Shown here in pieces: positions 1 through 64,000 of a stretch of 64,000 bases of DNA (the stretch's first letter is position 1; each line of letters starts with the position of its first letter). Source of the stretch: Vanrija pseudolonga (Eukaryota; Basidiomycota; Tremellomycetes; Trichosporonales; Trichosporonaceae); the NCBI RefSeq assembly GCF_020906515.1, contig NC_085854.1, positions 620,001 to 684,000 of the forward strand, read 5' to 3'. The notes below the pieces were generated by a model, which saw only the letters and a program-made list of their open reading frames with translations, was not told the origin of the DNA and ran no database searches. Position numbers and translations under genes: made by a program.

Positions 1-234
1 CCCGTCCGCGGGCGTCCACTGCGGCTTGATGGTCGCGAGCACCATCGCCCAGTCCATGTCGACGACGACGGCGGCGCCGAGCGTCTTGCGAAGCTTGGCC
101 AGCGCGACCTGGTACTCGCACCCTTCTTTGTCCCAGTTCTCGCGGATCTCGAGGCGGGATTTGAGCGGGCTGGGGTGAGCGTTGTCACCTTGGAGCGGCG
201 GCCTACATTTTTGCCATTTTGCTCGACTTGTCAT
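1..234 (-). CDS. Unknown protein, 5' part, cut by window edge
   Basis: An open frame on the minus strand runs from an ATG at 234 off the left edge, giving 78 codons with no stop. It contains sensible-looking protein sequence such as the stretches SRLEIRENWDKEG and AAVVVDMDWAMVLATIKP. I do not recognise the family. The part before about 173 could instead be intron, because a CTCACCCCAG acceptor-like string lies there, in which case the true exon starts near 172 and the first 20 codons are wrong. The codon use (C/G at third positions) matches the neighbouring genes. Only the N-terminal part or one internal exon is visible, so no function is proposed. Confidence 0.5.
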   Translation of the reverse strand, partial: MTSRAKWQKCRPPLQGDNAHPSPLKSRLEIRENWDKEGCEYQVALAKLRKTLGAAVVVDMDWAMVLATIKPQWTPADG

Positions 235-1272
235 AGAAGCGGCGTGCACTGATGGACTCACGCACACCTTTTGTGCAGCGTCGTCCGCCATCCGAGTTGG
301 TGCATGCATCCCCGCTGAAACGCACCCAAGGAACAATCAGCATCCGAGTAGAACACGCGCCACTGCGGGCTTCATTGTGCGGTGCCCGCGTCGCGGCAAT
401 GGCCAGTGGTGATTTGTCCCCGAGTCTGGCCACGCCTATTACATATGGGCATCGGGCCCGCGACGCTGAAACACCACCGTACGGTGGCACCCTTGCGCAG
501 CAGTGCCGCTATTTACGGCCCCACAAAGACGCGCGTACGCGTGGAAGGGCTGCGGCAAGGCGAGCCCGTATTCCTCGGCGTCCGACTGCCGTCGCCGCAT
601 TCTCCGGCAGTGGCTGCGTGCGTGGCGGCTCGTGGTGCTCGGCGGAACGCTGCGGCTGCGGCGATGGTCTCCAACGGCCGGTGCTTGGCGGTCATGGGTG
701 GAGGCTACTGGTGGTCACGGGTTGGACAAAGTTCGGAGCTGTTGGCGCTCGGAGCTCGGCGCTGTTGGTGTGGAGCGAGTTGTGGAATGTGAGTGAGCCG
801 GCGGCACGTTCATGACAGACAGACCACAGGTGTGTTACCAGCACGACGCTCAGAATCATAAATATGCCATGCATCATGCATGTCGTCTGTGCGAGTAGGC
901 GGCTTCCAATCACGAGAACAAACACCTGCGGGGTCTTACTTCGTTCGACAAGGTTCTCCCCGAACCGAAGGATGTCGGAAGTGGGAGAGTGGCAGCGCCC
1001 CCAAGGGCTCCGCTGTCTAGGTTCGACCCTCTCCCTCCCTCCGTTTGAACAGCGGCACCCCAAATCGCCACAATAAACATCACGAGAGCGCACGTCGCAT
1101 CACAGCGGCCACGGGAGAACACCTCATACACACGGGGTGGGGGTGTGGCGCCGCGAAGGTGGCGCTCGTGGCGGGCACCGGCAGTCATCGCCGCAGTGTT
1201 GTGTCGCGTCGAGTCGCGTTGTCGCGTCGGGGTACGCTTTTGCTGTCCCGAAAGTCTTGCTGGGGACAACCG
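235..1272. other. Gene-poor stretch, divergent promoter region
   Basis: About 1.1 kb lies between the minus-strand gene at the left edge and the GPI-protein gene at 1364. Open frames of 60-187 codons exist here on both strands, but they overlap one another, are Arg/Ala-rich as expected of non-coding GC-rich DNA, and show no recognisable domain or splice pattern. I see nothing else supportable. Confidence 0.5.
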
Positions 1273-1278
1273 TATAAA
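1273..1278 (+). promoter_or_regulatory. TATA box of the GPI-protein gene
   Basis: TATAAA lies 86 nt upstream of the ATG at 1364 and is followed by a pyrimidine-rich leader. Spacing fits a focused fungal promoter. Confidence 0.5.
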
Positions 1279-1363
1279 ATCTGGCCTTGTGCAGCTCATC
1301 GACTTGTTCGTCAATTCTTAACTCACTTTCACGCACGCTCACTTCACCACCACGCTCCTTAAC

Positions 1364-2100
1364 ATGCTCCGCTCCACCCTCCTCTTCGCCCGTAAGCCAC
1401 ACCCATACCACTCGGCCGCGCTAACCCGTCCCAGTCCTCGCGGCCTCTGCCAACGCCGCCGCTCTGTCCCACCAAACACCTAGCCTGCTCGCGCGCCAGG
1501 CCGGTTCCTGCGCCAACGAGTGCCAGAAGAGCTCCCAGGCGCAATGGAACGCCGACGGGACGTGTCCTGTGCGTGTGCCTCTGTCCCTCTCTCCTTAATC
1601 CCCGAGTACGACCACTGACCCCCCAGCCCGCGACCAAGGACGCCCTTCAGGCATGCTACGACTGCGTCAAGGCCGCGCCCGGCGCCGACCCCAAGACCAT
1701 CGAAGGCGCAAAGGTCAACCTCGACATGTGCGCCGACGGCGGCAAAGGCCTCGCGAGCTCCATGCTGGGCGACTTTGCTTCGGTCACGAGCTCGATTCTT
1801 GCCGACGCTTCGTCTATTCAATCCGAAACCTCGGCCGCGATCAGCAGCCTGAACGCGTCTGGGGACGTCAAGCCTACGACCACGGTGGTGGGCGCGGCGG
1901 AATCGAGCGCCGCTGGCAATGCTGCGGGTGCGCCGGGCGCGCACTCGTCTGGCGCGTCGGGCTCTGCGGCTTCAGGTTCGCACGCTTCTGGTGCGGCCGC
2001 CTCGCCGATCGCGGGTGGCAAGCCCTCGTCTGCTGGCGCGCTCTCGGTCAGCCTCGGTGCCGTCGTCGGTGCCGTGTCTGTCGGCTACGCCTTCTTCTGA
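1364..2100 (+). CDS. Secreted GPI-anchored Ser/Ala-rich cell-surface protein
   Basis: Three exons: 1364-1391, 1435-1568 and 1627-2100. Both introns are about 43-58 nt with GT donors and CCAG acceptors, and the spliced product is 211 residues. It begins with a signal peptide (MLRSTLLFA followed by a run ending ASANAAA), then a short ectodomain with six cysteines (SCANEC, GTCP, ACYDC, DMC), then a long Ser/Ala/Gly/Thr linker likely to be O-glycosylated, and a hydrophobic tail (LSVSLGAVVGAVSVGYAFF) after a small-residue stretch, as in GPI attachment signals. By analogy with other fungal proteins of this layout it should be exported and anchored to plasma membrane or wall. No family name can be given. 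The start is chosen because only this ATG gives the signal peptide; a TATA box sits 86 nt upstream. Confidence 0.8.
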
Positions 2101-2234
2101 TACTAGGCTGGTACTTGTATCTTTTTCAATGAATCCTTTCCCTGCGTCGTATGACGCTGTTATTTTGTCATTAGGTGCGCGATGAGCAAGTCATTTATTC
2201 CTACTCAGTGCATCAAATTACCATTACCCGCCCC

Positions 2235-3507
2235 CTACATCAGCCGCATCTTGCTCACGGGCAGCTTGTACCCCGGCAGCTCCCAGTATCGTCTCCTAAC
2301 GCCCTTCCACACCTCGCTTGCGAGCGACTCGGGGATCGCGACGTCGTGCCACACAGTATCGAGGCCGACGTCGTCGAGGTGCAGCTCGGCGAGGGACGAC
2401 GAGACGGCGTAGATGGTCGGGTTGGTCGCGCCCAGGCCGTTCCAAAAGGAGAAGACGCCGGCCTCGGCCTCGAGGATGTCGGGGAGGACTTCGAAGAAGG
2501 CTTTGAGGTCTGGCGCGAGTGTCAGCTGGTCTCCCGACGACGCTCCGCCCACTCACCCTCGTACCCCTCCGCAAAGGTGTCCACGAAGATGGCGTCAAAG
2601 CCCATCGCGTCCTCGGTGCCAGCGATCAGCTCGCCCAGCTTGTCGCCAACCACCCAGTCCTGCCACCGCCCCTCGAGGATGCGCACGCCGGGCAGCTTGT
2701 CCACGCCGGTGTCGCGGATGTGTTTCAGGACCTGCGGGTGCGCCTCGATGATGGTATGCGACGCGGGCGAGGTGGACTGGAAGAGGCGGTCGACCTGGGC
2801 GCGAGCGTCAGCGAGTGTGCCTGCCGGGGGTTCAGGCCGCCCGTGCTCAAGCTGCCGCAACTCACAATGCCCAAACCATAGCCGACGTTCAGAATCGACA
2901 TGCCCCCACCAGCCTTGGGATGGTCGGCTGTCATGAGGCGCACGTGCTCGCGCACTGGCCGTCAGCTGGCTCTGCTTCGCAACTCACTCAAGGGCTCCTC
3001 CCAGCCCATCATGACGCCGTTCCCATCGGCGTCGAGCACGCGCTCGCGGCCGTCCGCGCCCGTCTCCCACGTGAGCTCGCTGGCCAGGAACGCAAGGTTA
3101 TCGCCCGCCGACGACGAGTCCTCTGCGCGGAGCGTGACGACGCCGTTGCCCGCGTCGCCCTTGAGCGCGTGGTGGAGCATCTCGGAGCGCACGCCCTCGT
3201 TCCGGATCGCCTCCCAGCTCTCCTTGTCCCCCAAGCTCAGGGCGACCTCGCCCGCCGTCCGGCCCCAGTGGTCGACGGCGTTCCACACCGCGCCGGCACG
3301 CAGCAGCTGCCTCACGATCGCGGGCTCGCGGCGCTCCGCAGCGTGGTGCAGGCACGAGAAGCCGAGGTCCTCGTCCTGGTACCATGTCGGCGCGTGACGC
3401 TCCAGCAGGGCCGCGATGGTGAAGGACGGCTCGGTCGACGACGCGTGCAGGAGCGCCTGGGCGAGTTCCAGGGCCTCGGGGGGCAGGTCGGGGGCGGCAG
3501 TGGACAT
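2235..3507 (-). CDS. RMT2: Arginine N-methyltransferase 2 (RMT2-type, ankyrin plus SAM methyltransferase)
   Basis: Four exons on the minus strand: 3507-2988, 2954-2866, 2794-2557 and 2509-2235. Together they give 373 codons in perfect phase. The N-terminal half carries ankyrin-type sequence ([35 protein letters not shown], residues about 45-105). The C-terminal half has the SAM-binding motif [11 protein letters not shown], a second motif region around HPQVLKHI, and [14 protein letters not shown]. This order, and the length (yeast Rmt2 is slightly longer), is typical of RMT2, which methylates the delta nitrogen of arginine in ribosomal protein L12 of yeast. It probably acts in cytosol and nucleus. 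An in-frame ATG 15 nt upstream (3522) is an alternative start. Its 5' end faces the next gene across about 170 bp, suggesting a shared divergent promoter. Confidence 0.9.
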
Positions 3508-3678
3508 GGTGTTGTGGAGCAAGGAATGGGCAAAGCGACGACGACGAGTTGAGGTCGAGACGGGTCAAAGTGGAGGGCACTCAACTTTTGTTGGGATCCG
3601 TGCCTGAGTCGTGAGCCGCCGCCGACACCAAAATCCTCCTCCACCCCGCGCGTCATTGTCAACATCCCCCACATCACG

Positions 3679-4547
3679 ATGCCGCCGCGCAAACGCAAGA
3701 TCGGGAGCGCGTACACGGCCCCAGAGGAGGCGGTGTATGCCCTCCCGCCGAAGAACACGCGCCTTGCTGCCCCGGTGCCAGCTGCGGCAGTCGACACGCC
3801 GCAAGGATGGCAGTGGGAGCAGGCTGGGCCTTCGACACAGCCAGATCCCACCCCAGCTCCTGCTCTCGACCCCGAGGCCCAGCCTGAAGCTCCGCCTGAC
3901 GCTCGAGACGCTGCAAGCCCCTCAAAGCGCGCGCTCGACGGCTGGACGACCCGGCGAAACAACTTTGCCGCGAACTGGGCGCGGCTCGCCGACCTCAATT
4001 CCGACGTCGACACGTCGCTCCTCCCCTCGGATGTGAGCTGAGGTTGCCAGTAAACCGAACCAACTGACGCCCCAGGACCTCCTGCACGCGCTCCACGCCC
4101 ACACGGCAGCGCTGTACGCCTCGCACGACCTCCTCGCGCCGACGCCGACAAGGACACGCAAGTACACGTACCTCTCGCGCAGGAAGCAGGCCTTGATCGC
4201 CGAGGGCGTGATTGCGCGCGCGCGCCCCGCGCCGCCGCGAGTGAAGAAGAACTCGACCAAGCGGGCGTATAAGCGGCGCGAGATGCGTGCATGCTTTGAG
4301 GGCAATGCGTTGTTGGCGCTTGGTGAGTGTGGCGTTTTGGGAAGGTGGAAGATGTGCTGATGGTACAGGGGTGCTCGTCGAGGAGATGGTGCGCGCCGAG
4401 CTCAAGGATGCGGGATACCTCGCGCTTGGGGGAGGTGCTACCGACGGAGAGAGGGAAGGCGCCGAGGGCCAGGAGGCGAATGGTGATGGCGATGGTGACG
4501 CCGACGGTGAAGGCAACGACGACAGTGACAGCAGCGACGACGACTAG
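3679..4547 (+). CDS. Unknown protein, basic N-terminus and acidic C-terminal tail
   Basis: Exons 3679-4032, 4076-4322 and 4369-4547 join in phase to 259 residues. The protein starts with a basic MPPRKRKIG that looks like a nuclear localisation signal, followed by a Pro/Ala-rich linker. Residues about 105-165 are a helical, charged region (DGWTTRRNNFAANWARL, then LHALHAHTAALYASHDLL). After a run of Arg/Lys-rich sequence (TRTRKYTYLSRRKQALIAEG) comes a conserved-looking helix ALLALGVLVEEMVRAEL. The last 40 residues are almost all Asp/Glu/Gly/Ser. This layout suggests a nuclear DNA- or complex-binding protein; the ALLALG-LVEE helix reminds me of fungal RNA polymerase I factor-like (Rrn9 domain) proteins, but that is a weak impression and not a call. 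It is divergent from RMT2. Confidence 0.75.
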
Positions 4548-4647
4548 ACACGACAACAAACCCCCCCACACTGGTAACCCCCACCCCCACACTGTATCAT
4601 CTATTGCATGTGCCAATGTATCCTACGCCATACACTTACACCACTGC

Positions 4648-7331
4648 CTACACCTCCTCGCGCGCGACAGCCACATAGCCATTGGACTTCTTGACTCCGC
4701 CGGCGGCGAGTTTGCGGCGGTACGCAGCCCAGCCTGGGGTGTCAGTTGATGCCGCATTGAAGACCAGAACAACTTACCCTCGGGAGGCACGTCGTACAGC
4801 TGCACATAGTCGACGCCGCTGACGCCCGACCAGAAGTCCATGCAGTTCTGACATGTCAGTTCGTGGAGTTTGTGGCGAACTCACCCTGACCAAGCCCAAG
4901 TCGAATGGGTTCTGCTCCTTGCCCGCCTTGGCAAGACCACTTGCTCCCTTGCCCTTGGTGAAGAAGTCGAGTCCGAGAAGCTGGAACAGCGGGCCGGTGA
5001 TCACCTTGCCAAGGCCGGAGCAGAAGCGGCCAAGAACGCCACAGCGGTGGTTGTGCCCGTGCCCATGTCCATGGCCGTGCTTGCATTGCGGGCCGTGGAC
5101 ATGTCCAGCGGGCGTCGACGCACCCTCGGCGTCTGGCTCGGCCATCGGGCGGAACTGGACACCAGCGGCGCGCAGCGCGCCAGACTGGTCCCGCAGCGAC
5201 GTGCCGCCCTTTCCACCCATGTATCCGAATCGTCCCAGGTTGGACACCTCGAACGTGGTCATCTGCCGCGTGACCTGCCATAACTGCGAGATGGCGAGGA
5301 TCGATGTCCATGTAAGCTGGAGAGTGGCCCAGAAGGCAACCGCGACAGCAAAGGCATCGTATTTTGTTCCTCTGCACAGCGTCTCGGAAATGTCGCAGAT
5401 GGTGAAGCCTGGGATCTCGGGGGCTTCGTATGCAGGTGCGCTCTCTTGGATATCTGGGGAGTCAGTTGGGAACGGCGAGGAGAGCCGACAACAACTGACA
5501 AGAAATAGTCAAGCGATCAAAGAAGATGACACCCGAGATGAGGAATAACACAAAGAGGAGGAAGAAACGGTGGTTATTGTACCCGACTGAGGTTGTCAGC
5601 GTTGCTCACGGAGATCAGCTCAACGCACCACAGTTCCAGATCCACGGGCAATGGTGGTCGAATCGCCCGACACAGCGGTCGCAGGATCGGCAGTGCTTCG
5701 ACCGAAGGGGTTTGCGAACCTGAGTGTGTTAGTGGGTGCGTCGCCATCAGATACCAAACCCCTCACCATGCAGAAGATGCAGAAGTTGGTCCCGTTCAAC
5801 CGCCCCTCGTCCGTCAACAGCTCGATCGCCTCCTTGGTCTCGCCGTCATTCTCAGGCTTGGGCACGTATCCCGGGTCCGTCGTGATGGCCTTGTAGAAGG
5901 ACGTGGCGCAGCCGACAAACGAGAAGAAGAAGGCGACCTGCGAGAAGAGGTGCCCTGGGGCGCCGCGGACCAGCCGGGTAGCCCAGGTGTAGAACACCCA
6001 GATGAGCGAGCCGGTGATGATGCCGGCGAAGTAGGGCGAGGCGGTGATGCGGTCGTGCGCCGGCTTGTGCTTAAGCAGGCGGACAATGGACTGTGTGATG
6101 TCAGCGGGGCCGTCACCGGGTACACCCAGGCCCGAAGCCCTACTCACCAACTGCATTCCGAAGAACTCGGCCACCGCCAGCGGGATGCCGATGTACCAGT
6201 CAAACTGCTTGAGGGTGAGGAACACAGCCAAAAGCACAAACGTAGGCAGCACAAAGACCAGCACGCTGGTATTGCGGTCGCCAAATCGCGCCTGGATCGG
6301 TCTTCCATCCGGCGTGCGCACGGCCTCCTCGAGGGCCCGTTCCAGCGGTGCCGTCGACTTGAGCTCGACGGCCATATCGCGCGGCGTCTTGCGCTGCTCC
6401 TCTTTCGCCTCGAGGTCGGCACCTGCCTCGATCAGGTGCTTGATGCATGGCAGCGAGCCCTTGACCACCGCCCAGTGCAGTGGGGACAGGCCGGCGTGGT
6501 CGCGGGTCTGCACCGACGCGCCGTGCATGAGCAACAGCTCGACTGACAGGCCGTCGCCCTGGTACGCGGCCCACATGAGCGCCGTGTGTCCGTCGCTGTC
6601 CTTCTCGTCGACGGCGACAGGCTGTTGGAGCTGCACGGCATGAGCTTGCGTCTTATCTCCGAGCGGGGCAACGACACAATGGGCTGCTGATCAAGCCCCT
6701 GGCCTCCGCAAGCCACCGCCTCCTCCCACTCACAATATACAACAGCGGCATCACGGCACTGCTGTGCGTGACGAGGTGCAGTGTGTTGAAGCCTTGCGCG
6801 TCGTGGATATTCGGGTCGGCGCCGCGCGACATGAGCAGATGGACGACATATAGGTGCCCGTTTCGCGCCGCCCACTGGAGGGGCGTCGCGCGCAGCTCGC
6901 CGCCGATAGCGTCGACGTCGGCGCCGTGGTCGATGAGCCAGCGGCACGCGGCGATGTGCGCGTTGATCGAGGCCCAGTGGAGCGGGGTGACGTCCTGCTC
7001 GTCGCGGGCCGAGACGTCGAGGCTAGCGTCAGAGGCGAGGAGCGCGTCAAGGGCAGCGACGTCGCCGCGCTGCGCGAGCGTGTGGATCGTCGGCTGTGGC
7101 TTGTGAGTGCTGTGCTCAGCTAGATAATCCCAGACCCACCCGCACCTCCTCGTGCATCGTCTCGAGCCCCACGTCGTTGCTCGACCGCGGCTCGGAGAGC
7201 GGGTCGTCGGGCAGCTGCGGTGGCGAGTCTGGCGGCGGCGTCGCGTTGGTCGTGATGATGAGCGGCACCGACTCGGGGGGCGTGCTAGTCCCTGCGGCCG
7301 CCTTGCCCTTCTTGTTCTTCTTTGGGGGCAT
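4648..7331 (-). CDS. AKR1: Ankyrin-repeat DHHC palmitoyltransferase, Akr1 type
   Basis: Multi-exon gene. Exons clearly in phase include 7331-7146, 7093-6734, 6630-6148, 6090-5767 and 5719-5629; further short exons follow to the stop at 4648. The N-terminus is hydrophilic (PPKKNKKGK). About six ankyrin repeats follow (for example [78 protein letters not shown]). Next come hydrophobic membrane segments ([34 protein letters not shown]), then the Cys-rich catalytic domain with [23 protein letters not shown], and more membrane segments ([16 protein letters not shown]). The C-terminal cytosolic part contains an unusual His/Gly run ([11 protein letters not shown]). Akr1-type enzymes S-palmitoylate membrane proteins at Golgi and endosomes. 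The catalytic tetrad here is DHHC, whereas budding-yeast Akr1 has DHYC. C-terminal exon borders are approximate. Confidence 0.9.
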
Positions 7332-7631
7332 GGCAAGGTGGGTGGTGCAGTCAGTGGTAGTGATGGAAAGAGAGTGATGGAGCGAGATGGACGAGATGGA
7401 GCAGCCAAAGGCCGAGGGGGGGGGCGACTTCGCGCGTTCAGGGCTGGTGGAGGTGCCAGCACTCGGTCGGCGGCGCAGGGCGGTGCTCGGCGACGAGGGC
7501 GACGCGCAGGCAGGCATGCAAGAGCACAGCAACAGTCAGCACGCGGCAACAGTGACAATAGTGACGATGGGTACATGCATACATGATATGGTACAGTCAT
7601 GTTGACGGGCAGCATGCACGCTGCTGAGTGC

Positions 7632-8433
7632 CTACTCAATCTCGACGTCCTCCCCAGCCGCTACAGCCTCACCGACCTCGGCCCCCTCAGCGGCCTCGAC
7701 CACCTCCCCCTCGTCGTCGCTGTCCTCGCGGCGCGGCATCGGGCCAGGAGCCACGGAGGCCATGGGCGCGCCCGAGACGGTAGTAGGCAGCTGGTCGGGT
7801 TTTCTGTCTGCCGTGACTGGCGATGTGTGAGCATGCTGCACAAGCAAGGAGAGGAGACGGCGCCGCGCGGCGCGCTCGGCGGACGGCTCCGCGCCGCCGC
7901 ACGCGCCGCCGCCCACCAACGCCTGACGGCGGTACAACTCACCCCACGGCCGCCGGTCCAGGGGACACTGCTGCTTGCTCGATTCGGTGTCGATCCACTT
8001 GAGGAGGCAGTGCATGTGGAAGACGTGGGTGCATTCGCCCCAGACTGGGGTGTCAGTGTGGGGTCGGGGTGTAGCGGGGTAGGAGGCTCGACGCCGTGCA
8101 CATGCTAGCAACTGCGACACGGCGATAGCCCTGCACGCTTGACGTCGCTCTGCTGGGCCACAGCCGCCTATCACGCCTCCGCATCGCGGCTCGCTGCGCT
8201 CGCCGCTCGCTACCGGCGTACTCACTCAACGGACAGTCATCCCCCGGCACCTTGCACTCTGGACAAGTACTCTCAAACGCCAGTCGGCAAATACCGCACA
8301 CGTCGTCGTCGTCATCGTCGTCCTCGTCCTGGTCGTACCCTCTCTCGGCGAAATGGTACGGCTTGTGCGGCTCGGTCGAGGTGTCCCACTTCCAGACGGC
8401 GACGGGGCGGTAGGCCTTGATGGTGAGTTTCAT
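7632..8433 (-). CDS. APC11: Anaphase-promoting complex RING subunit APC11
   Basis: Exons 8433-8226, 8044-7943 and 7816-7632 splice in phase to 164 residues. The start [17 protein letters not shown] matches the strongly conserved APC11 N-terminus. The RING-H2 ligands follow: [31 protein letters not shown]... with [11 protein letters not shown] and [10 protein letters not shown], spread over residues about 44-103. APC11 is the catalytic RING of the APC/C, recruiting E2 enzymes to ubiquitinate cyclins and securin. Two oddities: an Asp-rich insert ([10 protein letters not shown]) sits between strand one and the first ligand pair, and a tail of about 60 residues rich in Glu/Asp/Ala extends beyond the usual end of about 85 residues. 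The last zinc ligands read CPLD rather than the usual CPMC or CPLC. The tail depends on the third exon, whose splice is inferred. Confidence 0.88.
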
Positions 8434-8710
8434 GCCGGCGAGCTGCGAGCTGCGAGCGGAGCGAGCAGCGATGCAGAGAGTAGCGTTGACTAGAAGGGGA
8501 GTGTGGTGCAAACCTCGGCGCTGCTGTTGTTGGTGTTTTGCGAGTGGAGACAGAAAGAAGAAGGATGCAAGATGATGCAAGTCAAAGTGGAGGGTTTGTT
8601 TGTTGACAGCATTGTTCCCGCGAAATCTAATCTGCGTCGAGACGACAACTTGAGGGTCACTCAACTCGCTCGCTCGTCGCTCGTCCGTCCAACACACCCA
8701 CCACCACACC

Positions 8711-9964
8711 ATGGGATACTCAATGTACGTTCCCCCCGCCCTGCTGCGAAGCTGACCCCCCAGACTCATGCAGTGGACGCCGGCGGCGCAGCCGCGCGGG
8801 TCGAGCATCTCGGATTTACTCCTCAGTAGGGTGTTGGAGCATTACAACGTGAGTGGGGGGTCTTGTCTTTTGTCCTCGACCAGGCGTCGCTGCGGCCTTG
8901 CCGTCCTCCCTCTTCTCCTTCGTCAGGCTACGCTAGGCCCACTCACATCGCCGCTCCCCTCCCCATCACCCCCTCCGCCAGCTCGGCGCTAACGCGCCTC
9001 GCTACAGATCACCCACCCCCTCAGAAGCACGATCCAGTTCAGAACCTTCCGCGCGTCCTTCCCAACACCAGACAAGATCCCCGCCCTGGGCGAGATGACG
9101 GTCCCGACGCCGAGCGCGGCGACACGCATCCTCACGACGGTCACGTACTCGCAGAGCATCCCGCCGGTACGGGACGTGCCCGTGCCGACGGGCGCGAGAG
9201 ACGACGTGACGTATCTGTTCTTGGAGGACCGGGACGCCGCGAGCGCGGCGAACGGGGCCAAGGCGCCCGAAGCCAAGAAGGACGACACCAAGGACGAGGC
9301 CAAGAAGGACTCGGGGCTCAACGACGACGGCTTCGAGATCCTCGAGCCGAAGGCTTTGGACGGGGTGGGCTCCGAGTCGACCCCCATGGACGTCGACGCT
9401 GCGCCAGCCACCGTGCCAGAGCCACCGAAGGAAGAGCCGAAGCCGCCGCGCCCAGTGAGCAAGTACAAGATCCTCGCCGTCCGGCCCGCGACGCTCGTCA
9501 TGCCGACGCTGCACAACCTGCTCTCGCCATTCGTGCTCGGCCTGAGCAAGTCGGCGCGCGCGGCGGCCAGCACGACGGCGCAAGCGGCCACCCCGACGCC
9601 GTTGACTGGCACGCCGCTTGTGCTGACCACGCTCGCGTTCCCGCCGACAGCGCACCCGCAGCCCGCGCTCAGCTTGTCCGTGCATATCCTGCCCAACGCC
9701 AGCGCGCAGACTATCCTCCTCGAGGGCGAGTGGGAGGGCGCGCGCGCCGAAGAGGGCGGCGGGGCCGAGGCTGTCCTGCGCGAGTTCTTGCTCGGCTGCG
9801 TTCCTGAGGGCGTCGTCGGCGAGACCAAGTTCTTCACGTGGGCCAAGGACGGCGGGAGCGAGGACCCCACCGCCGGTGGTGCGGAGGGCTGGGTCGGCGT
9901 CGAGAAGAGCAGGAGGATGACCATGCTGTTGGCCCGCGCATTGCGGGAAAGCTCGTTCATCTAG
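8711..9964 (+). CDS. MED20: Probable Mediator subunit Med20 (Srb2-like)
   Basis: Exons 8711-8724, 8764-8848 and 9008-9964 join in phase to 351 residues. The protein starts MGYSILMQW, with the MG start and early hydrophobic strand typical of Med20, and then has a helix (SISDLLLSRVLEHYN) and alternating beta segments (STIQFRTFRASF, TVTYSQSIPP, LVLTTLAFPP, ALSLSVHILPNA, TILLEGEWEGA). The centre carries an insert of charged low-complexity sequence (AKKDDTKDEAKKDSG) not expected in the core fold. Med20 is a head-module subunit that contacts RNA polymerase II together with Med18. The call rests on N-terminal pattern and fold impression, not on a diagnostic motif, so it could be another small conserved protein. 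A very short first exon of 14 nt is typical of Tremellomycete genes. Confidence 0.55.
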
Positions 9965-10065
9965 ACTCCATGGGCATGGCGTAGACGGGTAGCTGGTAGC
10001 CCATGCATGCAAGTGACGGTGGTACAGGTGTTTATAGTATCTATAGGTGCAAGTGACGGCGGGGC

Positions 10066-13000
10066 TCAGCTGCGGTCCACGGCCGTTGCGTTGCCGTACG
10101 TCGTGTTGGCCAGGCCGCGGGCGACGAGCGCAAACTCGTGCAGCGCAGCCTGCATCTTCTTGGACGTTCGCGAGCGCAAGATTGTGCCCTTGAGGCGAGC
10201 CTTGGACTCGGCCGTCGCGCGAGGGTCGGGGAAGCCTTCCTGCGGCAGCGTGAGTTGGATCCCTGCGAGAAAACGAGGCAACTCACCTCGGCCAGCACCC
10301 CGTCGAGCCAGTTGGACATGTCTGGTCCAGGTACGCGGGTAACGAGCGACGCAAGCAGCTCGGCGAGGTTGGGAATGACGGATCGCGGGCCCTCCGAGCC
10401 GGCGGAGAGGAGGAGGGCACGCAGGATCTGGGGGCCAAAGTGCGAGATTAGGGGCTCGACAGAGCTCTCAAGTGGCGAGGGGTAGCGCGTGTTGGCGAAC
10501 AGGGCGATCTGGTGAGGTCAGCGGGTTGCAGTGACACCGGAGGAGAACCCGACTCACGAAGAACTCGGCCGCCGTCTTCAGCGAGAAGCGCTCCTGTGTA
10601 CCGAGGCCCATGATGCCCAGGGACATGTACGCTTCGATGACCTGCGTCGGGAGGCGGAGGAGCACACCAGGGTATCTGGATGAGATCTGGCGTGAGCGTG
10701 GGACACGACGTTTTACTTACTGCTGAGCAGAACTTGAACCACGCCTCGACGACGTCCGGGTTATCCCTCATGCCGCCGGGCACGCCAAGCATGTTGCCCG
10801 CGATTGCAACCAGGCGAGTACCGGCGTCGGCAACCACGTTCCACCGCTGCGAGTCCTCTTCTGTCTTCGCCGCCTCCTCGGCATCCGTACGGTCTTTCTT
10901 CAGCTGCAGAGGGGATGTGGCGGTGCCAATGCGCAGGGTGAGAGTCGACGCGAGCGACATCCACAGAGCCGAGGGCTGTTGCTCGCACGCCGCGCAGACA
11001 AGTGACAGCAGTGGCAGTGGCGAGAGCGAGATCAACGTCTCGGTCGACGACAACGTTGCCTGCTTCAACAGACTTGAGATCGCGTCGGCGACCTCACCAT
11101 CGCCGTTCCACACTGTCACGACGCCTGAGATGGCCGTCTCGGCTTGCTGCCTCAGCACAACCATGCCGGGGTCGGCACGAGCGACCTTGATGGCAGCCGC
11201 CTTGACCTCGTCGTCGCCTTCGAGCGAGTCGAACATGTCGTCGTCTGATGGCGACAGGCCCTTGAAGCACGCCGTGAGCGAGTTCATCGCCTGAACGAGG
11301 AGTGGGGCGGCGTCGACGGGGTTTGACTGACCAGCGGCCACCGCCTGGCCCAGGCGCTCGACAATCGGACCGAGGATGCCCTGCACCGGGGCAACAGCAT
11401 CGGCAGGGGCCAGTGCCTGAATGACCGAGGTGATGCCCTCGATGACCTTGGGATGTTCCTCCGGGCCGAGGTCGCCAATCTTGCCGTGGAGCTCGGAGAA
11501 GGCGCCAATGTGGTTGACCAGCTTGTTGCGGCAGATGTCGCAGAGCGCCTTCAGCGAGTCGGCAGCAGATGGTGCAACGAGGTGGGAGGAGGTGAGCGAG
11601 GGTACGAGGTAGTTGAGCACTGGAAGCAGGTGCTCGGGGTTGAACTTGAACCACTCTTCGTAGGCGCCTGTGATGTCAGCTAGCTCCAACTTGAACGACA
11701 ACAACAGCTGACGTACGAATCATGCACACAACTGTGAGCCTCAGCCTCTCCTCTCCCAAGCCAGCCGTTGGGCGCTGCTGCAACTGACCCAGGACTTGCT
11801 CTGAGAACAGAACTGGTAATGACACACGCTCGGCGAGGGGTACGCCCTCGCCGCTGTAGCGGATACAGTGGAGCGTTGCCTCGATGTCCTGCCACGGTGT
11901 GGCGGGGCTGGACACCTGATCTGTCGCGATACGCGTGAGCGAGTCGAGCATCTCGTCCCGGAGGATGTAGTAAGCGCCGACAATGACCTCTCCGGCGTCC
12001 CGGCGCCAGTTGTCGAACGCCTCGCGGTCCTCGCGATCCAGACCGCCAAGGGACGAGTCCTCTCCCGAGCCCGGCCAGCGCACCTTGCGTCTTGTGACGT
12101 CGACGAGCTCGCGGAAGAACGACTTGGCGACAGCCCAGGTTTCACTCGTCTCGTGTGGCTCGGAGAACACGTCCGAGTCCATGATCGCCTCCTGGATGTA
12201 TGGGTAGATCGGCAGGGTGAGGTCGGACACGTTCTCGTCCACACCGCCCGTGCCCTGCCACCCAGTGATCCGAAGGACTGTGGCCAAGAAGGCCTGCACG
12301 TCGGCCTGCTGCAGGCGCTCCACGAGCCAGGCCGACGAGTGCTCCACCAGTGCACACAGCATCTTGGTGAACGCCTCGACAGCTTCTGATGGCTCGTCGT
12401 CGGCGCTGCCTATCAGCCCTTGGCCATTCGGACCAATGACCCAGGCAAGTAGTGGCTCGGTGAGGATCTTGGTTCCCTTGCCGTACTTGAAGATTGATTC
12501 GGAGAGAACCTCAACAAGCGTGGTAGACGCCGCAGGCAGTGGGAGGAGGGCGTAAAGGTGTGGCAGAAGTGCCGAGAGCTCGTCGGCGCCGAGGCCGTAG
12601 TTGATCCAGCTGGTGGCACACTTACACGCCGCTTCGGCAGACTTGATGCGGTCCGCAGGAGACTGGACCGCCTCGCCGTCCATCGACTCGGTGATCGTCG
12701 CCATGACGGCGGGCACGTCGAGGTCGAGGTGGCGCCTCAACGCGTTCCTGCGTCGTGAGCTGCGTTCTCCTCAAGGTAGACCCAGCTCACCTCTTCTGCT
12801 CGCTGATACCTGCACGCGAAATCTCCTCAACACAGATGCCACACCACTCCAGCGCCCACAGCCGCAGCCGACTGCGGAACTTGGCCTCGTCGCCCATCCC
12901 GAAGCCGTTGGAGAACGGGCGCTGGGGCGTGTTGTACCCGCTCACTGGGGCGGAGGGGGGCAGGGTAGTGGCGCGAGCGAGCGCAGACGAGATGGTGCCC

Positions 13001-13727
13001 AGGACCGTTTGGATAGGGTTGGGGAAGATGTGGAATGGGAGGCGGAGGATGAGGGAGGAGAGCTGGGGCGTGAGCTGGGCCTCGAACATCAGCAACTCAC
13101 ACAACCAAATAACTTGCGCACGACGACCGCATTCGCCGGCTGCCATGTCTGCGGGTTCGTAGGCGAGATGGCCTCGGACAGCGTGTTCAGCAGGAGGTGG
13201 AGCAGCGACGGCTGCAGCTCCTGCGGCAGCGACTCCCTGCGGCGTGAGTGGTGATCTAGAGTTCAAGACACCACATACCAGTCGCGCGAGATCTTGGCCT
13301 GCGCCGTGTGTGCCGAGAAGAACCGAACATTTGGGTCCTGCAGAGTTAGCCCTTCATCAGTTTGGTAACTCACGTCATGGTGTGCCAACCCTGCAATGAG
13401 CCCCCATGCCTCGGGGCGCGCCTGAAGCTCCTGCAGCTGCTGCTGCAAGCTCTTCGCGAGGGCGGGGTTGCATGAGGTCGCCGGGTCGAAGAGGTGGAGG
13501 ATGGTCTGGGCGCGCACGCGAGCGTCAGCGGGTGGTAGATCGTGAAGCTGTGGGCTGGGTGACAAAACCAACGACAAGTCACCCAGCCTACACCAACTCA
13601 CAGCAGCCACCTGGTCAATGTCGCTCTGGGGAAGCACGGGGAAGGAGAGGTTCGTCGTTGGCGGCGGGGGCGGGGTCGGCGCCGGCGTCGGATCGACCGT
13701 TGCGCTGCCTCCGAATGCAGCGTTCAT
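10066..13727 (-). CDS. Importin-beta family karyopherin (importin-13 / Kap111 / Pdr6-like)
   Basis: A gene of about ten exons on the minus strand, starting MNAAFGGSATVDP at 13727 and ending at 10066. The protein is nearly all alpha-helical HEAT-type sequence. Recognisable landmarks are the early importin-N-like exons (QTILHLFDPATSCNPALAKSL, EAWGLIAGLAHHD, DPNVRFFSAHTAQAKISRDW), the IRYSGEGVPLAE region, a KALCDICR stretch, and C-terminal helices ending in VARGLANTTYGNATAVDR. Frame breaks between blocks coincide with GTGAGT...CTGAC...CAG introns, supporting a single gene of about 1,000 residues. The pattern fits the importin-13/transportin-3 branch, which carries cargo such as SR proteins or Ubc9 and Mago-Y14 through the pore. 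Which branch exactly cannot be settled here. A Pro-rich, non-helical leader of about 25 residues precedes the fold. Exon borders are approximate. Confidence 0.8.
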
Positions 13728-14003
13728 TTTGGGTGGCGAGGGAGGGGAGTGTGATGTGGGAGAGAGAGAGAGAGTGGGAGGAGGAAAGGACGAGATGGTG
13801 ATGGTGGAGGACATCAAAATACGGCTGGCGCGGCTGGCGGACGTGATTACGCGCGCCACGTGGGGGTTCTAATCTGCTTCCTGCCGCAATAATAGTCATT
13901 AGAAGTAGCCCTAATCATCACAAGCACTGCTCATCACTGCAGCTGCCAATGCTCTGCTTCACTCTAACAACAATGCAAATACGCACAATACAATATCTAG
14001 ACA

Positions 14004-15922
14004 CTAGCGCTTGACGTAAAACTCGCCGCGGACGGGGAGGGACCCGGCCTCGAGCTCGCCCTCGAGCCCAATGACCGCGGCCCGCACGTCCGCCACGCCG
14101 TCGATGCCCGCCAACGCGCTACCCTTGAACAGGATCTTGGCGACAAAGCTCTGCAGGATGCCATTACGCCCGGGTAACACATCCAGCGCAAGGTCTTCGA
14201 ATGGCGCGCGCACAGTCAGGCCATCAGGCAGATCGGGGTCCTCGGATGGGCCCGTAGTCGCGTCGAGATACTCTGCGGGATGGATGCGGCCGAAGGCGTT
14301 GTCTGGCGGGTCCTCTGGGTCGGACTGGTCATCGCTCTCCACTGGTCCGTCGAACACGAGCACGTCGGGTCGGATATTGGTGACGTTGATTGCGACGTGC
14401 TCGAGCCCATCGGGCAGCTGGATGGAGGCGACGACTATACCGGAGGCGTGCATGGTTCCCGCAATCTCGAAGAACTTGATATTCTCGAGGGTCACTTTGC
14501 GGACAATGTTGGGACGGTTGGTCGGAGAAGGAAAGACGAGGTCGAGCGAGAGAGATGGGAGCGACTGTAACACCCATGGTGGAGGAAGCGGCGTCGATGG
14601 GTTCGGGTGGTGAACCTTGCCCAGCCCGCGTACGGTCAGCGGGTTGTCCTCGCCGTGGAGGAAGCGCTGGAGGAAGTGGGACAGCGGGTCACCAGTGGAC
14701 ACTGTGACGTCTCCATCGATGTTGACATGCACCGAGGTGTTTGTACACTTTGTCGTGACAGCCAGCACCTCGGCAATGGGCGTTCCCTCGAGCTCGACAG
14801 AGAATGGGAGACCGAACGGCACTTCGTCGACACCAGGATTAGGAAGACTGATGTTGGCACTGATCTTGAGCCCGTTGTCGCTGTACAGGCCGTACGAATC
14901 CAGCTTGACGAGCTTGGCGAGATCGAGCGGCTTGCCGGGCGGCGGCAGGTTCGGCAAGGCGGGCACTGCACGGTCAGCCGCGGGCTACTACCCTCTGGGC
15001 AGAGAAGGGGAGCTCGAAGGTGCGCGGGACTGAGTTTAGCGGGGTGGGATCAGGAAGACTCACCACGCAGACGGAGGGGGACGGACACATCGGCTTGGGA
15101 GAAGGAGAGGTACTTTGCCCACCACGCGCCTCGGATGCTGGCTGTGGCTTCCTTGGCACCGACGACCACATCGGCATGGCCCTTCGCCCATGCCTTCTGG
15201 GACCACTCCCAGATGTCGCCAGCGGGTGCGACGGGCGTCGCGACCGCCTCGACGGCAATATCCACATACTCTGGCTCGTGGACCTTGCCCACGAGGAGCG
15301 GCACGTCGATCGGGTCCGGGAATGACACGTTCAGCAGCGCGAGGCCGCCTTCTCGGCGGTACACCAGAATCTCGGGAATCGCAACAGTCACCGTCTTCTG
15401 GGGAAGCGTGCCGATAACGCCGTGCGCAACCGATTCTCGCAGTCGGCCGAACCATCCAGGGACCCAGCTGGGCCACTCGCGCTTCGTCTCGGCGAGGACA
15501 TAGTCGACGTCCACACCGCCGCGGAACGTGACGTTCACTCGGACGCCGGAACCTGATACATCGAGCACCTTGACTCCTGGCGAGGTGTATACCAGTGCCG
15601 GTGCGAGATCGAGGGATTCGGATTCTGCGGGTGGGATGAAGCTTGCTGCGAGGAGCGCAGTGAACACGACCACGCCAAGGAGGAGGGATAACGCGCTTGC
15701 AACGACTGCGAACCGCTTGGACCGCCGGTGCGAGTGACCTGTTGCTGGTGTGTCGACCGTATACTCTGCTGACGCGGTGGACGATGCGCTCGACTCGGCG
15801 GCACCGTACTCTGCCCTCAGGCGGTCGACTGCGGACTGGTGGAGGAGAGGCGCTGTTTCCGACGCCGAAGGAACCGCCTTGGCCTTGCCTTTGCCCTTGT
15901 CTGATCTTGTGGTTGGCGGCAT
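14004..15922 (-). CDS. DUF3712 / Tag1-like single-pass membrane protein
   Basis: Two exons, 15922-15064 and 14965-14004, give 606 residues in phase. The N-terminus is cytosolic and Lys/Ser-rich (TTRSDKGKGKAK). One membrane anchor lies at residues about 72-97 (FAVVASALSLLLGVVVFTAL). The large remainder is beta-rich and repeats the theme of LEA-like/DUF3712 domains (VKVLDVSGSGVRVNVTFRG, LKISANISLPNPGVDEVPF, IAEVLAVTTKCTNTSVHV, ALAGIDGVADVRAAVIGLEG). Fungal proteins of this type include yeast Tag1, a vacuolar-membrane protein that ends autophagy during prolonged starvation; the lumenal domain would face the vacuole. The similarity is at family level and the specific role is inference. The gene is divergent from the PfkB kinase gene across about 500 bp. 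Confidence 0.6.
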
Positions 15923-16428
15923 TGTGGTGATGGTGGTGATGAGTGTGGATGAAGGAGTGTGTGATGTGGAAGTGTGGGAGCGCGGGTGCCGTGGGTGTCG
16001 TGGCTGGCTGGCGAAGCCGTGGCTTGATGACGCCGCCGACGGAAGTGTGTTGAGATGGGTGGCAAACAGTTATAAGGTTGACAATGCAAACTGTGCGCTG
16101 CTTGGAAACCCTTTGTACGCGACCTTGACGCTCAGACCACGACGATAGTGACCGACGCGAGGATGCCGCACGCTGAGTAGGTGCAAAGTTGGATGATGCA
16201 AAGGTGAGGTACAGAAGAGAGAGATGTTAGATGAGAGATGCAGGGTGCACGCCAGGTGGGCGATAAGGCGGAGCAAACAACCTGAGGGGCAACACGGAGC
16301 CGCAACCCTACCACCTACCTTTCAAAGGCGGCGCTGCTATCGACAACATCCCATTCCGCCTCTCACTGCATACCGCACACCCCTCCCAGTCGCCCATACA
16401 CGCAGCGACGAGCACAAAACTGCTCACA
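15923..16428. other. Divergent intergenic region
   Basis: About 500 bp between the DUF3712 gene and the PfkB kinase gene. It contains a TTATAA at about 16070 and pyrimidine-rich leaders on both sides. I see no coding sequence. Confidence 0.5.
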
Positions 16429-18169
16429 ATGCCAGTCCTGGCCCCCATCTCTCCCGTCGCCGACGACACAGACGACAGCATCGACACGGCCGATATCGAA
16501 CGTGTCGTCAAGAGCCTGAGCCGACGCAGTCCGGTGCCGAGGTCGCACTTTGACCCGCCGTCGGCCGCCTTTCTCGCCAACCGCGGGCGTGTAGTCACAC
16601 TCGGTACGTCTCTACTGGCTTGCTGTCGCTCACACTGTAGGCATGTTCATCATCGACCTGTTCGAGGTGACCGACCCCGCGGGGAACCGAGTGCCAGGGG
16701 GTGACGAGGCGGTGAGTCGGCAAGGCACTCCGTGTTGGCTCGCTCCAAAGCTCACTCATGCGCCAGATCGGCGGAGGTGGGATCTACGCCGCGACAGCTG
16801 CACGCCTCTTCCTCCCGCCTTCCCATGTCGGCTTCATCGCGGACAAGGCGCCAGACTTCCCGCCAGCGTTCGAGAACAAGCTGAGGAAACTGGGTCAAGG
16901 GATGGTATGGTTTCGCCCAGCAGAAGGCAAGACAACGCGGGCGCTGAATGTCTACTCCGGTGCCGAGGTTGGGTGAGTTGAGCATGGGTGAAGGTGGGGG
17001 GCGGAGTCGGGTGAAGCTGGGGGAAGGCGGAGCGGGGTGCATGGGTGGGGGGAGGCGGAGCCCGGAGGAGGGGTGGGTGGTGGCATACTTCTTGATCGCG
17101 CAGCGATCATAGGGGTGGGTGGGCGGGCAAAGTACTGCTCGCGCCAGCAGGGTGGGTGGGTGGGCAACTTATCAGCGAGCGCAGCGAGGGTTCATGAGTG
17201 GGAGGGCTCACGAGACTGTTCACTCCCGACGACGTCCAACTAACACCCCAGCTCCGGGCACCAGACGTTTCAATACCTCTCCCGCCAACCGCAGCTCTGG
17301 CCGTCCGACTTCCTCTCACCCATCTCGCCCATCTCGACCCCACGCCCAGAGTGGATCCACGTCGTGTGCGATATCAGCCGGGCGGGCGCGGTGCTCGACG
17401 ACGCGGAGAAGTGGCGGTCGCAGGGGTGGAATGGGGAGCTGGCATGGGAGCCACTTATCCGGGTACGCTGCCCCCACCCGCCTCTTCTTCGCTAACGAGT
17501 AGGGACCCGACCCCGACGCGCTGGCGCAGTACGTCACCCTCGCACGCCGGTTCGCAATCTTCAGGTAAGCGCCCAGCCGGTGGCACGGCTGACTGATGCC
17601 AGCCCGAACCACCTCGAGCTCCAGACCATCTTGGAGGAAGACGCTGACGTCGAAACCTGTGCGCGCCTGTTCCATGGCCATCTGGCGGCGTTAGGAGGCC
17701 CGGTACCGGCCATCGTCGTCCGCGCAGGGGCCGACGGCGCGTTCACCCTCTCGCGCGATTGGACGGGTTGGGTGCCGGCCTACTTCCAGGACGGCTCGCG
17801 CGTCGTCGACCCCACGGGTGGAGGCAACTCCTTCTTTGGCGGGCTGTTGGCTGGCTTGGTCCTCTCTGATGGAGATTACAGGGCAGGTGAGTGCAGGTGG
17901 CGGTGGGGGGAGGGAGGGAGGAGGCCGAGAGGGACCACGGCTGGTGGCTGGTCGATCACCGCCTCCGGCCTGTGGCAACCTTCCCAGCCCGCGTTGACGC
18001 CGCTAACTCCCCAGCGTCCATCTACGCCGCCACCGCCGCCTCCTTTGCTATCGAGCAGCGCGGCCTGCCTGTCCTCACCACCTCTGCATCCGGCACGGAG
18101 CTCTGGAACGACGAATCGCCCTGGGACAGGCTACACGCCCTCGCTCTCCGCGTCGACCTGTCCGACTGA
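16429..18169 (+). CDS. MAK32: PfkB-family kinase, Mak32-like
   Basis: Spliced gene of about seven exons, ending TGA at 18169. Blocks in order are [19 protein letters not shown] (N-terminal strand with the early Asp), [32 protein letters not shown] (the Gly-rich loop typical of PfkB kinases), [10 protein letters not shown]-type segment, [29 protein letters not shown], and the C-terminal active-site block [21 protein letters not shown], where the usual GAGD is read as GGGN. The change from catalytic Asp is common in the Mak32 branch, which in yeast affects stability of the L-A killer virus and whose substrate is unknown. Length of about 400 residues fits. The VVDPTGGGN variant means carbohydrate kinase activity should not be assumed. 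Exon borders between 16980 and 17240 are approximate. Confidence 0.8.
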
Positions 18170-18324
18170 ACCCGCAATTGTACGCATATACCGAGATTAA
18201 CTGCATAAAGGGAGAGAGCAAAGCGAAGTGCCATGTCCGTACACGAAGCGAATAAATGCGGCCAGAGGGCCGGGTAGGCAGAAACGATTCTGGGTAACAG
18301 CGAGATTCGAAACAAACACTACAT

Positions 18325-18930
18325 CTACTTCTTCTGGGGGACACCCTTGGCGGCACCGGGCTTGGTGATAAGGTTCTAGGGGTCAGCGGCGGCCTTGCGC
18401 ACCGTCCTACCTTGTGGATGTGGGGAAGAACACCACCGCCGGCGATCGTGGCGCGGATGAGGAGGTCGAGCTCCTCGTCGCCACGAATGGCCAGCTGCAA
18501 GTGTCGGGGCGTGATACGCTTGACGCGGAGGTCCTTGGCGGCGTTGCCTGAGACGTTAGAGTGGGCTCATCTGATCTGCGCGTCACAGCCCGACGCACCA
18601 GCAAGCTCCAGCACCTCGGCGGTCAGGTACTCCATAATGGCGGCGACGTAGACGGCAGCCTTGGCACCGACGCGCACGTTGTTGGCGTTCTTGTTACGCA
18701 GGAACCTGTGTGTACGCGTCAGATGGCCCCCTGGGCAGAATGCAAGTGGCGATTTACCTGTGGATACGGCCTACGGGGAACTGGATGGAAGTCAGCGTCT
18801 GCGATGGGCCGAGGAGGAAGGTGCGAGGGCTCACCTGGAGGCCGGCCTTGGAGGAGCGCGTGGTGAGGACTTTAGTCTCGGAAGAGGTCTTTGCCTTGCC
18901 TCCCTTGCCGCCTGTGGTCTTGGATGACAT
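18325..18930 (-). CDS. HTZ1: Histone variant H2A.Z
   Basis: At least five short exons. The protein begins [14 protein letters not shown], and continues [21 protein letters not shown], then [32 protein letters not shown], then [36 protein letters not shown], then [16 protein letters not shown]. The [24 protein letters not shown] block is diagnostic of H2A.Z as opposed to canonical H2A, as is the absence of an SQE C-terminal motif. H2A.Z replaces H2A in nucleosomes next to promoters, deposited by the SWR1 complex. The N-terminal tail has several Lys residues suited to acetylation. The gene shares a 324-bp divergent promoter with the nucleoporin gene on the other strand. Introns interrupt the histone fold in at least four places, unlike replication histones, which often lack introns. 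Confidence 0.95.
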
Positions 18931-19254
18931 GTCGAGTTGGGATGGTGGGTGGATTGGATGGAAGTCAAGGTGTAGATTGTTGTAGTGAGGCGAGCCAAGT
19001 GACGGCCGAGCCGCGTCTTGTTTACAGAACTCAGCTCGGGGGGTGGGTGGGGGGCGGGACTATATCGACGTGGGCGATGGGATAAATTGCAAAACAACAA
19101 ACAAAAGATTTATTATCCCACGTGGTCGCCACGCGCAATGCCCTCACTTTCAAGAACAACCGACAAGTTGGAGACTGCACAACAAATCTCCTCGAACAAG
19201 CTCTACCAACATCTCCAACTCTCCCCATCACCCCCACCCCACCCCACACACAAC
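18931..19254. promoter_or_regulatory. Divergent promoter, H2A.Z and NUP192
   Basis: This 324-bp gap separates the two ATGs. It holds the G/C-rich runs GGGGGGTGGGTGGGGGGCGGG near 19040 and a run of CA/CC repeats before the nucleoporin start. No clear TATA box is placed for either gene. Confidence 0.5.
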
Positions 19255-22200
19255 ATGTCGCGGCTCCCGCTCGCGCAGTGGGACCCGTCCCTCTTCACAG
19301 AGCTGCAGCAGCTGTTGGCCCTCGTGGCAACGCAGCCGTCGACATCGCTCGTGCGGAGGCTGTACCAGAAGCTCGAGGTGGCCCGCCCGTGGATCCTGTC
19401 GCTGTCGGCCCTCCCGCCACCCAACGACGAGGACAAGGACTTTATCGCCAAGTCGCCCGTGTCTAGCCCAGATGGCGCGCAGGTCAAGGTGACGGATGAG
19501 CTGCTCGCGACGACCAACGCGATCAGCGAGACGCTCAACATCTCGCACCTGCTCTCTGCCGTCCTCGCGCTCCACGCCGTCCAGCAGCGCGGCCGCTTCC
19601 CCAACCGCTCGCTGCCCGAGGTCGCAACGTACATCCTGCACGAGGCGCTCCAGGCCCTGCTGGACTTTGTGCGCGAGCTCCTCCGCCTCACGGTCGGCCC
19701 GGATGCCGAGGTCGGCGAGCCGTTCGACGAGCTCCGCATCTGGGTCGAGGACCTGCTCGACGAGAAGGGAGCAGCGGGATACCTCGCCGACGTGGCCGTC
19801 GACCAGATTGACGCCATCCAGGTGCGCCTGGACGCGCTGGTGCGCACGCCTGCCTCTGGCCCCCAGCTCGAGCTCATCAACTTCCGCGCCTCGGCGCTGA
19901 GAACCGAGCAGAATCGCCTCGCCGGCATCCTTGGCGTGCTGGCCGACTCAGGCCTGTTAAAGACGTCTCAGGTGGTCAAGATTGTCAAGTGGTTGAGAAA
20001 GTGTGCCAAGCCCGATGCTGTCGCTGCCGCCGTGTTCGCCGCGTTCTCGGCCGCGACACAACCTTTGGAGTCGATCGACCACTCAGATCACCGCTACGAG
20101 ACCATCGCGGCCTACTCGCGTCATGCCAAGTTTATCGTCGTCGTGTCAAACGTCATCGTGAGTGCGTGTGCGCTAGTGCTGTGCTGACGGGAAGTTTGGC
20201 GAGAAGTTCGAGGTCCCGCCCCTGCAGGAGGCCGTCAAGCTGCAGTGGTCATTGTTCTACCACTCGGCTGTGCGCGAGGAGCCTTCGCTCGTCCAGACGG
20301 TCGGCCTGTCTCTCGACGCCGCCGACCGCAATGTCCAGGACACGATCAGCGCCGGCGTGCTGCAGTTCCTCTCAGGCCTCGTTGAGAGCCTCGACCGGCA
20401 GCCAGAGGACCCCACCACGGCCCTGGCATCCCGCGCCGACCCAGCAAACAACCAGTTCCTCTACCAGCAGCTCGAGCTTCTCATCACCTGGCTTGCGGCC
20501 AAGCGCCAGTTCCTCCGCAACCTCAAGAACAAGGAGGAGGACGTTGGCCTCCGCCGGTCCCAGGGCACGCCCCCAGCGGCCAACTTCCAGGCATTCCTCA
20601 CTCTCACTGCTGTTGTGTACAACAAGCTGCCACCAGATAGCGCAGAGAGGCTATGGGACGAGCCATCGTTCACTTCTGTCGCCCTCGACAACCGCCAGAC
20701 CTTCCCCGCACCTGCGTTCTGGAACATGATGACGGCCATCTCGACAGGTCCCGTCTGCGCGTCCAAGTGCTACGAGAAGCTCAAGGACACGCGCCTGTCT
20801 TGGGTTTCATTGTTCAAGTTCTACCAGCACTACACCGAGATCATGCCCCACCTCTTCGAGACGGTCAAGGTGTCGCGTCAGATTTCCCTCGACCCCATGC
20901 CCGATGAGGAGTACGTCGCCCTCGAAGGGTGGACCAGACTCCTCGCAACTGTTGTTCGTGGATCGGCCCTCGCACGCGGTGCGCTCCTCCAGTCCAAGCC
21001 CTACCCGCTCCAGCTCTTATTCGACTTTGTCAACACCGACATTGGCATCGAGCTCAAGGCGCTTGTCATGGACGCCATCACTGCGTTTGTAGAGCGCCGC
21101 GGCGACACGGCCGCCGACGACGAAATCGTGACCCGCGCAGTCGAGTTCTACGACCGCGTGACCTTTGCCGACCCCACTCTGGACGTCCGTGAGGGCTCGC
21201 GCGTCCCCGCACCTATCGGCTGGGTCCAGCGCATGGAGTTCTCGGAACAGGACACGGGCGAGTACCCGCTCACCAGAGCCTACGTCAAGTTCCTCACTGC
21301 GCTCATCCCGTCGAGCAAGCCGAAGGTCAACAATGCGCTCCGCCGCGGAGCAGTGTACATCATCGACCGTGTACTTCTCGGCACACACCGATACGTCCGT
21401 GACGACGAGCACTGGGAGGTCCTGGACGCCGTCATGGGCTTCTTCGAGAAGGCGCTCCTGTCGTTCGACCTCACCGACCTGTTAACGCCCACGCGCGGCA
21501 CGGCTGCCGCCCTTGCGGAGCAGCCCGGTTTCCTCATCCTCCTGAGGCTACTGTCCGAGCCGGCAATCTTCACTCCCCTCGCCGATGTCGTCGACCACGC
21601 CATTACTGTGTCTCATCCCCGCGCCAAGATCATCTCCACCTGCCTCCTCCGCGTGCTGAGAATCTACTACCGCGTTCTGGATGTCCAGCTCGTCTTCTCC
21701 GACGTCCTCCTCCTCACTCTGGCGTCGACCAACGGCTTCAAGCGCCCTCTCGGCTTCCAGTCGCTCGACCACTTCCTCCTCAACCGCCTCTCCAACGTCA
21801 CCAACATTGCGCTCTTGGTCGGCGACGATGACCTGACAACGTCGTTTGTCAGCCTCAAGATCATCCAGGCCCTCACCCAGTCGCCCTTGTTCTCGTCCAC
21901 CGACGTGTTCCGCGGCGAGTACGCCAAGGCCATGAACCGTCTCGCCGGGGTGATCGACGCGTCCGACGACTCTATCCGCATCGCCCAGGGCTTCTGTGTC
22001 CGCCTCGAGTCCGAGGGAGAGGACCTGTCACCAGAGGAGGTCGACAGACAGGCCAAGGCTGTCCTCCGTGGCGACAAGGCCAACTCGCTGCCCATCATCG
22101 TCCGCTCGACCATCCTCGACCTGCTGGTCGACGGCACGGCTGACGCCACCGGCCCCAACATTGCCCACTTCCTCCTCGGCTTCGACTTCCGAGCTCGCGA

Positions 22201-24769
22201 GTTTGGCCTCCAGGACCCCCGTTCGCCCACCGCCCGCCTGTCGTGCCTCGGCGTCGTCCTCGAGCAGCTCAACTCGATCCCGCCGGTCATCCAGCTCCAC
22301 CCGGTCCTTGCGGCCAAGAGCGCCCAGCTCCTCCACCAGCTCTTCGTCCACCCCGTCACCGGCCCATCCACCATGGCCTACGCCGAGTCGTACGAGGCCT
22401 TCCCTGCGCGCCAGCTCGCGACCCTGCCCAGACACTGCCCACCCGCGACGCACGAGACCTCGGGCATGGGCATCGCCTCAACCCGCACCGATGAGGTCGA
22501 GACATCTGCTAGCGTGCTCGTCGCCTACCTTGAGTTCGAGCAGTACATCCTCTCCTCGGTCGCCCTCCAGACGTTTGCCTACGAGGGCCACGGCGCGTCG
22601 GCCGAGTTTGTGGCGGGCCAGCTCTTCTCCGACGCCAGCGAGGATGAGGACCAGCGCCCGCCGCTCATCATCGACCTCGTCTCCGTCGTGGACATCCAGT
22701 TCACCGAGACGGACGCTGGCGAGGCGTCGCAGAACAAGGTGCTCGAGTTCTACTCTGGCTTCTCGTTTGATCAGTTCAAGCGCCCCGACTCGGACTGGTA
22801 TGACCTGCAGCTGCTCTCGCGCGCACTGAGATCCTACCGCCGCCAGCTCGAGCGTCAGGGCGTCGTCACTGCCGGTACGAGCGCCGACTCAATGGTCGCC
22901 GAGGCCAACTACATCCTCAGACGACTCGCGATGAAGAACCGCGAGACAGAAATCTCCATCGCCAAGGGCTCGTTCCTCCAGGCCTGGCTCGAGGCGCTAA
23001 AGGTGTCCCTCGCGATGCTCTTCCACACAGTGTCCGAGGACCGCCAGGAGATTCTCCTGTTCGAGCTTCTCGACGAGATCCTCAACCGCCTGAGCGGTGA
23101 CCTTGCGCCTGGTGTCCGAGAGATTCTCTCCGAGTCGGTCCTCGTCGCGCTCACCACCCTCGTGTCGGTGCTCTCCGTCATCGACAGCTCCAACCTCCCT
23201 GTCGACAGGCTCTCGACGACCCTGGCCAAGATTGTGGACGCTGTCATCCGCCCCGGCACGACCGAGAACGCCCGCGGCAACCTCTACGCCGCCGTCAGCC
23301 AGTACCTCCAGCTCGTGCCCGAGGACAAGCAGAGCCCGCTGCACCGCGTTACTGTGGCCGCGCTGGGCGCGCGCAAGGACCGTTTCGTGTCGGTGCTGTG
23401 TCGCGACGCCATGGACATGCGCGACGTCTGGAAGACCGAGTGCTACTCGCTCCTCGCTTCGGTCGTCTCGCTCGGCGACGGCTCGCTCGTCGCTCCGCTC
23501 ACCCAGGGCGGCTACCTCGTCCAGATTGTGCGCAGCATCAAGGACCGTGAGATGGCGCTGCAGGAGTGCCTCTCGCCTGACCACGAGAACCTCCACGCCT
23601 ACTGGGTGTACGAGTCCAAGGTCGCCTTCCTCCTCGCCTACGCGGCGACGCCCAAGGGTGCCGACGATCTGGTCGAGGCGGGCGTCTTCCAGACCTTTGC
23701 CACCTGTGGCTTTATCGCCGTGCAGCCGTTCAGCGAGGACGTGGTCGACGACGTTTCCGCCAACGAGACGGTCGAGCGTCAGCACCGCGTCCTGGTGTTG
23801 GCGCTGCAGCTCCTCGTCCGTGTCCTCACCTCCAACACACGCTCGGGCATTGTCCACGGCATCAGCTTCCTCAACGCGCATAAGGAATCGCTGCTGGTCC
23901 TGCTCCGCGAGAACCAGGCGTTCATCACCGAGGCTGGCGTCGACGAGTCGCGCCTCATCATTGCGCTCCTCACGCTGGTCGTCGGCAAGGTGTCGCCCGA
24001 GGACCTGCGCTCGGCCTCGGGCTTTGGCGCATTCCACCTCGCCGTCCTCTCCCTCGCCGCCAAGTTCTTCGACAAGCAGTGGGCCGACGCGACGCGCCTC
24101 GACGCCGAGAGCGCACGGCCAAAGGTGCTTGCGCTGAACCAGGTCATCCTGACGTACCTCTGCGCCACGACTGTTGGCCTCAAGGCGGGCCATGGTCAGC
24201 CCGTCTTCGTCACTGGCGTCGCACGAGCGAGCGGGACCAAGTACATTGCCTCTGCGCCGTCACTGCCTGCCGCGGTTGAGCTGCTCGCCGACCTCGCCGA
24301 GGCTGCGCAGGACGTGTCCAACTCGTACGACGATGTTGCCGACAAGATTGCTGCTGCCGAGGACATTTCGGCGTTTGCGGCCCAGTTCGAAGTCGAGACG
24401 GTCGACGAGCTGCAGGCGGCCTTTGCTGGTCGCATGGGCACGATCTACAACATGATCGAGTCGCTCCTGCTTCTCCTGTGGCGACACCTGCTCTTCTACG
24501 CCAACGACGCGGGTGCTGGGTCTGATGCCAGCGGGACGGTGCGCCCGACCACCATGTCGCTGTCGTTTTCGACGGCCGGCGCCGCGACGGCTGGCCCAGG
24601 CGCGGCCAGCCTCAAGTCGCTCGAGCGCGTGGCTGCGTCGCTCCGTGGCGTGCTGGACCGCCTCGACGACGTCGACGCGACTGTCGGACAGGGACGCAAG
24701 GAGGACGCGTACCACGCCATGCTGGTGCGAAGGTTGCGCGAGCTGTGTGCGGGGCTGAGCGGGGAGTAG
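19255..24769 (+). CDS. NUP192: Nucleoporin NUP192/NUP205 (inner ring scaffold)
   Basis: Two exons, 19255-20157 and 20195-24769, split by a 37-nt intron and joined in phase to 1,825 residues. The length matches the NUP192/NUP205/NUP188 class of very long alpha-solenoid scaffold nucleoporins. The protein is helical throughout with no FG repeats. Family-like blocks include WSLFYHSAVREEPSLV, RIYYRVLDVQLVFSDVLLLTLAS near the middle, WKTECYSLLASVVSLGD, and a C-terminal helical end RRLRELCAGLSGE. It would form part of the inner ring of the nuclear pore with NIC96 and NUP53/59. It is the largest gene in the window and has strikingly strong third-position G/C bias. The very long open frames on the opposite strand are shadows caused by that bias. 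Assignment between NUP192 and NUP188 favours NUP192 on general layout. Confidence 0.85.
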
Positions 24770-24981
24770 GTCGTCGGCGGCGAATGGTTAATTGCATAGA
24801 ACGTAGCAAAACGAAAGACCGTGTATTATTCTTCTCTTGTTAGCATGCATCTGGTCGTGGAGACGGCGTTGGGCACTTCTGACATTGGCAACTATTACTA
24901 CGTCTTCCACTCGGGCTTGCGCTTCTCCAAGAAGGCCTGCATCCTAGGGGTGTATCAGCAGTGCTCCTTGCTCACTCTCAC

Positions 24982-25935
24982 TCACCCTTCGCGAGCGTCC
25001 GCCTGACGAGCAAGGAAGGCCATGATGCGCCCCGCCCAGCCCACAGCCTCGTCGTAGCCGTCGCCGCCGCCCTCGCCTGGCGCGTCGCCCCGCAACCCAG
25101 CCTGGGTCCAGAAAGCCCACTTGCCCATGGCAGTCGGCTGGCCGGGGAACGCAACGACGCGCTCCACGACGTCCTTGACACGCGCCTCGAACGCGGCCGC
25201 CTCGGCGTCCGCCACGACGTCAGGCAGGCCGCTGGCCACAGCCTCGGCGGGCGGATCAACCACGTCGATCGCGTGCCGGAACTCGCGCGCATGCACCGTG
25301 TCAGCGGTCAGGAGCATGCGGTACGTCGCTGCGTTGCCTACGCGGCGCGAGACGGCCGTGGCTGGGCTCGCGCAGGGCAGGCCGATCGTCGCCCCGGGCA
25401 GCTTGAGCGGCGTGCTCGCCCCTGCGATCGTGTAGTCGGCCGTGAGAGCCAGTTGCAGCCCCGCGGCAGTTGCAAGGCCCTGCACGCCGCAGATTACTGG
25501 GATGGGCGAGTGGCGAATAAGCCGCATCACGTCTGCGCAGAGCGCGAACGTCTCCTTGACCTCGTCGCGGGTTATCGTCGCCATTTCCTTCAGGTCGTGT
25601 CCGCTCGAGAAGACTGGCCCCTCGGAGCGCAGGACGAGCGCCGAGGGCAGCTTTGCAGCAGCGTACACGTCTGCATCGTACAGCCACGCATGCTGCGGCG
25701 CGTGCGCCTCGAGCTCGTCGAGGATCTCTGGCCGGAACGCCGGGAGAACGTGGACCTCCCCGCTCGGCCCCGTGAGCGCTGACGACAGCTGCGCGTGCAG
25801 GCTGCGCAGGATCGCCAGGCTGAGCGCGTTGCGCTTGGCCGCGTTGTTGAGCGTTATGTACGCTGCTTTTGCTGGCAAGGGGGGCAGCGGCATGGTGAGT
25901 GAGTGGGCGGTTGTGAGTGTTGCGTTCGTCGTCAC
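24982..25935 (-). CDS. Enoyl-CoA hydratase/isomerase (crotonase), ECHDC3-like
   Basis: Single exon of 317 residues. Crotonase features are ITLNNAAKRNALSLAILRSL at the N-terminus, the oxyanion-hole loop VFSSGHDLKEM (residues about 110-120) and GVQGLATAAGLQLALTADYTIA, with PGATIGLPCASPA after it. The FSSGHDLKEM form is characteristic of the ECHDC3 subfamily, mitochondrial proteins without a settled reaction. An insert between the first strand and the oxyanion loop (HVLPAFRPEILDELEAHAPQ) is unusual. An alternative start is the internal Met at about 25893 (MPLPPLPAKA); the longer form adds a Thr/Ala-rich leader that could be a weak mitochondrial targeting sequence. The gene ends about 210 bp from the nucleoporin stop, tail to tail. 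Confidence 0.85.
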   Translation of the reverse strand: MTTNATLTTAHSLTMPLPPLPAKAAYITLNNAAKRNALSLAILRSLHAQLSSALTGPSGEVHVLPAFRPEILDELEAHAPQHAWLYDADVYAAAKLPSALVLRSEGPVFSSGHDLKEMATITRDEVKETFALCADVMRLIRHSPIPVICGVQGLATAAGLQLALTADYTIAGASTPLKLPGATIGLPCASPATAVSRRVGNAATYRMLLTADTVHAREFRHAIDVVDPPAEAVASGLPDVVADAEAAAFEARVKDVVERVVAFPGQPTAMGKWAFWTQAGLRGDAPGEGGGDGYDEAVGWAGRIMAFLARQADAREG

Positions 25936-26247
25936 TCGGCTATGAGCGGGCCGTGGCGGGGGGGCAAGTAGCCGCGACTTGCCAAGCCGCGCGACTCGCC
26001 CGTCTGCGGGCAGTTAGTTATCTGCTTCCACCCGACGCGCGCGACGCGACGAGGCCGCCGCGAGCCAGCCGCACTGGGACAAGCTACAAGCTCTGCACGC
26101 CGCACAGAACGTTCTGATGCATCTCCGCGTCGCCGAGTTGAGCGATAGCCCAAAAGATAGGGGGCTAGGCTGGGCGATATCTCGTCATGCCAGCAGCTGG
26201 AGCTCACCCCATGCTCTGGCCGACGCGTAGCGCGCGTAGTGCCCATA

Positions 26248-26283
26248 CTATCGCGGCATGGGATGCACAGCATGCCGCGATAG
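26248..26283. repeat. Perfect 13-bp inverted repeat, hairpin
   Basis: Arms CTATCGCGGCATG and CATGCCGCGATAG are exact complements, separated by a 10-nt loop. It could be a protein-binding site or a stem-loop in the leader of a transcript. Confidence 0.7.
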
Positions 26284-26352
26284 ACAAGTGAAGAGGCTGC
26301 TCGGTCGCGAGACGTGCGCGTGCGATATGCATCGCGTACCGTGGAACGGAGC

Positions 26353-26366
26353 GGCATGGCCATGCC
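26353..26366. repeat. 14-bp perfect palindrome
   Basis: GGCATGGCCATGCC reads the same on both strands. It lies 70 bp from the hairpin at 26248 and shares its GCATG core. Confidence 0.7.
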
Positions 26367-26384
26367 CACCTGTCGAGCGCGTCG

Positions 26385-26400
26385 TTGTAATGCATTACAA
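26385..26400. repeat. 16-bp perfect palindrome, TTGTAAT core
   Basis: TTGTAATGCATTACAA is perfectly self-complementary and its half GCATTACAA occurs again 8 bp downstream, giving three half-sites within 32 bp. This arrangement suggests a dimeric regulator site for one of the flanking genes. Confidence 0.6.
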
Positions 26401-26769
26401 AAGTCGCATTACAAACTGCCATGCGTCTATTTGAACTTTGTTTTGTTTTGTTTATCGCGCGTGATTTTTATGTGCGCAGAGAGTGGTCATGTTTGTCAAC
26501 CTTAATTTTGAAGCCGCCGTGACCAGAGAGAGCAACAACGCGAAACAACAATCACGTACATACTCCTCCTCGCTCCCTCTCCTTGCTACTCTTGCTACAC
26601 CACTCCCAACACGGAAACTCGCATCTCCCAATCGCATCGCACGCTCCTCGGTCACGTACAGAACGCAGCTGTCACTTGCTCGTCGACACCGCGCACAGAC
26701 CTTTCCCCACCTCCGCATCAACATCAACATTTGAACAAGCAAACAAACAAACACCCCCACACCCACGCC

Positions 26770-29700
26770 ATGAGCATCGACCAGTTCGACCTGCTCGACG
26801 CGGCCGCCGTGCCACTCCCGCGCACGCGCTCGTCCTCCAACGCGAGTGCTTGCGACGTGGAAGACTTGCTCTCGTCGCCTGTGTGGTCGCCGGTGAAGCA
26901 GCCTCTGCCGGCCAAGACGAGGTCGCGCTCCGTGTCGCCGGTCAAGCCTTCACCCGTCAAGGCTGCGTCGCCTACCAAGGCTGCATCGTCGCCCTCCAAA
27001 CCGCTACCATCCCCCACCAAAGCCGCAGCGCCGCTCTCGCGCACCCGCTCGCACTCCTCCTCCAAGCCCCTCCCATCACCCACCAAGGACGTGTTTAGTC
27101 TCGAGGCGCAGCAGCAGCGTGACGGATCGTCGTCATCCGCGTCGCCAAACAAGTCTGAGGCGGGCGGCTCGTCGCGCAGTAGGACTGCATCGCCACAACG
27201 CAGATCAGTCACGCCGACCATGGTCACAAAGGCGCCAGAAGAGCCAGAAGCGCCTACCCCGCCAGCGCCAGTCGCCTCCGCACCATCCGACACGGTCGCC
27301 GTCGCCATCGCCGTCGATGCCGTGACATCAGCCGTTACCCCCGCTCGGAAACAGCCCCGCACGTCCTCCCCCTTGTTCGACCGCGGCGCCGAGTTCTCCA
27401 TGCTTGGCGACATCAACGACGTCTCCCTCGCTGCCAGCAGCGTAGGCGACAAGACGTACGACGCGCTCGAGGTCGCCGTTGAGGTAAACCACCAGCGGCG
27501 AAAGTCCCTCGGCATCGGGCTCAGCCTTCCACCACCACTTGACAACGAGTCCGACACCTCGAGGTTCGACGACGCGCCTCCCCCACGCCGCCGGCACCTC
27601 GCCCCATCTTCGTCCGGTACCTCTCTCTCGTCGCTGAGGGAAGAGCCGGAACAGCAGGCCAAGCCCCACTCGCCGGTTCGCTCGGCCGTTGCGCGCCTCG
27701 AGAGCAAGCGCTCCCTCGCCAACCTCGCCGCGTCGACACTCCTCTCCGTTCCGAAGAACAGCAGCCCGCTCAAGCACGACACGAGCGCCGTGCTCCTCGA
27801 CGGCGCAAGCTTCAGACTCACCCCACCAGCTGCGACACCGTCGACTAAGCGCACACCGGCGCGCAGCTCGCGCACCCCGAGCCGCACAACCACCTCGTCG
27901 CGCAACTACCTCCTCTCGACGCCGGCCAACAACCCCGACGTGACGGTTGACCTCGGCACGCTCCTCGTCAAGTCGGCCAAACCCAAGCGGCCCAGTGGGA
28001 CCGAGGAGAGCTTCCTTGCCGCGAGTGCTGGCTTCGAGCTCGCCGACTTGTCTGACGACGACGTCCTGCCACCCAGCCTGCGTCCCACGCCCATCAAGCC
28101 GCCGCTTCCGTCGTCGCGCGTCACCGCACCGACGCCGGTTGTCACTGCCCGTGGACTTCCCCCGTCCACGTCCATTCGCAGGTTAGCGGAGAGGTATACC
28201 CAGCAACCCGCTCCCGTTCCTGCGACGCGACGCGAGGTGAAGTCGAGTGCCCCGCCGGCCTTAGGACCACGAGTCAGTTCAGCCCGCGATGCCCTTGCCA
28301 CACGCACCAAGTCAAGCCTCCCGCCTTCGAGCTCGTCGCACAGCATCACCCGGTCCGACTCGACGCGAACCATCCCTGCCTCGGGATCATCGCGAACGCT
28401 GGCCCGGTCCGACTCGCTCAAGACCATTGCCCGCTCCGACTCGCTCAAGACTATGCCGCGGTCAGACTCGAACACCGCACTCCCTCGATCCGACTCTGCC
28501 CGTGCCCTTCCCAGGTCCGACTCGTCAAGCACCGTCACGGCCGACCCGCCGAAGCGACTCTCAGCGCGACCGCTCCCTTCGTCTGGCTCGACTCGCTCGC
28601 TGGCAGGCACGCTTGCCAAGGCTGACGTTGCTCGGGTCCCGGCCACTCCGCGAGCCGCTCGTGACTACTCCGACGTGCCGATGACGATGAGGCGTGCCGC
28701 CACCGCGAGGACTGCGACTGCGACTTCAACACGCACGCCTGGGTCGTCGCTGCTCAAGCCATCGTCGCCTGACCGTTGGGCGGATGCCGTCCCCCGCGAC
28801 CCCGTGCCTGCCACAGCTGCCCGTCAGCCCGCCACCACCAGTGGTATGCCTCGGAGTGGCTCATTGCGCTCCATGTCTTCCCGGCCGGCGACTACTCTCA
28901 GCCGACCCGAGCCACGCGCAACTGCCTCATCCACCAGCGCAGCATCGACTCTTGCGCGCCGTACGGGTACGAGTACTGGGTCGGCTCTAGCCGCTCGCAC
29001 CGCCACAAGCACAGCGGTCCCATCGCGTACCTCGACGGCTGCTTCACTCACGCGTCCCAGCACGAGGGACTCGCCGTCCCGCGCCAGCTCCACCAGGTCA
29101 GGCAGTGAGGTGAGCGCGGTCAGTGCAGCTACCTCGACGTCGCGTACGTCGCGCACGGCCACCGCCCTCAAGCCCGACGCTGGCCTCTCGCGCGGCACCA
29201 GGACTCTATCTCGCTCCGGTGAAGGCTATGAGCCACGAGCACGCGTCACCTCTGGTCCGGTCCCCACTACTCGTCGCACGATGCCGGCCTCGAGTCGACC
29301 CCTGCCGAGTGGCATGCCCAAGTCGGCATCTGCCATGTCTCTGGCTTCTACCGCCTCGTCCGCCATCACACCGGCCGCGTCGCGCACCATGCGCCCAACC
29401 ACAGCCGGTACGACGCGCACTCTCCCGACCAGCTCGGCGGCCGAGCGCATCGCTCGTCCCGCCAACCCCACAGCCCGGCCGTTAGCTGACGCGGGCGGCG
29501 CCACAGCCAACCGCCGCACATCGATGATCCAGGCGCCCGGTGCGGGCGTCGCTCTGGCCCGCACGAAGCTGTCGGCGCCGCCGAGCCCGACGAAGCGCGA
29601 GGTCGTTGTGCCCAAGACGAGGACGACAATGTCAACCCCGGCGTCGTCGGTGGTCTCTGCGGCGCGCTCCTCGCGTCCGTCGACCGTGTCCAGCACTGTG

Positions 29701-29838
29701 TCAAAGTTACAGCAGGGTGCCCCGGCCACTCGTGCCCTTGCCGTGTCTAGCCGACCAGGCGGCACCAACTCGATTTTAAGCATCCGCGATAGGATCAACC
29801 AGTTAGAGGCCGCGGGCCAGGCGCGGACTAGGAAGTAG
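26770..29838 (+). CDS. Large Ser/Pro/Thr/Arg-rich unknown protein with RSDS repeats
   Basis: Single exon of 1,022 residues from the ATG at 26770 (MSIDQFDLLDAAAVPL). Nearly the whole protein is low-complexity Ser, Pro, Thr, Ala and Arg, predicted disordered. Short N-terminal motifs are VEDLLSSPVWSPVK and repeated SPTK/SPVK sites (at least six), typical of proline-directed kinase targets. A patch near residues 225-250 (SPLFDRGAEFSMLGDINDVSLA) and 420-445 (SFLAASAGFELADLSDDDVLPPSLRP) look like short linear motifs. Residues about 528-584 hold six RSDS repeats. A C-terminal helix (SILSIRDRINQLEAAG) is the only ordered piece. The abundance of basic SPxK sites would suit a microtubule- or chromosome-associated phosphoprotein, but this is inference. 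I do not recognise a family. The strong third-base bias supports that it is coding. Confidence 0.7.
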   Translation: MSIDQFDLLDAAAVPLPRTRSSSNASACDVEDLLSSPVWSPVKQPLPAKTRSRSVSPVKPSPVKAASPTKAASSPSKPLPSPTKAAAPLSRTRSHSSSKPLPSPTKDVFSLEAQQQRDGSSSSASPNKSEAGGSSRSRTASPQRRSVTPTMVTKAPEEPEAPTPPAPVASAPSDTVAVAIAVDAVTSAVTPARKQPRTSSPLFDRGAEFSMLGDINDVSLAASSVGDKTYDALEVAVEVNHQRRKSLGIGLSLPPPLDNESDTSRFDDAPPPRRRHLAPSSSGTSLSSLREEPEQQAKPHSPVRSAVARLESKRSLANLAASTLLSVPKNSSPLKHDTSAVLLDGASFRLTPPAATPSTKRTPARSSRTPSRTTTSSRNYLLSTPANNPDVTVDLGTLLVKSAKPKRPSGTEESFLAASAGFELADLSDDDVLPPSLRPTPIKPPLPSSRVTAPTPVVTARGLPPSTSIRRLAERYTQQPAPVPATRREVKSSAPPALGPRVSSARDALATRTKSSLPPSSSSHSITRSDSTRTIPASGSSRTLARSDSLKTIARSDSLKTMPRSDSNTALPRSDSARALPRSDSSSTVTADPPKRLSARPLPSSGSTRSLAGTLAKADVARVPATPRAARDYSDVPMTMRRAATARTATATSTRTPGSSLLKPSSPDRWADAVPRDPVPATAARQPATTSGMPRSGSLRSMSSRPATTLSRPEPRATASSTSAASTLARRTGTSTGSALAARTATSTAVPSRTSTAASLTRPSTRDSPSRASSTRSGSEVSAVSAATSTSRTSRTATALKPDAGLSRGTRTLSRSGEGYEPRARVTSGPVPTTRRTMPASSRPLPSGMPKSASAMSLASTASSAITPAASRTMRPTTAGTTRTLPTSSAAERIARPANPTARPLADAGGATANRRTSMIQAPGAGVALARTKLSAPPSPTKREVVVPKTRTTMSTPASSVVSAARSSRPSTVSSTVSKLQQGAPATRALAVSSRPGGTNSILSIRDRINQLEAAGQARTRK

Positions 29839-30303
29839 GGGAGTTGGAGTAGACTGATGGAGAGAGAGGCTGCGCGGCGACGCAGCCAATTGCCTGCTGC
29901 ACAATTGCACCTGTAGCTACGACGTGACATGTACATGCATTGCGATTTTGTGACGAACAACGATGCAGTTGGAAGCATGAGTGTGGCGGTTGATGGGAAT
30001 GTGGCGGACAATGCAGTTGGTGGTGGTCCCTAGGTCACTCGTGCACACAATAGACCACTGTGGCAATGATGCGCCACACACAACGGCACACTCCCACCAC
30101 TCTCCAGGAAGGAGATCATACTGCTCCAAAGCATGAGCTCAAGCAAGCAGACCTCGCGCCGCACCACTCCTCAGCAGCCTACATGAACTCACAGTTCTCG
30201 CGAGACTAACTCGTCTAAGCACCACGACCACAGCCAAAGCCACACCACAAACCACAGTCACAACCACAGTCACAACCACAACGACACCACAACCATAACC
30301 AGC
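29839..30303. other. Intergenic region before the accessory island
   Basis: No coding sequence seen. The last 70 bp is a run of ACCACAA/CCACAGTCACAA units, a simple repeat leading up to the ATG at 30304. The part from about 30038 resembles the leader of the next gene (see repeat entry). Confidence 0.6.
30038..30190 (+). repeat. Upstream repeat, copy 1 (leader of gene at 30304)
   Basis: The stretch beginning CTCGTGCACACAAT is repeated at 31665-31820. Further shared blocks are ACAACGGCACAC and CTCCAGGA, and the order is kept to a CTACAT near the end. It indicates that this promoter region was duplicated together with, or into, the neighbouring gene. Confidence 0.65.
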
Positions 30304-31464
30304 ATGGCACCCCTAGGCGAGAACCTTAGGAACCTAGCCCCGCTACTGACCAGGCTCGAGCAGCCGTTCACGAGCAATCAGCTCCGCACCCACCTTGAGG
30401 AGTGGGAAGCGCACTACTTCAAGCTCGACCCCGAGTTCGTGCCCAACACCACGACGTGGCCCGCAGAACAATTCGTGAAAACGCTACCAGAGACCGTCGA
30501 GGCTGCGGTACTGCTCGTCTGGAAGCAGGGAACGCAGCACACTTGGGACGAGATGAGGCGTATCGTGCTCTGCGGCGGGCGTAATATGGATTATCACGAG
30601 GCCGTCGTGTGCTGGGAGTCCTGGTGCGAGTACTGTGCTTGTCCTTGCCACGAGGGCAAGGCGTTCTCCGAGCTACCGGTCTGCGACGCAATGGCCGCGG
30701 TCAACCACCCCTCCAGGTGGGTACGCCGACCCGCAGCTCCCGTCGCCCCGGCTCCATTGTTGCCACTCTACCCGACCCAGCCGCCCAACCCACACTTTCG
30801 CAGCGGAAACCCCATGGTCCCTCCCCCGCCGACTGCGCTCCGGCGTCCAAGGCACATTCCCCGCCTGCCCGGCGCCCGTGCTCAGGGAACCGTGACCACC
30901 GCAGCGCTTTGGGTCCACCTGAGTACGACTGCGTCCTTCACACCACCGGTCGAGCCGACAGCTCCAGGTCCGTTGCCACTCGCAACAGTGCTTGTCTCGG
31001 CGGACGCAACGCACTGCGTCGTCAACGACCGCTCCTTGCTCGCGGGGCTGCGGCGCATCGTGCTGCCGGTGGTAGCGTCTACCGGGATCTCAGGAAACGA
31101 AGATGCGGCCGCGCTCCACGAGGGCATCCTCGTGCTGTGGCGCAGCGACATCCAAGCTGGTATTGTGGTCGAGAACGTGCTCTACGCGCCCGACTCGCCG
31201 ATCAGCGTGCTCACGGCCGACGCGTGGCTGTGCCACCAGCTCCGCTTGGGCAGCAGCGGCGCCCTCCGCGCGCCACTGTATGCCCTCAAGCACTTCTTCC
31301 CCGTGCCCCGGTACCCCGTTGACGGCAGCTGCTGTAGCCTGTTCCAGGTGGCCCAGAGGGCGGCCTGCCCCGACCCGGCGTCGTTGCGGCAAGTGGCGTT
31401 GGTGCACTTGCAGCCCCCGCCATCGACCGCCGAGGACGGGGAGAGTAGCTCCACAGTTGCATGA
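30304..31464 (+). CDS. Retroelement-derived gene 1: Ty1/copia-like Gag plus Pol beta-barrel fragment
   Basis: Open frame of 386 codons, MAPLGENLRNLAPLL to the stop. The first 110 residues resemble a copia Gag-type helical domain (PFTSNQLRTHLEEWEAHYF, QFVKTLPETVEAAVLLVW, HTWDEMRRIV). A Cys/His-rich patch follows (WCEYCACPCHEGK). After a Pro-rich linker comes a segment like the Pol beta-barrel/protease-like domain of copia elements (THCVVNDRSLLAGLRRIVLPVV, then VVENVLYAPDSPISVL). Family reading: an old, diverged fragment of the Ty1/copia Gag-Pol region that has lost the rest of the element. I see no reverse transcriptase, integrase, RNase H or LTR. Its relatives at 32814, 36101, 37471 and 40071 carry the same pair of modules, so it is one of a family that probably expanded after domestication; age cannot be given. 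An A/C-rich leader and a duplicated promoter precede it. Confidence 0.6.
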   Translation: MAPLGENLRNLAPLLTRLEQPFTSNQLRTHLEEWEAHYFKLDPEFVPNTTTWPAEQFVKTLPETVEAAVLLVWKQGTQHTWDEMRRIVLCGGRNMDYHEAVVCWESWCEYCACPCHEGKAFSELPVCDAMAAVNHPSRWVRRPAAPVAPAPLLPLYPTQPPNPHFRSGNPMVPPPPTALRRPRHIPRLPGARAQGTVTTAALWVHLSTTASFTPPVEPTAPGPLPLATVLVSADATHCVVNDRSLLAGLRRIVLPVVASTGISGNEDAAALHEGILVLWRSDIQAGIVVENVLYAPDSPISVLTADAWLCHQLRLGSSGALRAPLYALKHFFPVPRYPVDGSCCSLFQVAQRAACPDPASLRQVALVHLQPPPSTAEDGESSSTVA

Positions 31465-31877
31465 GTGCGCTCAGTTGTACATATTATGGCCCTAAACCCA
31501 ATCTTGTTGTAGTTACTGTTTATTGCATAGATGTGTTATGGCAGCGGCTTGGCTGCTCGTGTTCTGCGGAGCAAGTTGTCCCAGCACCACATTGTTTACA
31601 CTCGGTGGAAGAATACAAGAATTTACATAGGGATTACTGTACTTGCGCTGATCCACCTCGGCCGCTCGTGCACACAATCGGCCAGCGAGGCAAAAATGTG
31701 CCACTTACAACGGCACACCCCGCCACACCCCCACTCCAGGACCCAAGTCCAACAGCTCCAGGATCAGCCCAAGTCGCGAGGAGCTCGCACCGCACCGCAT
31801 CCTCAGAAATCTACATAAACCCCAAATCCACGCGGAACGAACTCATCTCAACACCACATCCAACCCAACCGACCAAC
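31465..31877. other. Intergenic leader with duplicated promoter sequence
   Basis: About 410 bp. Contains copy 2 of the upstream repeat (31665-31820) and an A/C-rich leader before the ATG at 31878. No other coding sequence recognised. Confidence 0.5.
31665..31820 (+). repeat. Upstream repeat, copy 2 (leader of gene at 31878)
   Basis: Partner of the repeat at 30038-30190. Both copies lie just upstream of a gene starting MAP. The two downstream proteins do not align beyond the first residues, so the promoter homology is better preserved than the coding part. Confidence 0.65.
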
Positions 31878-32480
31878 ATGGCGCCTCCAGTTCCACCCAA
31901 ACTCGTACCCGGCGCACCAGCCAAGCCCACCGAGAACTATTCACCCAACGGGCCCAAGGTCATCCGGCCACCTCCATACAAGGGCCTGCCGGGTCCCAAG
32001 ACGTCATCTTGGGAAAAGATGCTGCCCGGCGCCGGTGTGGCGACGGCAGCAGCGTCAGTAGCCAGCGGCTCGCGGCAGGCCGTGCCGGCGGGACCCTCCA
32101 AGACTCCCAAGACTTCCAAGGCTTCCAAGTCGGTCCAGGTCGCTCCCAAGGCCACTCCTGCGACTCCAAAACCTGTTCTCACCCTCGACCCGAACGAGTT
32201 TCCGAGTAAGTTTCATTTCTGGACTCCGCCGTTTCGTGACTCACGCACCTTCCCAGCGGCCGCTGAGTCGGCCCCGACGCCCAAGCCGGAGCCCAAGACC
32301 GACCTCAAACCCGATCCCAAGGCCAATCCGAAGAGGGGAAACAAGGAGAGCAAGAACCCCGTTAGCCGTCCCACTACTGTACCCAAGCTCCAGGGGGCGG
32401 TACCGGAGCCAAGAGTGAGCTTTGGAGCCCGTTGGAGTGCTTACTTGCAGACGAAGGGGACGGGCCTTGGGAAACTGTGA
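31878..32480 (+). CDS. Unknown Pro/Lys-rich disordered protein within the island
   Basis: Starts MAPPVPPKLVPGAPAKP and ends at 32480. An intron of 51 nt (32206-32256, GTAAGT donor, CCCAG acceptor) keeps the reading frame whether spliced or not, so the product is 183 or 200 residues. The sequence is low-complexity Pro, Lys, Ala and Ser throughout (KTPKTSKASKS, PEPKTDLKPDPKANPKRGN) with a more ordered stretch near the end (VSFGARWSAYLQTKGTG). There is no Gag- or Pol-like segment. Its promoter is a copy of that of the gene at 30304, so it may have taken over the promoter after duplication. Function unknown; the high proline and lysine content suggests an unstructured or nucleic-acid-binding protein. 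Confidence 0.5.
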   Translation: MAPPVPPKLVPGAPAKPTENYSPNGPKVIRPPPYKGLPGPKTSSWEKMLPGAGVATAAASVASGSRQAVPAGPSKTPKTSKASKSVQVAPKATPATPKPVLTLDPNEFPSKFHFWTPPFRDSRTFPAAAESAPTPKPEPKTDLKPDPKANPKRGNKESKNPVSRPTTVPKLQGAVPEPRVSFGARWSAYLQTKGTGLGKL

Positions 32481-32813
32481 AGTCGCGCCGTCGCCGCCTC
32501 TAGTGCGCTCGCACCACCTCAAGCTTGTGGAATCTGCCTCACGGCTTGTAGAATACCTTCATGAATACGTTTACTGGCATTGAGTTGGGGTGCTTGTTCT
32601 CGACGCGACTGATTTCCCTTGGAATCGCCTCGCCCGCATCTGATAATGCACCCTCGCAACATCTAAACCCTCGTTACTCTCCCTCCATCTCCTTGCTTCT
32701 ATGCAAGGTTGGCCCTATGCAACCGTTCGAAGGATCAGAGAGCACACCTCCACATCCTCCACCTCTGCAGGCTGGCAGACCCCAGGGCCGCCATGCGGCA
32801 CATTGAATGCCAG
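32481..32813. other. Convergent intergenic region
   Basis: About 330 bp between two genes ending toward each other. I see no gene; it probably holds both 3' untranslated regions. Confidence 0.5.
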
Positions 32814-33785
32814 CTAGCTGCGTTCGTTGCACGGGAAGTGCACGCCCGTCTTCAGGTGTGTCACTTCGCCGTCGCCATCCTTGCATTCGTAAATCCACTC
32901 GACCACACCACCGGGGTAGTCTTCGATAATGTTGTACGGGGCCTCGGGGCAGAAGTAGACGTTGTCGATCTCAATGGGTTGTTCCCCACAGATGCGGAAG
33001 ACAAGGGTGCCCATATGCCGTGCGACGATGGTGATGGGCGTCTTTTGGAATGCGACCCCTCTGAGGTCGGATAGGGTGAAGACCACCGGCAGGGCAAGGC
33101 GTTTCATGTTGGCGAGCAGGTGCTGGGACTTGACGACCGAGTATGACTCGCCCGCGTAGGCGGCAGCGAAGACATGGAATGTTGCCGAGCCATTGGCTGG
33201 CCCCGACGGTTTGCCGGCACCCGTGTTCACCGCGAGCCTCTCGTGCCCGTCCCCAACGAGGCGGTACGGGACTGGCGGTTCAGGCGCCCAATCCCTTGGC
33301 TGGACGTACCCCATGTCCTCGAGCGCGCGCATCATGATGCGCTCGGGACAGTTCGAAGGCCAGTGACAGTGGCAAGCGCAGACCCAGCACGCCTCCCAGC
33401 ATCCGCAGTGGGGGTTGCCATTGACAGCGACCTTGTGCTCCGGGTTGAAGGCCGCGATTTCTTTCTCCGTCGGCACCCCGTCGCGCATATACCGCGCCAC
33501 GAGTTTGACCAGCAGCGTGAACTGGTCGAAAGACTGCTCGTGGCCCGCCTCCCACGTCTGGAGGACCTCGTCCCCGAAGTCTGGCGGCACGGTGCAGATG
33601 TACGCCCAGACGTGTCCCTCGGGGTCGTCCTCCAGAGAGACGCAGTTCCACTCGTTGCGCGCGACCTCCCACGCTTCAAAGTGGTCTTCGAATTCGTCGG
33701 GGGTGCAGCCATCCTCGAGCGGCCAGGACAGCCGGTCATGGAGGGATGGCTGGTGGTAGCGGTGTCGTCGTCTCTTCCTGACCAT
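32814..33785 (-). CDS. Retroelement-derived gene 2: Gag, zinc knuckle and Pol beta-barrel fragment
   Basis: Open frame of 323 codons from MVRKRRRHRYHQPS. Order of parts: basic start; Gag-like helical domain (TPDEFEDHFEAWEVARNEW, DQFTLLVKLVARYMRDGVP); a Cys/His-rich knuckle with the CX2CX4HX4C spacing of retroelement Gag zinc fingers at residues about 137-150 (CWVCACHCHWPSNC); then the Pol beta-barrel/protease-like segment (SYSVVKSQHLLANMKRLALPVVF, GTLVFRICGEQPIEIDNVYFCPE). The module order is the same as in Ty1/copia Gag to protease. No polymerase or LTR seen. This copy shows the zinc knuckle most clearly and is the best anchor for the family assignment. Likely an old fragment kept under constraint, or a domesticated gene; the basis for constraint is the intact frame only. 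Confidence 0.6.
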   Translation of the reverse strand: MVRKRRRHRYHQPSLHDRLSWPLEDGCTPDEFEDHFEAWEVARNEWNCVSLEDDPEGHVWAYICTVPPDFGDEVLQTWEAGHEQSFDQFTLLVKLVARYMRDGVPTEKEIAAFNPEHKVAVNGNPHCGCWEACWVCACHCHWPSNCPERIMMRALEDMGYVQPRDWAPEPPVPYRLVGDGHERLAVNTGAGKPSGPANGSATFHVFAAAYAGESYSVVKSQHLLANMKRLALPVVFTLSDLRGVAFQKTPITIVARHMGTLVFRICGEQPIEIDNVYFCPEAPYNIIEDYPGGVVEWIYECKDGDGEVTHLKTGVHFPCNERS

Positions 33786-34247
33786 GGAAGCAAGTGTGAG
33801 CTGGGTATGAAGACGGGGAATGAGTCACATAAAAGTCGAGACTTTGGGTCATTGACCTGCGGAGGTCAGTGCTGGTGCACGGTGACCAGTGTGTCGCGCG
33901 TGGCGTGGTTCTGGCTTCGCGGTGGCGCGGAGCTTGGCTTCTCGCCCTCAGGGACGCGATAAGATGCATGGACATTCTCATTGTTTGGCGTTACATGTCA
34001 TTTCACTATGTAGCATGCCGCTGATACAGGAGGGCCAGGGCGAAAGTGGGTGCCGAGCGTTGGAGAAGCTGTGAGGGCTCGAGGGGCAGACGCTATTGTA
34101 TGCAGACTTGAAGGGCCGTTTGAACAGTCGATGTTACTAGGGTGGGTGGAAACCATTTTGGGCGAATGTGGAGAATGAGATGTGATGTGGATACGAAGCC
34201 GGCCGAGCGAGTTGACCAAGAGGCAGTCATGGAGGAACAGACGCGAG
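33786..34247. other. Intergenic region
   Basis: About 460 bp, upstream of the gene at 33785 and downstream of the gene ending at 34248. Nothing recognised. Confidence 0.5.
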
Positions 34248-34967
34248 TCACCACGGTCCATTGCCAAAGTCGGGCAACGGGTGTTTCTTGGCCAGTTCCG
34301 CCCAATACGGCTCACGGAGGAAGGCGTCAACGTCCAGAGTCGTGTGGTCGGCACTTGGCGACGCCAGTGCGAGCGCTGGCGGCGACTGGATGGCTGACAA
34401 CGACCTGCGCGAGTTGGATGCTTCAGCGGTCGGCGCAGGTGAGGGAGCCCCAGCTTGCCGCCCAACGTATCCCATGTTCTCCAGATCACGGATGTAGGCT
34501 ATCTCGGGGCATCTGTCGACGGAATGGTGGATGCTCGCGCAGAACTTGCATGTCGGGACGAACTTGCATGTCGGGACGCCAGTGGCCTTGAGCCGCTTCT
34601 TCCCGTTCATGGCGATGGGTGATGCGGGGTCGAACGCGGCCACGTCGGCCGGGGAGGGCACCCCGTTCTGCATGTACGCCGCGGTTTTCTTCACCACGAG
34701 CGTCAGGGTTGCCCATGCCCAAGTGCACTGGCTGTCTTGGAGGCTCATCCACAGGGTACGCAGCGAGCTCTCGAAGGCGGGCGGCACGGTTCGCAGGAAG
34801 GCTGCAACATGCTCGGCACCTTGTGGTGACGGGTAGACCATGTTGTCGATGTCGTACATCGCCTTCTGTGTTGCCTCTGATACTCGAAAGTGCGCAAGGA
34901 GCTGGGCGGCAGTGAACGGGTGGTTGAGTTTACGGGCCAGAATCGCGGCGTAGTCAAGGGGTGCCAT
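34248..34967 (-). CDS. Retroelement-derived gene 3: Gag plus CCHC zinc knuckle
   Basis: Open frame of 239 codons from MAPLDYAAILARKL. It carries the Gag-like helical region (PFTAAQLLAHFRVSEATQK, EHVAAFLRTVPPAFESSL, WAWATLTLVVKKTAAYMQNGVPS) and a classical CX2CX4HX4C knuckle (CKFCASIHHSVDRC, residues about 137-150), followed by RDLENMGYVG, a phrase also found in gene 2. The C-terminal Pol-like part seen in its relatives is absent; the last 60 residues are Ser/Pro-rich. A short duplication at 34542-34577 doubles an 18-nt unit inside the knuckle region. Reading: Gag-derived fragment of a Ty1/copia-type element, now a separate gene. An upstream TATAAG lies at 35042-35047. Confidence 0.6.
   Translation of the reverse strand: MAPLDYAAILARKLNHPFTAAQLLAHFRVSEATQKAMYDIDNMVYPSPQGAEHVAAFLRTVPPAFESSLRTLWMSLQDSQCTWAWATLTLVVKKTAAYMQNGVPSPADVAAFDPASPIAMNGKKRLKATGVPTCKFVPTCKFCASIHHSVDRCPEIAYIRDLENMGYVGRQAGAPSPAPTAEASNSRRSLSAIQSPPALALASPSADHTTLDVDAFLREPYWAELAKKHPLPDFGNGPW
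34542..34577 (-). repeat. Two copies of an 18-bp unit inside gene 3
   Basis: The 18-nt unit beginning GAACTTGCATGTC is present twice in tandem, duplicating six codons next to the zinc knuckle. It shows a recent small expansion. Confidence 0.7.
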
Positions 34968-35041
34968 TGTGCGGTGGCGTTGTAGGGTGACAAGGTTGGC
35001 GGTAGAGAAAGTTGGGGTGTCTGATTCTCTCAAGCTCTATA

Positions 35042-35047
35042 CTTATA
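35042..35047 (-). promoter_or_regulatory. TATA-like box of gene 3
   Basis: Reads TATAAG on the minus strand, about 75 nt upstream of the ATG at 34967. Confidence 0.4.
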
Positions 35048-35257
35048 TGCATCAGAGGATCTGGGGTCTGTGCGGGATGCGCGAGGCTATGGCATGGCGG
35101 AAGGGAGAGGAAGGGCCAGTCCAGTCAGCCACAGGAACGACGCACGCACAGGACGTGCCAACGCACTCGCCTCGCCTCTTACACACGGCGTGGCGGTCCT
35201 TTTGCCTCTTCTTCTCTTCGCCAATCCCTCTTTTCTCAACATTGCACCGTTCACAAA

Positions 35258-35833
35258 ATGCGCCGTCCAAGACGTCTTCGGCAGCCCTCAACGATCACCC
35301 ACCACTCCTTGCCCGACCATCCCATGCCCCCTGCTCAGCCCTGTCGCCAGACAGCCGATCCCCGCCACGCTGCTCGCCGCCCTCCTTCGCATGGATTCTG
35401 CGAGCCGTTCGGCGCCCCCGCCCATGTTCTTCGTCAAGCCCCGACCACTCAATGGTACCAGCCTCCAGCGCACCACCTCCCGCTTCCGCCGCCCCAGCAC
35501 CCCGCGTATCACCGCCTCACCGTGCAGCCTGTGCTTCCGCCTTCCCCGCCGCACTCGGCTGGGCGTCGCACAACGCCCATCCCGCCGGCCTTCCTCGCAC
35601 CTCCGATCCCCGTCTGCGTCGTCAATAACCCCACTATCCTCCTCAACCGTCAGCGACTCGCCCTCCCAGTGGTTCTCGCCGCCAATGGCGGCATGGCCGT
35701 CGCCCGTGAATACGGTACCCTTGAACTCAAGCCCGGGCCCGACCAGCCGCCGATGATGTGGGTTATCGCGCTCTGCGCGCCTGAAGCAACGAAGGATATC
35801 CTCGGAGGAGACATTGGATTCAGGGTGCATTAG
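35258..35833 (+). CDS. Retroelement-derived gene 4: Pro-rich linker plus short Pol beta-barrel-like part
   Basis: Open frame of 191 codons from MRRPRRLRQPSTITHH. The first 120 residues are Pro/His/Ala-rich without a Gag-like domain. The C-terminal part has VCVVNNPTILLNRQRLALPVVLA, which aligns with the conserved strand of the other family members (VVKDRxLLxNxKRIxLPVV), then REYGTLELKPGPD. It therefore belongs to the same Ty1/copia-derived set and keeps only the Pol-like piece. The start is the first ATG after an A-rich leader (TTCACAAAATG), a good start context in fungi. Function unknown. Confidence 0.45.
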   Translation: MRRPRRLRQPSTITHHSLPDHPMPPAQPCRQTADPRHAARRPPSHGFCEPFGAPAHVLRQAPTTQWYQPPAHHLPLPPPQHPAYHRLTVQPVLPPSPPHSAGRRTTPIPPAFLAPPIPVCVVNNPTILLNRQRLALPVVLAANGGMAVAREYGTLELKPGPDQPPMMWVIALCAPEATKDILGGDIGFRVH

Positions 35834-36100
35834 GAGGAGTCTTGGGACCTGCTGCCAATCCCCCTTCCGCTGCTCGAAGGTTGGGTGCGGGTTGCCATGC
35901 AAGGGGTTGTCATGGGGACTGGGGCAATTGCCCACCACATCTGGCGTTGAGGCGAGGCCTGTGGCTGTGAAGTACATAGGTGGTGCGCTGTATTTGTAGT
36001 ACTTTTTAAAGAATTCAATGCATGTCATTCATGAGAGAAAAGACAAAGTGACCACCCAGGTTCATTAGACCCCTTGCAGCCCTTACAAGACTTGACAACG

Positions 36101-37183
36101 CTAGGCGTGAAGTACACACGCGGGTAGGGTTGCGAGCTGAAGGGGAAGGCTCGCCCCGGTTGGTGCATGAGTGAGCACGCCAGCCTCGATATTCCACAGG
36201 TCAGAGAGCAGGACATCTACCCCGAGGACGTTGTGTGCGCATTCGGGGGCGTATAAGACGTTGTCGATCTGAATCGGCTCCGCTCCCTGAGGACGGAGGA
36301 CGAGCGTCCCCATGGCCCGAGCGACGATGTACGGCTCCGCGGGCTGCATGAAGGGCGATACCGAGACCACTGGAAGGGGGATGCGCTTGAGGTTGACGAG
36401 GAGGTGGCGGTCCTTTACGACTGTGGTGGGGCCACAAATCACGAAACGCGCCGGCGGGACTGGGGGCAAGTCGCCGGTCTGAATGTTCGTGAGGTGGGCG
36501 CTGCTCTTTGATGACCCAGCCTCATTTGCGCTGCTCTTTGATGACCCAGCCCCATTAGCGCTGCTCTTTGATGACCCAGCCTCATTAGAGCCGTCTACAG
36601 CCGTCTTGGATGCAGCCGTCTTGGACGATGGCCCGCGCTTCTTCTCCTCATAAGCCTCCTCGGCTGCAACCTCCTCTGGGAAAGGCTCAAGTGGCCATTC
36701 AGGAGGAGACGCGCGCTCGTGTGCATACCCCAGGCGACAGAGGTCACGGGTAAACTCCTTCTCGGGGCACCTGGCCCCATGGACGCCCGCGCAGAAAAAG
36801 CATCCCTTAGGCGGGCGCAGGTGGCCATTCAGAGCCCTGTTCTTGTCCTTGATAGGCGCGTCGATCTCACCCTGCGAGGGGACGCCGTCCCGCATGTACG
36901 CGCCGACCGAGTAGACAATGTTGTGGAACGCGTAAAACGACGTCGCGGGGTGCGCCGACGCCCAGCGCCGGATGAGGACCAGGTCAAGGTCGCGTTCGCC
37001 AATCGTCTCGAGGTAGGCCGAGACGTGCGTCCATGGGTCGTCCTCCAGCGAGCCGCCGTTGGCATGTATGGCGGCCGCCTCCCACGCGTCGAAGTGGGCG
37101 TCGAGGTCGTCGGCGGTGAAGCCGTTCGGGAGGAGCATGGGGTGCGTTGTGGGTGGGGTGGTGGTCGGGTCGGTGGTTGTCAT
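36101..37183 (-). CDS. Retroelement-derived gene 5: Gag, Cys/His patch and Pol beta-barrel fragment
   Basis: Open frame of 360 codons from MTTTDPTTTPPTTHP. It carries the Gag-like region (NGFTADDLDAHFDAWEA, SFYAFHNIVYSVGAYMRDGVPS), a shorter Cys/His patch (CFFCAGVHGARC), a linker of three Ser/Lys repeats, and the Pol beta-barrel-like end (TTVVKDRHLLVNLKRIPLPVV, GTLVLRPQGAEPIQIDNVLY). A TATAAA box sits 45 nt upstream (37228-37233). The member is closest to gene 2 in its C-terminal half. The three linker repeats are encoded by a 30-bp tandem (see repeat entry), a sign of ongoing slippage. No polymerase, integrase or LTR nearby. Confidence 0.6.
   Translation of the reverse strand: MTTTDPTTTPPTTHPMLLPNGFTADDLDAHFDAWEAAAIHANGGSLEDDPWTHVSAYLETIGERDLDLVLIRRWASAHPATSFYAFHNIVYSVGAYMRDGVPSQGEIDAPIKDKNRALNGHLRPPKGCFFCAGVHGARCPEKEFTRDLCRLGYAHERASPPEWPLEPFPEEVAAEEAYEEKKRGPSSKTAASKTAVDGSNEAGSSKSSANGAGSSKSSANEAGSSKSSAHLTNIQTGDLPPVPPARFVICGPTTVVKDRHLLVNLKRIPLPVVSVSPFMQPAEPYIVARAMGTLVLRPQGAEPIQIDNVLYAPECAHNVLGVDVLLSDLWNIEAGVLTHAPTGASLPLQLATLPACVLHA
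36501..36590 (-). repeat. Three tandem copies of a 30-bp unit in gene 5
   Basis: The unit CTGCTCTTTGATGACCCAGC plus ten further bases is repeated three times at 30-bp period. It encodes three copies of a ten-residue Gly/Ser/Lys block with few differences, so the expansion is recent and frame-preserving. Confidence 0.8.
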
Positions 37184-37227
37184 TTGGACTTGTGTGGTTG
37201 AAGCAACGAGAGGTTTCGGTCGATGCC

Positions 37228-37233
37228 TTTATA
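37228..37233 (-). promoter_or_regulatory. TATA box of gene 5
   Basis: TATAAA on the minus strand, 45 nt upstream of the ATG at 37183. Confidence 0.5.
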
Positions 37234-37470
37234 GTGGAGACGGGGGACGAGGGCTGACGCGGTAGGAGCCGTCGTGCGTTGTGCTCGAGGTGAGGTGCTT
37301 CTTCCTCGAGTGCACATGAGGGGATGGGCCAGCCACGGTGCGAACTGAACAAGGAGGGCAACCTATGCGCTGGAGCTTGCTTCACTTCTGTCACAGACCA
37401 GCACCTGTTGTCAGCCCATGTCCCCAGTTACATGGAGCATACATGCATTCTGCTGACTCGAGACAAGCTT

Positions 37471-39741
37471 CTACGCCGCGCGGACCAGCTGCCCGTCCAC
37501 CCACTCATACTTGCCAACGCTGAGCATGTACGCCGTGTCTTTCCTAAGCTTCGATGGCCGGTGGACTCCCGGCCCGTGGTGGGGCAAGTGGAACGAGATA
37601 AGGCCGTTGTCGTTGCTGGCGAAGCGCAGCCCCGTATGATGGAACACGATGGCGTCCTTCTCAAATCGCAAGCCGTCAGGCGATATCGCATTACGACCGA
37701 GGATATTGAACTCGCCATCAGGGCAGAAGTAGACGTTGGGGATGCTGATGTCCATCGGTCCGCCCGGGCGACGGAAGAGTAGCGTGCCGACGTGCCGTGC
37801 ACAGAGCATGTGCTCCGGGTCGGGGGTGAGGTACGCGTGCGATAGCAGCACTGGAATGGCGAGCCGTTTGACGTTGATGAGCAGCCCTCGGTCCTTGACG
37901 ACAGAGTGCGTGCCACCGGTGGTGATGAAGAATGTTGTCGAGCCAGACGGACGCGTGCCGGTGCCTGTGTGGACTTGCTGAGACGGTATATTGTGCGCAG
38001 TTGAGTGTTCTTGCGCAGGCATGGAAGCTTGTCGTGTTATCGTGGGCTCGGCAGGAGGGCTCGAGATCCCCAGGCCGGCCATGGAGGCAGCAAGCGAACC
38101 TTGGGCCGCCGCGTCGCGAGGAGGTGAAGGTGGCTTGCGTTGGCGTTGCGACTCGCCGTCGCGCGCCTGCCGCTGGGGCCTGGAGCTGGCAGTGTGTGAG
38201 GCCGTGGGCTGCTCGGTCGTCGTCACAATCGCAATCCCTGTATAGGCAACAGTTGGACTCGCGGCGGCTTGGGTATCTTGAGTAGCCGAGGCCTTCTTCT
38301 GCAGGCACCTCAACTCAGATTTGGCGATCCTCGCCATCCCCGGGAAGGTCGCGCTGCCACTCTTCTCCCACTCGCGACGGAAGCGGCGCCGAAGGTCGAC
38401 CGGCAGCGGAAAGAGGAACTCGTCGATGAGGGGAAGGATGATATGTCGATTTCTGCGCGACCACTTCTCGAACTGGCGTGCTCTTTCGTCCTGTGGCTCA
38501 TCGTCGTCGTAATCCGGGGAGCAAGCATGACCCGCAAGGTGGGAGGCGAGTCCCTCAGCAATGTAGGGGGCCTTGACCTTGGGAAACATCCACTTGCGAC
38601 CCACAGACACTGGGGGAGCGTACTCGACACCTGCGTCCTCCGCCTCCTCAAGGTTCTCTATCTCCTCATTGGCGATGTCGACTATCTGGTTGAATGTACG
38701 CCCTCCGATGTGGTCCCACTCAGTCTGGAACCGGAAGGCCATCTCTCCTGGCAGGGTGTCGAGGAACAACTCCACGGCGCGCTCGTGCTCCTTGACAGTC
38801 GCACGCGTACCCCAGTCCTCCTCCAGTCCGTTCTCGAACACGAAGTCATGGACATGGTCAGAGAGCGAGATGAGGGTGACGGGTTCGTGGAGGGATTGAG
38901 TGTACGCGCCAAGGCGAGGCTGCTCGACAGGTTCTGGGGCTGTCGCTGGACGTTGTGAAGGACCTGTGGTGTTCTGGGACGGGAGAGGTCGCGGCAGCGC
39001 CATGCTCTCAGGAGGTAGGGCCGACCCTCTGAGGCGCTCCACCTCTCGCTCGACGATGTCGACCATGTCTGCCCACTTCCCCGACCCAGTCGCATCCCAA
39101 GTCTGGCGGAACCGCCTTCGAAGGTTCAAGGGGAGGGCACAGAGGAAGTTGTCGACCGCCAAAGACTCTTCGTCGCTGTACCGGTGTCCAGAGGCATAGA
39201 CGCCGAACTGCTCGCTGAAATACAGGTACTGGTCCAGGAGCCTTCGCCACGTTACCGGTTGCGGGAGTTTGGGCATGGCCATGCCGTTGAAATCCTCGTC
39301 AGGGAACGGCCTAAACCTTCTACCGGTTCTGCTCGCCTCTTCACGCTCCACAATCTCCTCGTTGACAATGTCGATCATGTCGGTAAACATGCGGCCCCCA
39401 GCTTGGTCCCAGCGCGTTTGGAAACGAAAGGCCATGCCCATTGGCAAAGTGTCGACGAACAGCTCGACCGCCCGTTCGTGCTCCTTGATAGTTGCTCGCC
39501 GAGCCCAGTCCCCGTCTAGCCCGTTCATGAACACGAAGTCATTGGCGTGGTCGGAGAGCGATTCCAAAGTGACTGGATCGAAGAGCTCCTCGGTGTATGC
39601 ACCGAGGCGTCTCTTGTCGGCAGGTACTTGGGATGTAGCCTTCGGGTGTGATGGGCCTGCACGGGTTCGGCCAGCTTGAGGTGGGCGACCGGGCTTGCCC
39701 CGTGGTGGTCCGCTGTTACCATTGCTGCGCGATCCAGACAT
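37471..39741 (-). CDS. Retroelement-derived gene 6: fourfold Gag-like domain plus Pol beta-barrel fragment
   Basis: Open frame of 756 codons. A basic Gly/Pro start is followed by four related helical domains: A about residues 46-137 (LGAYTEELFDPVTLESLSDH... ERAVELFVDTLPMGMAFRFQ), B about 160-240 (QPVTWRRLLDQYLYF... LCALPLNLRRRFRQTWD), C about 277-370 (LGAYTQSLHEPVTLISLSDH, very like A), D about 391-490 (FLFPLPVDLRRRFRREW, like B). The A-B pair thus appears duplicated. The C-terminal 150 residues hold the Pol beta-barrel-like part (THSVVKDRGLLINVKRLAIPVLL, GTLLFRRPGGPMDISIPNVYF). It is the largest family member and the only one with more than one Gag-like unit. It is related to gene 7 in its C-terminal half (VHTGTG-R followed by WG/SG). 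Function unknown; Gag-like duplications would favour assembly of multimers, but that is speculation. Confidence 0.6.
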   Translation of the reverse strand: MSGSRSNGNSGPPRGKPGRPPQAGRTRAGPSHPKATSQVPADKRRLGAYTEELFDPVTLESLSDHANDFVFMNGLDGDWARRATIKEHERAVELFVDTLPMGMAFRFQTRWDQAGGRMFTDMIDIVNEEIVEREEASRTGRRFRPFPDEDFNGMAMPKLPQPVTWRRLLDQYLYFSEQFGVYASGHRYSDEESLAVDNFLCALPLNLRRRFRQTWDATGSGKWADMVDIVEREVERLRGSALPPESMALPRPLPSQNTTGPSQRPATAPEPVEQPRLGAYTQSLHEPVTLISLSDHVHDFVFENGLEEDWGTRATVKEHERAVELFLDTLPGEMAFRFQTEWDHIGGRTFNQIVDIANEEIENLEEAEDAGVEYAPPVSVGRKWMFPKVKAPYIAEGLASHLAGHACSPDYDDDEPQDERARQFEKWSRRNRHIILPLIDEFLFPLPVDLRRRFRREWEKSGSATFPGMARIAKSELRCLQKKASATQDTQAAASPTVAYTGIAIVTTTEQPTASHTASSRPQRQARDGESQRQRKPPSPPRDAAAQGSLAASMAGLGISSPPAEPTITRQASMPAQEHSTAHNIPSQQVHTGTGTRPSGSTTFFITTGGTHSVVKDRGLLINVKRLAIPVLLSHAYLTPDPEHMLCARHVGTLLFRRPGGPMDISIPNVYFCPDGEFNILGRNAISPDGLRFEKDAIVFHHTGLRFASNDNGLISFHLPHHGPGVHRPSKLRKDTAYMLSVGKYEWVDGQLVRAA

Positions 39742-40070
39742 GTCGCCGCAATGATCTCGGTGCTGCGAGTATGATTAAGCAAGATGTGATATGTGGTGGA
39801 CAATGAGGGAGAGCTCAGAGCTCGGAGTTGATGTGAAAGAGGACAAAAGAGAGCTGTTCGGCCGCCGACGTCATTTTCGATCCGACGTGCTTTTCGATTC
39901 CGTCGGCGGCAATTGAACCGTTTAGCCGTTATCACAGGTCAGTGAGCTAGGTGAGGTGGTCAGACGTAGGCTCCTCAGAACAGGACAACGTGTTGATGCA
40001 TACATACATGCCCCTCGGGCCTCCAGCAATCAAACCATGTAACCACGTTCACACAGCCGTGTGCGCTTTC
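39742..40070. other. Intergenic region
   Basis: About 330 bp between two minus-strand genes. Contains no recognisable coding sequence. Confidence 0.5.
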
Positions 40071-41261
40071 TTAGTCCACTTCGAAGATCTCGTCGATCTC
40101 GTTCAGCTCGGGCGTCGGCGAGAGAGCCCTCGAATCCTCCTCGGCAATCGGGTCGACCTTGCACACATCGAGGCAGTAGCTCACACCGTCCTCCACCTCG
40201 ACGGGGTGACACATCCCTGGGCCATAGTGGGGGAGTATGAAGCTGCGGTAGGCGTCGTCGATGAGGAAGCGCGTCTTGCTCGGCCCGTGGGTGAGGAAAT
40301 GGGCGTCGGGGTCGTAGCTAAACTTGCCACGCGTCATCGCATTGGTGCCGAGGAGATTGTTGCTCGCCTTTGGGCACAGGTAGACCTCGGGAATGCTGAT
40401 GTTGATGCCACTTGAACGGCGGAGCACGAGTAACCCGACGTGAGTAGCCTTGATTAATCTTGCCTCGGGATGGTCCTCCGCGCCAGGTGGTGCGAACAGC
40501 GCTGGAGGGTCGAGCCGCGTCATGTTGATGAGGAGACCACCATTGTTTACGATCGAATGTGTCCCGTACTGGGAGACGAAGAAGGTCGACGACCCCCAAG
40601 GGCGAATGCCTGTGCCGGTGTGGACCGGCCCAGTTTCGAGCATCGCTTCGCGTGGTGCGTCGGTCGGAGGCACTCCACTGTGATCGGGATTACCAGGCCA
40701 AGCCAAGCGCTCCAGCTTGAGCTGTCTCTGGCGCTTCGGCCCTCTGGGCCTGTGGTTGGCCGATCTCGCGCCAGTCGAACCCTCGGAGATGGTGGACTGG
40801 GCATTGCTAGGGGGATGCGCCCCGGCCCCGAGGTCGGCAGGTGCGTACCCCTCGGCCTCCTTGTCCAGAAAACGCGCTTCGTTGAGTCCAATGGCAACCA
40901 TGTCCGGCCATGTTTGCTTGGGGCCGTACTCCCACTCCTTGTACAGGCGCTGGCCGAGAGGGTTGGGCAGCGATCTAGTGAAGGCCTTGGCCATCCACCC
41001 GTCCCAGCTGCCGTTGCATCCATGCCAGTCTTTGAGATTGGTCGCGTAGACGAGGAATCTGTTGATGTGTTCGCGCAGCGTTTCAGCGGTGATTGGGTGC
41101 TCGAGCTTGACCCTGGTCTGCTGGAGGAAGTACTCGTCTGAGGTGTGACGTCAGCACTACGCGGTGCAGTGGTGTGTGCCTCGCGCTACTCACGCCCCCC
41201 CCGAGGCAGTCTCGTTCGACCGCCTGTTGAAATTCTTCCGCTTCTTGTATGTTATCGTCAT
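40071..41261 (-). CDS. Retroelement-derived gene 7: Gag-like and Pol beta-barrel fragment, possible 5' exon
   Basis: The main open part, from about 41145 down to 40071, starts after a CCTCAG acceptor (EYFLQQTRVKLEHPITAETLREHI..., then SWDGWMAKAFTRSLPNPLGQRLYKEWEYG). The Gag-like domain is followed by a Pro/Arg linker and the Pol beta-barrel-like part (THSIVNNGGLLINMTRLDPPALF, VGLLVLRRSSGINISIPEVY). A likely short first exon with ATG at 41261 lies upstream across one intron with a GTGAGT donor; its exact border is uncertain. The Pol-like part is closest to gene 6. No polymerase or LTR found. Like the other members this is read as an old Ty1/copia fragment or a gene derived from one. Confidence 0.5.
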
Positions 41262-41535
41262 GGTGTGTGGTGGCTGTGCTGTGTGGGGTGCAAGAGTGCG
41301 GGTGGGGTGTGGGCCGGGTGAGAACACGCGCTACACCCCTTTCGCGAGGTGTCGGCCGGCCCTCTTCACGAGGCGGACAGGGGCTGGACAAAGAGTGAGG
41401 AGAGAGAAGTAGAGGGGCTTTGAGATCACAAATGAGAATGTGGCTCTTGGTCAGAGCGTTGTCGTGACGAGTTGAGTGACAATCGAAAGAGAGAAGTGAA
41501 CGAGACAAAGTCAGTGTGTCAACAATAACAAAGCC

Positions 41536-41553
41536 GGGGGGGGGGGGGGGGGG
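41536..41553 (+). repeat. Homopolymer run of 18 G
   Basis: Uninterrupted G18 in the window. It may form a G-quadruplex and is a place where length could be assembled wrongly. Confidence 0.8.
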
Positions 41554-41981
41554 TCGACCAACCCACGAAAGTGGAGGCGACATTGGGTGGCAAATTTGGT
41601 CCCGTCGCGGAGAGAGCCGGTGGCAACGCTTTGTTGACACTTTTGTGCGAGTTGATGCATCAGCGCAGTATGCATGCAGATTGCGGCGCATTGTAGTGGG
41701 TCAGAAATTCATACAATACAGTGTCTACATGATAACAGATTTGGAGACGCGGAATGATGATGGGCTGCGCGTTAGTGGTGGACGGCTGAGCGCAACCTGG
41801 AATGGTCGTCTGACAGTGAGGACGTAAGTAGTCCACAGTATGCACACTCCGAGATTGTAATCAATCCTTACAATGGCGTACAACTGGTCAATACATCAAC
41901 GCTGTTGGAGTGATTAGGAACGGCCCGGGTGGTAACTATGATCCGTCTATCGTCGCCCTCATCCTCACGCCTCGTCACATC

Positions 41982-41987
41982 TATAAA
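41982..41987 (+). promoter_or_regulatory. TATA box of paralogue P1
   Basis: TATAAA, 65 nt upstream of the ATG at 42047, followed by a pyrimidine-rich leader. Confidence 0.5.
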
Positions 41988-42046
41988 TCAACTAGAACTG
42001 GCCTCGTGCTCTCTTACATCCTCTTATCCACTCACCAGCCTACCCA

Positions 42047-42959
42047 ATGAGCATCCCCTACCCCAACTTCACGATTACCATCCTCCCCAGGCCCAATGGA
42101 CCTCCGCACATCGTCGGCGTGTTGGACGCGTTGACTCGCCCAACACTTGACACCCAGTACAAGGTAAGCCACTTTGCCCTCCCTCCCTAGCTGACGGCAG
42201 AACCCGGCAACGTACCCTGTCGAGCTGGCGCGTACCCGGGCCACACTGGACAGGGACATGGGCGTGATCGACAACGAGATTGTTGCCTATGAAAAGTGGC
42301 GGACCGAGTTGGACGACGAAGTGCGACAGCTGGCACGGCGCGACATGCACCTCATCGGGTGGAGGCGCCAGCTGGGTGCTCACATCGACATCCTGGTCAA
42401 CAAGCTAGGCTACACTACCGGGACCCGCCATGCCCCCGTTCCTACTACCCCCCACGTCGCATCATCGGCATACCCTGACCAGGAGAGCCGCCTCGCCGAC
42501 GAGGGTGCTCTGGCCGAGTACCTCGACGAACTGAACGCAGCCGCCGATGAGTCCGAGGTCATTTGCCGCCGCATGGAAGTGGTCGGCGGCGAGACGGAGG
42601 GACTCAGGGGCCAGATCGGGGCTCTCCTGCTCAAGTCCCACAACTTGGAGGCCGCGAAAGAGAAGTACGAGTCCGAATACACGCGCTTCCACGCCGTCCG
42701 AGACGAGCACCGCTGCAAGGCATGGACGGCCATTCGCGAGCTCTGCAGATCCGGGGTGCGCACCACCACCGACCCCGCCACCATGCTCCGCACCGCGCTC
42801 TACTTTGACATACTAGGGAGCCGGTCGGCCCGCGACGCGCTGCGTACCCTACTCAGTGGGCTAGAGGGCACGCAGGTCCGGGCTTCCTTGGGGGAGATTC
42901 TGCCTGACCTCGCCATCAACGACGAGCAGTTACGCTTTGTGTTGTCGTTCGTGGACTGA
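42047..42959 (+). CDS. Tandem paralogue P1, unknown family
   Basis: Two exons, 42047-42163 and 42201-42959, give 291 residues in phase. Exon 1 encodes a short beta-like start (NFTITILPRPNG) followed by PHIVGVLDAL, a phrase shared in form (PxIxGxL) with the neighbours. Exon 2 begins with a long charged helical, coiled-coil-like region (RATLDRDMGVIDNEIVAYEKW, DESEVICRRMEVVGGET, NLEAAKEKYESEYTRF) and ends with the family module (DPATMLRTALYFDILGSRSARDALRTLLSGLEG...DEQLRFVLSFVD). It is the longest member of the array. No known domain recognised. Starts after a TATA box at 41982. Position at the 5' end of the array and the intact intron make it the best reference for the family. Confidence 0.7.
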
Positions 42960-43342
42960 GTGTGATGAGGGGAGGAGCAAGTATTGTGCATTCAGAATAG
43001 CATCTATGAATCAAAATTGTGTGTCCATACAAGAGGAAGTGGTCGACTGACAATGTGGTGAGGCCCGCACGAGTCGCCTGCCGTCGTTGATCAGTCCGTC
43101 ATCCTTTCATCTCCTATCCCTTCCACGTTTGTCCCTTCCACCCCACCAACACCAGGGCGTAGACTTGACATCACCCTCACAGAGAGCTTCTGCTAACACG
43201 ACTGCATGGCGTGTTCATAGGCCCCCAACGCTCGCGGATCAATCTTGTTTCCACTCCTCACTCAACCCACGCACCCACACCCAACTCTACACGCACACAA
43301 ACCACAACCAAACCCACCTAATCCACCCAAACAAACCTCAAC
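42960..43342. other. Intergenic region P1-P2
   Basis: About 380 bp, ending in a long A/C-rich leader (repeated ACCCA/ACAC motifs) before the ATG of P2. No gene seen. Confidence 0.5.
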
Positions 43343-44256
43343 ATGCCCCCAACCCCAAGCTTCACCACACCAACCTTCACGATCGTCCTCGAGCCGACCG
43401 GGGTGGAGTTGAACGGGGTGGAGCTGCCGCGCATCACCGGCATCCTACGGCGCGAAGGGGTGGCCACGACGGCGACAGAGCCACCGGTAGGTGGCCCCTG
43501 GTGCGACGGGAAAACTAACCATGCCCCAGAACCCAAACACGCACCCGTGGTCCCTCCTGGAAGCAGGAAGGACCATGGTGGCGAGCGCGAAGGACCTCAG
43601 CGAAAAGGTAGCGCAGGCAGCTGCGGAGCACGGCTTCCTTTCTACGCTCAAGACCATGGAGGAGGAGAAGCTCCCTCCACTCATGGAGAAATCTGGACGC
43701 CTGGAGGCTCAGATCGTTCAACTCGAGGGATACGTCCACAGCCGGGCACAGCAGCCGCCCGACGCGTTCCCCGCCCAACTACCTGCCGTTGAACCGCCTC
43801 ATTGTCCTCCGAATGCAACGCGACAACCTGCAAACCGACTCCAGCAGGGTAGAGTACCGACTGGCCCGTTTCAGGAGCTACGTGGACGAAGCTGTGGCCA
43901 AGTTGGACGCCGTCAGGCGAGAGTGGGACAACCTCGAGGCCGACTCCAACGCCAACCAAGACGAGTGGAAACGTTTCATGGCAGTCCCACCCCGCAGCCG
44001 CTCCCAAGCCCGCCGCGTCATTGACGAGCTGTGCGCCCGCGATCCGGTGCAAACATTCACTGATCCCGTCGCACTACTGCGTATCGCCGTCTACTTTGAC
44101 CTCCTGGGTAGCAAGGCTGCACGCCACACGCTGCTCTTGCTCCTCGACTCATTGGGAGCATCGACTGAACGCGTGGTCCGACAGCTGGAGGCCCGATATC
44201 CCGACTTCCCCTTCACGGATGAGCAGTATCAACTCATTTTCCCGTTTCATAACTGA
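43343..44256 (+). CDS. Tandem paralogue P2, unknown family, apparent frame shift
   Basis: Exon 1, 43343-43486, encodes FTIVLEPTGVELNG and LPRITGIL, matching the N-terminal pattern of P1. After a 43-nt intron exon 2 starts at 43530 with a helical region (LLEAGRTMVASAKDLSEKVAQ). Between about 43740 and 43790 the reading frame moves by one nucleotide; downstream it continues as PNYLPLNRLIVLRMQRDN and ends with the family module (DPVALLRIAVYFDLLGSKAARHTLLLLLDSLGA...DEQYQLIFPF). No GT-AG intron of suitable length bridges the shift, so it is either a genuine frame disruption, an assembly error, or a non-standard splice. Both halves show good coding bias, so a recent event or an error is more likely than a long-dead pseudogene. 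Confidence 0.55.
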
Positions 44257-44451
44257 ATGCGTGGCTGTGATGTACTGTATTTACGATGCACATGACACAC
44301 TGTGTGCTCTGCATGTGCTCACCCTCCTCGCTTTGATTCTAGGTATTTCCCACTGTCTTCCCCGCCTCTACCGTTTGTTTGATTCAGTACTCCCAGCCCA
44401 CATTCGCCACTCCGCTTGCTTCCTCCTTATTCTTCTCACCAAAGCCCCATC

Positions 44452-45037
44452 ATGCTCAGTCCCGCAAGCAGTCCCTGCTCGCTCTACATCATCACCGTCC
44501 CAGACAGTGTCCGCCCAGAAGATTACAACTCGGCCGCCGATTCTCGGAGCTCTGGAGAAGGTCGAGGCATTCGACGAGTACACCGCCTTCAAGTTACGCT
44601 TTTCACTTCTTCTGGTGCTCACAGACACTCAGACATATGACAAGGAAAGGGCTGCCTGGAAAGATAGGCATGTCCGCTTGGGGTGTGCGATTTCGGCCGA
44701 CGACAAGACGGCAGTGCTCGAGGTGGAGCGACAATTAGACCAATACCGATCACAGTGCCGCCCTCTCTCTCAAGCCTTCAAGATGGTCCAGGCGAACCTT
44801 CATGGAGATACCTTGTTGCCCGGCAGCAAGTACTTCTACGTTGAAGACCCCGTCCTCCTCCTAAGCCTTGCGCTAAGTTTCGACACTCTCGGCAGCCAAG
44901 CGGGAACCGACGCCTTGCACACCCTCCTCAAGGCACTCGGTCCGAAGGGCGTGCGCGAAGCGCTCAATTCTCTCGAAAACTCGTCCCTCTGCAAGCCTAC
45001 CCGCGATCAGCTCCTCCTCATTATCAAGCACCTTTGA
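44452..45037 (+). CDS. Tandem paralogue P3, unknown family, N-terminus uncertain
   Basis: The C-terminal part is clear: a helical region (DKERAAWKDRHVRLGCAISAD, VERQLDQYRSQCRPLSQAF) followed by the family module (DPVLLLSLALSFDTLGSQAGTDALHTLLKALGP...RDQLLLIIKHL), ending at 45037. The N-terminus from the ATG at 44452 (SLYIITVPDSVRPEDYNS) resembles the start of the other members, but the matching PPILGALEKVEAFDEYTAF phrase lies in a different reading frame, so one nucleotide of disruption or a misjudged start is needed. A short in-frame alternative begins further upstream. An intron at the conserved place (after about 40 codons) may be absent here. Spacing to P2 is only about 200 bp. Confidence 0.55.
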
Positions 45038-45168
45038 TATGTAGATTGTAATTGGCAGCTGCTGTCCTATTTTATTCCCCCTGTCCTTTCTACCTCGTGT
45101 CACCCCAGCATGTATTCCATGACCCAGTCAACCTCTCTCCTCACTCACCACATCTTCCAGCGAAACCA

Positions 45169-45784
45169 ATGACCCCAGTGCCAAAGCACCCAACGATCAC
45201 CTTCCCGATGCTCACCATCTCGAAGGTGCCCCCAAACCACCCGAGTCTGGTGGCAGGCACCGTCGTCGGCGTCCTCGAGCCATGGGTCGAAGCGACGCTG
45301 CACAACACGCCAGTGGTACGTCTTCCTCCCCCTGCTCCTTCCCTGACCATAGACCTTCCTCGAGCACACGTCCCTCCTAGCGGCCATCAAGGCGCGCCTA
45401 GAGGCCATCCGGGCCAACCTCGACGCCATCGCCGTCGGCTTCTCGGCCGCCCTAGAGCAGATCAAGGCCGACACGGAGGCGTACAATGCCGAAGTGGCGC
45501 GCTTTAATGCCCTCTCGCCTGCAAACACGGCACTGGTCGACGCGACCCAGGGCGTGACGAGCAACCTCACACACACCGCAAACTACCTCACCGACCCTGT
45601 CGTCCTCCTCTCCCTTGCCCTCGCGTTCGACAATATGGGCTCCCGCGCCGCACGCCAGCAGCTCCAGGCGCTGGTGGAGATGATGGGCCCGAGGGCGCTG
45701 CATGAGGCTGTGAAGGAGCTCGAGATGAACACTCTTGTTCAGGCGTCGGCCGAGCAGCTGGAGATGATGTGTCGTTACTTCTAG
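45169..45784 (+). CDS. Tandem paralogue P4, unknown family
   Basis: Exons 45169-45315 and 45353-45784, spliced to 192 residues in phase. Exon 1 has the N-terminal pattern (TITFPMLTISKVPPN and VVGVLEPWV). Exon 2 encodes 144 codons: first a strongly amphipathic, coiled-coil-like helix (LLAAIKARLEAIRANLDAIA, ALEQIKADTEAYNAEVARF), then the family module (DPVVLLSLALAFDNMGSRAARQQLQALVEMMGP...EQLEMMCRYF). Exon 2 is exactly as long as exon 2 of P5, as expected of sister copies. The family is unknown to me. The intron is 37 nt. Confidence 0.72.
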
Positions 45785-45877
45785 GTGGAGAAATGTAGAG
45801 AAATGTAGAATGGGCGCCAGCTTCACTCTCCTTCATTCTTGGCCACCTACCTCTGCTTTGCTTCTACACTACTCACC

Positions 45878-46474
45878 ATGCCGCTAACGATATCAACTCT
45901 GATCATCCTCACCACCGCCCATCACGACCCCGACAGCCCCGAGCCCGCGCCCATTATGGGGATGCTGAAACGAGCCGTGCCCACCGCGTACACCGAACAC
46001 AGGGTAGGTGTTGATCTTCCTCCGCTCCACCTAACCACCCAGGCGGCAACAGCACACAAGGCCGACATGGCGGCCCGCAACGCCCGCCTCAAGCGTCTCG
46101 AGACGGAGCTGCACACCACTCCCGCTCCTTCACGTGCGATGCTCGTGACGTACGAAGCCGAACTCAAGGACTACAATCTGCGCAAGGAACCCTTCGACGC
46201 CTCGCGCCCGTCCAACCCCGTCTTCCTCGCCGCGCTGGCGAGGTGCGCGCACGACGTGGCCGCGCAAGCAGTGTACATCGCCGACCCGGTACTCCTCCTC
46301 AGCCTAGCACTCAGCTTCGACCACCTCGGTAGCCGCGCCGCGCGGGACGCACTGCTCGCCCTCCTCCGCGCCATGGGACCGCTGCGAGCGAATGCCACGC
46401 TGGGCAAGCTAAGCAAGACGATACTGGTCAAGCCCTCGGTCGCGCAGCTGAGCTTCATGATGCCGTACCTGTAG
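45878..46474 (+). CDS. Tandem paralogue P5, unknown family
   Basis: Exons 45878-46003 and 46043-46474, 185 residues. Exon 1 has ISTLIILTTAHHDPD and PIMGMLKRAV, again the PxIxGxL phrase. Exon 2 carries a Lys/Glu-rich helix (ATAHKADMAARNARLKRLE) and the family module (DPVLLLSLALSFDHLGSRAARDALLALLRAMGP...VAQLSFMMPYL). The module is near to P4 and P3, sharing DPV-LLSLAL-FD-LGS-A. Only 93 bp separate it from P4. No transmembrane segment or export signal is certain, although the exon 1 start is hydrophobic. Confidence 0.72.
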   Translation: MPLTISTLIILTTAHHDPDSPEPAPIMGMLKRAVPTAYTEHRVGVDLPPLHLTTQAATAHKADMAARNARLKRLETELHTTPAPSRAMLVTYEAELKDYNLRKEPFDASRPSNPVFLAALARCAHDVAAQAVYIADPVLLLSLALSFDHLGSRAARDALLALLRAMGPLRANATLGKLSKTILVKPSVAQLSFMMPYL

Positions 46475-46679
46475 TGAGCGTGTGACATGCATACGAGCAC
46501 TCGCCTCTCGAACAATAGTGGCCCTGGGGCGCGTGTCTCGAAGGTAGACCCCTACCTTCGCCCCGATAAAACACTCAACCAGCACAACGAGGCCAGCGGC
46601 TCTCGCCCCACATCCAGCGCAGAGGCTTATATTCTCCACCATGGGAACCCCCCAACCGTACTAATCGACACGCGCCGCA

Positions 46680-47164
46680 ATGCCCCCACCCAACAAGCTC
46701 CGCCCGATCCACCCGGCCGTCGACAACACCAGCGAGCTAAGATGCCTCCTCTCCACCGTTGTCGCGTCGCAGGTACGTCTCTCCGCAGGCGCGGCACGCT
46801 GACGCCATGCACGTAGGCCAACATCACGGCCTTGGCGGAGAAGCTCGCGGCGCTGGAGGAATCGCACGATGCGCTGAAGACAGAACATGAGGCGCTGAAG
46901 GCAGACGTCGCGGCGCTCAAGGCGGCCGGCAACGCCCGTGTGGCCGAGTCTCAGCGCTTCTTCGTCACGCTTGACGAGGTCGCCATCGTGCTCAGCCACC
47001 GCCTGTTCCGCGCCTCTAGGGAGGACGATAACGGCGCAGAGCTGTGGAACTTGTGTCTACGCCTCCAGCCTGCCAGGCTGCGTGCCGTGCTCGAGGCGCT
47101 TGCCAAGGCTGAGCTGGTGCAGCCGACTCCTGACCAGCGGGTGATGCTTGGGCTGTTCATGTAG
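46680..47164 (+). CDS. Tandem paralogue P6, diverged short form
   Basis: Exons 46680-46772 and 46817-47164, 146 residues. The N-terminal exon has lost the PxIxGxL phrase (start PPPNKLRPIHPAVDNTSEL). Exon 2 begins with a textbook coiled coil (ALAEKLAALEESHDALKTE, ALKADVAALKAAGNARVAE) and ends with a version of the module in which the first half is changed (DEVAIVLSHRLFRASREDDNG) but the second half is kept (LRAVLEALAKAELVQPTPDQ...LGLFM). It therefore links the P1-P5 type to P7. Gene at the position of the conserved intron. Confidence 0.6.
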
Positions 47165-47611
47165 TGCTGTGCTGGCAGGACGGTGGGTGCTGGGTGTTGG
47201 TTTCCGTATCTGTAGCATGCAGGACATCGCTACACAGTCAAAGTTGGGTGGTGAAAGCCCTGCTGGGTGGCCCGAAGCCATTGTCACGGCACGGAGTGGT
47301 AGAGTGCGCGGCCTTCCCACGGCATCCTTATTGTCCTTGAGTGCGGCCGTGTCGCTGCCCATGCAAGTCACACTCAACAGCAACGAACTGGTTTCAGATG
47401 TGTCAGACGTTATTGTTAACGGTGGGTCGGACGCTCTTCGGTGACGCCACAGCGCCGTACGGTCAGCCGAATAGATCGTCGCAAGGCATGCCGTGACCAT
47501 GTCCCCATCGTCTCGAGGCCCACATGATGCCAGCCCACTCGGCTCCATTGTTCCACCTTCAGCTTTAAGCCCTGCTTTGGCGTCGTCTCTCCAAACTCCC
47601 CACCCTTCAAG

Positions 47612-48006
47612 ATGCCCAGGCTCCCCAGCGACCTCGTCTCGACCGTGCGTCTCGTTTGGTCCTTTTGTTACTCGCTAATCAGTAGAGCGACGTCAAACCT
47701 CGCGCACCGGTGCGTTCCAGCGCCAAGCACGGCACCGACACGCTGAAGGCGGAGGTCAGCACCACCAAGCCGGGCGACTCAGGCGACGGGGTCCTCCATC
47801 TCATGGGACTCGACGACGTGACGGTCGTCCTGAGCCACCACCTCGCCCTCGCCACCGTCGGCACCGAACACGACGTCGCCAACCTGTGCGGACTGTGCGT
47901 CAGCCTTGGACCGAACGGCCTACGCGAGGCTGTCACTGCGCTTGCTGCGACCGAGCTCGTCCAGCCGACGCCCGCGCAGATGACCGCCCTCGAGGTGTTC
48001 ATGTAG
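47612..48006 (+). CDS. Tandem paralogue P7, shortest form
   Basis: Exons 47612-47644 and 47686-48006, 117 residues. The coiled-coil region is reduced to a short charged stretch. The module reads DDVTVVLSHHLALATVGTEHD, then LRECAVTAL-like helix (LREAVTALAATELVQPTPAQ) and ends LEVFM. It is sister to P6 by the LSHHL/LSHRL and ELVQPTP blocks. Start is inferred: the ATG at 47612 is followed by eleven codons and a GTGCGT donor; the acceptor is CAGTAG. It closes the array; downstream there is a 1-kb stretch without genes. Confidence 0.55.
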
Positions 48007-49050
48007 AGGGCGTCGCCACTCCTGGTAGACTGGTATGAGCATGCAGATGAGTTATGTGAGGTGCCCGTGGACGTGAGTCGTTGGCTGTGAGTGAGGATCT
48101 TGTGTCGTCAGTTGCTGAACCTAAGAAGTTGGCTGCTGCTCCACTCACCGCTGCCGTTCCTCACGCCGCCCGCCGCCCCGGCTCCACCTCCCTCCTTGCA
48201 GCGGCGTCGTCCACAATCATGGCGATGATGACAAAGGATGATCAACGCTTCTCAAAAGCGCACGTCGCCCCTCGCCCCCTCGCTCCTCCCCACCACGTCG
48301 GCCCAATTGTCCCGAAGGCAGGCCAGCCGCGGCAGCCGAGGTCGCCGACGCGGAGAGCCGATGGCTGGCTGGCTGGAACCGACGCCCCGTGCCTTCCGCA
48401 GGCGCCGCCTCAGCCGCCGCCGCCTCTCAGCCAGGTATCACTCTCCCCATGCCAAGGATGCGTCGCCGCGGGCCGCAGTCGTCGGCGATGACGACCGAAG
48501 TGATCGTGTGAGATGCAATGTAAGCAGTGAAGTTGCTGTGCATAAGAATAGTCGAGCAAGGTCTCGACCCTCACTGCATGCCAAATGCCAAGATATGGCA
48601 CTGCGGCATATGATGTCATTGGCCGATTGCCATGTCGGGCCGCCGGCCGCCGCCGAGAATCGCGATGGCCGCAGGTGGTCATCAACAAGGAGGCAAGCAG
48701 GACGGCTCCAAGACTTGAGATGCAGCCGCCCGCTCCAACTCGGCGCCAAGCCCCAGCCACGCCTCGGCCACGAAGCTGCCCATGTCCCCCGCGGCCGCCC
48801 CCCCTCCTCGCCCTCGGCCCTTCGGCCCCCTGCAGCCAGCCCACGCCACTCGCTTGCCACCTGACGCCATGGCTCCTGCGTTTAGGTCAAACTGCCCTCG
48901 TGCCGGCGCCGGCGGGTTGCGCTCTGGCGTCTTCTGCGCCAGCCGCCTCGAGCGGCACAGCTGACAATAAAAAGGCGAGCGGCTTGCGTCACATTTTTGC
49001 CCCACTTGTCCTCCCCACATCGCACACCAATTTATCACAACCACAACAGA
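48007..49050. other. Gene-poor stretch after the array
   Basis: About 1 kb. Open frames on both strands are Arg/Pro/Ala-rich and unconvincing. The end of it, with AATAAAAAG about 85 nt before the next ATG and an A/C-rich leader, looks like the promoter of the UBA gene. Confidence 0.5.
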
Positions 49051-50386
49051 ATGAGTGAGTAGGACGGCGACCTGGCGGAGGTCGGAGGACCACGGGAGCT
49101 GGTTGTGCAGTGCCCACAAAGCATCCACCCCGCGGATGCGATGGCGAGGGCCGACGTCACCCACAAACGTGGTCGCGAACGGCGCCGAAGCGCGATAAGC
49201 CCCCTCCCAGCGCCTCCGAGCGCCCGCATCCATCCCCGTTCCCAGCTGACGATTCGCAGCCAAGATCCAGCTCACTGCCGACCAGCTCGCCGCCGTCGGC
49301 CCCCTCGCGCACGAGGGTGGCGTCGCCCCAACTATCACCCTCACCAGCGACCAGCTCGCTACCGTCGGCCCTTCGGCGACGGAAGCCGCGGCCGAGAAGG
49401 CCAAGGCCGGCGGCCCCTCCGTCACCTTGACGGCTGACCAGCTCGCTGGGGCCGAGTACGACCCCGCTGCTGCCTCTGCCAACCGCTCGCGCCGCGGCTC
49501 GTTCAACCCCCTTTCGCGCAAGTCGTCGCGCGAGCCCACCCCCGCCCCTGCTGCCGCTGCTACTGGCCCCAAGACCTTGACTGCCGACCAGCTTGCTGGT
49601 GCCGAGTTTGACTACGAGGCCGCGACTGAGCGCTCGCGCCGCGGCTCGCAGAAGGGCCTGTCCCTCTCGCGCACGGCGTCGCGCGAGCCTGCTGCTGCCA
49701 CCAGCGCCCTCGCGGGCAAGACGCGCACGGTCACCCTCACCCCCGCCCAGGTCGCTGCCGCCAACGAGCACGGTCACGCTACCCTCACTGCCGACCAGCT
49801 GGCCGCTGTTGGCACCATGACCCCTGCCCCTGGCTCGCGCCGCCAGTCGTTCGCCGCCGTCTCGCTCTCGCGCAAGTCGTCGCGTGACCCCGCCCAGGCC
49901 GCCCGTGGCCCCATCACTGCCGAGCAGCTCGCCAACGCCGGCTCGTTCGAGGACAACCTCCAGAGCCTGATTGACATGGGCTTCCCCGCCCGTGCTGCCA
50001 AGATCCAGCTCAAGCGCAGCGACAACAACCCCACCGACGCCGCCGAGCACCTCGTTCACGTCGCCCACCGCCCCGACACTGGTGCCGGTGGTGACCCTTG
50101 GGGACACCCCGACTGCCCCGTTTGCGTTCGCCACACCCAGCAGGCGAACGCTGCCGAGAACCTCCACGACTACAAGCTTGAGCACGGCAAGGGTGTCGGA
50201 AACGCCATCCACTCGGGTGCCCACGCTGTCGGCGATGCCCTCACCAACGCCGTCCGCAAGCTCGGTATCGGCAAGGGTGACAAGGAGGAGTCCTCGAGCG
50301 ACGCCCGCCGCGGTTCGATCGGCGCCATGCTCCGCCGTCCTTCGATCAAGAAGGGCCTTGAGAAGTACGACAAGGAGATTGCATGA
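49051..50386 (+). CDS. UBA-domain protein with seven TADQLA-type repeats
   Basis: A 4-nt first exon (ATG plus one base, 49051-49054) is followed by a 205-nt intron and exon 2 at 49260-50386, giving 376 residues in phase. The N-terminal 225 residues hold seven copies of a short motif (LTADQLAAVG, LTSDQLATVG, LTADQLAGAE twice, LTPAQVAAAN, LTADQLAAVG, ITAEQLANAG) spaced by Ser/Arg-rich linkers with repeated RRGS and RKSSR phrases, likely phosphosites. Residues about 230-272 form a UBA domain (DNLQSLIDMGFPARAAKIQLK...TDAAEHLVH), which binds ubiquitin. A short Cys/His pair (CPVCVRH) follows, then a Lys-rich end. The tiny exon is a Tremellomycete feature. It probably acts as a ubiquitin-binding adaptor; the repeats are unknown to me. 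Confidence 0.75.
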
Positions 50387-50786
50387 GCGCGAGGTGTTAG
50401 GGGTTGTCAGAGGAGTTTAGTTTAGTATAACATGATACGCTGTTGACATGAATTAATATGATCATGAGGAGCCGGTCGGGTCGTCGGAGGTAGTGACCGG
50501 CAGGGACCACCAGGAGACTGGCACGAGACCAGCGCATGGCTCCAGCACCTGGGACTCATTGCTCACGTCATTTGGTGGCAGTGGTGCGTCAACGCAGCGG
50601 CGACCCAGTGGGAGCTGATCGTCCGGGACGATCAGGCGATCAGCGTTGATCAGTGAACGATGATGAGCACAGTCAGGGATACAGCGATCGGCATGTCATT
50701 TCTCGCACCGCCTGTCCGCAACATGCCATATCTGTTCCATTCTGTCATCTTCTTACTTAAACCTCTGCCCGTCCCAATCCTCAAGC
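50387..50786. other. Intergenic region with a GATC-rich palindrome
   Basis: About 400 bp between the UBA gene and the DUF4267 gene. It holds the 17-bp inverted repeat GATCGTCCGGGACGATC near 50619-50635 and further GATC copies. No coding sequence. Confidence 0.5.
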
Positions 50787-51271
50787 CTAGCTGTTGAACC
50801 CCTCCTGGAGCGCGTAGCCGATGTACGACCACAGAGAGAAGAGCGCCGCGGCGCCGCCAGCCCTACGGTAGTGTCAGCACTGCTGATCATTCTTATCCCA
50901 CATCCCACTCACAAAGCAGGGCCGCGGCGCTTGTAGATCTCCACACCATCAAGGAGACCGATGAACGCGCTAGCGCTCAGGAGGACGGTGCCCATGGCGC
51001 GGAAGTTGCCGTCGCGGTACAGCGCGATAGCGGCGGTCGCGAGCGCGAGGTTACGCGCGGCCACGAGGCTGCCAGCCACGCCGACGGCCTTGTCCTCGCG
51101 GCTCTGGGCGTTGTTGGGGAACTTGTCTGGGTTCTGCGCGAGCGCGCTCGAGCCGAGCGCGAACAGCCGGTCGGCGCTCGCGGCCGGCGAGAAGAAGGCC
51201 ACGGTGCCCGTCGCGACGTAGTAGGTCGCCACGCCGAGTCCGAGCGTCTGCCAGGTGGATGCTGCGACCAT
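50787..51271 (-). CDS. DUF4267 small integral membrane protein
   Basis: Exons 51271-50913 and 50862-50787, 144 residues in phase. Four hydrophobic segments: LGLGVATYYVATGTVAFF (near residue 10), VGVAGSLVAARNLALATAAIALY, AMGTVLLSASAFIGLLDGVEIY, and AALFSLWSYIGYALQEGF at the C-terminus. The ARNLALATA-IALYRDG-FRAMG pattern is the hallmark of the fungal DUF4267 family, whose function is unknown. The protein is likely in the endoplasmic reticulum or another inner membrane. Second exon encodes the last membrane helix and makes the length match the family, supporting the splice. The predicted ATG is 8 nt into a good context. Confidence 0.8.
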
Positions 51272-51993
51272 GTTGCTGGAGTTTGGGACGGTGATGCGAG
51301 TGAGCGAGTGGGTATGGGTGGCAATGTTCCGTGCCGGTCAGCTGCATCTTGCTTGCATATGTATCGCCCGTCGCCGCGGAGGTGGTGATCCCTCGCCGTG
51401 TCTTGGCTCCACGGTGTTGTGCCGGACACGGATGACGTCAAGGGTGTCATGACGTCGGTGGGTTGTGTGGCACAAACAATCGTTATCAGGCCGCCACTAG
51501 TTGGTTCGTCCGCTCCGCCGGACACTCGCTGCTGTGTATGCGCAGCTGAACGTGTCGGCCCGGCGCTGCTGCATCGGGATGGGCACCGACCGTATCTACG
51601 AATTCTGTGTTCAACGCGCCGGCCGTCTCCTCCAGTCAAAGGCTACGTTACCTCCGCCTCTGCGCTGGCAGCTGACCCGCCGCTAAGAGTTAGCGGACGA
51701 AGAGTAGAATCACATGCCTCCGCGACGTCCAGCTGGCAGCTCGTTGTTGAGTAGTCTAGAAGAGACAGCTAACTTCACGCCACACAAGCAATTTATCAAC
51801 TTTAATGTAGGCGGCAAGCTAACTAGCTTGCTAGCGGGCCACTGGCAGTGTGCAGCCGCTACCCTCTGAGCAGTCGTCGTCCCACAGCATAAATGCCCCG
51901 GTGCAGCCTCAACTACCCCTCTTCTCTCTCTCAACCAAACAACTATCCCTCCTCTCTCTCCCAACCAAACAACTACAACTCGCACTAGCCACA
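51272..51993. other. Gene-poor stretch with a CAACCAAACAACTA repeat leader
   Basis: About 720 bp with no convincing gene. Near 51930-51980 the leader motif TCTCTCTC-CAACCAAACAACTA occurs twice in a row, which suggests an active promoter leading to the ATG at 51994. Confidence 0.5.
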
Positions 51994-52142
51994 ATGTCCT
52001 CGGTGAGGTGGCTCACTTGGAGTCTGAAATTCTCGCTGACATGTCCATCACCAAGCGTGACCAGGTTGTGTTCATTCGGCCCCCGCCCATCGTCGACGAC
52101 AGCGCGCCTCCCACCGAGGAGCCGAAGTCCGACAAGTCGTAG
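51994..52142 (+). CDS. Possible 31-residue micropeptide gene, spliced
   Basis: ATG at 51994 with nine coding bases, then a 53-nt intron with GTGAGG donor, CTGAC branch motif and AG acceptor (52003-52055), then 52056-52142. Spliced, it reads MSSRDQVVFIRPPPIVDDS and ends APPTEEPKSDKS. The split ORF is in phase only if this intron is removed. The leader (A/C-rich, twice-repeated CAACCAAACAACTA) looks like genuine 5' untranslated sequence. The peptide has a hydrophobic strand followed by Pro/Glu-rich tail and no signal peptide. I do not recognise it. Unspliced, the frame continues for 51 codons of Arg/Ser-rich sequence, which is less likely to be a protein. Confidence 0.35.
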
Positions 52143-54408
52143 GCCATAGGCCATGTCCGTAACTTCCATTCCAGGGGCCATCGACGGCGGGCTGGGTGGA
52201 CGGTGAACGTCAGAAAGAAAGAGTCATTAGCGATGCAGTCGTGCGTGAGGTTGATCCGGCGAACCACGTCCCGTCACCATTTGGAGCCAGCTGTGCTGCA
52301 GATGCTCCCATGACTCGATTCGGCCTGGCAAGAAGTGGATAAGGAGCCAGCTGTGGTGGAACCTGTGCCTCTGTGCCCATCAGGCTGTACCGCTGTCACA
52401 CTCAAGGTAACGAATGGCTAGTCCGTCCGCACGTGCATTCCTTGGGGGAGCTTCTGCCACATTCATGGATTCGGGCTGCCCCCTCCAATCCCCCAAATCG
52501 TTGTTCTATCTGGTGCCTCCGACCTGCTGACTTCGCGATCAGGGGTAACTCATCAAGCTCTAGTTCTCTTCAGCTCGTGACATCACTCGTGCCAGTCACT
52601 AATGAGATTCACGGCCGGTTTCCAATCAATGTCGAATGCCGGCTGCGTCCGCCTCCGCCACGAGCAAGAGACGCTACGAGCCAGAGACGCTAGCCAACCT
52701 TATTCCACACCAGGTGACAGCGGCATGCCGCATCGTCGGGCCGTCATGGGTTACTTGCGTTCTTGAGCTACTAGGTGCATCGATGCATGTAGCTCGACGT
52801 CGCCACCTCGTCTCCGCCCAACCTTCCACACCATGGGGAACAGCACCGAAATCAACGTGAGCCACTCGTAGGGAACGCGGCTGACGGCAGCACCCCTCTT
52901 CGAAGGTGGACGACGATCACTGGCACTGGGGAGTGCAGAAGATCACGCCTGAAACGTGGGACAACACAGACCCCGAGGACATCAGTCCCGGAGGTCCCTC
53001 CTCGTCCCCGCTTCTCATCGACCCATAGCATCGCGGCGTGCAGACTCCAGTACCGTGCATGCGTCGCGTAGTGGCGCCGAAGGCCAGTCGCCCCCGCTCT
53101 GACATGCATCTCCGACGTTCCAGTTGTATCAATGGCATGAAAGTGGAGTGCGTTGTGGCGAGCATAGAGGCTACAGTGACCCAAGGTGCTGACGGCGAAA
53201 GCACCAGCCACGCGACACCAGCTGCTCTCTCGGAGAAGGGACGACGGGAAAACAGATCAATTCCAACGTCCCTGCATTACTATGATTACAACTCCAGCCG
53301 CTCGTCTGCTGCAGCAGTGTCTTGCGAACAGGCCTCATTAACTTCAATATTGTGGCGGTCGCCCCAGTCTCCCCGCACACCTCTGACTGCTGCCCCTCTA
53401 ACCAGCGCCGCCGCGCAGCCTCACAGCGGAGAGCGCCGTCCCCACTCATCTCCGTCCCCACTCATCTATCTCCCCTTTAACCCCCGTCCCCTCACCCTCA
53501 AGCCGCCCCGTCCCAGCCCCACGATCCGGCGGAACCGCATCATCGCGCTGGGGTCTGCGCCCCAGATCGGACAGCGAATCGCGTTGCGGCCCACGCGGCG
53601 GACTCTCGTTGTCGTGCAATGAGGTCCAACCGGGACTGGCATGGGGTCAGCGGGGCCCCGCAGTACCACCCAGGCAGCACTCACTCGGATTGGATTCGTT
53701 TGTCAAAAGGCCTCGGTATGAAAACAGCCTTGCGGACCGAGGTGTCGACCGCGAGGCGCTGGGCCGTGGAAGAAGTATGGCGGGTGTGTGCTGCCATTGT
53801 TGTGGGTGGTGGGGTGGGGTTTGGTGTGGTGGTGTGTGGTTGTTGTGTAGTGTGGTGTGGGTTTGGGCCGAGTGCTCAGTGGTTCTGGTACTCGAGGCTC
53901 CTATGCAAGACTGGCTGGAACGCGAAACGGCTGTTGCTGTGTCTGGGGAGCTATAGCACCGCCGTTACAGCCGTCTTAAGAACCCAGCCCCACGCCCCAG
54001 CCACGTCGGAGCCCACGCATTAGTTGCCCCAGGCAAGTATCTCGGCCGGGATCTGAAGGCGGTGGTGCCTTCTGGAAGTTCACTGGGGTGGGGGCTTATC
54101 ATCGGCCCACTCTACCGCCACTTGTCGTGGGGTCGGCCACGCTGGCCGCCGGCGTGCGCATGCGTGCCGCCGATGTCGCGCGGCGAGCAGCTTGCCAAGA
54201 CTGCCTCGCCGACTCGTAGTAGCCGATGGAAGCATGCATCTGTGGGGCAGGGCTGGGGCGCCGCGTTGTACATGAGCGTTCTAGAGGCTTCGTACGTGCT
54301 GCAGCTGGCGTGCTGGCACGACATGTGCTGTACTCGACATGTACGACACGTACGACACGCTGGAGCTCCACGCGTGCATGCATGCTCCACGCGGGCTGGC
54401 CCACCCGC
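52143..54408. other. Longest gene-poor stretch of the window
   Basis: About 2.27 kb without a supportable gene. Frames on both strands are short and composition-driven. Seen in it: a run of CCCCACTCATCT repeated near 53440-53465, and TGTGGT-rich sequence near 53815-53860. It may contain regulatory sequence or a non-coding transcript, but there is no direct evidence. Confidence 0.5.
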
Positions 54409-55153
54409 TCACAAGTCCCGCCGCCAGAACGCGCACTCGCGCTCCTCGCCGCCCTTCTCCTCAGGCCAGCGCACCGCCCGCACCTCAGCCTTGTAGAAGC
54501 CAAGCTTGGCCATGAGCGCGTTAGAGGGCGCGTTGACCGTCTCCACCATCTGGGCTCAGTCAGCGCCGTGCATGGCACGCACCCACGCACCGCTTCTACC
54601 GTGTGCGCGCCGAGCGCGGGGCCGGCCCACTCGACGATGCGGCGCACGGCTGCTGCGCCGAGTCCCCTCCCTTGCACCCGCGGGAAGAGCGAGTACGAGA
54701 GCTCTAGGAACCCCTCCCGCTCGTTGTCGGGCCAGACGTACACCTCGCCGAGGTAGGCGCCGGTGTCGTCGCGCACCACTGCGAACGGGCACGTGGTGAC
54801 CACTGCTGCTGGGTTCTCGCGGAGCGCTGCAGCGGTGGCGGCTTGTGGGGCGACGAGCTCGTCCAGCCGTTCTCTTGCGTCTGCGCGCGTGTAGTCGCTA
54901 TGTGTGTGGTCAGCAGGGACGCCAAGCGTGCTCTGCTTACGGGTACGGCCGCCCGTACGACCACCGCCCGACCTCGGGCAGGTTGCTGATCTCAATCTGG
55001 GGTCGGGTCAGCCGGCCGACCAGAACGCACACCCACCAACGCGTCCTCCTCCGCCGGCGTGTCATGGTACGGCGTAATGCGCACCCCCGGGTGCCCCGGC
55101 AGGTCGAGGTACGGCTCGCCTGTTGTGTCGTCCCACTGCACGCCAGCAGTCAT
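54409..55153 (-). CDS. GNAT acetyltransferase A (RimJ/RimL-like)
   Basis: Spliced gene starting MTAGVQWDDTTGEPYL at 55153 and ending with TGA at 54409. Order of parts: N-terminal strand RITPYHDTPAEEDALV, a short exon IEISNLPEVGRW, a helix-loop with REYTRADARERLDELV-type sequence, strand PFAVVRDDTGAYLGEVYVW, the acetyl-CoA motif RVQGRGLGAAAVRRIV (Q/RxxGxG/A), and MVETVNAPSNALMAKLGFYKA, the usual V/N-asparagine strand of GNAT enzymes. It ends EERECAFWRRDL. Family members transfer acetyl from acetyl-CoA to protein N-termini, small amines or aminoglycosides; the substrate here is unknown. Exon borders at 54540-54590 and 54900-54960 are approximate. It is one of four paralogues in tandem. Confidence 0.75.
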
Positions 55154-55291
55154 GTAGCCGTTGCTTACTTAGTGTGTGATGGCAAAATGGTCGCGTACAC
55201 ACGCGGTTCATCACCGCCCGCCCGCAGGATCGACCGACCGACGTCATTGGTGCATTCTTGTCTCTATGCCGTGTTTGTTTGTGTATCTATG

Positions 55292-56056
55292 CTACAGATG
55301 AAGCCTCCACACGCCGACCTCGCGCGTGCCCCCGCCCTTGTCCTCGGGCCAGCTCACCGTCTTGGTGAGCACTTTGGTGAAGCCGAGCTTGGTCGCTAGC
55401 GCCTGCGACGCCGTGTTGTCCTCCTCGATGCCCGCGTCGAGCACCTTCACACCCTGCAGCTTGGCGCGCGCCCACGCGATCACGGCGCCGACGGCCGCGA
55501 AGCCGATGCCCTGCCGGTGCAGCTTCGGGTGCAGCGTGTATCCCAGCGAGCGGGCGTACGGGCGCGTCTCGTTGCTGTCGGACCAGATGCCCACGTCGCC
55601 GACGAGCCGGCCGGCCGCGTCGCGGATCGCGCAGAAGGGCGATGTGTCCACCTCGGCGCCCGGGTCGGCCTTGAGCGCCGCGACCGCGTCGTGCGTCGTG
55701 ACCTGCGACTTGTCGATCCACGCGCGCGCATGCCCGCGGTCATAGCTGGCGGAGCGTCAGTGGCGAGCAGGCAGACAGCAGTGTACCCACGGAAACGGGC
55801 GGACGAACGCGTATCGCGATACCTCGGGCAGGTTGCTGATCTCAATCTGGGGGTGCGGTCAGCGATGCCCCCCCCCCCCCCCCCAAGTCTCCGCCGCACA
55901 CACCAGATCATCCTCCTCGGTCGGCGTGTCGCGGTTCGATGTGACCCGATAGCCTGGGACGCTGAGCTCGAGGTACGGCTCGTCTGCGGCGTCGTCCCAG
56001 TGCACGGGCGGCGCGGGAGGGCCGACGCCTGGCGTGCTCAGCGCTGACGAGACCAT
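55292..56056 (-). CDS. GNAT acetyltransferase B
   Basis: Starts MVSSALSTPGVGPPAPP and ends WRLHL. Parts match paralogue A: VHWDDAADEPYLEL and YRVTSNRDTPTEEDDL, then the shared exon IEISNLPEVSRYAF, then YDRGHARAWIDKSQVTTHD, FCAIRDAAGRLVGDVGIW, the acetyl-CoA motif RQGIGFAAVGAVIAW and NTASQALATKLGFTKV. The first intron contains a 17-nt C run (55868-55884 on the plus strand). The exon IEISNLPEV and its acceptor are identical over 32 bases to those of paralogue A, so gene conversion or a very recent duplication is likely. A TATAAA box lies at 56098-56103. Substrate unknown. Confidence 0.78.
55868..55884 (+). repeat. Homopolymer run of 17 C
   Basis: C17 inside an intron of GNAT B. Length may be polymorphic or unreliable. 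Confidence 0.8.
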
Positions 56057-56097
56057 GGTTGCGAGGCGAGCGTGGCCTGGATGATGCTGGACGTGCT

Positions 56098-56103
56098 TTT
56101 ATA
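56098..56103 (-). promoter_or_regulatory. TATA box of GNAT B
   Basis: TATAAA on the minus strand, about 42 nt upstream of the ATG at 56056. Confidence 0.5.
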
Positions 56104-56339
56104 TGCTACGAGAGGCGACTCGAGCAGTAGCGCGGCGATTGAGAAGAGGGATGAAGCACGACGAGCTCGAGTCGAGGGCCCGAGAGAGTCGAGTGTGACC
56201 CAAACAAGCTGCCCGCATGGTGCCTTGCGGGTGGTATGACGACGACGCTATCGCACCAGCAGCCGGCAGCCGCGATAATTATCGACTAGTCGATTTACAT
56301 ATCTCGCGGCATCTGCCTTCTTCTTCTGCTCGGCGGGCA

Positions 56340-57096
56340 ATGTCGAGTCAAGCATCAGCGGTGCACTGGGACGAGGCGACTGGCGAGCCGTACCTCGCCG
56401 TCCCCTCGCACCCAGGCATCCGGATCACGCCGCTGCGCGACTCGCCGGACGAAGTCGACAGCTTGGTGAGCAGGCCAGCATGTTGCCCGCTAACAACCTC
56501 CAGGTGCGCGTCAACAGTGCGCCGAGCGTCGGCAGGTGGTTCTTCTCGCGGCCGTTCCCGTGAGTCCGCCGTGTTGCCGTTGTCCTGCTCGCTAACCAGG
56601 CTAAAGCTACAGCCCAGCCGACGGAAGGAAGCAGCTCGACGCCGCGCTGCTAGCCCAAGCGCCAGCGATAGCTTCGCTGCGATCTGGCGCCGCGGACGAG
56701 TCGGCCCTCGCGGCGCTCACGGTCGTCCGCGACACCCAGAGCGGGCGGTACATCGGCGACGTGGGCGTGTATCCCGCCGCGCCAGAGTCGGACCTCGCGC
56801 CATGGGGCCTGCTGTACACCCTCGATCCCCAGTACCACGGCCAAGGGCTCGGCACGGCCGTCGTCGGGGCGTACCTCGCCTGGCTCGAGACGCTCGGCGT
56901 CGGCCGCGTCGAGGCGGTGATCCAGACCACCAACGTGCCGTCCTCGCGCCTTGTCAAGCGCCTCGGGTTCAGCCTGCACGAGGTCAAGGGGGCCAAGTGG
57001 CCTGAGAGCAAGGGCGGGGATGTGCGCGAGGTTGGCGTGTGGCTGAGGGATGTTGGGCCGCGTGGGACGGAGGGCAAGGAGGGCACCACAGCATAG
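56340..57096 (+). CDS. GNAT acetyltransferase C
   Basis: Starts MSSQASAVHWDEATGEPYL; stop at 57094-57096. Parts: RITPLRDSPDEVDSL, then VRVNSAPSVGRWFF, then DGRKQLDAALLAQAPAIA, strand LTVVRDTQSGRYIGDVGVY, acetyl-CoA motif YHGQGLGTAVVGAYLAWL, and NVPSSRLVKRLGFSLHEVKG. It is the only one of the four on the plus strand, so the cluster includes an inversion. Two short introns at about 56463-56503 and 56560-56605. C-terminal tail GPRGTEGKEGTTA is Gly/Glu-rich and unlike the other three. Substrate unknown. Confidence 0.78.
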
Positions 57097-57158
57097 TCAC
57101 ATTATCATCGCATCTATGTACAGTACACTATCACGCGAGAGCGCTCCTCGCCGCGGCA

Positions 57159-57834
57159 TCACGCGTCGCGCACCCACGTTGCGACCTCGCGCTGCCCGCC
57201 GCCATGGTGCTCGGGCCAGTCGATGAGCTCGAGCTTGTCGCGCGTGAAGCCGAGCTTCTGCGCGAGGCGCGAGGAGGCCGGGTTTGCCGTCTCGATAGTC
57301 TGGTTGTCAGCCCGCTCCTTGCACCAGCCGACTCACAATCTCGAAGCTCTTCGCGCCCATGCTCTTCGCCCACGCGAGGACGGTCGCGACGGCCGCGGTG
57401 CCGATACCCCGGCTGTGGAAGTCGGGGTGGACAGCGTACGCTGCGGCCCAGCGCCCCGTCGCCTCATCAACGGGACGCGCCATCAGGTCACCGATGTAGT
57501 CGCTCTCGTCGGAGCGGATGACGCTGAACAGCGTCGTTGCGATCTTCGCCTCTGGGTTCTCTTGCAGCTCGGCGACCGCCGCGGCCTGCTTGGACAGGTT
57601 ATTGTCGAGCCTTGTGCGCGCTGAGTCCTCGGTGAAAGGGTACGGCCGGCCATGGGACCACTTGCCCACCTCGGGGTGGTTGTTGAGCGCGATGAGGCCG
57701 GCGACCTCGGCCGCAGTGTCGCGGTATGGCGTGAGGCGGAGCTCTGGGCGCGTCGGTGGGGTGAGGTACGGCTCGGCGCCGTCCCATTGCACGGCGACGG
57801 GTGGGAGGGGCACGGCGGGGGTTGGGACTGTCAT
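57159..57834 (-). CDS. GNAT acetyltransferase D
   Basis: Two exons: the first from the ATG at 57834 to about 57343, and the second ending TGA at 57159. The first encodes VQWDGAEPYLTPPTRPELRLTPYRDTAAEVAGLI, NNHPEVGKWSHGRPYPF, a helix (SARTRLDNNLSKQAAAVAEL), strand LFSVIRSDESDYIGDL, and the acetyl-CoA motif FHSRGIGTAAVATVLAWAKS. The second exon, joined in phase after GTGAGT...CAACCAG, gives TIETANPASSRLAQKLGF and ends REVATWVRDA. A TATAAA lies at 57877-57882. It is less like A and B than C is, so the order of duplication was probably A/B last. Confidence 0.78.
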
Positions 57835-58680
57835 TGTGCTGGTGTTGAGGCTGCTTGCTTGCTCGAGACGACGCGCTTTATATCCTCGCTGCTGCTCAAC
57901 TGGCCGATGTCGCCATCATGCGCGTTGCTATTATTGTTGACTTTGACGACCGACTCGGCTCGAAATCCGCCTTGTCGGCATCGATCGAGTCGAGTTAGCC
58001 AGCGGCTACTGACGCACCGCGCACCACATGGGTCCACATGGGCGATAGGAAGTCGGAAGTCGAGTAGCTGCTGCATCGTGCTTCCTCTCGCCCCGCAGAT
58101 CCCGAGTCGGATTTCCTCGTGCTGTTAGGAGGGCGATAGCCCAAGAGAGAGAGACCTCCCAACGCTCCTGCTCAAGCTACTTATAGTCGCCGAGAACGCG
58201 CCGACACCGGCCACACGGCGCCGGCATCCCCCCGTCGCCCGATTCCGAATCGATCGCCTCGTTCGCCTTACGGCCGTCCTCGACGACGTTGGACCAACGC
58301 CAAGACCCGATGAGGCATGGTGCGTGGCCCCGAGAGGAGAGCGACGTTGCACTTCGGGTCTAGCATGCATGCCACGGGGCGATATGTGATCTGATCTGGC
58401 CGCGAGGCAGGCACGCAGCGGGGTAGCGCCGTACCCACTTTCGGCTCTCGGCTACGACCAAGCAGCGGCACAGTGGCCGGTTGTGTCCCGTTGTGACCGA
58501 TGCACCACCGAGTGACATCAGTCAGGCAGATCCGGCCTCTTCAGTCCACTGAGATCCCCATCCCCTCTCTCATTCTCTCTACCTCTCTTCTCTCAGTGTA
58601 TGCTTCGCCCTGCCGTCGCGGTATATACTCGCCTCCTGCAAACCTCTTCTCGCCCCCACCATCGCACGCTCCACCCCACA
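57835..58680. other. Intergenic region with two promoters
   Basis: About 850 bp between GNAT D and the methyltransferase gene. Contains TATAAA at 57877-57882 for GNAT D and TATATA at 58622-58627 for the methyltransferase. No gene. Confidence 0.5.
58622..58627 (+). promoter_or_regulatory. TATA box of the thiol methyltransferase gene
   Basis: TATATA, 59 nt upstream of the ATG at 58681. Confidence 0.5.
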
Positions 58681-59517
58681 ATGTCGCACGCCATCAACCC
58701 CGCCTTTCCTGACACGGTGAACGACGTCGACCGCTACTCCGGTACGTCTGCTGCTCCCCACCTCACCCTCGCGCAGCTAACGTCCCCCAGAGGCGTGGGA
58801 GGGCAAGTGGGCCACCAAGACGACGGGCTGGGACCAGGGCCACAGCCACCCCGCGCTGCTCAAGCTGCTCGACTCGGACGAGGCGAAGAAGGCCGGCATC
58901 CCGAGCGCTGGGCGCGCGTTCGTTCCCGGCTGTGGGCTGGTGCGTAAGCTGGGCTCCGGGGGCAGAGGAGAGCGACGAGCGACGGAGCTGACGCCCCGCG
59001 CAGGGCTACGACGTCGACACGTTCGCGCGCCGCGGGCTCGACTCGACGGGCCTGGACATCGCCGCGACGGGCGTCAGCGCCGCCAACGCGTGGCTTGCTG
59101 CGCAGCCGCCGCGCAAGAACGCCGCCGAGGTGGTCCTGGGCGACTTCTTCACTTACGACCCGGGATACAAGTTTGACGTGATCTACGACTACACGTGGGT
59201 GCTGGTGTCGCGAGTGGACAGTAGACTGACACGCCCGCAGCTTCCTCTGCGCGCTCCCGCCCGCCATGCGCACCCAGTGGGCCGAGAGCATGGCGCGCCT
59301 CGCCAAGGCCGACCCGTCCGCGCGCCTCATCACCCAGCAGTACCCCCTCAACGGCAACCCCGTCGGCCCGCCCTTCCCCCTCAGCGTGGAGATCTACAAC
59401 GACCTCCTCGGCAAGGACTGGGAGGTCGTCTGGGAGCGCGATATCCCCCAGGAGGAGCGCCGCGTCAACTCGCCCCCTGGTGACGAGCGCCTCGTCGTCT
59501 GGGCCCGCAAGGCTTAG
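58681..59517 (+). CDS. TPMT-like (thiol) methyltransferase
   Basis: Exons starting 58681, about 58792, about 59004 and about 59241, all joined by short introns with GTACGT/GTGCGT-type donors. Sequence blocks: EAWEGKWATKTTGWDQGHSHPAL, the SAM-binding RAFVPGCGLGYDVDTFARRG, STGLDIAATGVSAANAWL, VVLGDFFTYDPGYKFDVIYDYTFLCALPP, RLITQQYPLNGNPVGPPF and the C-terminal RLVVWARKA. This is the pattern of PF05724-type methyltransferases (thiopurine S-methyltransferase superfamily), which in fungi methylate thiols or halide ions, sometimes with sulphide detoxification roles. Cytosolic. The conserved Gly-rich loop is present. Exon borders are approximate. Confidence 0.8.
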
Positions 59518-59653
59518 CCGTGCGAGGAGGATGACTAATGGCCTTGATGGTCACTGAATGAAGCAAACAGGCGCAGAAGTTGGATGCATGCGCGTTGACA
59601 GGTTCTACTTGACAAGTCTCCTATTGACAGGCTCTACTGACGACTCTACTGGC

Positions 59654-62600
59654 TCAGGCAAACGTCACGCTCATGGGGCGCGTACTTGGCGGCCTGGTGC
59701 TCGTCGGCCTCACACTCATCGAACGCCCATCTCCCGCAGTGCTCGCCCCAGTGCTGATCGCCACACGCTCTGCCGCGTTGTCCGTCTCAACAGTCGTCGC
59801 GACGGCGTCCTCTTCCTGTGCCTCGTCCCCGCCCAACATGTCAGCGAGGGTGTCGAGCACGTCGCCATCCTCTGCGTCCAGGTCCCAGGCGATGAACTTG
59901 GCCGCCAGGGATTCGGCAGCTTGGATCTCAGCAATGTCCTCGGCCGTCAGCTCGGTGTCGATGAGCTTGGTGATCTCGAAGTTTGACACGAGATGGCTGT
60001 GTGTGTGGTCAGCGGCTGAGCTCTCAACAAGGGTCAGGGTCAACCACTTACATGACCTCGCGCGCGCGATCGCAGACGTGTTTCGGCACACCATGCAGCA
60101 GGGCACATTCGACGGCACTGGAAGTGGTGCACACCGTAGGCTCGAGCCTGCCGTCAGTCAGCCCTATCAACGCCATTGTACTCACTTGTACAGGTAGGTC
60201 AGGGTGGTGGCTCCCTCTGCCATGATGCTCTTCATATGACAGTAGATGATGGGCAGTGAGTCGTCCAGGAACTGCTGGGTGAAGAGCTCGCTGATGTGAG
60301 CTTCTAGCAGGAGGCAATCAAAGCTCACTGGTAATGGGTCAAGACGACCGTTCGAGGGCGCGGGCCTTGGATGAGGTACTCGATCCCGCCGGCGAGCAAA
60401 CCAGCACCGTCAGTCGAGATGGTCCCTGGGGTCAGCTGCAGACAGCCTAGATCAGCTCACCTTTGCCAAACTCGTCGAGGATCAGGAGAGACCTTGACGT
60501 GCAGCCACGCAGTGCTTGTGAAACCTGGCTCAGGTCGATCATGAAGGCCGAGCCGGTCTGGCGTCAGCGTGTCCCAGTCCACCCACTCACCCTCGACGCC
60601 GACTCGCGCGTCTGGACTCGAGTGAAGACTTGGTTGGGTCAGCCACTCACTCTATCCTCACTACCTACTCTTGTCGCAGATACCAATCTCGGCCGCCGCC
60701 GCGGGGACGAAGGAGCCAATGTGGGCCATGTAGGTGATCAAGGCGACCTGTTTGCCGTACGCCGACTTGCCGGAACCATTGGCTCCAGTGACGACCATCT
60801 GATGTCAGGCGAAGCTTGACAACACCCACTCACCATGCTACTGACGTCGCCCGTTTCACTGCCACCCTTGATCATGGTGTCGTTGTGGATGTACGGCCCA
60901 TCCGGGACACACATCATGTGTAGCAGGTGGAAGCCCTTGCGGATCTTGAGCACCGGCTCCTCCTTCATGACGGGGCGCGTCAGGTCAAACTTGTCCACAG
61001 CGCCGGCCAGGCAGAGCAGGCTGTGCGGGTTAGCGAACTCGTGTCGACACCCACCAGTCCAGCTCGGCCAGGACATCAGCGGTTCCGAGAATGTCAAACT
61101 CGAGGTCCGGAAGGCGCTCAGCCAACGCTTGAACCCATTCGATCTCGCGATCTGAAAGTCGGGTCAGCGTCAACCACCCCTAGATGCAGAGCCCACCACT
61201 GATATTGTTCTCAATGTCGCCAAACTCTGCGTTAAGCTCATCTGTGTCTGGGGTCTTGAAGTACCAAATGTTGTTGGTGGTGAACTGAGGTCAGCGCTAA
61301 TGCGGTCGCACTCGACAGCGCCTACTGATTCCTCCCAGTCTACTGGGATCAGCCTCGGGTTCAACATGCCGTGCGCGGCCACGAGGCAGCCAAGCTGAGG
61401 CAGGTAGATGACATTGAAGTCCTCGCACAGGCCCTGCGGGACACGTTTGCGAATGGCGAGGGCCGCTTTGGACTGAAGTTAGTGGAGCCTGTATCTGTAC
61501 TCACAAGCCATCCCTCGAGGGCTGAAGTGTCAGTGGCGCTACCACTGAGTTCACTCACATGCGAGGTCTTGCCGCCACTGGTCGAGCTGGTCGTCCACGT
61601 GAGTGCGCACGCAGATCCTCCCTTGGTCGGCTGATTCATCCCAGTCGACCTGACAGTCAGCACTGTCATCTCTGCCCACTCACAATCTTTACAATGTCCT
61701 CGAGGTACAAACACAGGTTGTCGTTGAGGCACTCGCGGAGCTGCTGTGAGCTGTGTCCTGTCCAACGCCCTCACCTTCCTTGTGATTTCAAGGGACTCGT
61801 GGAAGGCCTGAAAGCCGAGCACGGTGAGCTGTTGGATGATATCCTTGGCGGCGGTGAGTCCCTGCGTTGGTCAGCTCTCCCCACCAGTAGACGGGCAACT
61901 GACCTCGACGAGACTCTGCCAGTCCTTCCAGCCGGCCTTGCCACTTTTGATGCGCCTGCAGACCCAGTTGAGGTCCTTGATCCGCCTGAGCTCCTTGATA
62001 ATGTCCGCGCGGGGCTTGGTGCACTCCTTGGATGAGAGCACCTCGACGGCGTCGAGGCGGCGGTTGATTTGCTCGATGTTGATCAGGGGGCGGAGGAGCC
62101 AGGTGTGGAAGAGTTTCTTGCCGAGCGGCGTGACCGTCGTGTTGATGACGCCTGGTGTGAGCTGCATACGCGAAGGTCAGCACACACCATTGAGAGACAA
62201 TGTCGTCGATTGCTGCTGCTTGGACGCCTTGGCGCCAGCGTCGATACTGAGGATGGCGAGGGATCTGGGGTCAGAGACGCCGCCGCCACATCACTCACGT
62301 CAAGGCATCCTGGTTGATGAGCATGTGGTCCTCGCTGTGGTGTAAGTGTCGGGTTTCCTTCACGGTTCGCCCCCACCCAAAACACCCACAGGTTCATGCT
62401 CTCGACAGCAGTGAGCTCGAAAGGCGTGATCCCGCTCGGGTCCGCGCCGCGCACCTTCGCCAGCTCCTCCAACAACGCACCAGCAGCGCACACGGCCCCA
62501 GGTGCGTCAACATTGACGTGGCAGCCGAGCTTGAGCAGTGAGAGGCGGATACGTCCCATGCCCGCGTCGCGCTGGTCGACGTATCCCTGTTCGTGTTCCT

Positions 62601-63392
62601 GCTCGCTGGCGTCGGACGTGCTCGGCGCCGGGCCGCCACGCCCAGAGTCGGACCAAGTGTACGCGCTCTCGGACACGGCACGCGCGTTGCGCGGAAGTCG
62701 CACCGAGCCGAGGTGGTACAGCCCCATGTCGTGGCTGAACTTTGACGGCGTGAGGAGGTCGTATGTGGTGTTGGGGTTCTCCTGGCCTGGGCGTCAGCTG
62801 GTTGAAAGGATAGTTAGCTCACAGTACTCTGCCGCCACCTCGACCAACGCATCGGGCGCCTTGCCGCTGAGGAGGATGACTGCCGGCTCGAACTGCTCCA
62901 TCACTGCGCTGTCAGTTCAAATCTGCGGAACACGTGAACTGACACAAGGCCGCAGTGTCCCATCGATACGTGTCCTTCGTGTCCTCGAGCACGAGGAGCT
63001 TGTTGGTCTCGGGGTCGTAGTAGGCCGCCGAGAGGTTGCCTGGTCCGGGCGCATGCAGGGCGAGGTACTGCTGTGAGCTGATGTACATGCTCCTTCCAGC
63101 TTACATTCATCTTCTCTTCCTCCTGCTCTTCCTCGGCATGGCCGCCGGGGACAGGGCCGCCGAGGTACTCCCCCTCTCCCTGGAGCGTCGGCGCGAGCGA
63201 CGACTCGCGCGACGTGATCGACGGGGACATGGACACGCGCGACCGTGCCGGAGGAAGGGGCGGCGGCGGCATGAGACTGCGGTTTCCCCATCCATGTTGG
63301 GGACGTGGCGAGGCACGGGCGTAGCTGTCGTCTGTGTAGTCTGAGAGCGCGCTCGCTGGGCGCTTGCCCAGGCTTGACAGGCTCGAGGCCAT
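59654..63392 (-). CDS. MSH5: MutS homologue MSH5 (meiotic)
   Basis: Gene of about 18 exons, from [16 protein letters not shown] at 63392 to the stop at 59654. Parts in order: disordered N-terminus; MutS connector-like segment ([18 protein letters not shown]...), core domain ([36 protein letters not shown]), long helical lever ([19 protein letters not shown]), then the ATPase with Walker [14 protein letters not shown] (about 60750-60800), and [32 protein letters not shown], Walker [12 protein letters not shown] and the HYQ/THYQ helix. The [23 protein letters not shown] block and FMIDLSQ are MSH5 features. The usual MSH5 P-loop GPNSSGKS reads GANGSGKS here. The C-terminal tail is acidic and extends beyond the fold. 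MSH5 with MSH4 stabilises meiotic crossover intermediates. Confidence 0.9.
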
Positions 63393-63827
63393 GGTTGGTG
63401 AAGTCGTTGTGCGAGTTGTGGATGAGTGAGTGGGAGAGTGTATGAGAGAGACACAGAGAGAAGAGAAAAGTTGCATGGAGAATACCAAGACGCACCGTGG
63501 CCTTCCTCGCCTTCCTCGACCAAGGAAGGCGGTCCGTGCGCACCGTCAGTGTTAGTTGACTGGACCGGTGCCACACTCCACATGCCACACCACCTCGGCA
63601 CCCGCCCCCCCACCCCACCTCATCCTGTTTAATGACCATGCATGGGGCCCACCATTGTAAGACTTAAAGTTCACGCTAGAAGAAAAAGTACAGCTCATGG
63701 TGGTTGATTTGATGTGGAGTCGAGGCAAAGAGAATGCTATATTGAAACAGGATCACGCGGCGCTCGTCGGCTGCCACGAGTGAGAGAGACGTGAGAGAGG
63801 AAAGCAGAGGGTGATCAGCACAACACG
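63393..63827. other. Intergenic region
   Basis: About 435 bp upstream of MSH5. It has purine-rich GAGAGA tracts near 63430-63470 on the plus strand. No gene recognised. Confidence 0.4.
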
Positions 63828-63957
63828 CTACGCGGTGGCAGCTGCACTGACAGCGCCGTTGGCTGCTGGAGGTGGTACTGATGAAGCGTCATCGGCCGCG
63901 GCGCCGTTGCTAAGTGCTAGTGCAGAGGGGTCATCCTGCTGCCCAGACTCGGATCTG
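63828..63957 (-). CDS. Unknown protein, 3' exon, cut by right window edge
   Basis: On the minus strand an acceptor-like CTAACCGCAG near 63958 is followed by an open piece ending in a TAG at 63828. It reads SESGQQDDPSALALSNGAAA, then Ala/Pro/Ser-rich sequence ending AVSAAATA. This looks like the disordered C-terminus of a protein whose body lies to the right. Low complexity and only one splice site support it, so confidence is limited. No family can be given. Confidence 0.4.
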
Positions 63958-64000
63958 CTGCGGTTAGAACAATGTCCGGTAGCATGAACCCACTTTGGCC

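Follow-up and report, generated by a model that had tools for sequence, protein, structure and literature searches.

A candidate orphan family of predicted coiled-coil proteins encoded by two tandem gene arrays in Vanrija pseudolonga

INTRODUCTION

Tandem families of orphan genes are common in fungi. The wtf genes of fission yeast are a tandem, lineage-specific family and encode membrane proteins with gene-drive activity. In Neurospora, as described in the part of the published account covered here (PMC10684091), lineage-specific genes are clustered with HET-domain genes and most are found beside telomeres.

The present work concerns seven plus-strand genes, P1–P7, at positions 42047–48006 of a 64,000-nucleotide stretch of V. 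pseudolonga DNA (the window). An earlier inspection of the letters alone, referred to below as the sequence-only reading, had proposed that these genes are tandem paralogues of an unrecognised family which is expanding by duplication. The gene models, the extent of the family and its possible role were examined by computational analysis.

RESULTS

Gene structure of the window array

The gene models are given in Table 1. The head-to-tail arrangement, strand, coordinates and count of seven genes put forward in the sequence-only reading are all borne out. A short early intron had been claimed for most of the genes and is found in six of the seven, always in phase 0, with a length of 37–44 nt and after 11–49 codons. 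Splice sites were picked by eye, and five models across this and a second array described below matched deposited proteins, P1, P4 and P5 among them. Alternative introns also leave the frame open in P6 and P7, several of them in the case of P7. The high-low-high coding pattern was not found in five intergenic stretches of the window array. A UBA gene lies downstream of the array.

Table 1. Gene models of the window array (positions are those of the window).
Gene	Position	Strand	Exon 1, nt (codons)	GT-AG intron (length)	Module	Remarks
P1	42047–42959	+	117 (39)	42164–42200 (37 nt)	~42756–42956	291 aa; identical to deposited LOC62_06G008042
P2	43343–44256	+	144 (48)	43487–43529 (43 nt)	~44050–44253	frame break at ~43.75–43.81 kb
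P3	44452–45037	+			~44834–45034	frame break near N-terminus; without clean intron
P4	45169–45784	+	147 (49)	45316–45352 (37 nt)	~45581–45781	192 aa; identical to deposited LOC62_06G008045
P5	45878–46474	+	126 (42)	46004–46042 (39 nt)	~46271–46471	185 aa; intron in frame; identical to deposited LOC62_06G008046
P6	46680–47164	+	93 (31)	46773–46816 (44 nt)	~46958–47161	146 aa in chosen model; coil, then divergent module without FDxLGS
P7	47612–48006	+	33 (11)	47645–47685 (41 nt)	~47794–48003	117 aa in chosen model; divergent module

The shared module and kinship within the array

P1–P7 have in common a C-terminal module some 65 residues long, and four of its columns (L10, L28, L31 and Q59) are invariant in all seven. 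The conserved module that had been claimed is present in every gene, with motifs that are looser than proposed. The FDxLGS core is exact in P1, P2, P3 and P5, reads FDNMGS in P4 and is missing from P6 and P7, while the supposed module end, LVxPTxxQL, is exact in none of the seven. Similarly, the N-terminal PxIxGxL phrase ascribed to P1–P5 is exact in P1, P2 and P3 and degenerate in P4 and P5.

When used as a query against the whole genome, P4 found P5 (E 1.9e-18), P3 (3.8e-10), P2 (3.4e-6) and P1 (3.3e-4), and P6 found P7 (8.2e-10). The similarity between neighbours in the window array was equalled in 70 of the 5040 possible gene orders and the genes fall into the groups P1/P2, P3/P4/P5 and P6/P7. 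Tandem duplication, as had been suggested, fits both results; the series from P1 to P7 is grouped and not smoothly graded.

A second array on the same contig

The family is not confined to the window. Six minus-strand genes, B1–B6, form a second array (array 2) on the same contig, 1.36 Mb from the window array (array 1). The seven tandem paralogues of the sequence-only reading share the module, and they are part of a family of 13 genes divided between two tandem arrays of a single chromosome. Neither array is close to a contig end. Eleven family queries were run against the genome (24.87 Mb). The query's own gene or its counterpart accounted for 16 of the 56 matches. Of the remaining 40, 37 lay within the two arrays and three elsewhere, with E values of 1.12, 1.67 and 3.5. 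Ten queries were run at E up to 10 and one at 0.001; only 3–8 candidates were scored per query, so distant members could be missed.

Profile comparison with hhalign aligned P6/P7 with P1–P5 (probability 92.5, score 46.8) and with array 2 (probability 93.0, score 54.0), the scores of 60 column-shuffled controls for each pair, which do not mimic helix periodicity, being at most 17.4 and 15.8, respectively. Direct comparison of P1–P5 with array 2 was weak, with a probability of 30.5, or 60.6 under modified settings. Judged from these profiles, P6 and P7 are the bridge between the two arrays and make their kinship visible. In pairwise comparison P1 and P2 failed to reach P6 or P7 (z ≤1.3), and B4 reached no array-1 gene (z ≤2.0) and is linked via B2 and B3. 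An early short intron precedes the coil in 12 of the 13 family genes, the case of P3 being doubtful, and is in phase 0 in 11 of these 12. Within array 2 the similarity between neighbours was equalled by 90 of 720 gene orders, which is not significant.

Database and literature searches

No score above the curated cut-off was obtained with Pfam for 16 family members (best E 0.0032 among the matches listed). The coiled-coil families HALZ, Spc24, DUF7491 and APG6_N gave E values of 0.0032–0.08 in one or two of the 16, below cut-off (for DUF7491 on P1, 15.4 bits against 30). These four resemble the family members in having a long amphipathic helix, and a coil match is poor evidence of kinship. NCBIfam gave no score above cut-off for six proteins. 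The best, B5 against an ISNCY transposase model, had an E value of 1.2e-4, yet its 21.3 bits fell far short of the cut-off of 583. It was taken as chance, as was a GrpE match (E 0.0072). In each of two profile searches of PDB sequences the best match was a designed three-helix bundle, with an E value of 0.051 in the first and, across the coil, of 0.0029 in the second; the other matches (E at least 0.67 and at least 0.16, respectively) were mostly to helical or coiled-coil chains and were not credible. Foldseek comparison of a P4 structure model with PDB folds gave 15 matches, none of them credible (best E 4.3).

The family was thus rightly called unrecognised as far as Pfam, NCBIfam, PDB sequences and, for the P4 model, PDB folds are concerned, and the module matched no known domain in the Pfam, NCBIfam and PDB searches. 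Among the open-licence titles and abstract openings covered, no publication was recognised as treating the family, and the word 'tandem' was not found in the part of PMC12820176 covered. On the sequence comparisons this appears to be an undescribed family of orphan proteins, and one of a familiar type.

Predicted structure

Structure prediction had been suggested for P1, P4 and P5 and was run on P4 (16 sequences, pTM 0.40) and P5 (10 sequences, pTM 0.54). The P4 model has a helix at residues 49–102 and module helices at 131–143, 147–174 and 182–189, in blocks of pLDDT 90–94. The P5 model has helices at 39–67 and 73–95 and module helices at 124–136, 140–166 and 175–184, in blocks of pLDDT 79–89. 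The predicted architecture is a long helix (P4) or a helical hairpin (P5) followed by a three-helix module, so that the coiled-coil-like helix of the sequence-only reading is modelled in both proteins. In P5 the beta-like N-terminal start takes the form of a beta-hairpin, predicted with low to middling confidence over the residues that exon 1 encodes (strands in blocks of pLDDT 51–74); N-terminal strands are absent from the model of P4. A further short strand of P5, at 119–121, lies in blocks of pLDDT 55–87. By hydropathy alone, no membrane span or signal peptide was found in 19 sequences; the maximum 19-residue mean was 1.81 and the maximum begins at residue 19 or later in each.

DISCUSSION

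Proposed role

Our preferred reading, offered tentatively, is that the 13 genes in two arrays are an orphan family whose members probably pair through the coiled coil and would dock partners through the C-terminal helical module. The coil would pair with itself, and the hairpin in P1–P5 may rest against a short beta segment directly N-terminal of the module. Distinct paralogues would then present distinct docking surfaces, and the proteins would probably be soluble and intracellular. A stronger version, in which a Vanrija-only family with a new small fold of beta-hairpin, coil and helical module has 13 paralogues that pair in chosen combinations as a combinatorial docking code, possibly for self-recognition, is improbable.

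Age of the arrays and the broken frames

All relatives that carry a species name are from Vanrija, including V. albida, and six more relatives are on other contigs. The relatives of P1, P3, P4 (two), P5 and B6, from V. albida or these other contigs, each have their own counterpart as best match, with 61–93% identity. Given these one-to-one relationships the arrays seem to predate the split of these Vanrija lineages and do not look like a recent expansion; the idea of a family expanding now finds no support. Serial tandem duplication would have built them before that split.

Two genes of the window array have frame breaks. The deposited P2 model (008043, 262 aa) bridges its break by way of an additional 82-nt intron at 43766–43847, one among 19 GT-AG introns able to keep the frame open. 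At the intron position of P3 the stretch is open in frame, and the site where an in-frame donor would be expected has no GT; a relative's protein, P0012, aligns with the N-terminal part of P3 in two frames, indicating a frame break. GC at codon position 3, taken over the exon-2 frames, is 0.68–0.88 in the 13 family genes against 0.83–0.86 in three reference genes. The lowest values in the family are those of P2, P3 and B4 (0.68–0.74), with 0.72–0.74 for P2 and 0.68 for P3 against 0.80–0.85 for the other array-1 genes. These features, together with the lack of a clean intron in P3 and the absence of the core motif from P6 and P7, favour an account in which the arrays are drifting, as a birth-and-death family of weak or no present function with P2 and P3 already pseudogenes. 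We consider it rather unlikely. Under the chosen introns the frames are open in five of the seven array-1 genes and in all six array-2 genes, the relatives hold their identity to their own counterparts, the P3 relative is open at its N-terminus, and the breaks in P2 and P3 may reflect assembly errors. On the preferred reading of the genes as pairing adaptors, a loss of function in P2 and P3 may be under way in this strain.

Other explanations

Strongly diverged small coiled-coil proteins, encoded in two tandem arrays and with named relatives in a single genus, would also fit a conflict or recognition locus, at which the paralogues form particular pairs and either distinguish self from non-self or favour their own transmission, and the window array does adjoin another local gene cluster. 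However, the one-to-one conservation is the opposite of fast turnover, the arrays lie away from the contig ends and Pfam found no recognition domain in the 16 members, so this explanation is more improbable still. Least credible of all is a domesticated retroelement Gag family akin to the Gag/Pol_BBD-like cluster directly upstream (30–41 kb), as proximity, the all-helical module and a weak match of one neighbour to Pol_BBD (E 0.064 and 14 bits, where the cut-off is 27, the Gag label being an interpretation) are set against the 11 family queries, which never match that cluster, one neighbour used as a query at E up to 0.01, none of whose 9 matches is in the array, and an intron common to the family genes, unlike fresh retrocopies.

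Significance and comparison with known systems

The family is absent from the libraries searched, and its 13 loci in two arrays are now set out. They offer a small, bounded set for studying the origin and spread of a genus-limited family, and the set also bears on the gain or loss of an N-terminal part through the first exon.

Like the wtf genes, the Vanrija genes are clustered paralogues confined to one genus, but they show no membrane span by hydropathy, whereas the products of the wtf genes reside in membranes and act as gene drives. With the Neurospora lineage-specific genes, as reported (PMC10684091), the family shares the character of genus-limited clustered genes; the Vanrija arrays differ in lying inside the contig and in having members without a HET domain, as judged by Pfam.

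Extent of the family

The tandem array proposed by the sequence-only reading (P1-P7) is real and all seven genes lie on the plus strand. The assembly comprises nine contigs totalling 24.87 Mb, and the window corresponds to C6:620001-684000. Using P4 as a query against the whole genome (limit E 0.001) recovered P5, P3, P2 and P1 with E values from 1.9e-18 to 3.3e-4. The models of P1, P4 and P5 are identical to the deposited V. pseudolonga proteins LOC62_06G008042, 008045 and 008046, and the intergenic gaps from P1 to P7 are 383, 195, 131, 93, 205 and 447 bases. The short early intron expected in most genes was clear in six of the seven (37-44 nt, phase 0, 11-49 codons from the start), but P3 reads through the intron position. 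A phrase of the PxIxGxL kind was present in the N-terminal part of P1-P5 as described, though the exact form was found only in P1, P2 and P3. In the members of P1-P5 with the intron, exon 1 encodes the N-terminal part and exon 2 the coil and the C-terminal module. The 18-G homopolymer that precedes P1 is a likely site of sequencing or assembly slippage. Downstream of the array lies a gene that seems to have a tiny first exon and repeats a short LTADQLA-like phrase when read by eye; its UBA-like match (E 2.6e-5, 24.5 bits) falls under the cut-off of 27.

The first sign of a second array, 1.36 Mb away on the same contig, was a weak match of P6 at C6:2,025,835 (E 0.0042) in the genome search. Six relatives, B1-B6, were found there. 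Every one has a single early intron (31-44 nt), in phase 0 except for that of B4, which is GC-AG and in phase 1; a reading frame unrelated to the family sits between B4 and B5. Deposited LOC62_06G008575 and 008578 are identical to the B1 and B5 models. Queries with B1, B6, B3, B4 and B5 recovered array 2 members, and B1 also recovered P6 (E 0.0021), P7 (0.27) and P4 (0.52). The two genes adjoining array 2 are similar to each other by eye and are perhaps a further local expansion; one has a weak BTB match at E 0.0027, its 18.3 bits falling short of the 20.5 cut-off, and the other has no Pfam match.

Locations of the features discussed (C6, the contig carrying both arrays)
Feature	Location	Strand	Basis
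Array 1, P1-P7	window 42047-48006	plus	
Array 2, B1-B6, six genes	C6:2,025,814-2,031,788	minus	surrounding sequence read
Upstream cluster, seven paralogues	window 30304-40994	five minus, two plus	read as Gag/Pol_BBD-like
Run of 18 G	window 41536-41553		
Family intron position in P3	window 44594-44626		
Gene downstream of array 1	window about 49050-50386		
Gene pair adjoining array 2	C6 about 2,032,299-2,034,256		

Altogether, 11 family queries (limit E 10 for the ten other than P4) gave 56 matches, 16 of them to the query's own gene or, for the relative's protein P0012, to its counterpart P3. The remaining 40 comprised 37 within the two arrays and three elsewhere at E 1.12, 1.67 and 3.5. Very distant members were possibly missed because each search scored 3-8 candidates after a loose first look.

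Kinship of the two arrays

Profile comparison of P6/P7 gave a probability of 92.5 with P1-P5 and 93.0 with array 2, but direct comparison of P1-P5 with array 2 gave only 30.5. Under our own settings the three values were 92.9, 96.1 and 60.6, and the maxima from 60 column-shuffled controls per pair were 1.0, 1.0 and 3.1. Pairwise scores against 200 shuffles, using the in-frame open piece of P3 and the deposited protein of P2, linked all 13 genes in one net: within array 1 (z: P1-P2 29.7, P2-P4 14.9, P3-P5 29.1, P4-P5 35.4, P6-P7 20.5, P3-P7 12.0), within array 2 (B2-B3 40.0, B2-B4 17.8, B2-B6 11.0, B5-B6 17.4) and between them (P6-B1 10.6, P7-B1 10.4, P7-B6 9.1). Counting against a single net, P1 and P2 have no direct link to P6 or P7 (z 1.3 or less), nor B4 to any array 1 gene (z 2.0 or less).

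Relatives and age

Protein searches over 5.8 billion sequences, with about 8,000 candidates scored per search, found 14 proteins: seven from the V. pseudolonga contig itself, including P0014, an 84-residue frame of P3 inside the window, one from V. albida (Q8F55_006356) and six from other contigs. The relatives of P1, P3, P4 and P5 all have a listed longest contig of 42,344 bases and, judging by this length, probably share one contig. Excluding P0009, a short relative of B6 that is partly garbled on our own reading, every relative best matched its own counterpart (P1 61%, P3 70%, P4 83% and 70%, P5 72%, B6 93%), and thus the arrays look older than the lineages of these relatives. The family is bigger and older than first supposed, and it may range more widely than the genus Vanrija since a word-based search can miss distant relatives.

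Predicted structure

The P4 model (16 sequences; mean pLDDT 75.9, pTM 0.40) has a helix at 49-102 and module helices at 131-143, 147-174 and 182-189 (pLDDT blocks 90-94), and it matched no PDB fold under E 4.3. The P5 model (10 sequences; mean pLDDT 73.4, pTM 0.54) has helices at 39-67 and 73-95, a short strand at 119-121 and module helices at 124-136, 140-166 and 175-184 (pLDDT blocks 79-89). The coil and module of the sequence-only reading are both predicted; its beta-like start appears in P5 as strands 6-12 and 26-32 (pLDDT blocks 51-74) but not in P4, whose model is without strands and falls below pLDDT 50 at residues 10-39. Alignments place a short hydrophobic stretch N-terminal to the module in all 13 genes, which we infer to be the same strand as P5 119-121.

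Function and decay

The best-supported reading is that these are small soluble, presumably intracellular proteins, membrane spans being absent by hydropathy alone, which would pair with themselves through the predicted coil and whose predicted module would dock partner proteins.

The main competing reading is that the arrays are drifting and have partly decayed, which is favoured by the condition of P2 and P3. The family is less clean than had been supposed. The reading frame of P2 differs between its two halves, and the deposited protein, 008043, spans the change with a putative second intron of 82 nt, one of 19 GT-AG introns there that are compatible with an open frame. Near the start of P3 there is a frame break: P0012, itself open in frame, matches the N-terminus of P3 in two frames. 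Both genes read in frame through the family intron position; P3 lacks a GT where an in-frame donor would be expected, and a former intron may have turned coding. The breaks in P2 and P3 may be real or assembly errors. Third-codon-position GC, in the chosen frames, is in most members close to the values for Nup192, an enoyl-CoA hydratase gene and a GNAT gene, the three used as references; it is lowest in P3 (0.68), B4 (0.70) and P2 (0.72-0.74). A role in recognition is possible but unlikely. An origin of the family from Gag is disfavoured because neither the family queries nor a query with one member of the upstream cluster gave cross-hits between the two.

Within that cluster one member resembles Pol_BBD weakly (E 0.064) and a second gave weak hits to zinc knuckles; Pfam gave no match for four of the seven genes (at 30304, 32814, 37471 and 40071). 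One member used as a query (E up to 0.01) gave nine matches, eight within the cluster and the ninth at C6:601 kb, beyond the window.

As the sequence-only reading held, the family is unrecognised, being absent from the sequence libraries and the literature (paper listings) searched. A genus-limited tandem family is nevertheless of a familiar kind.
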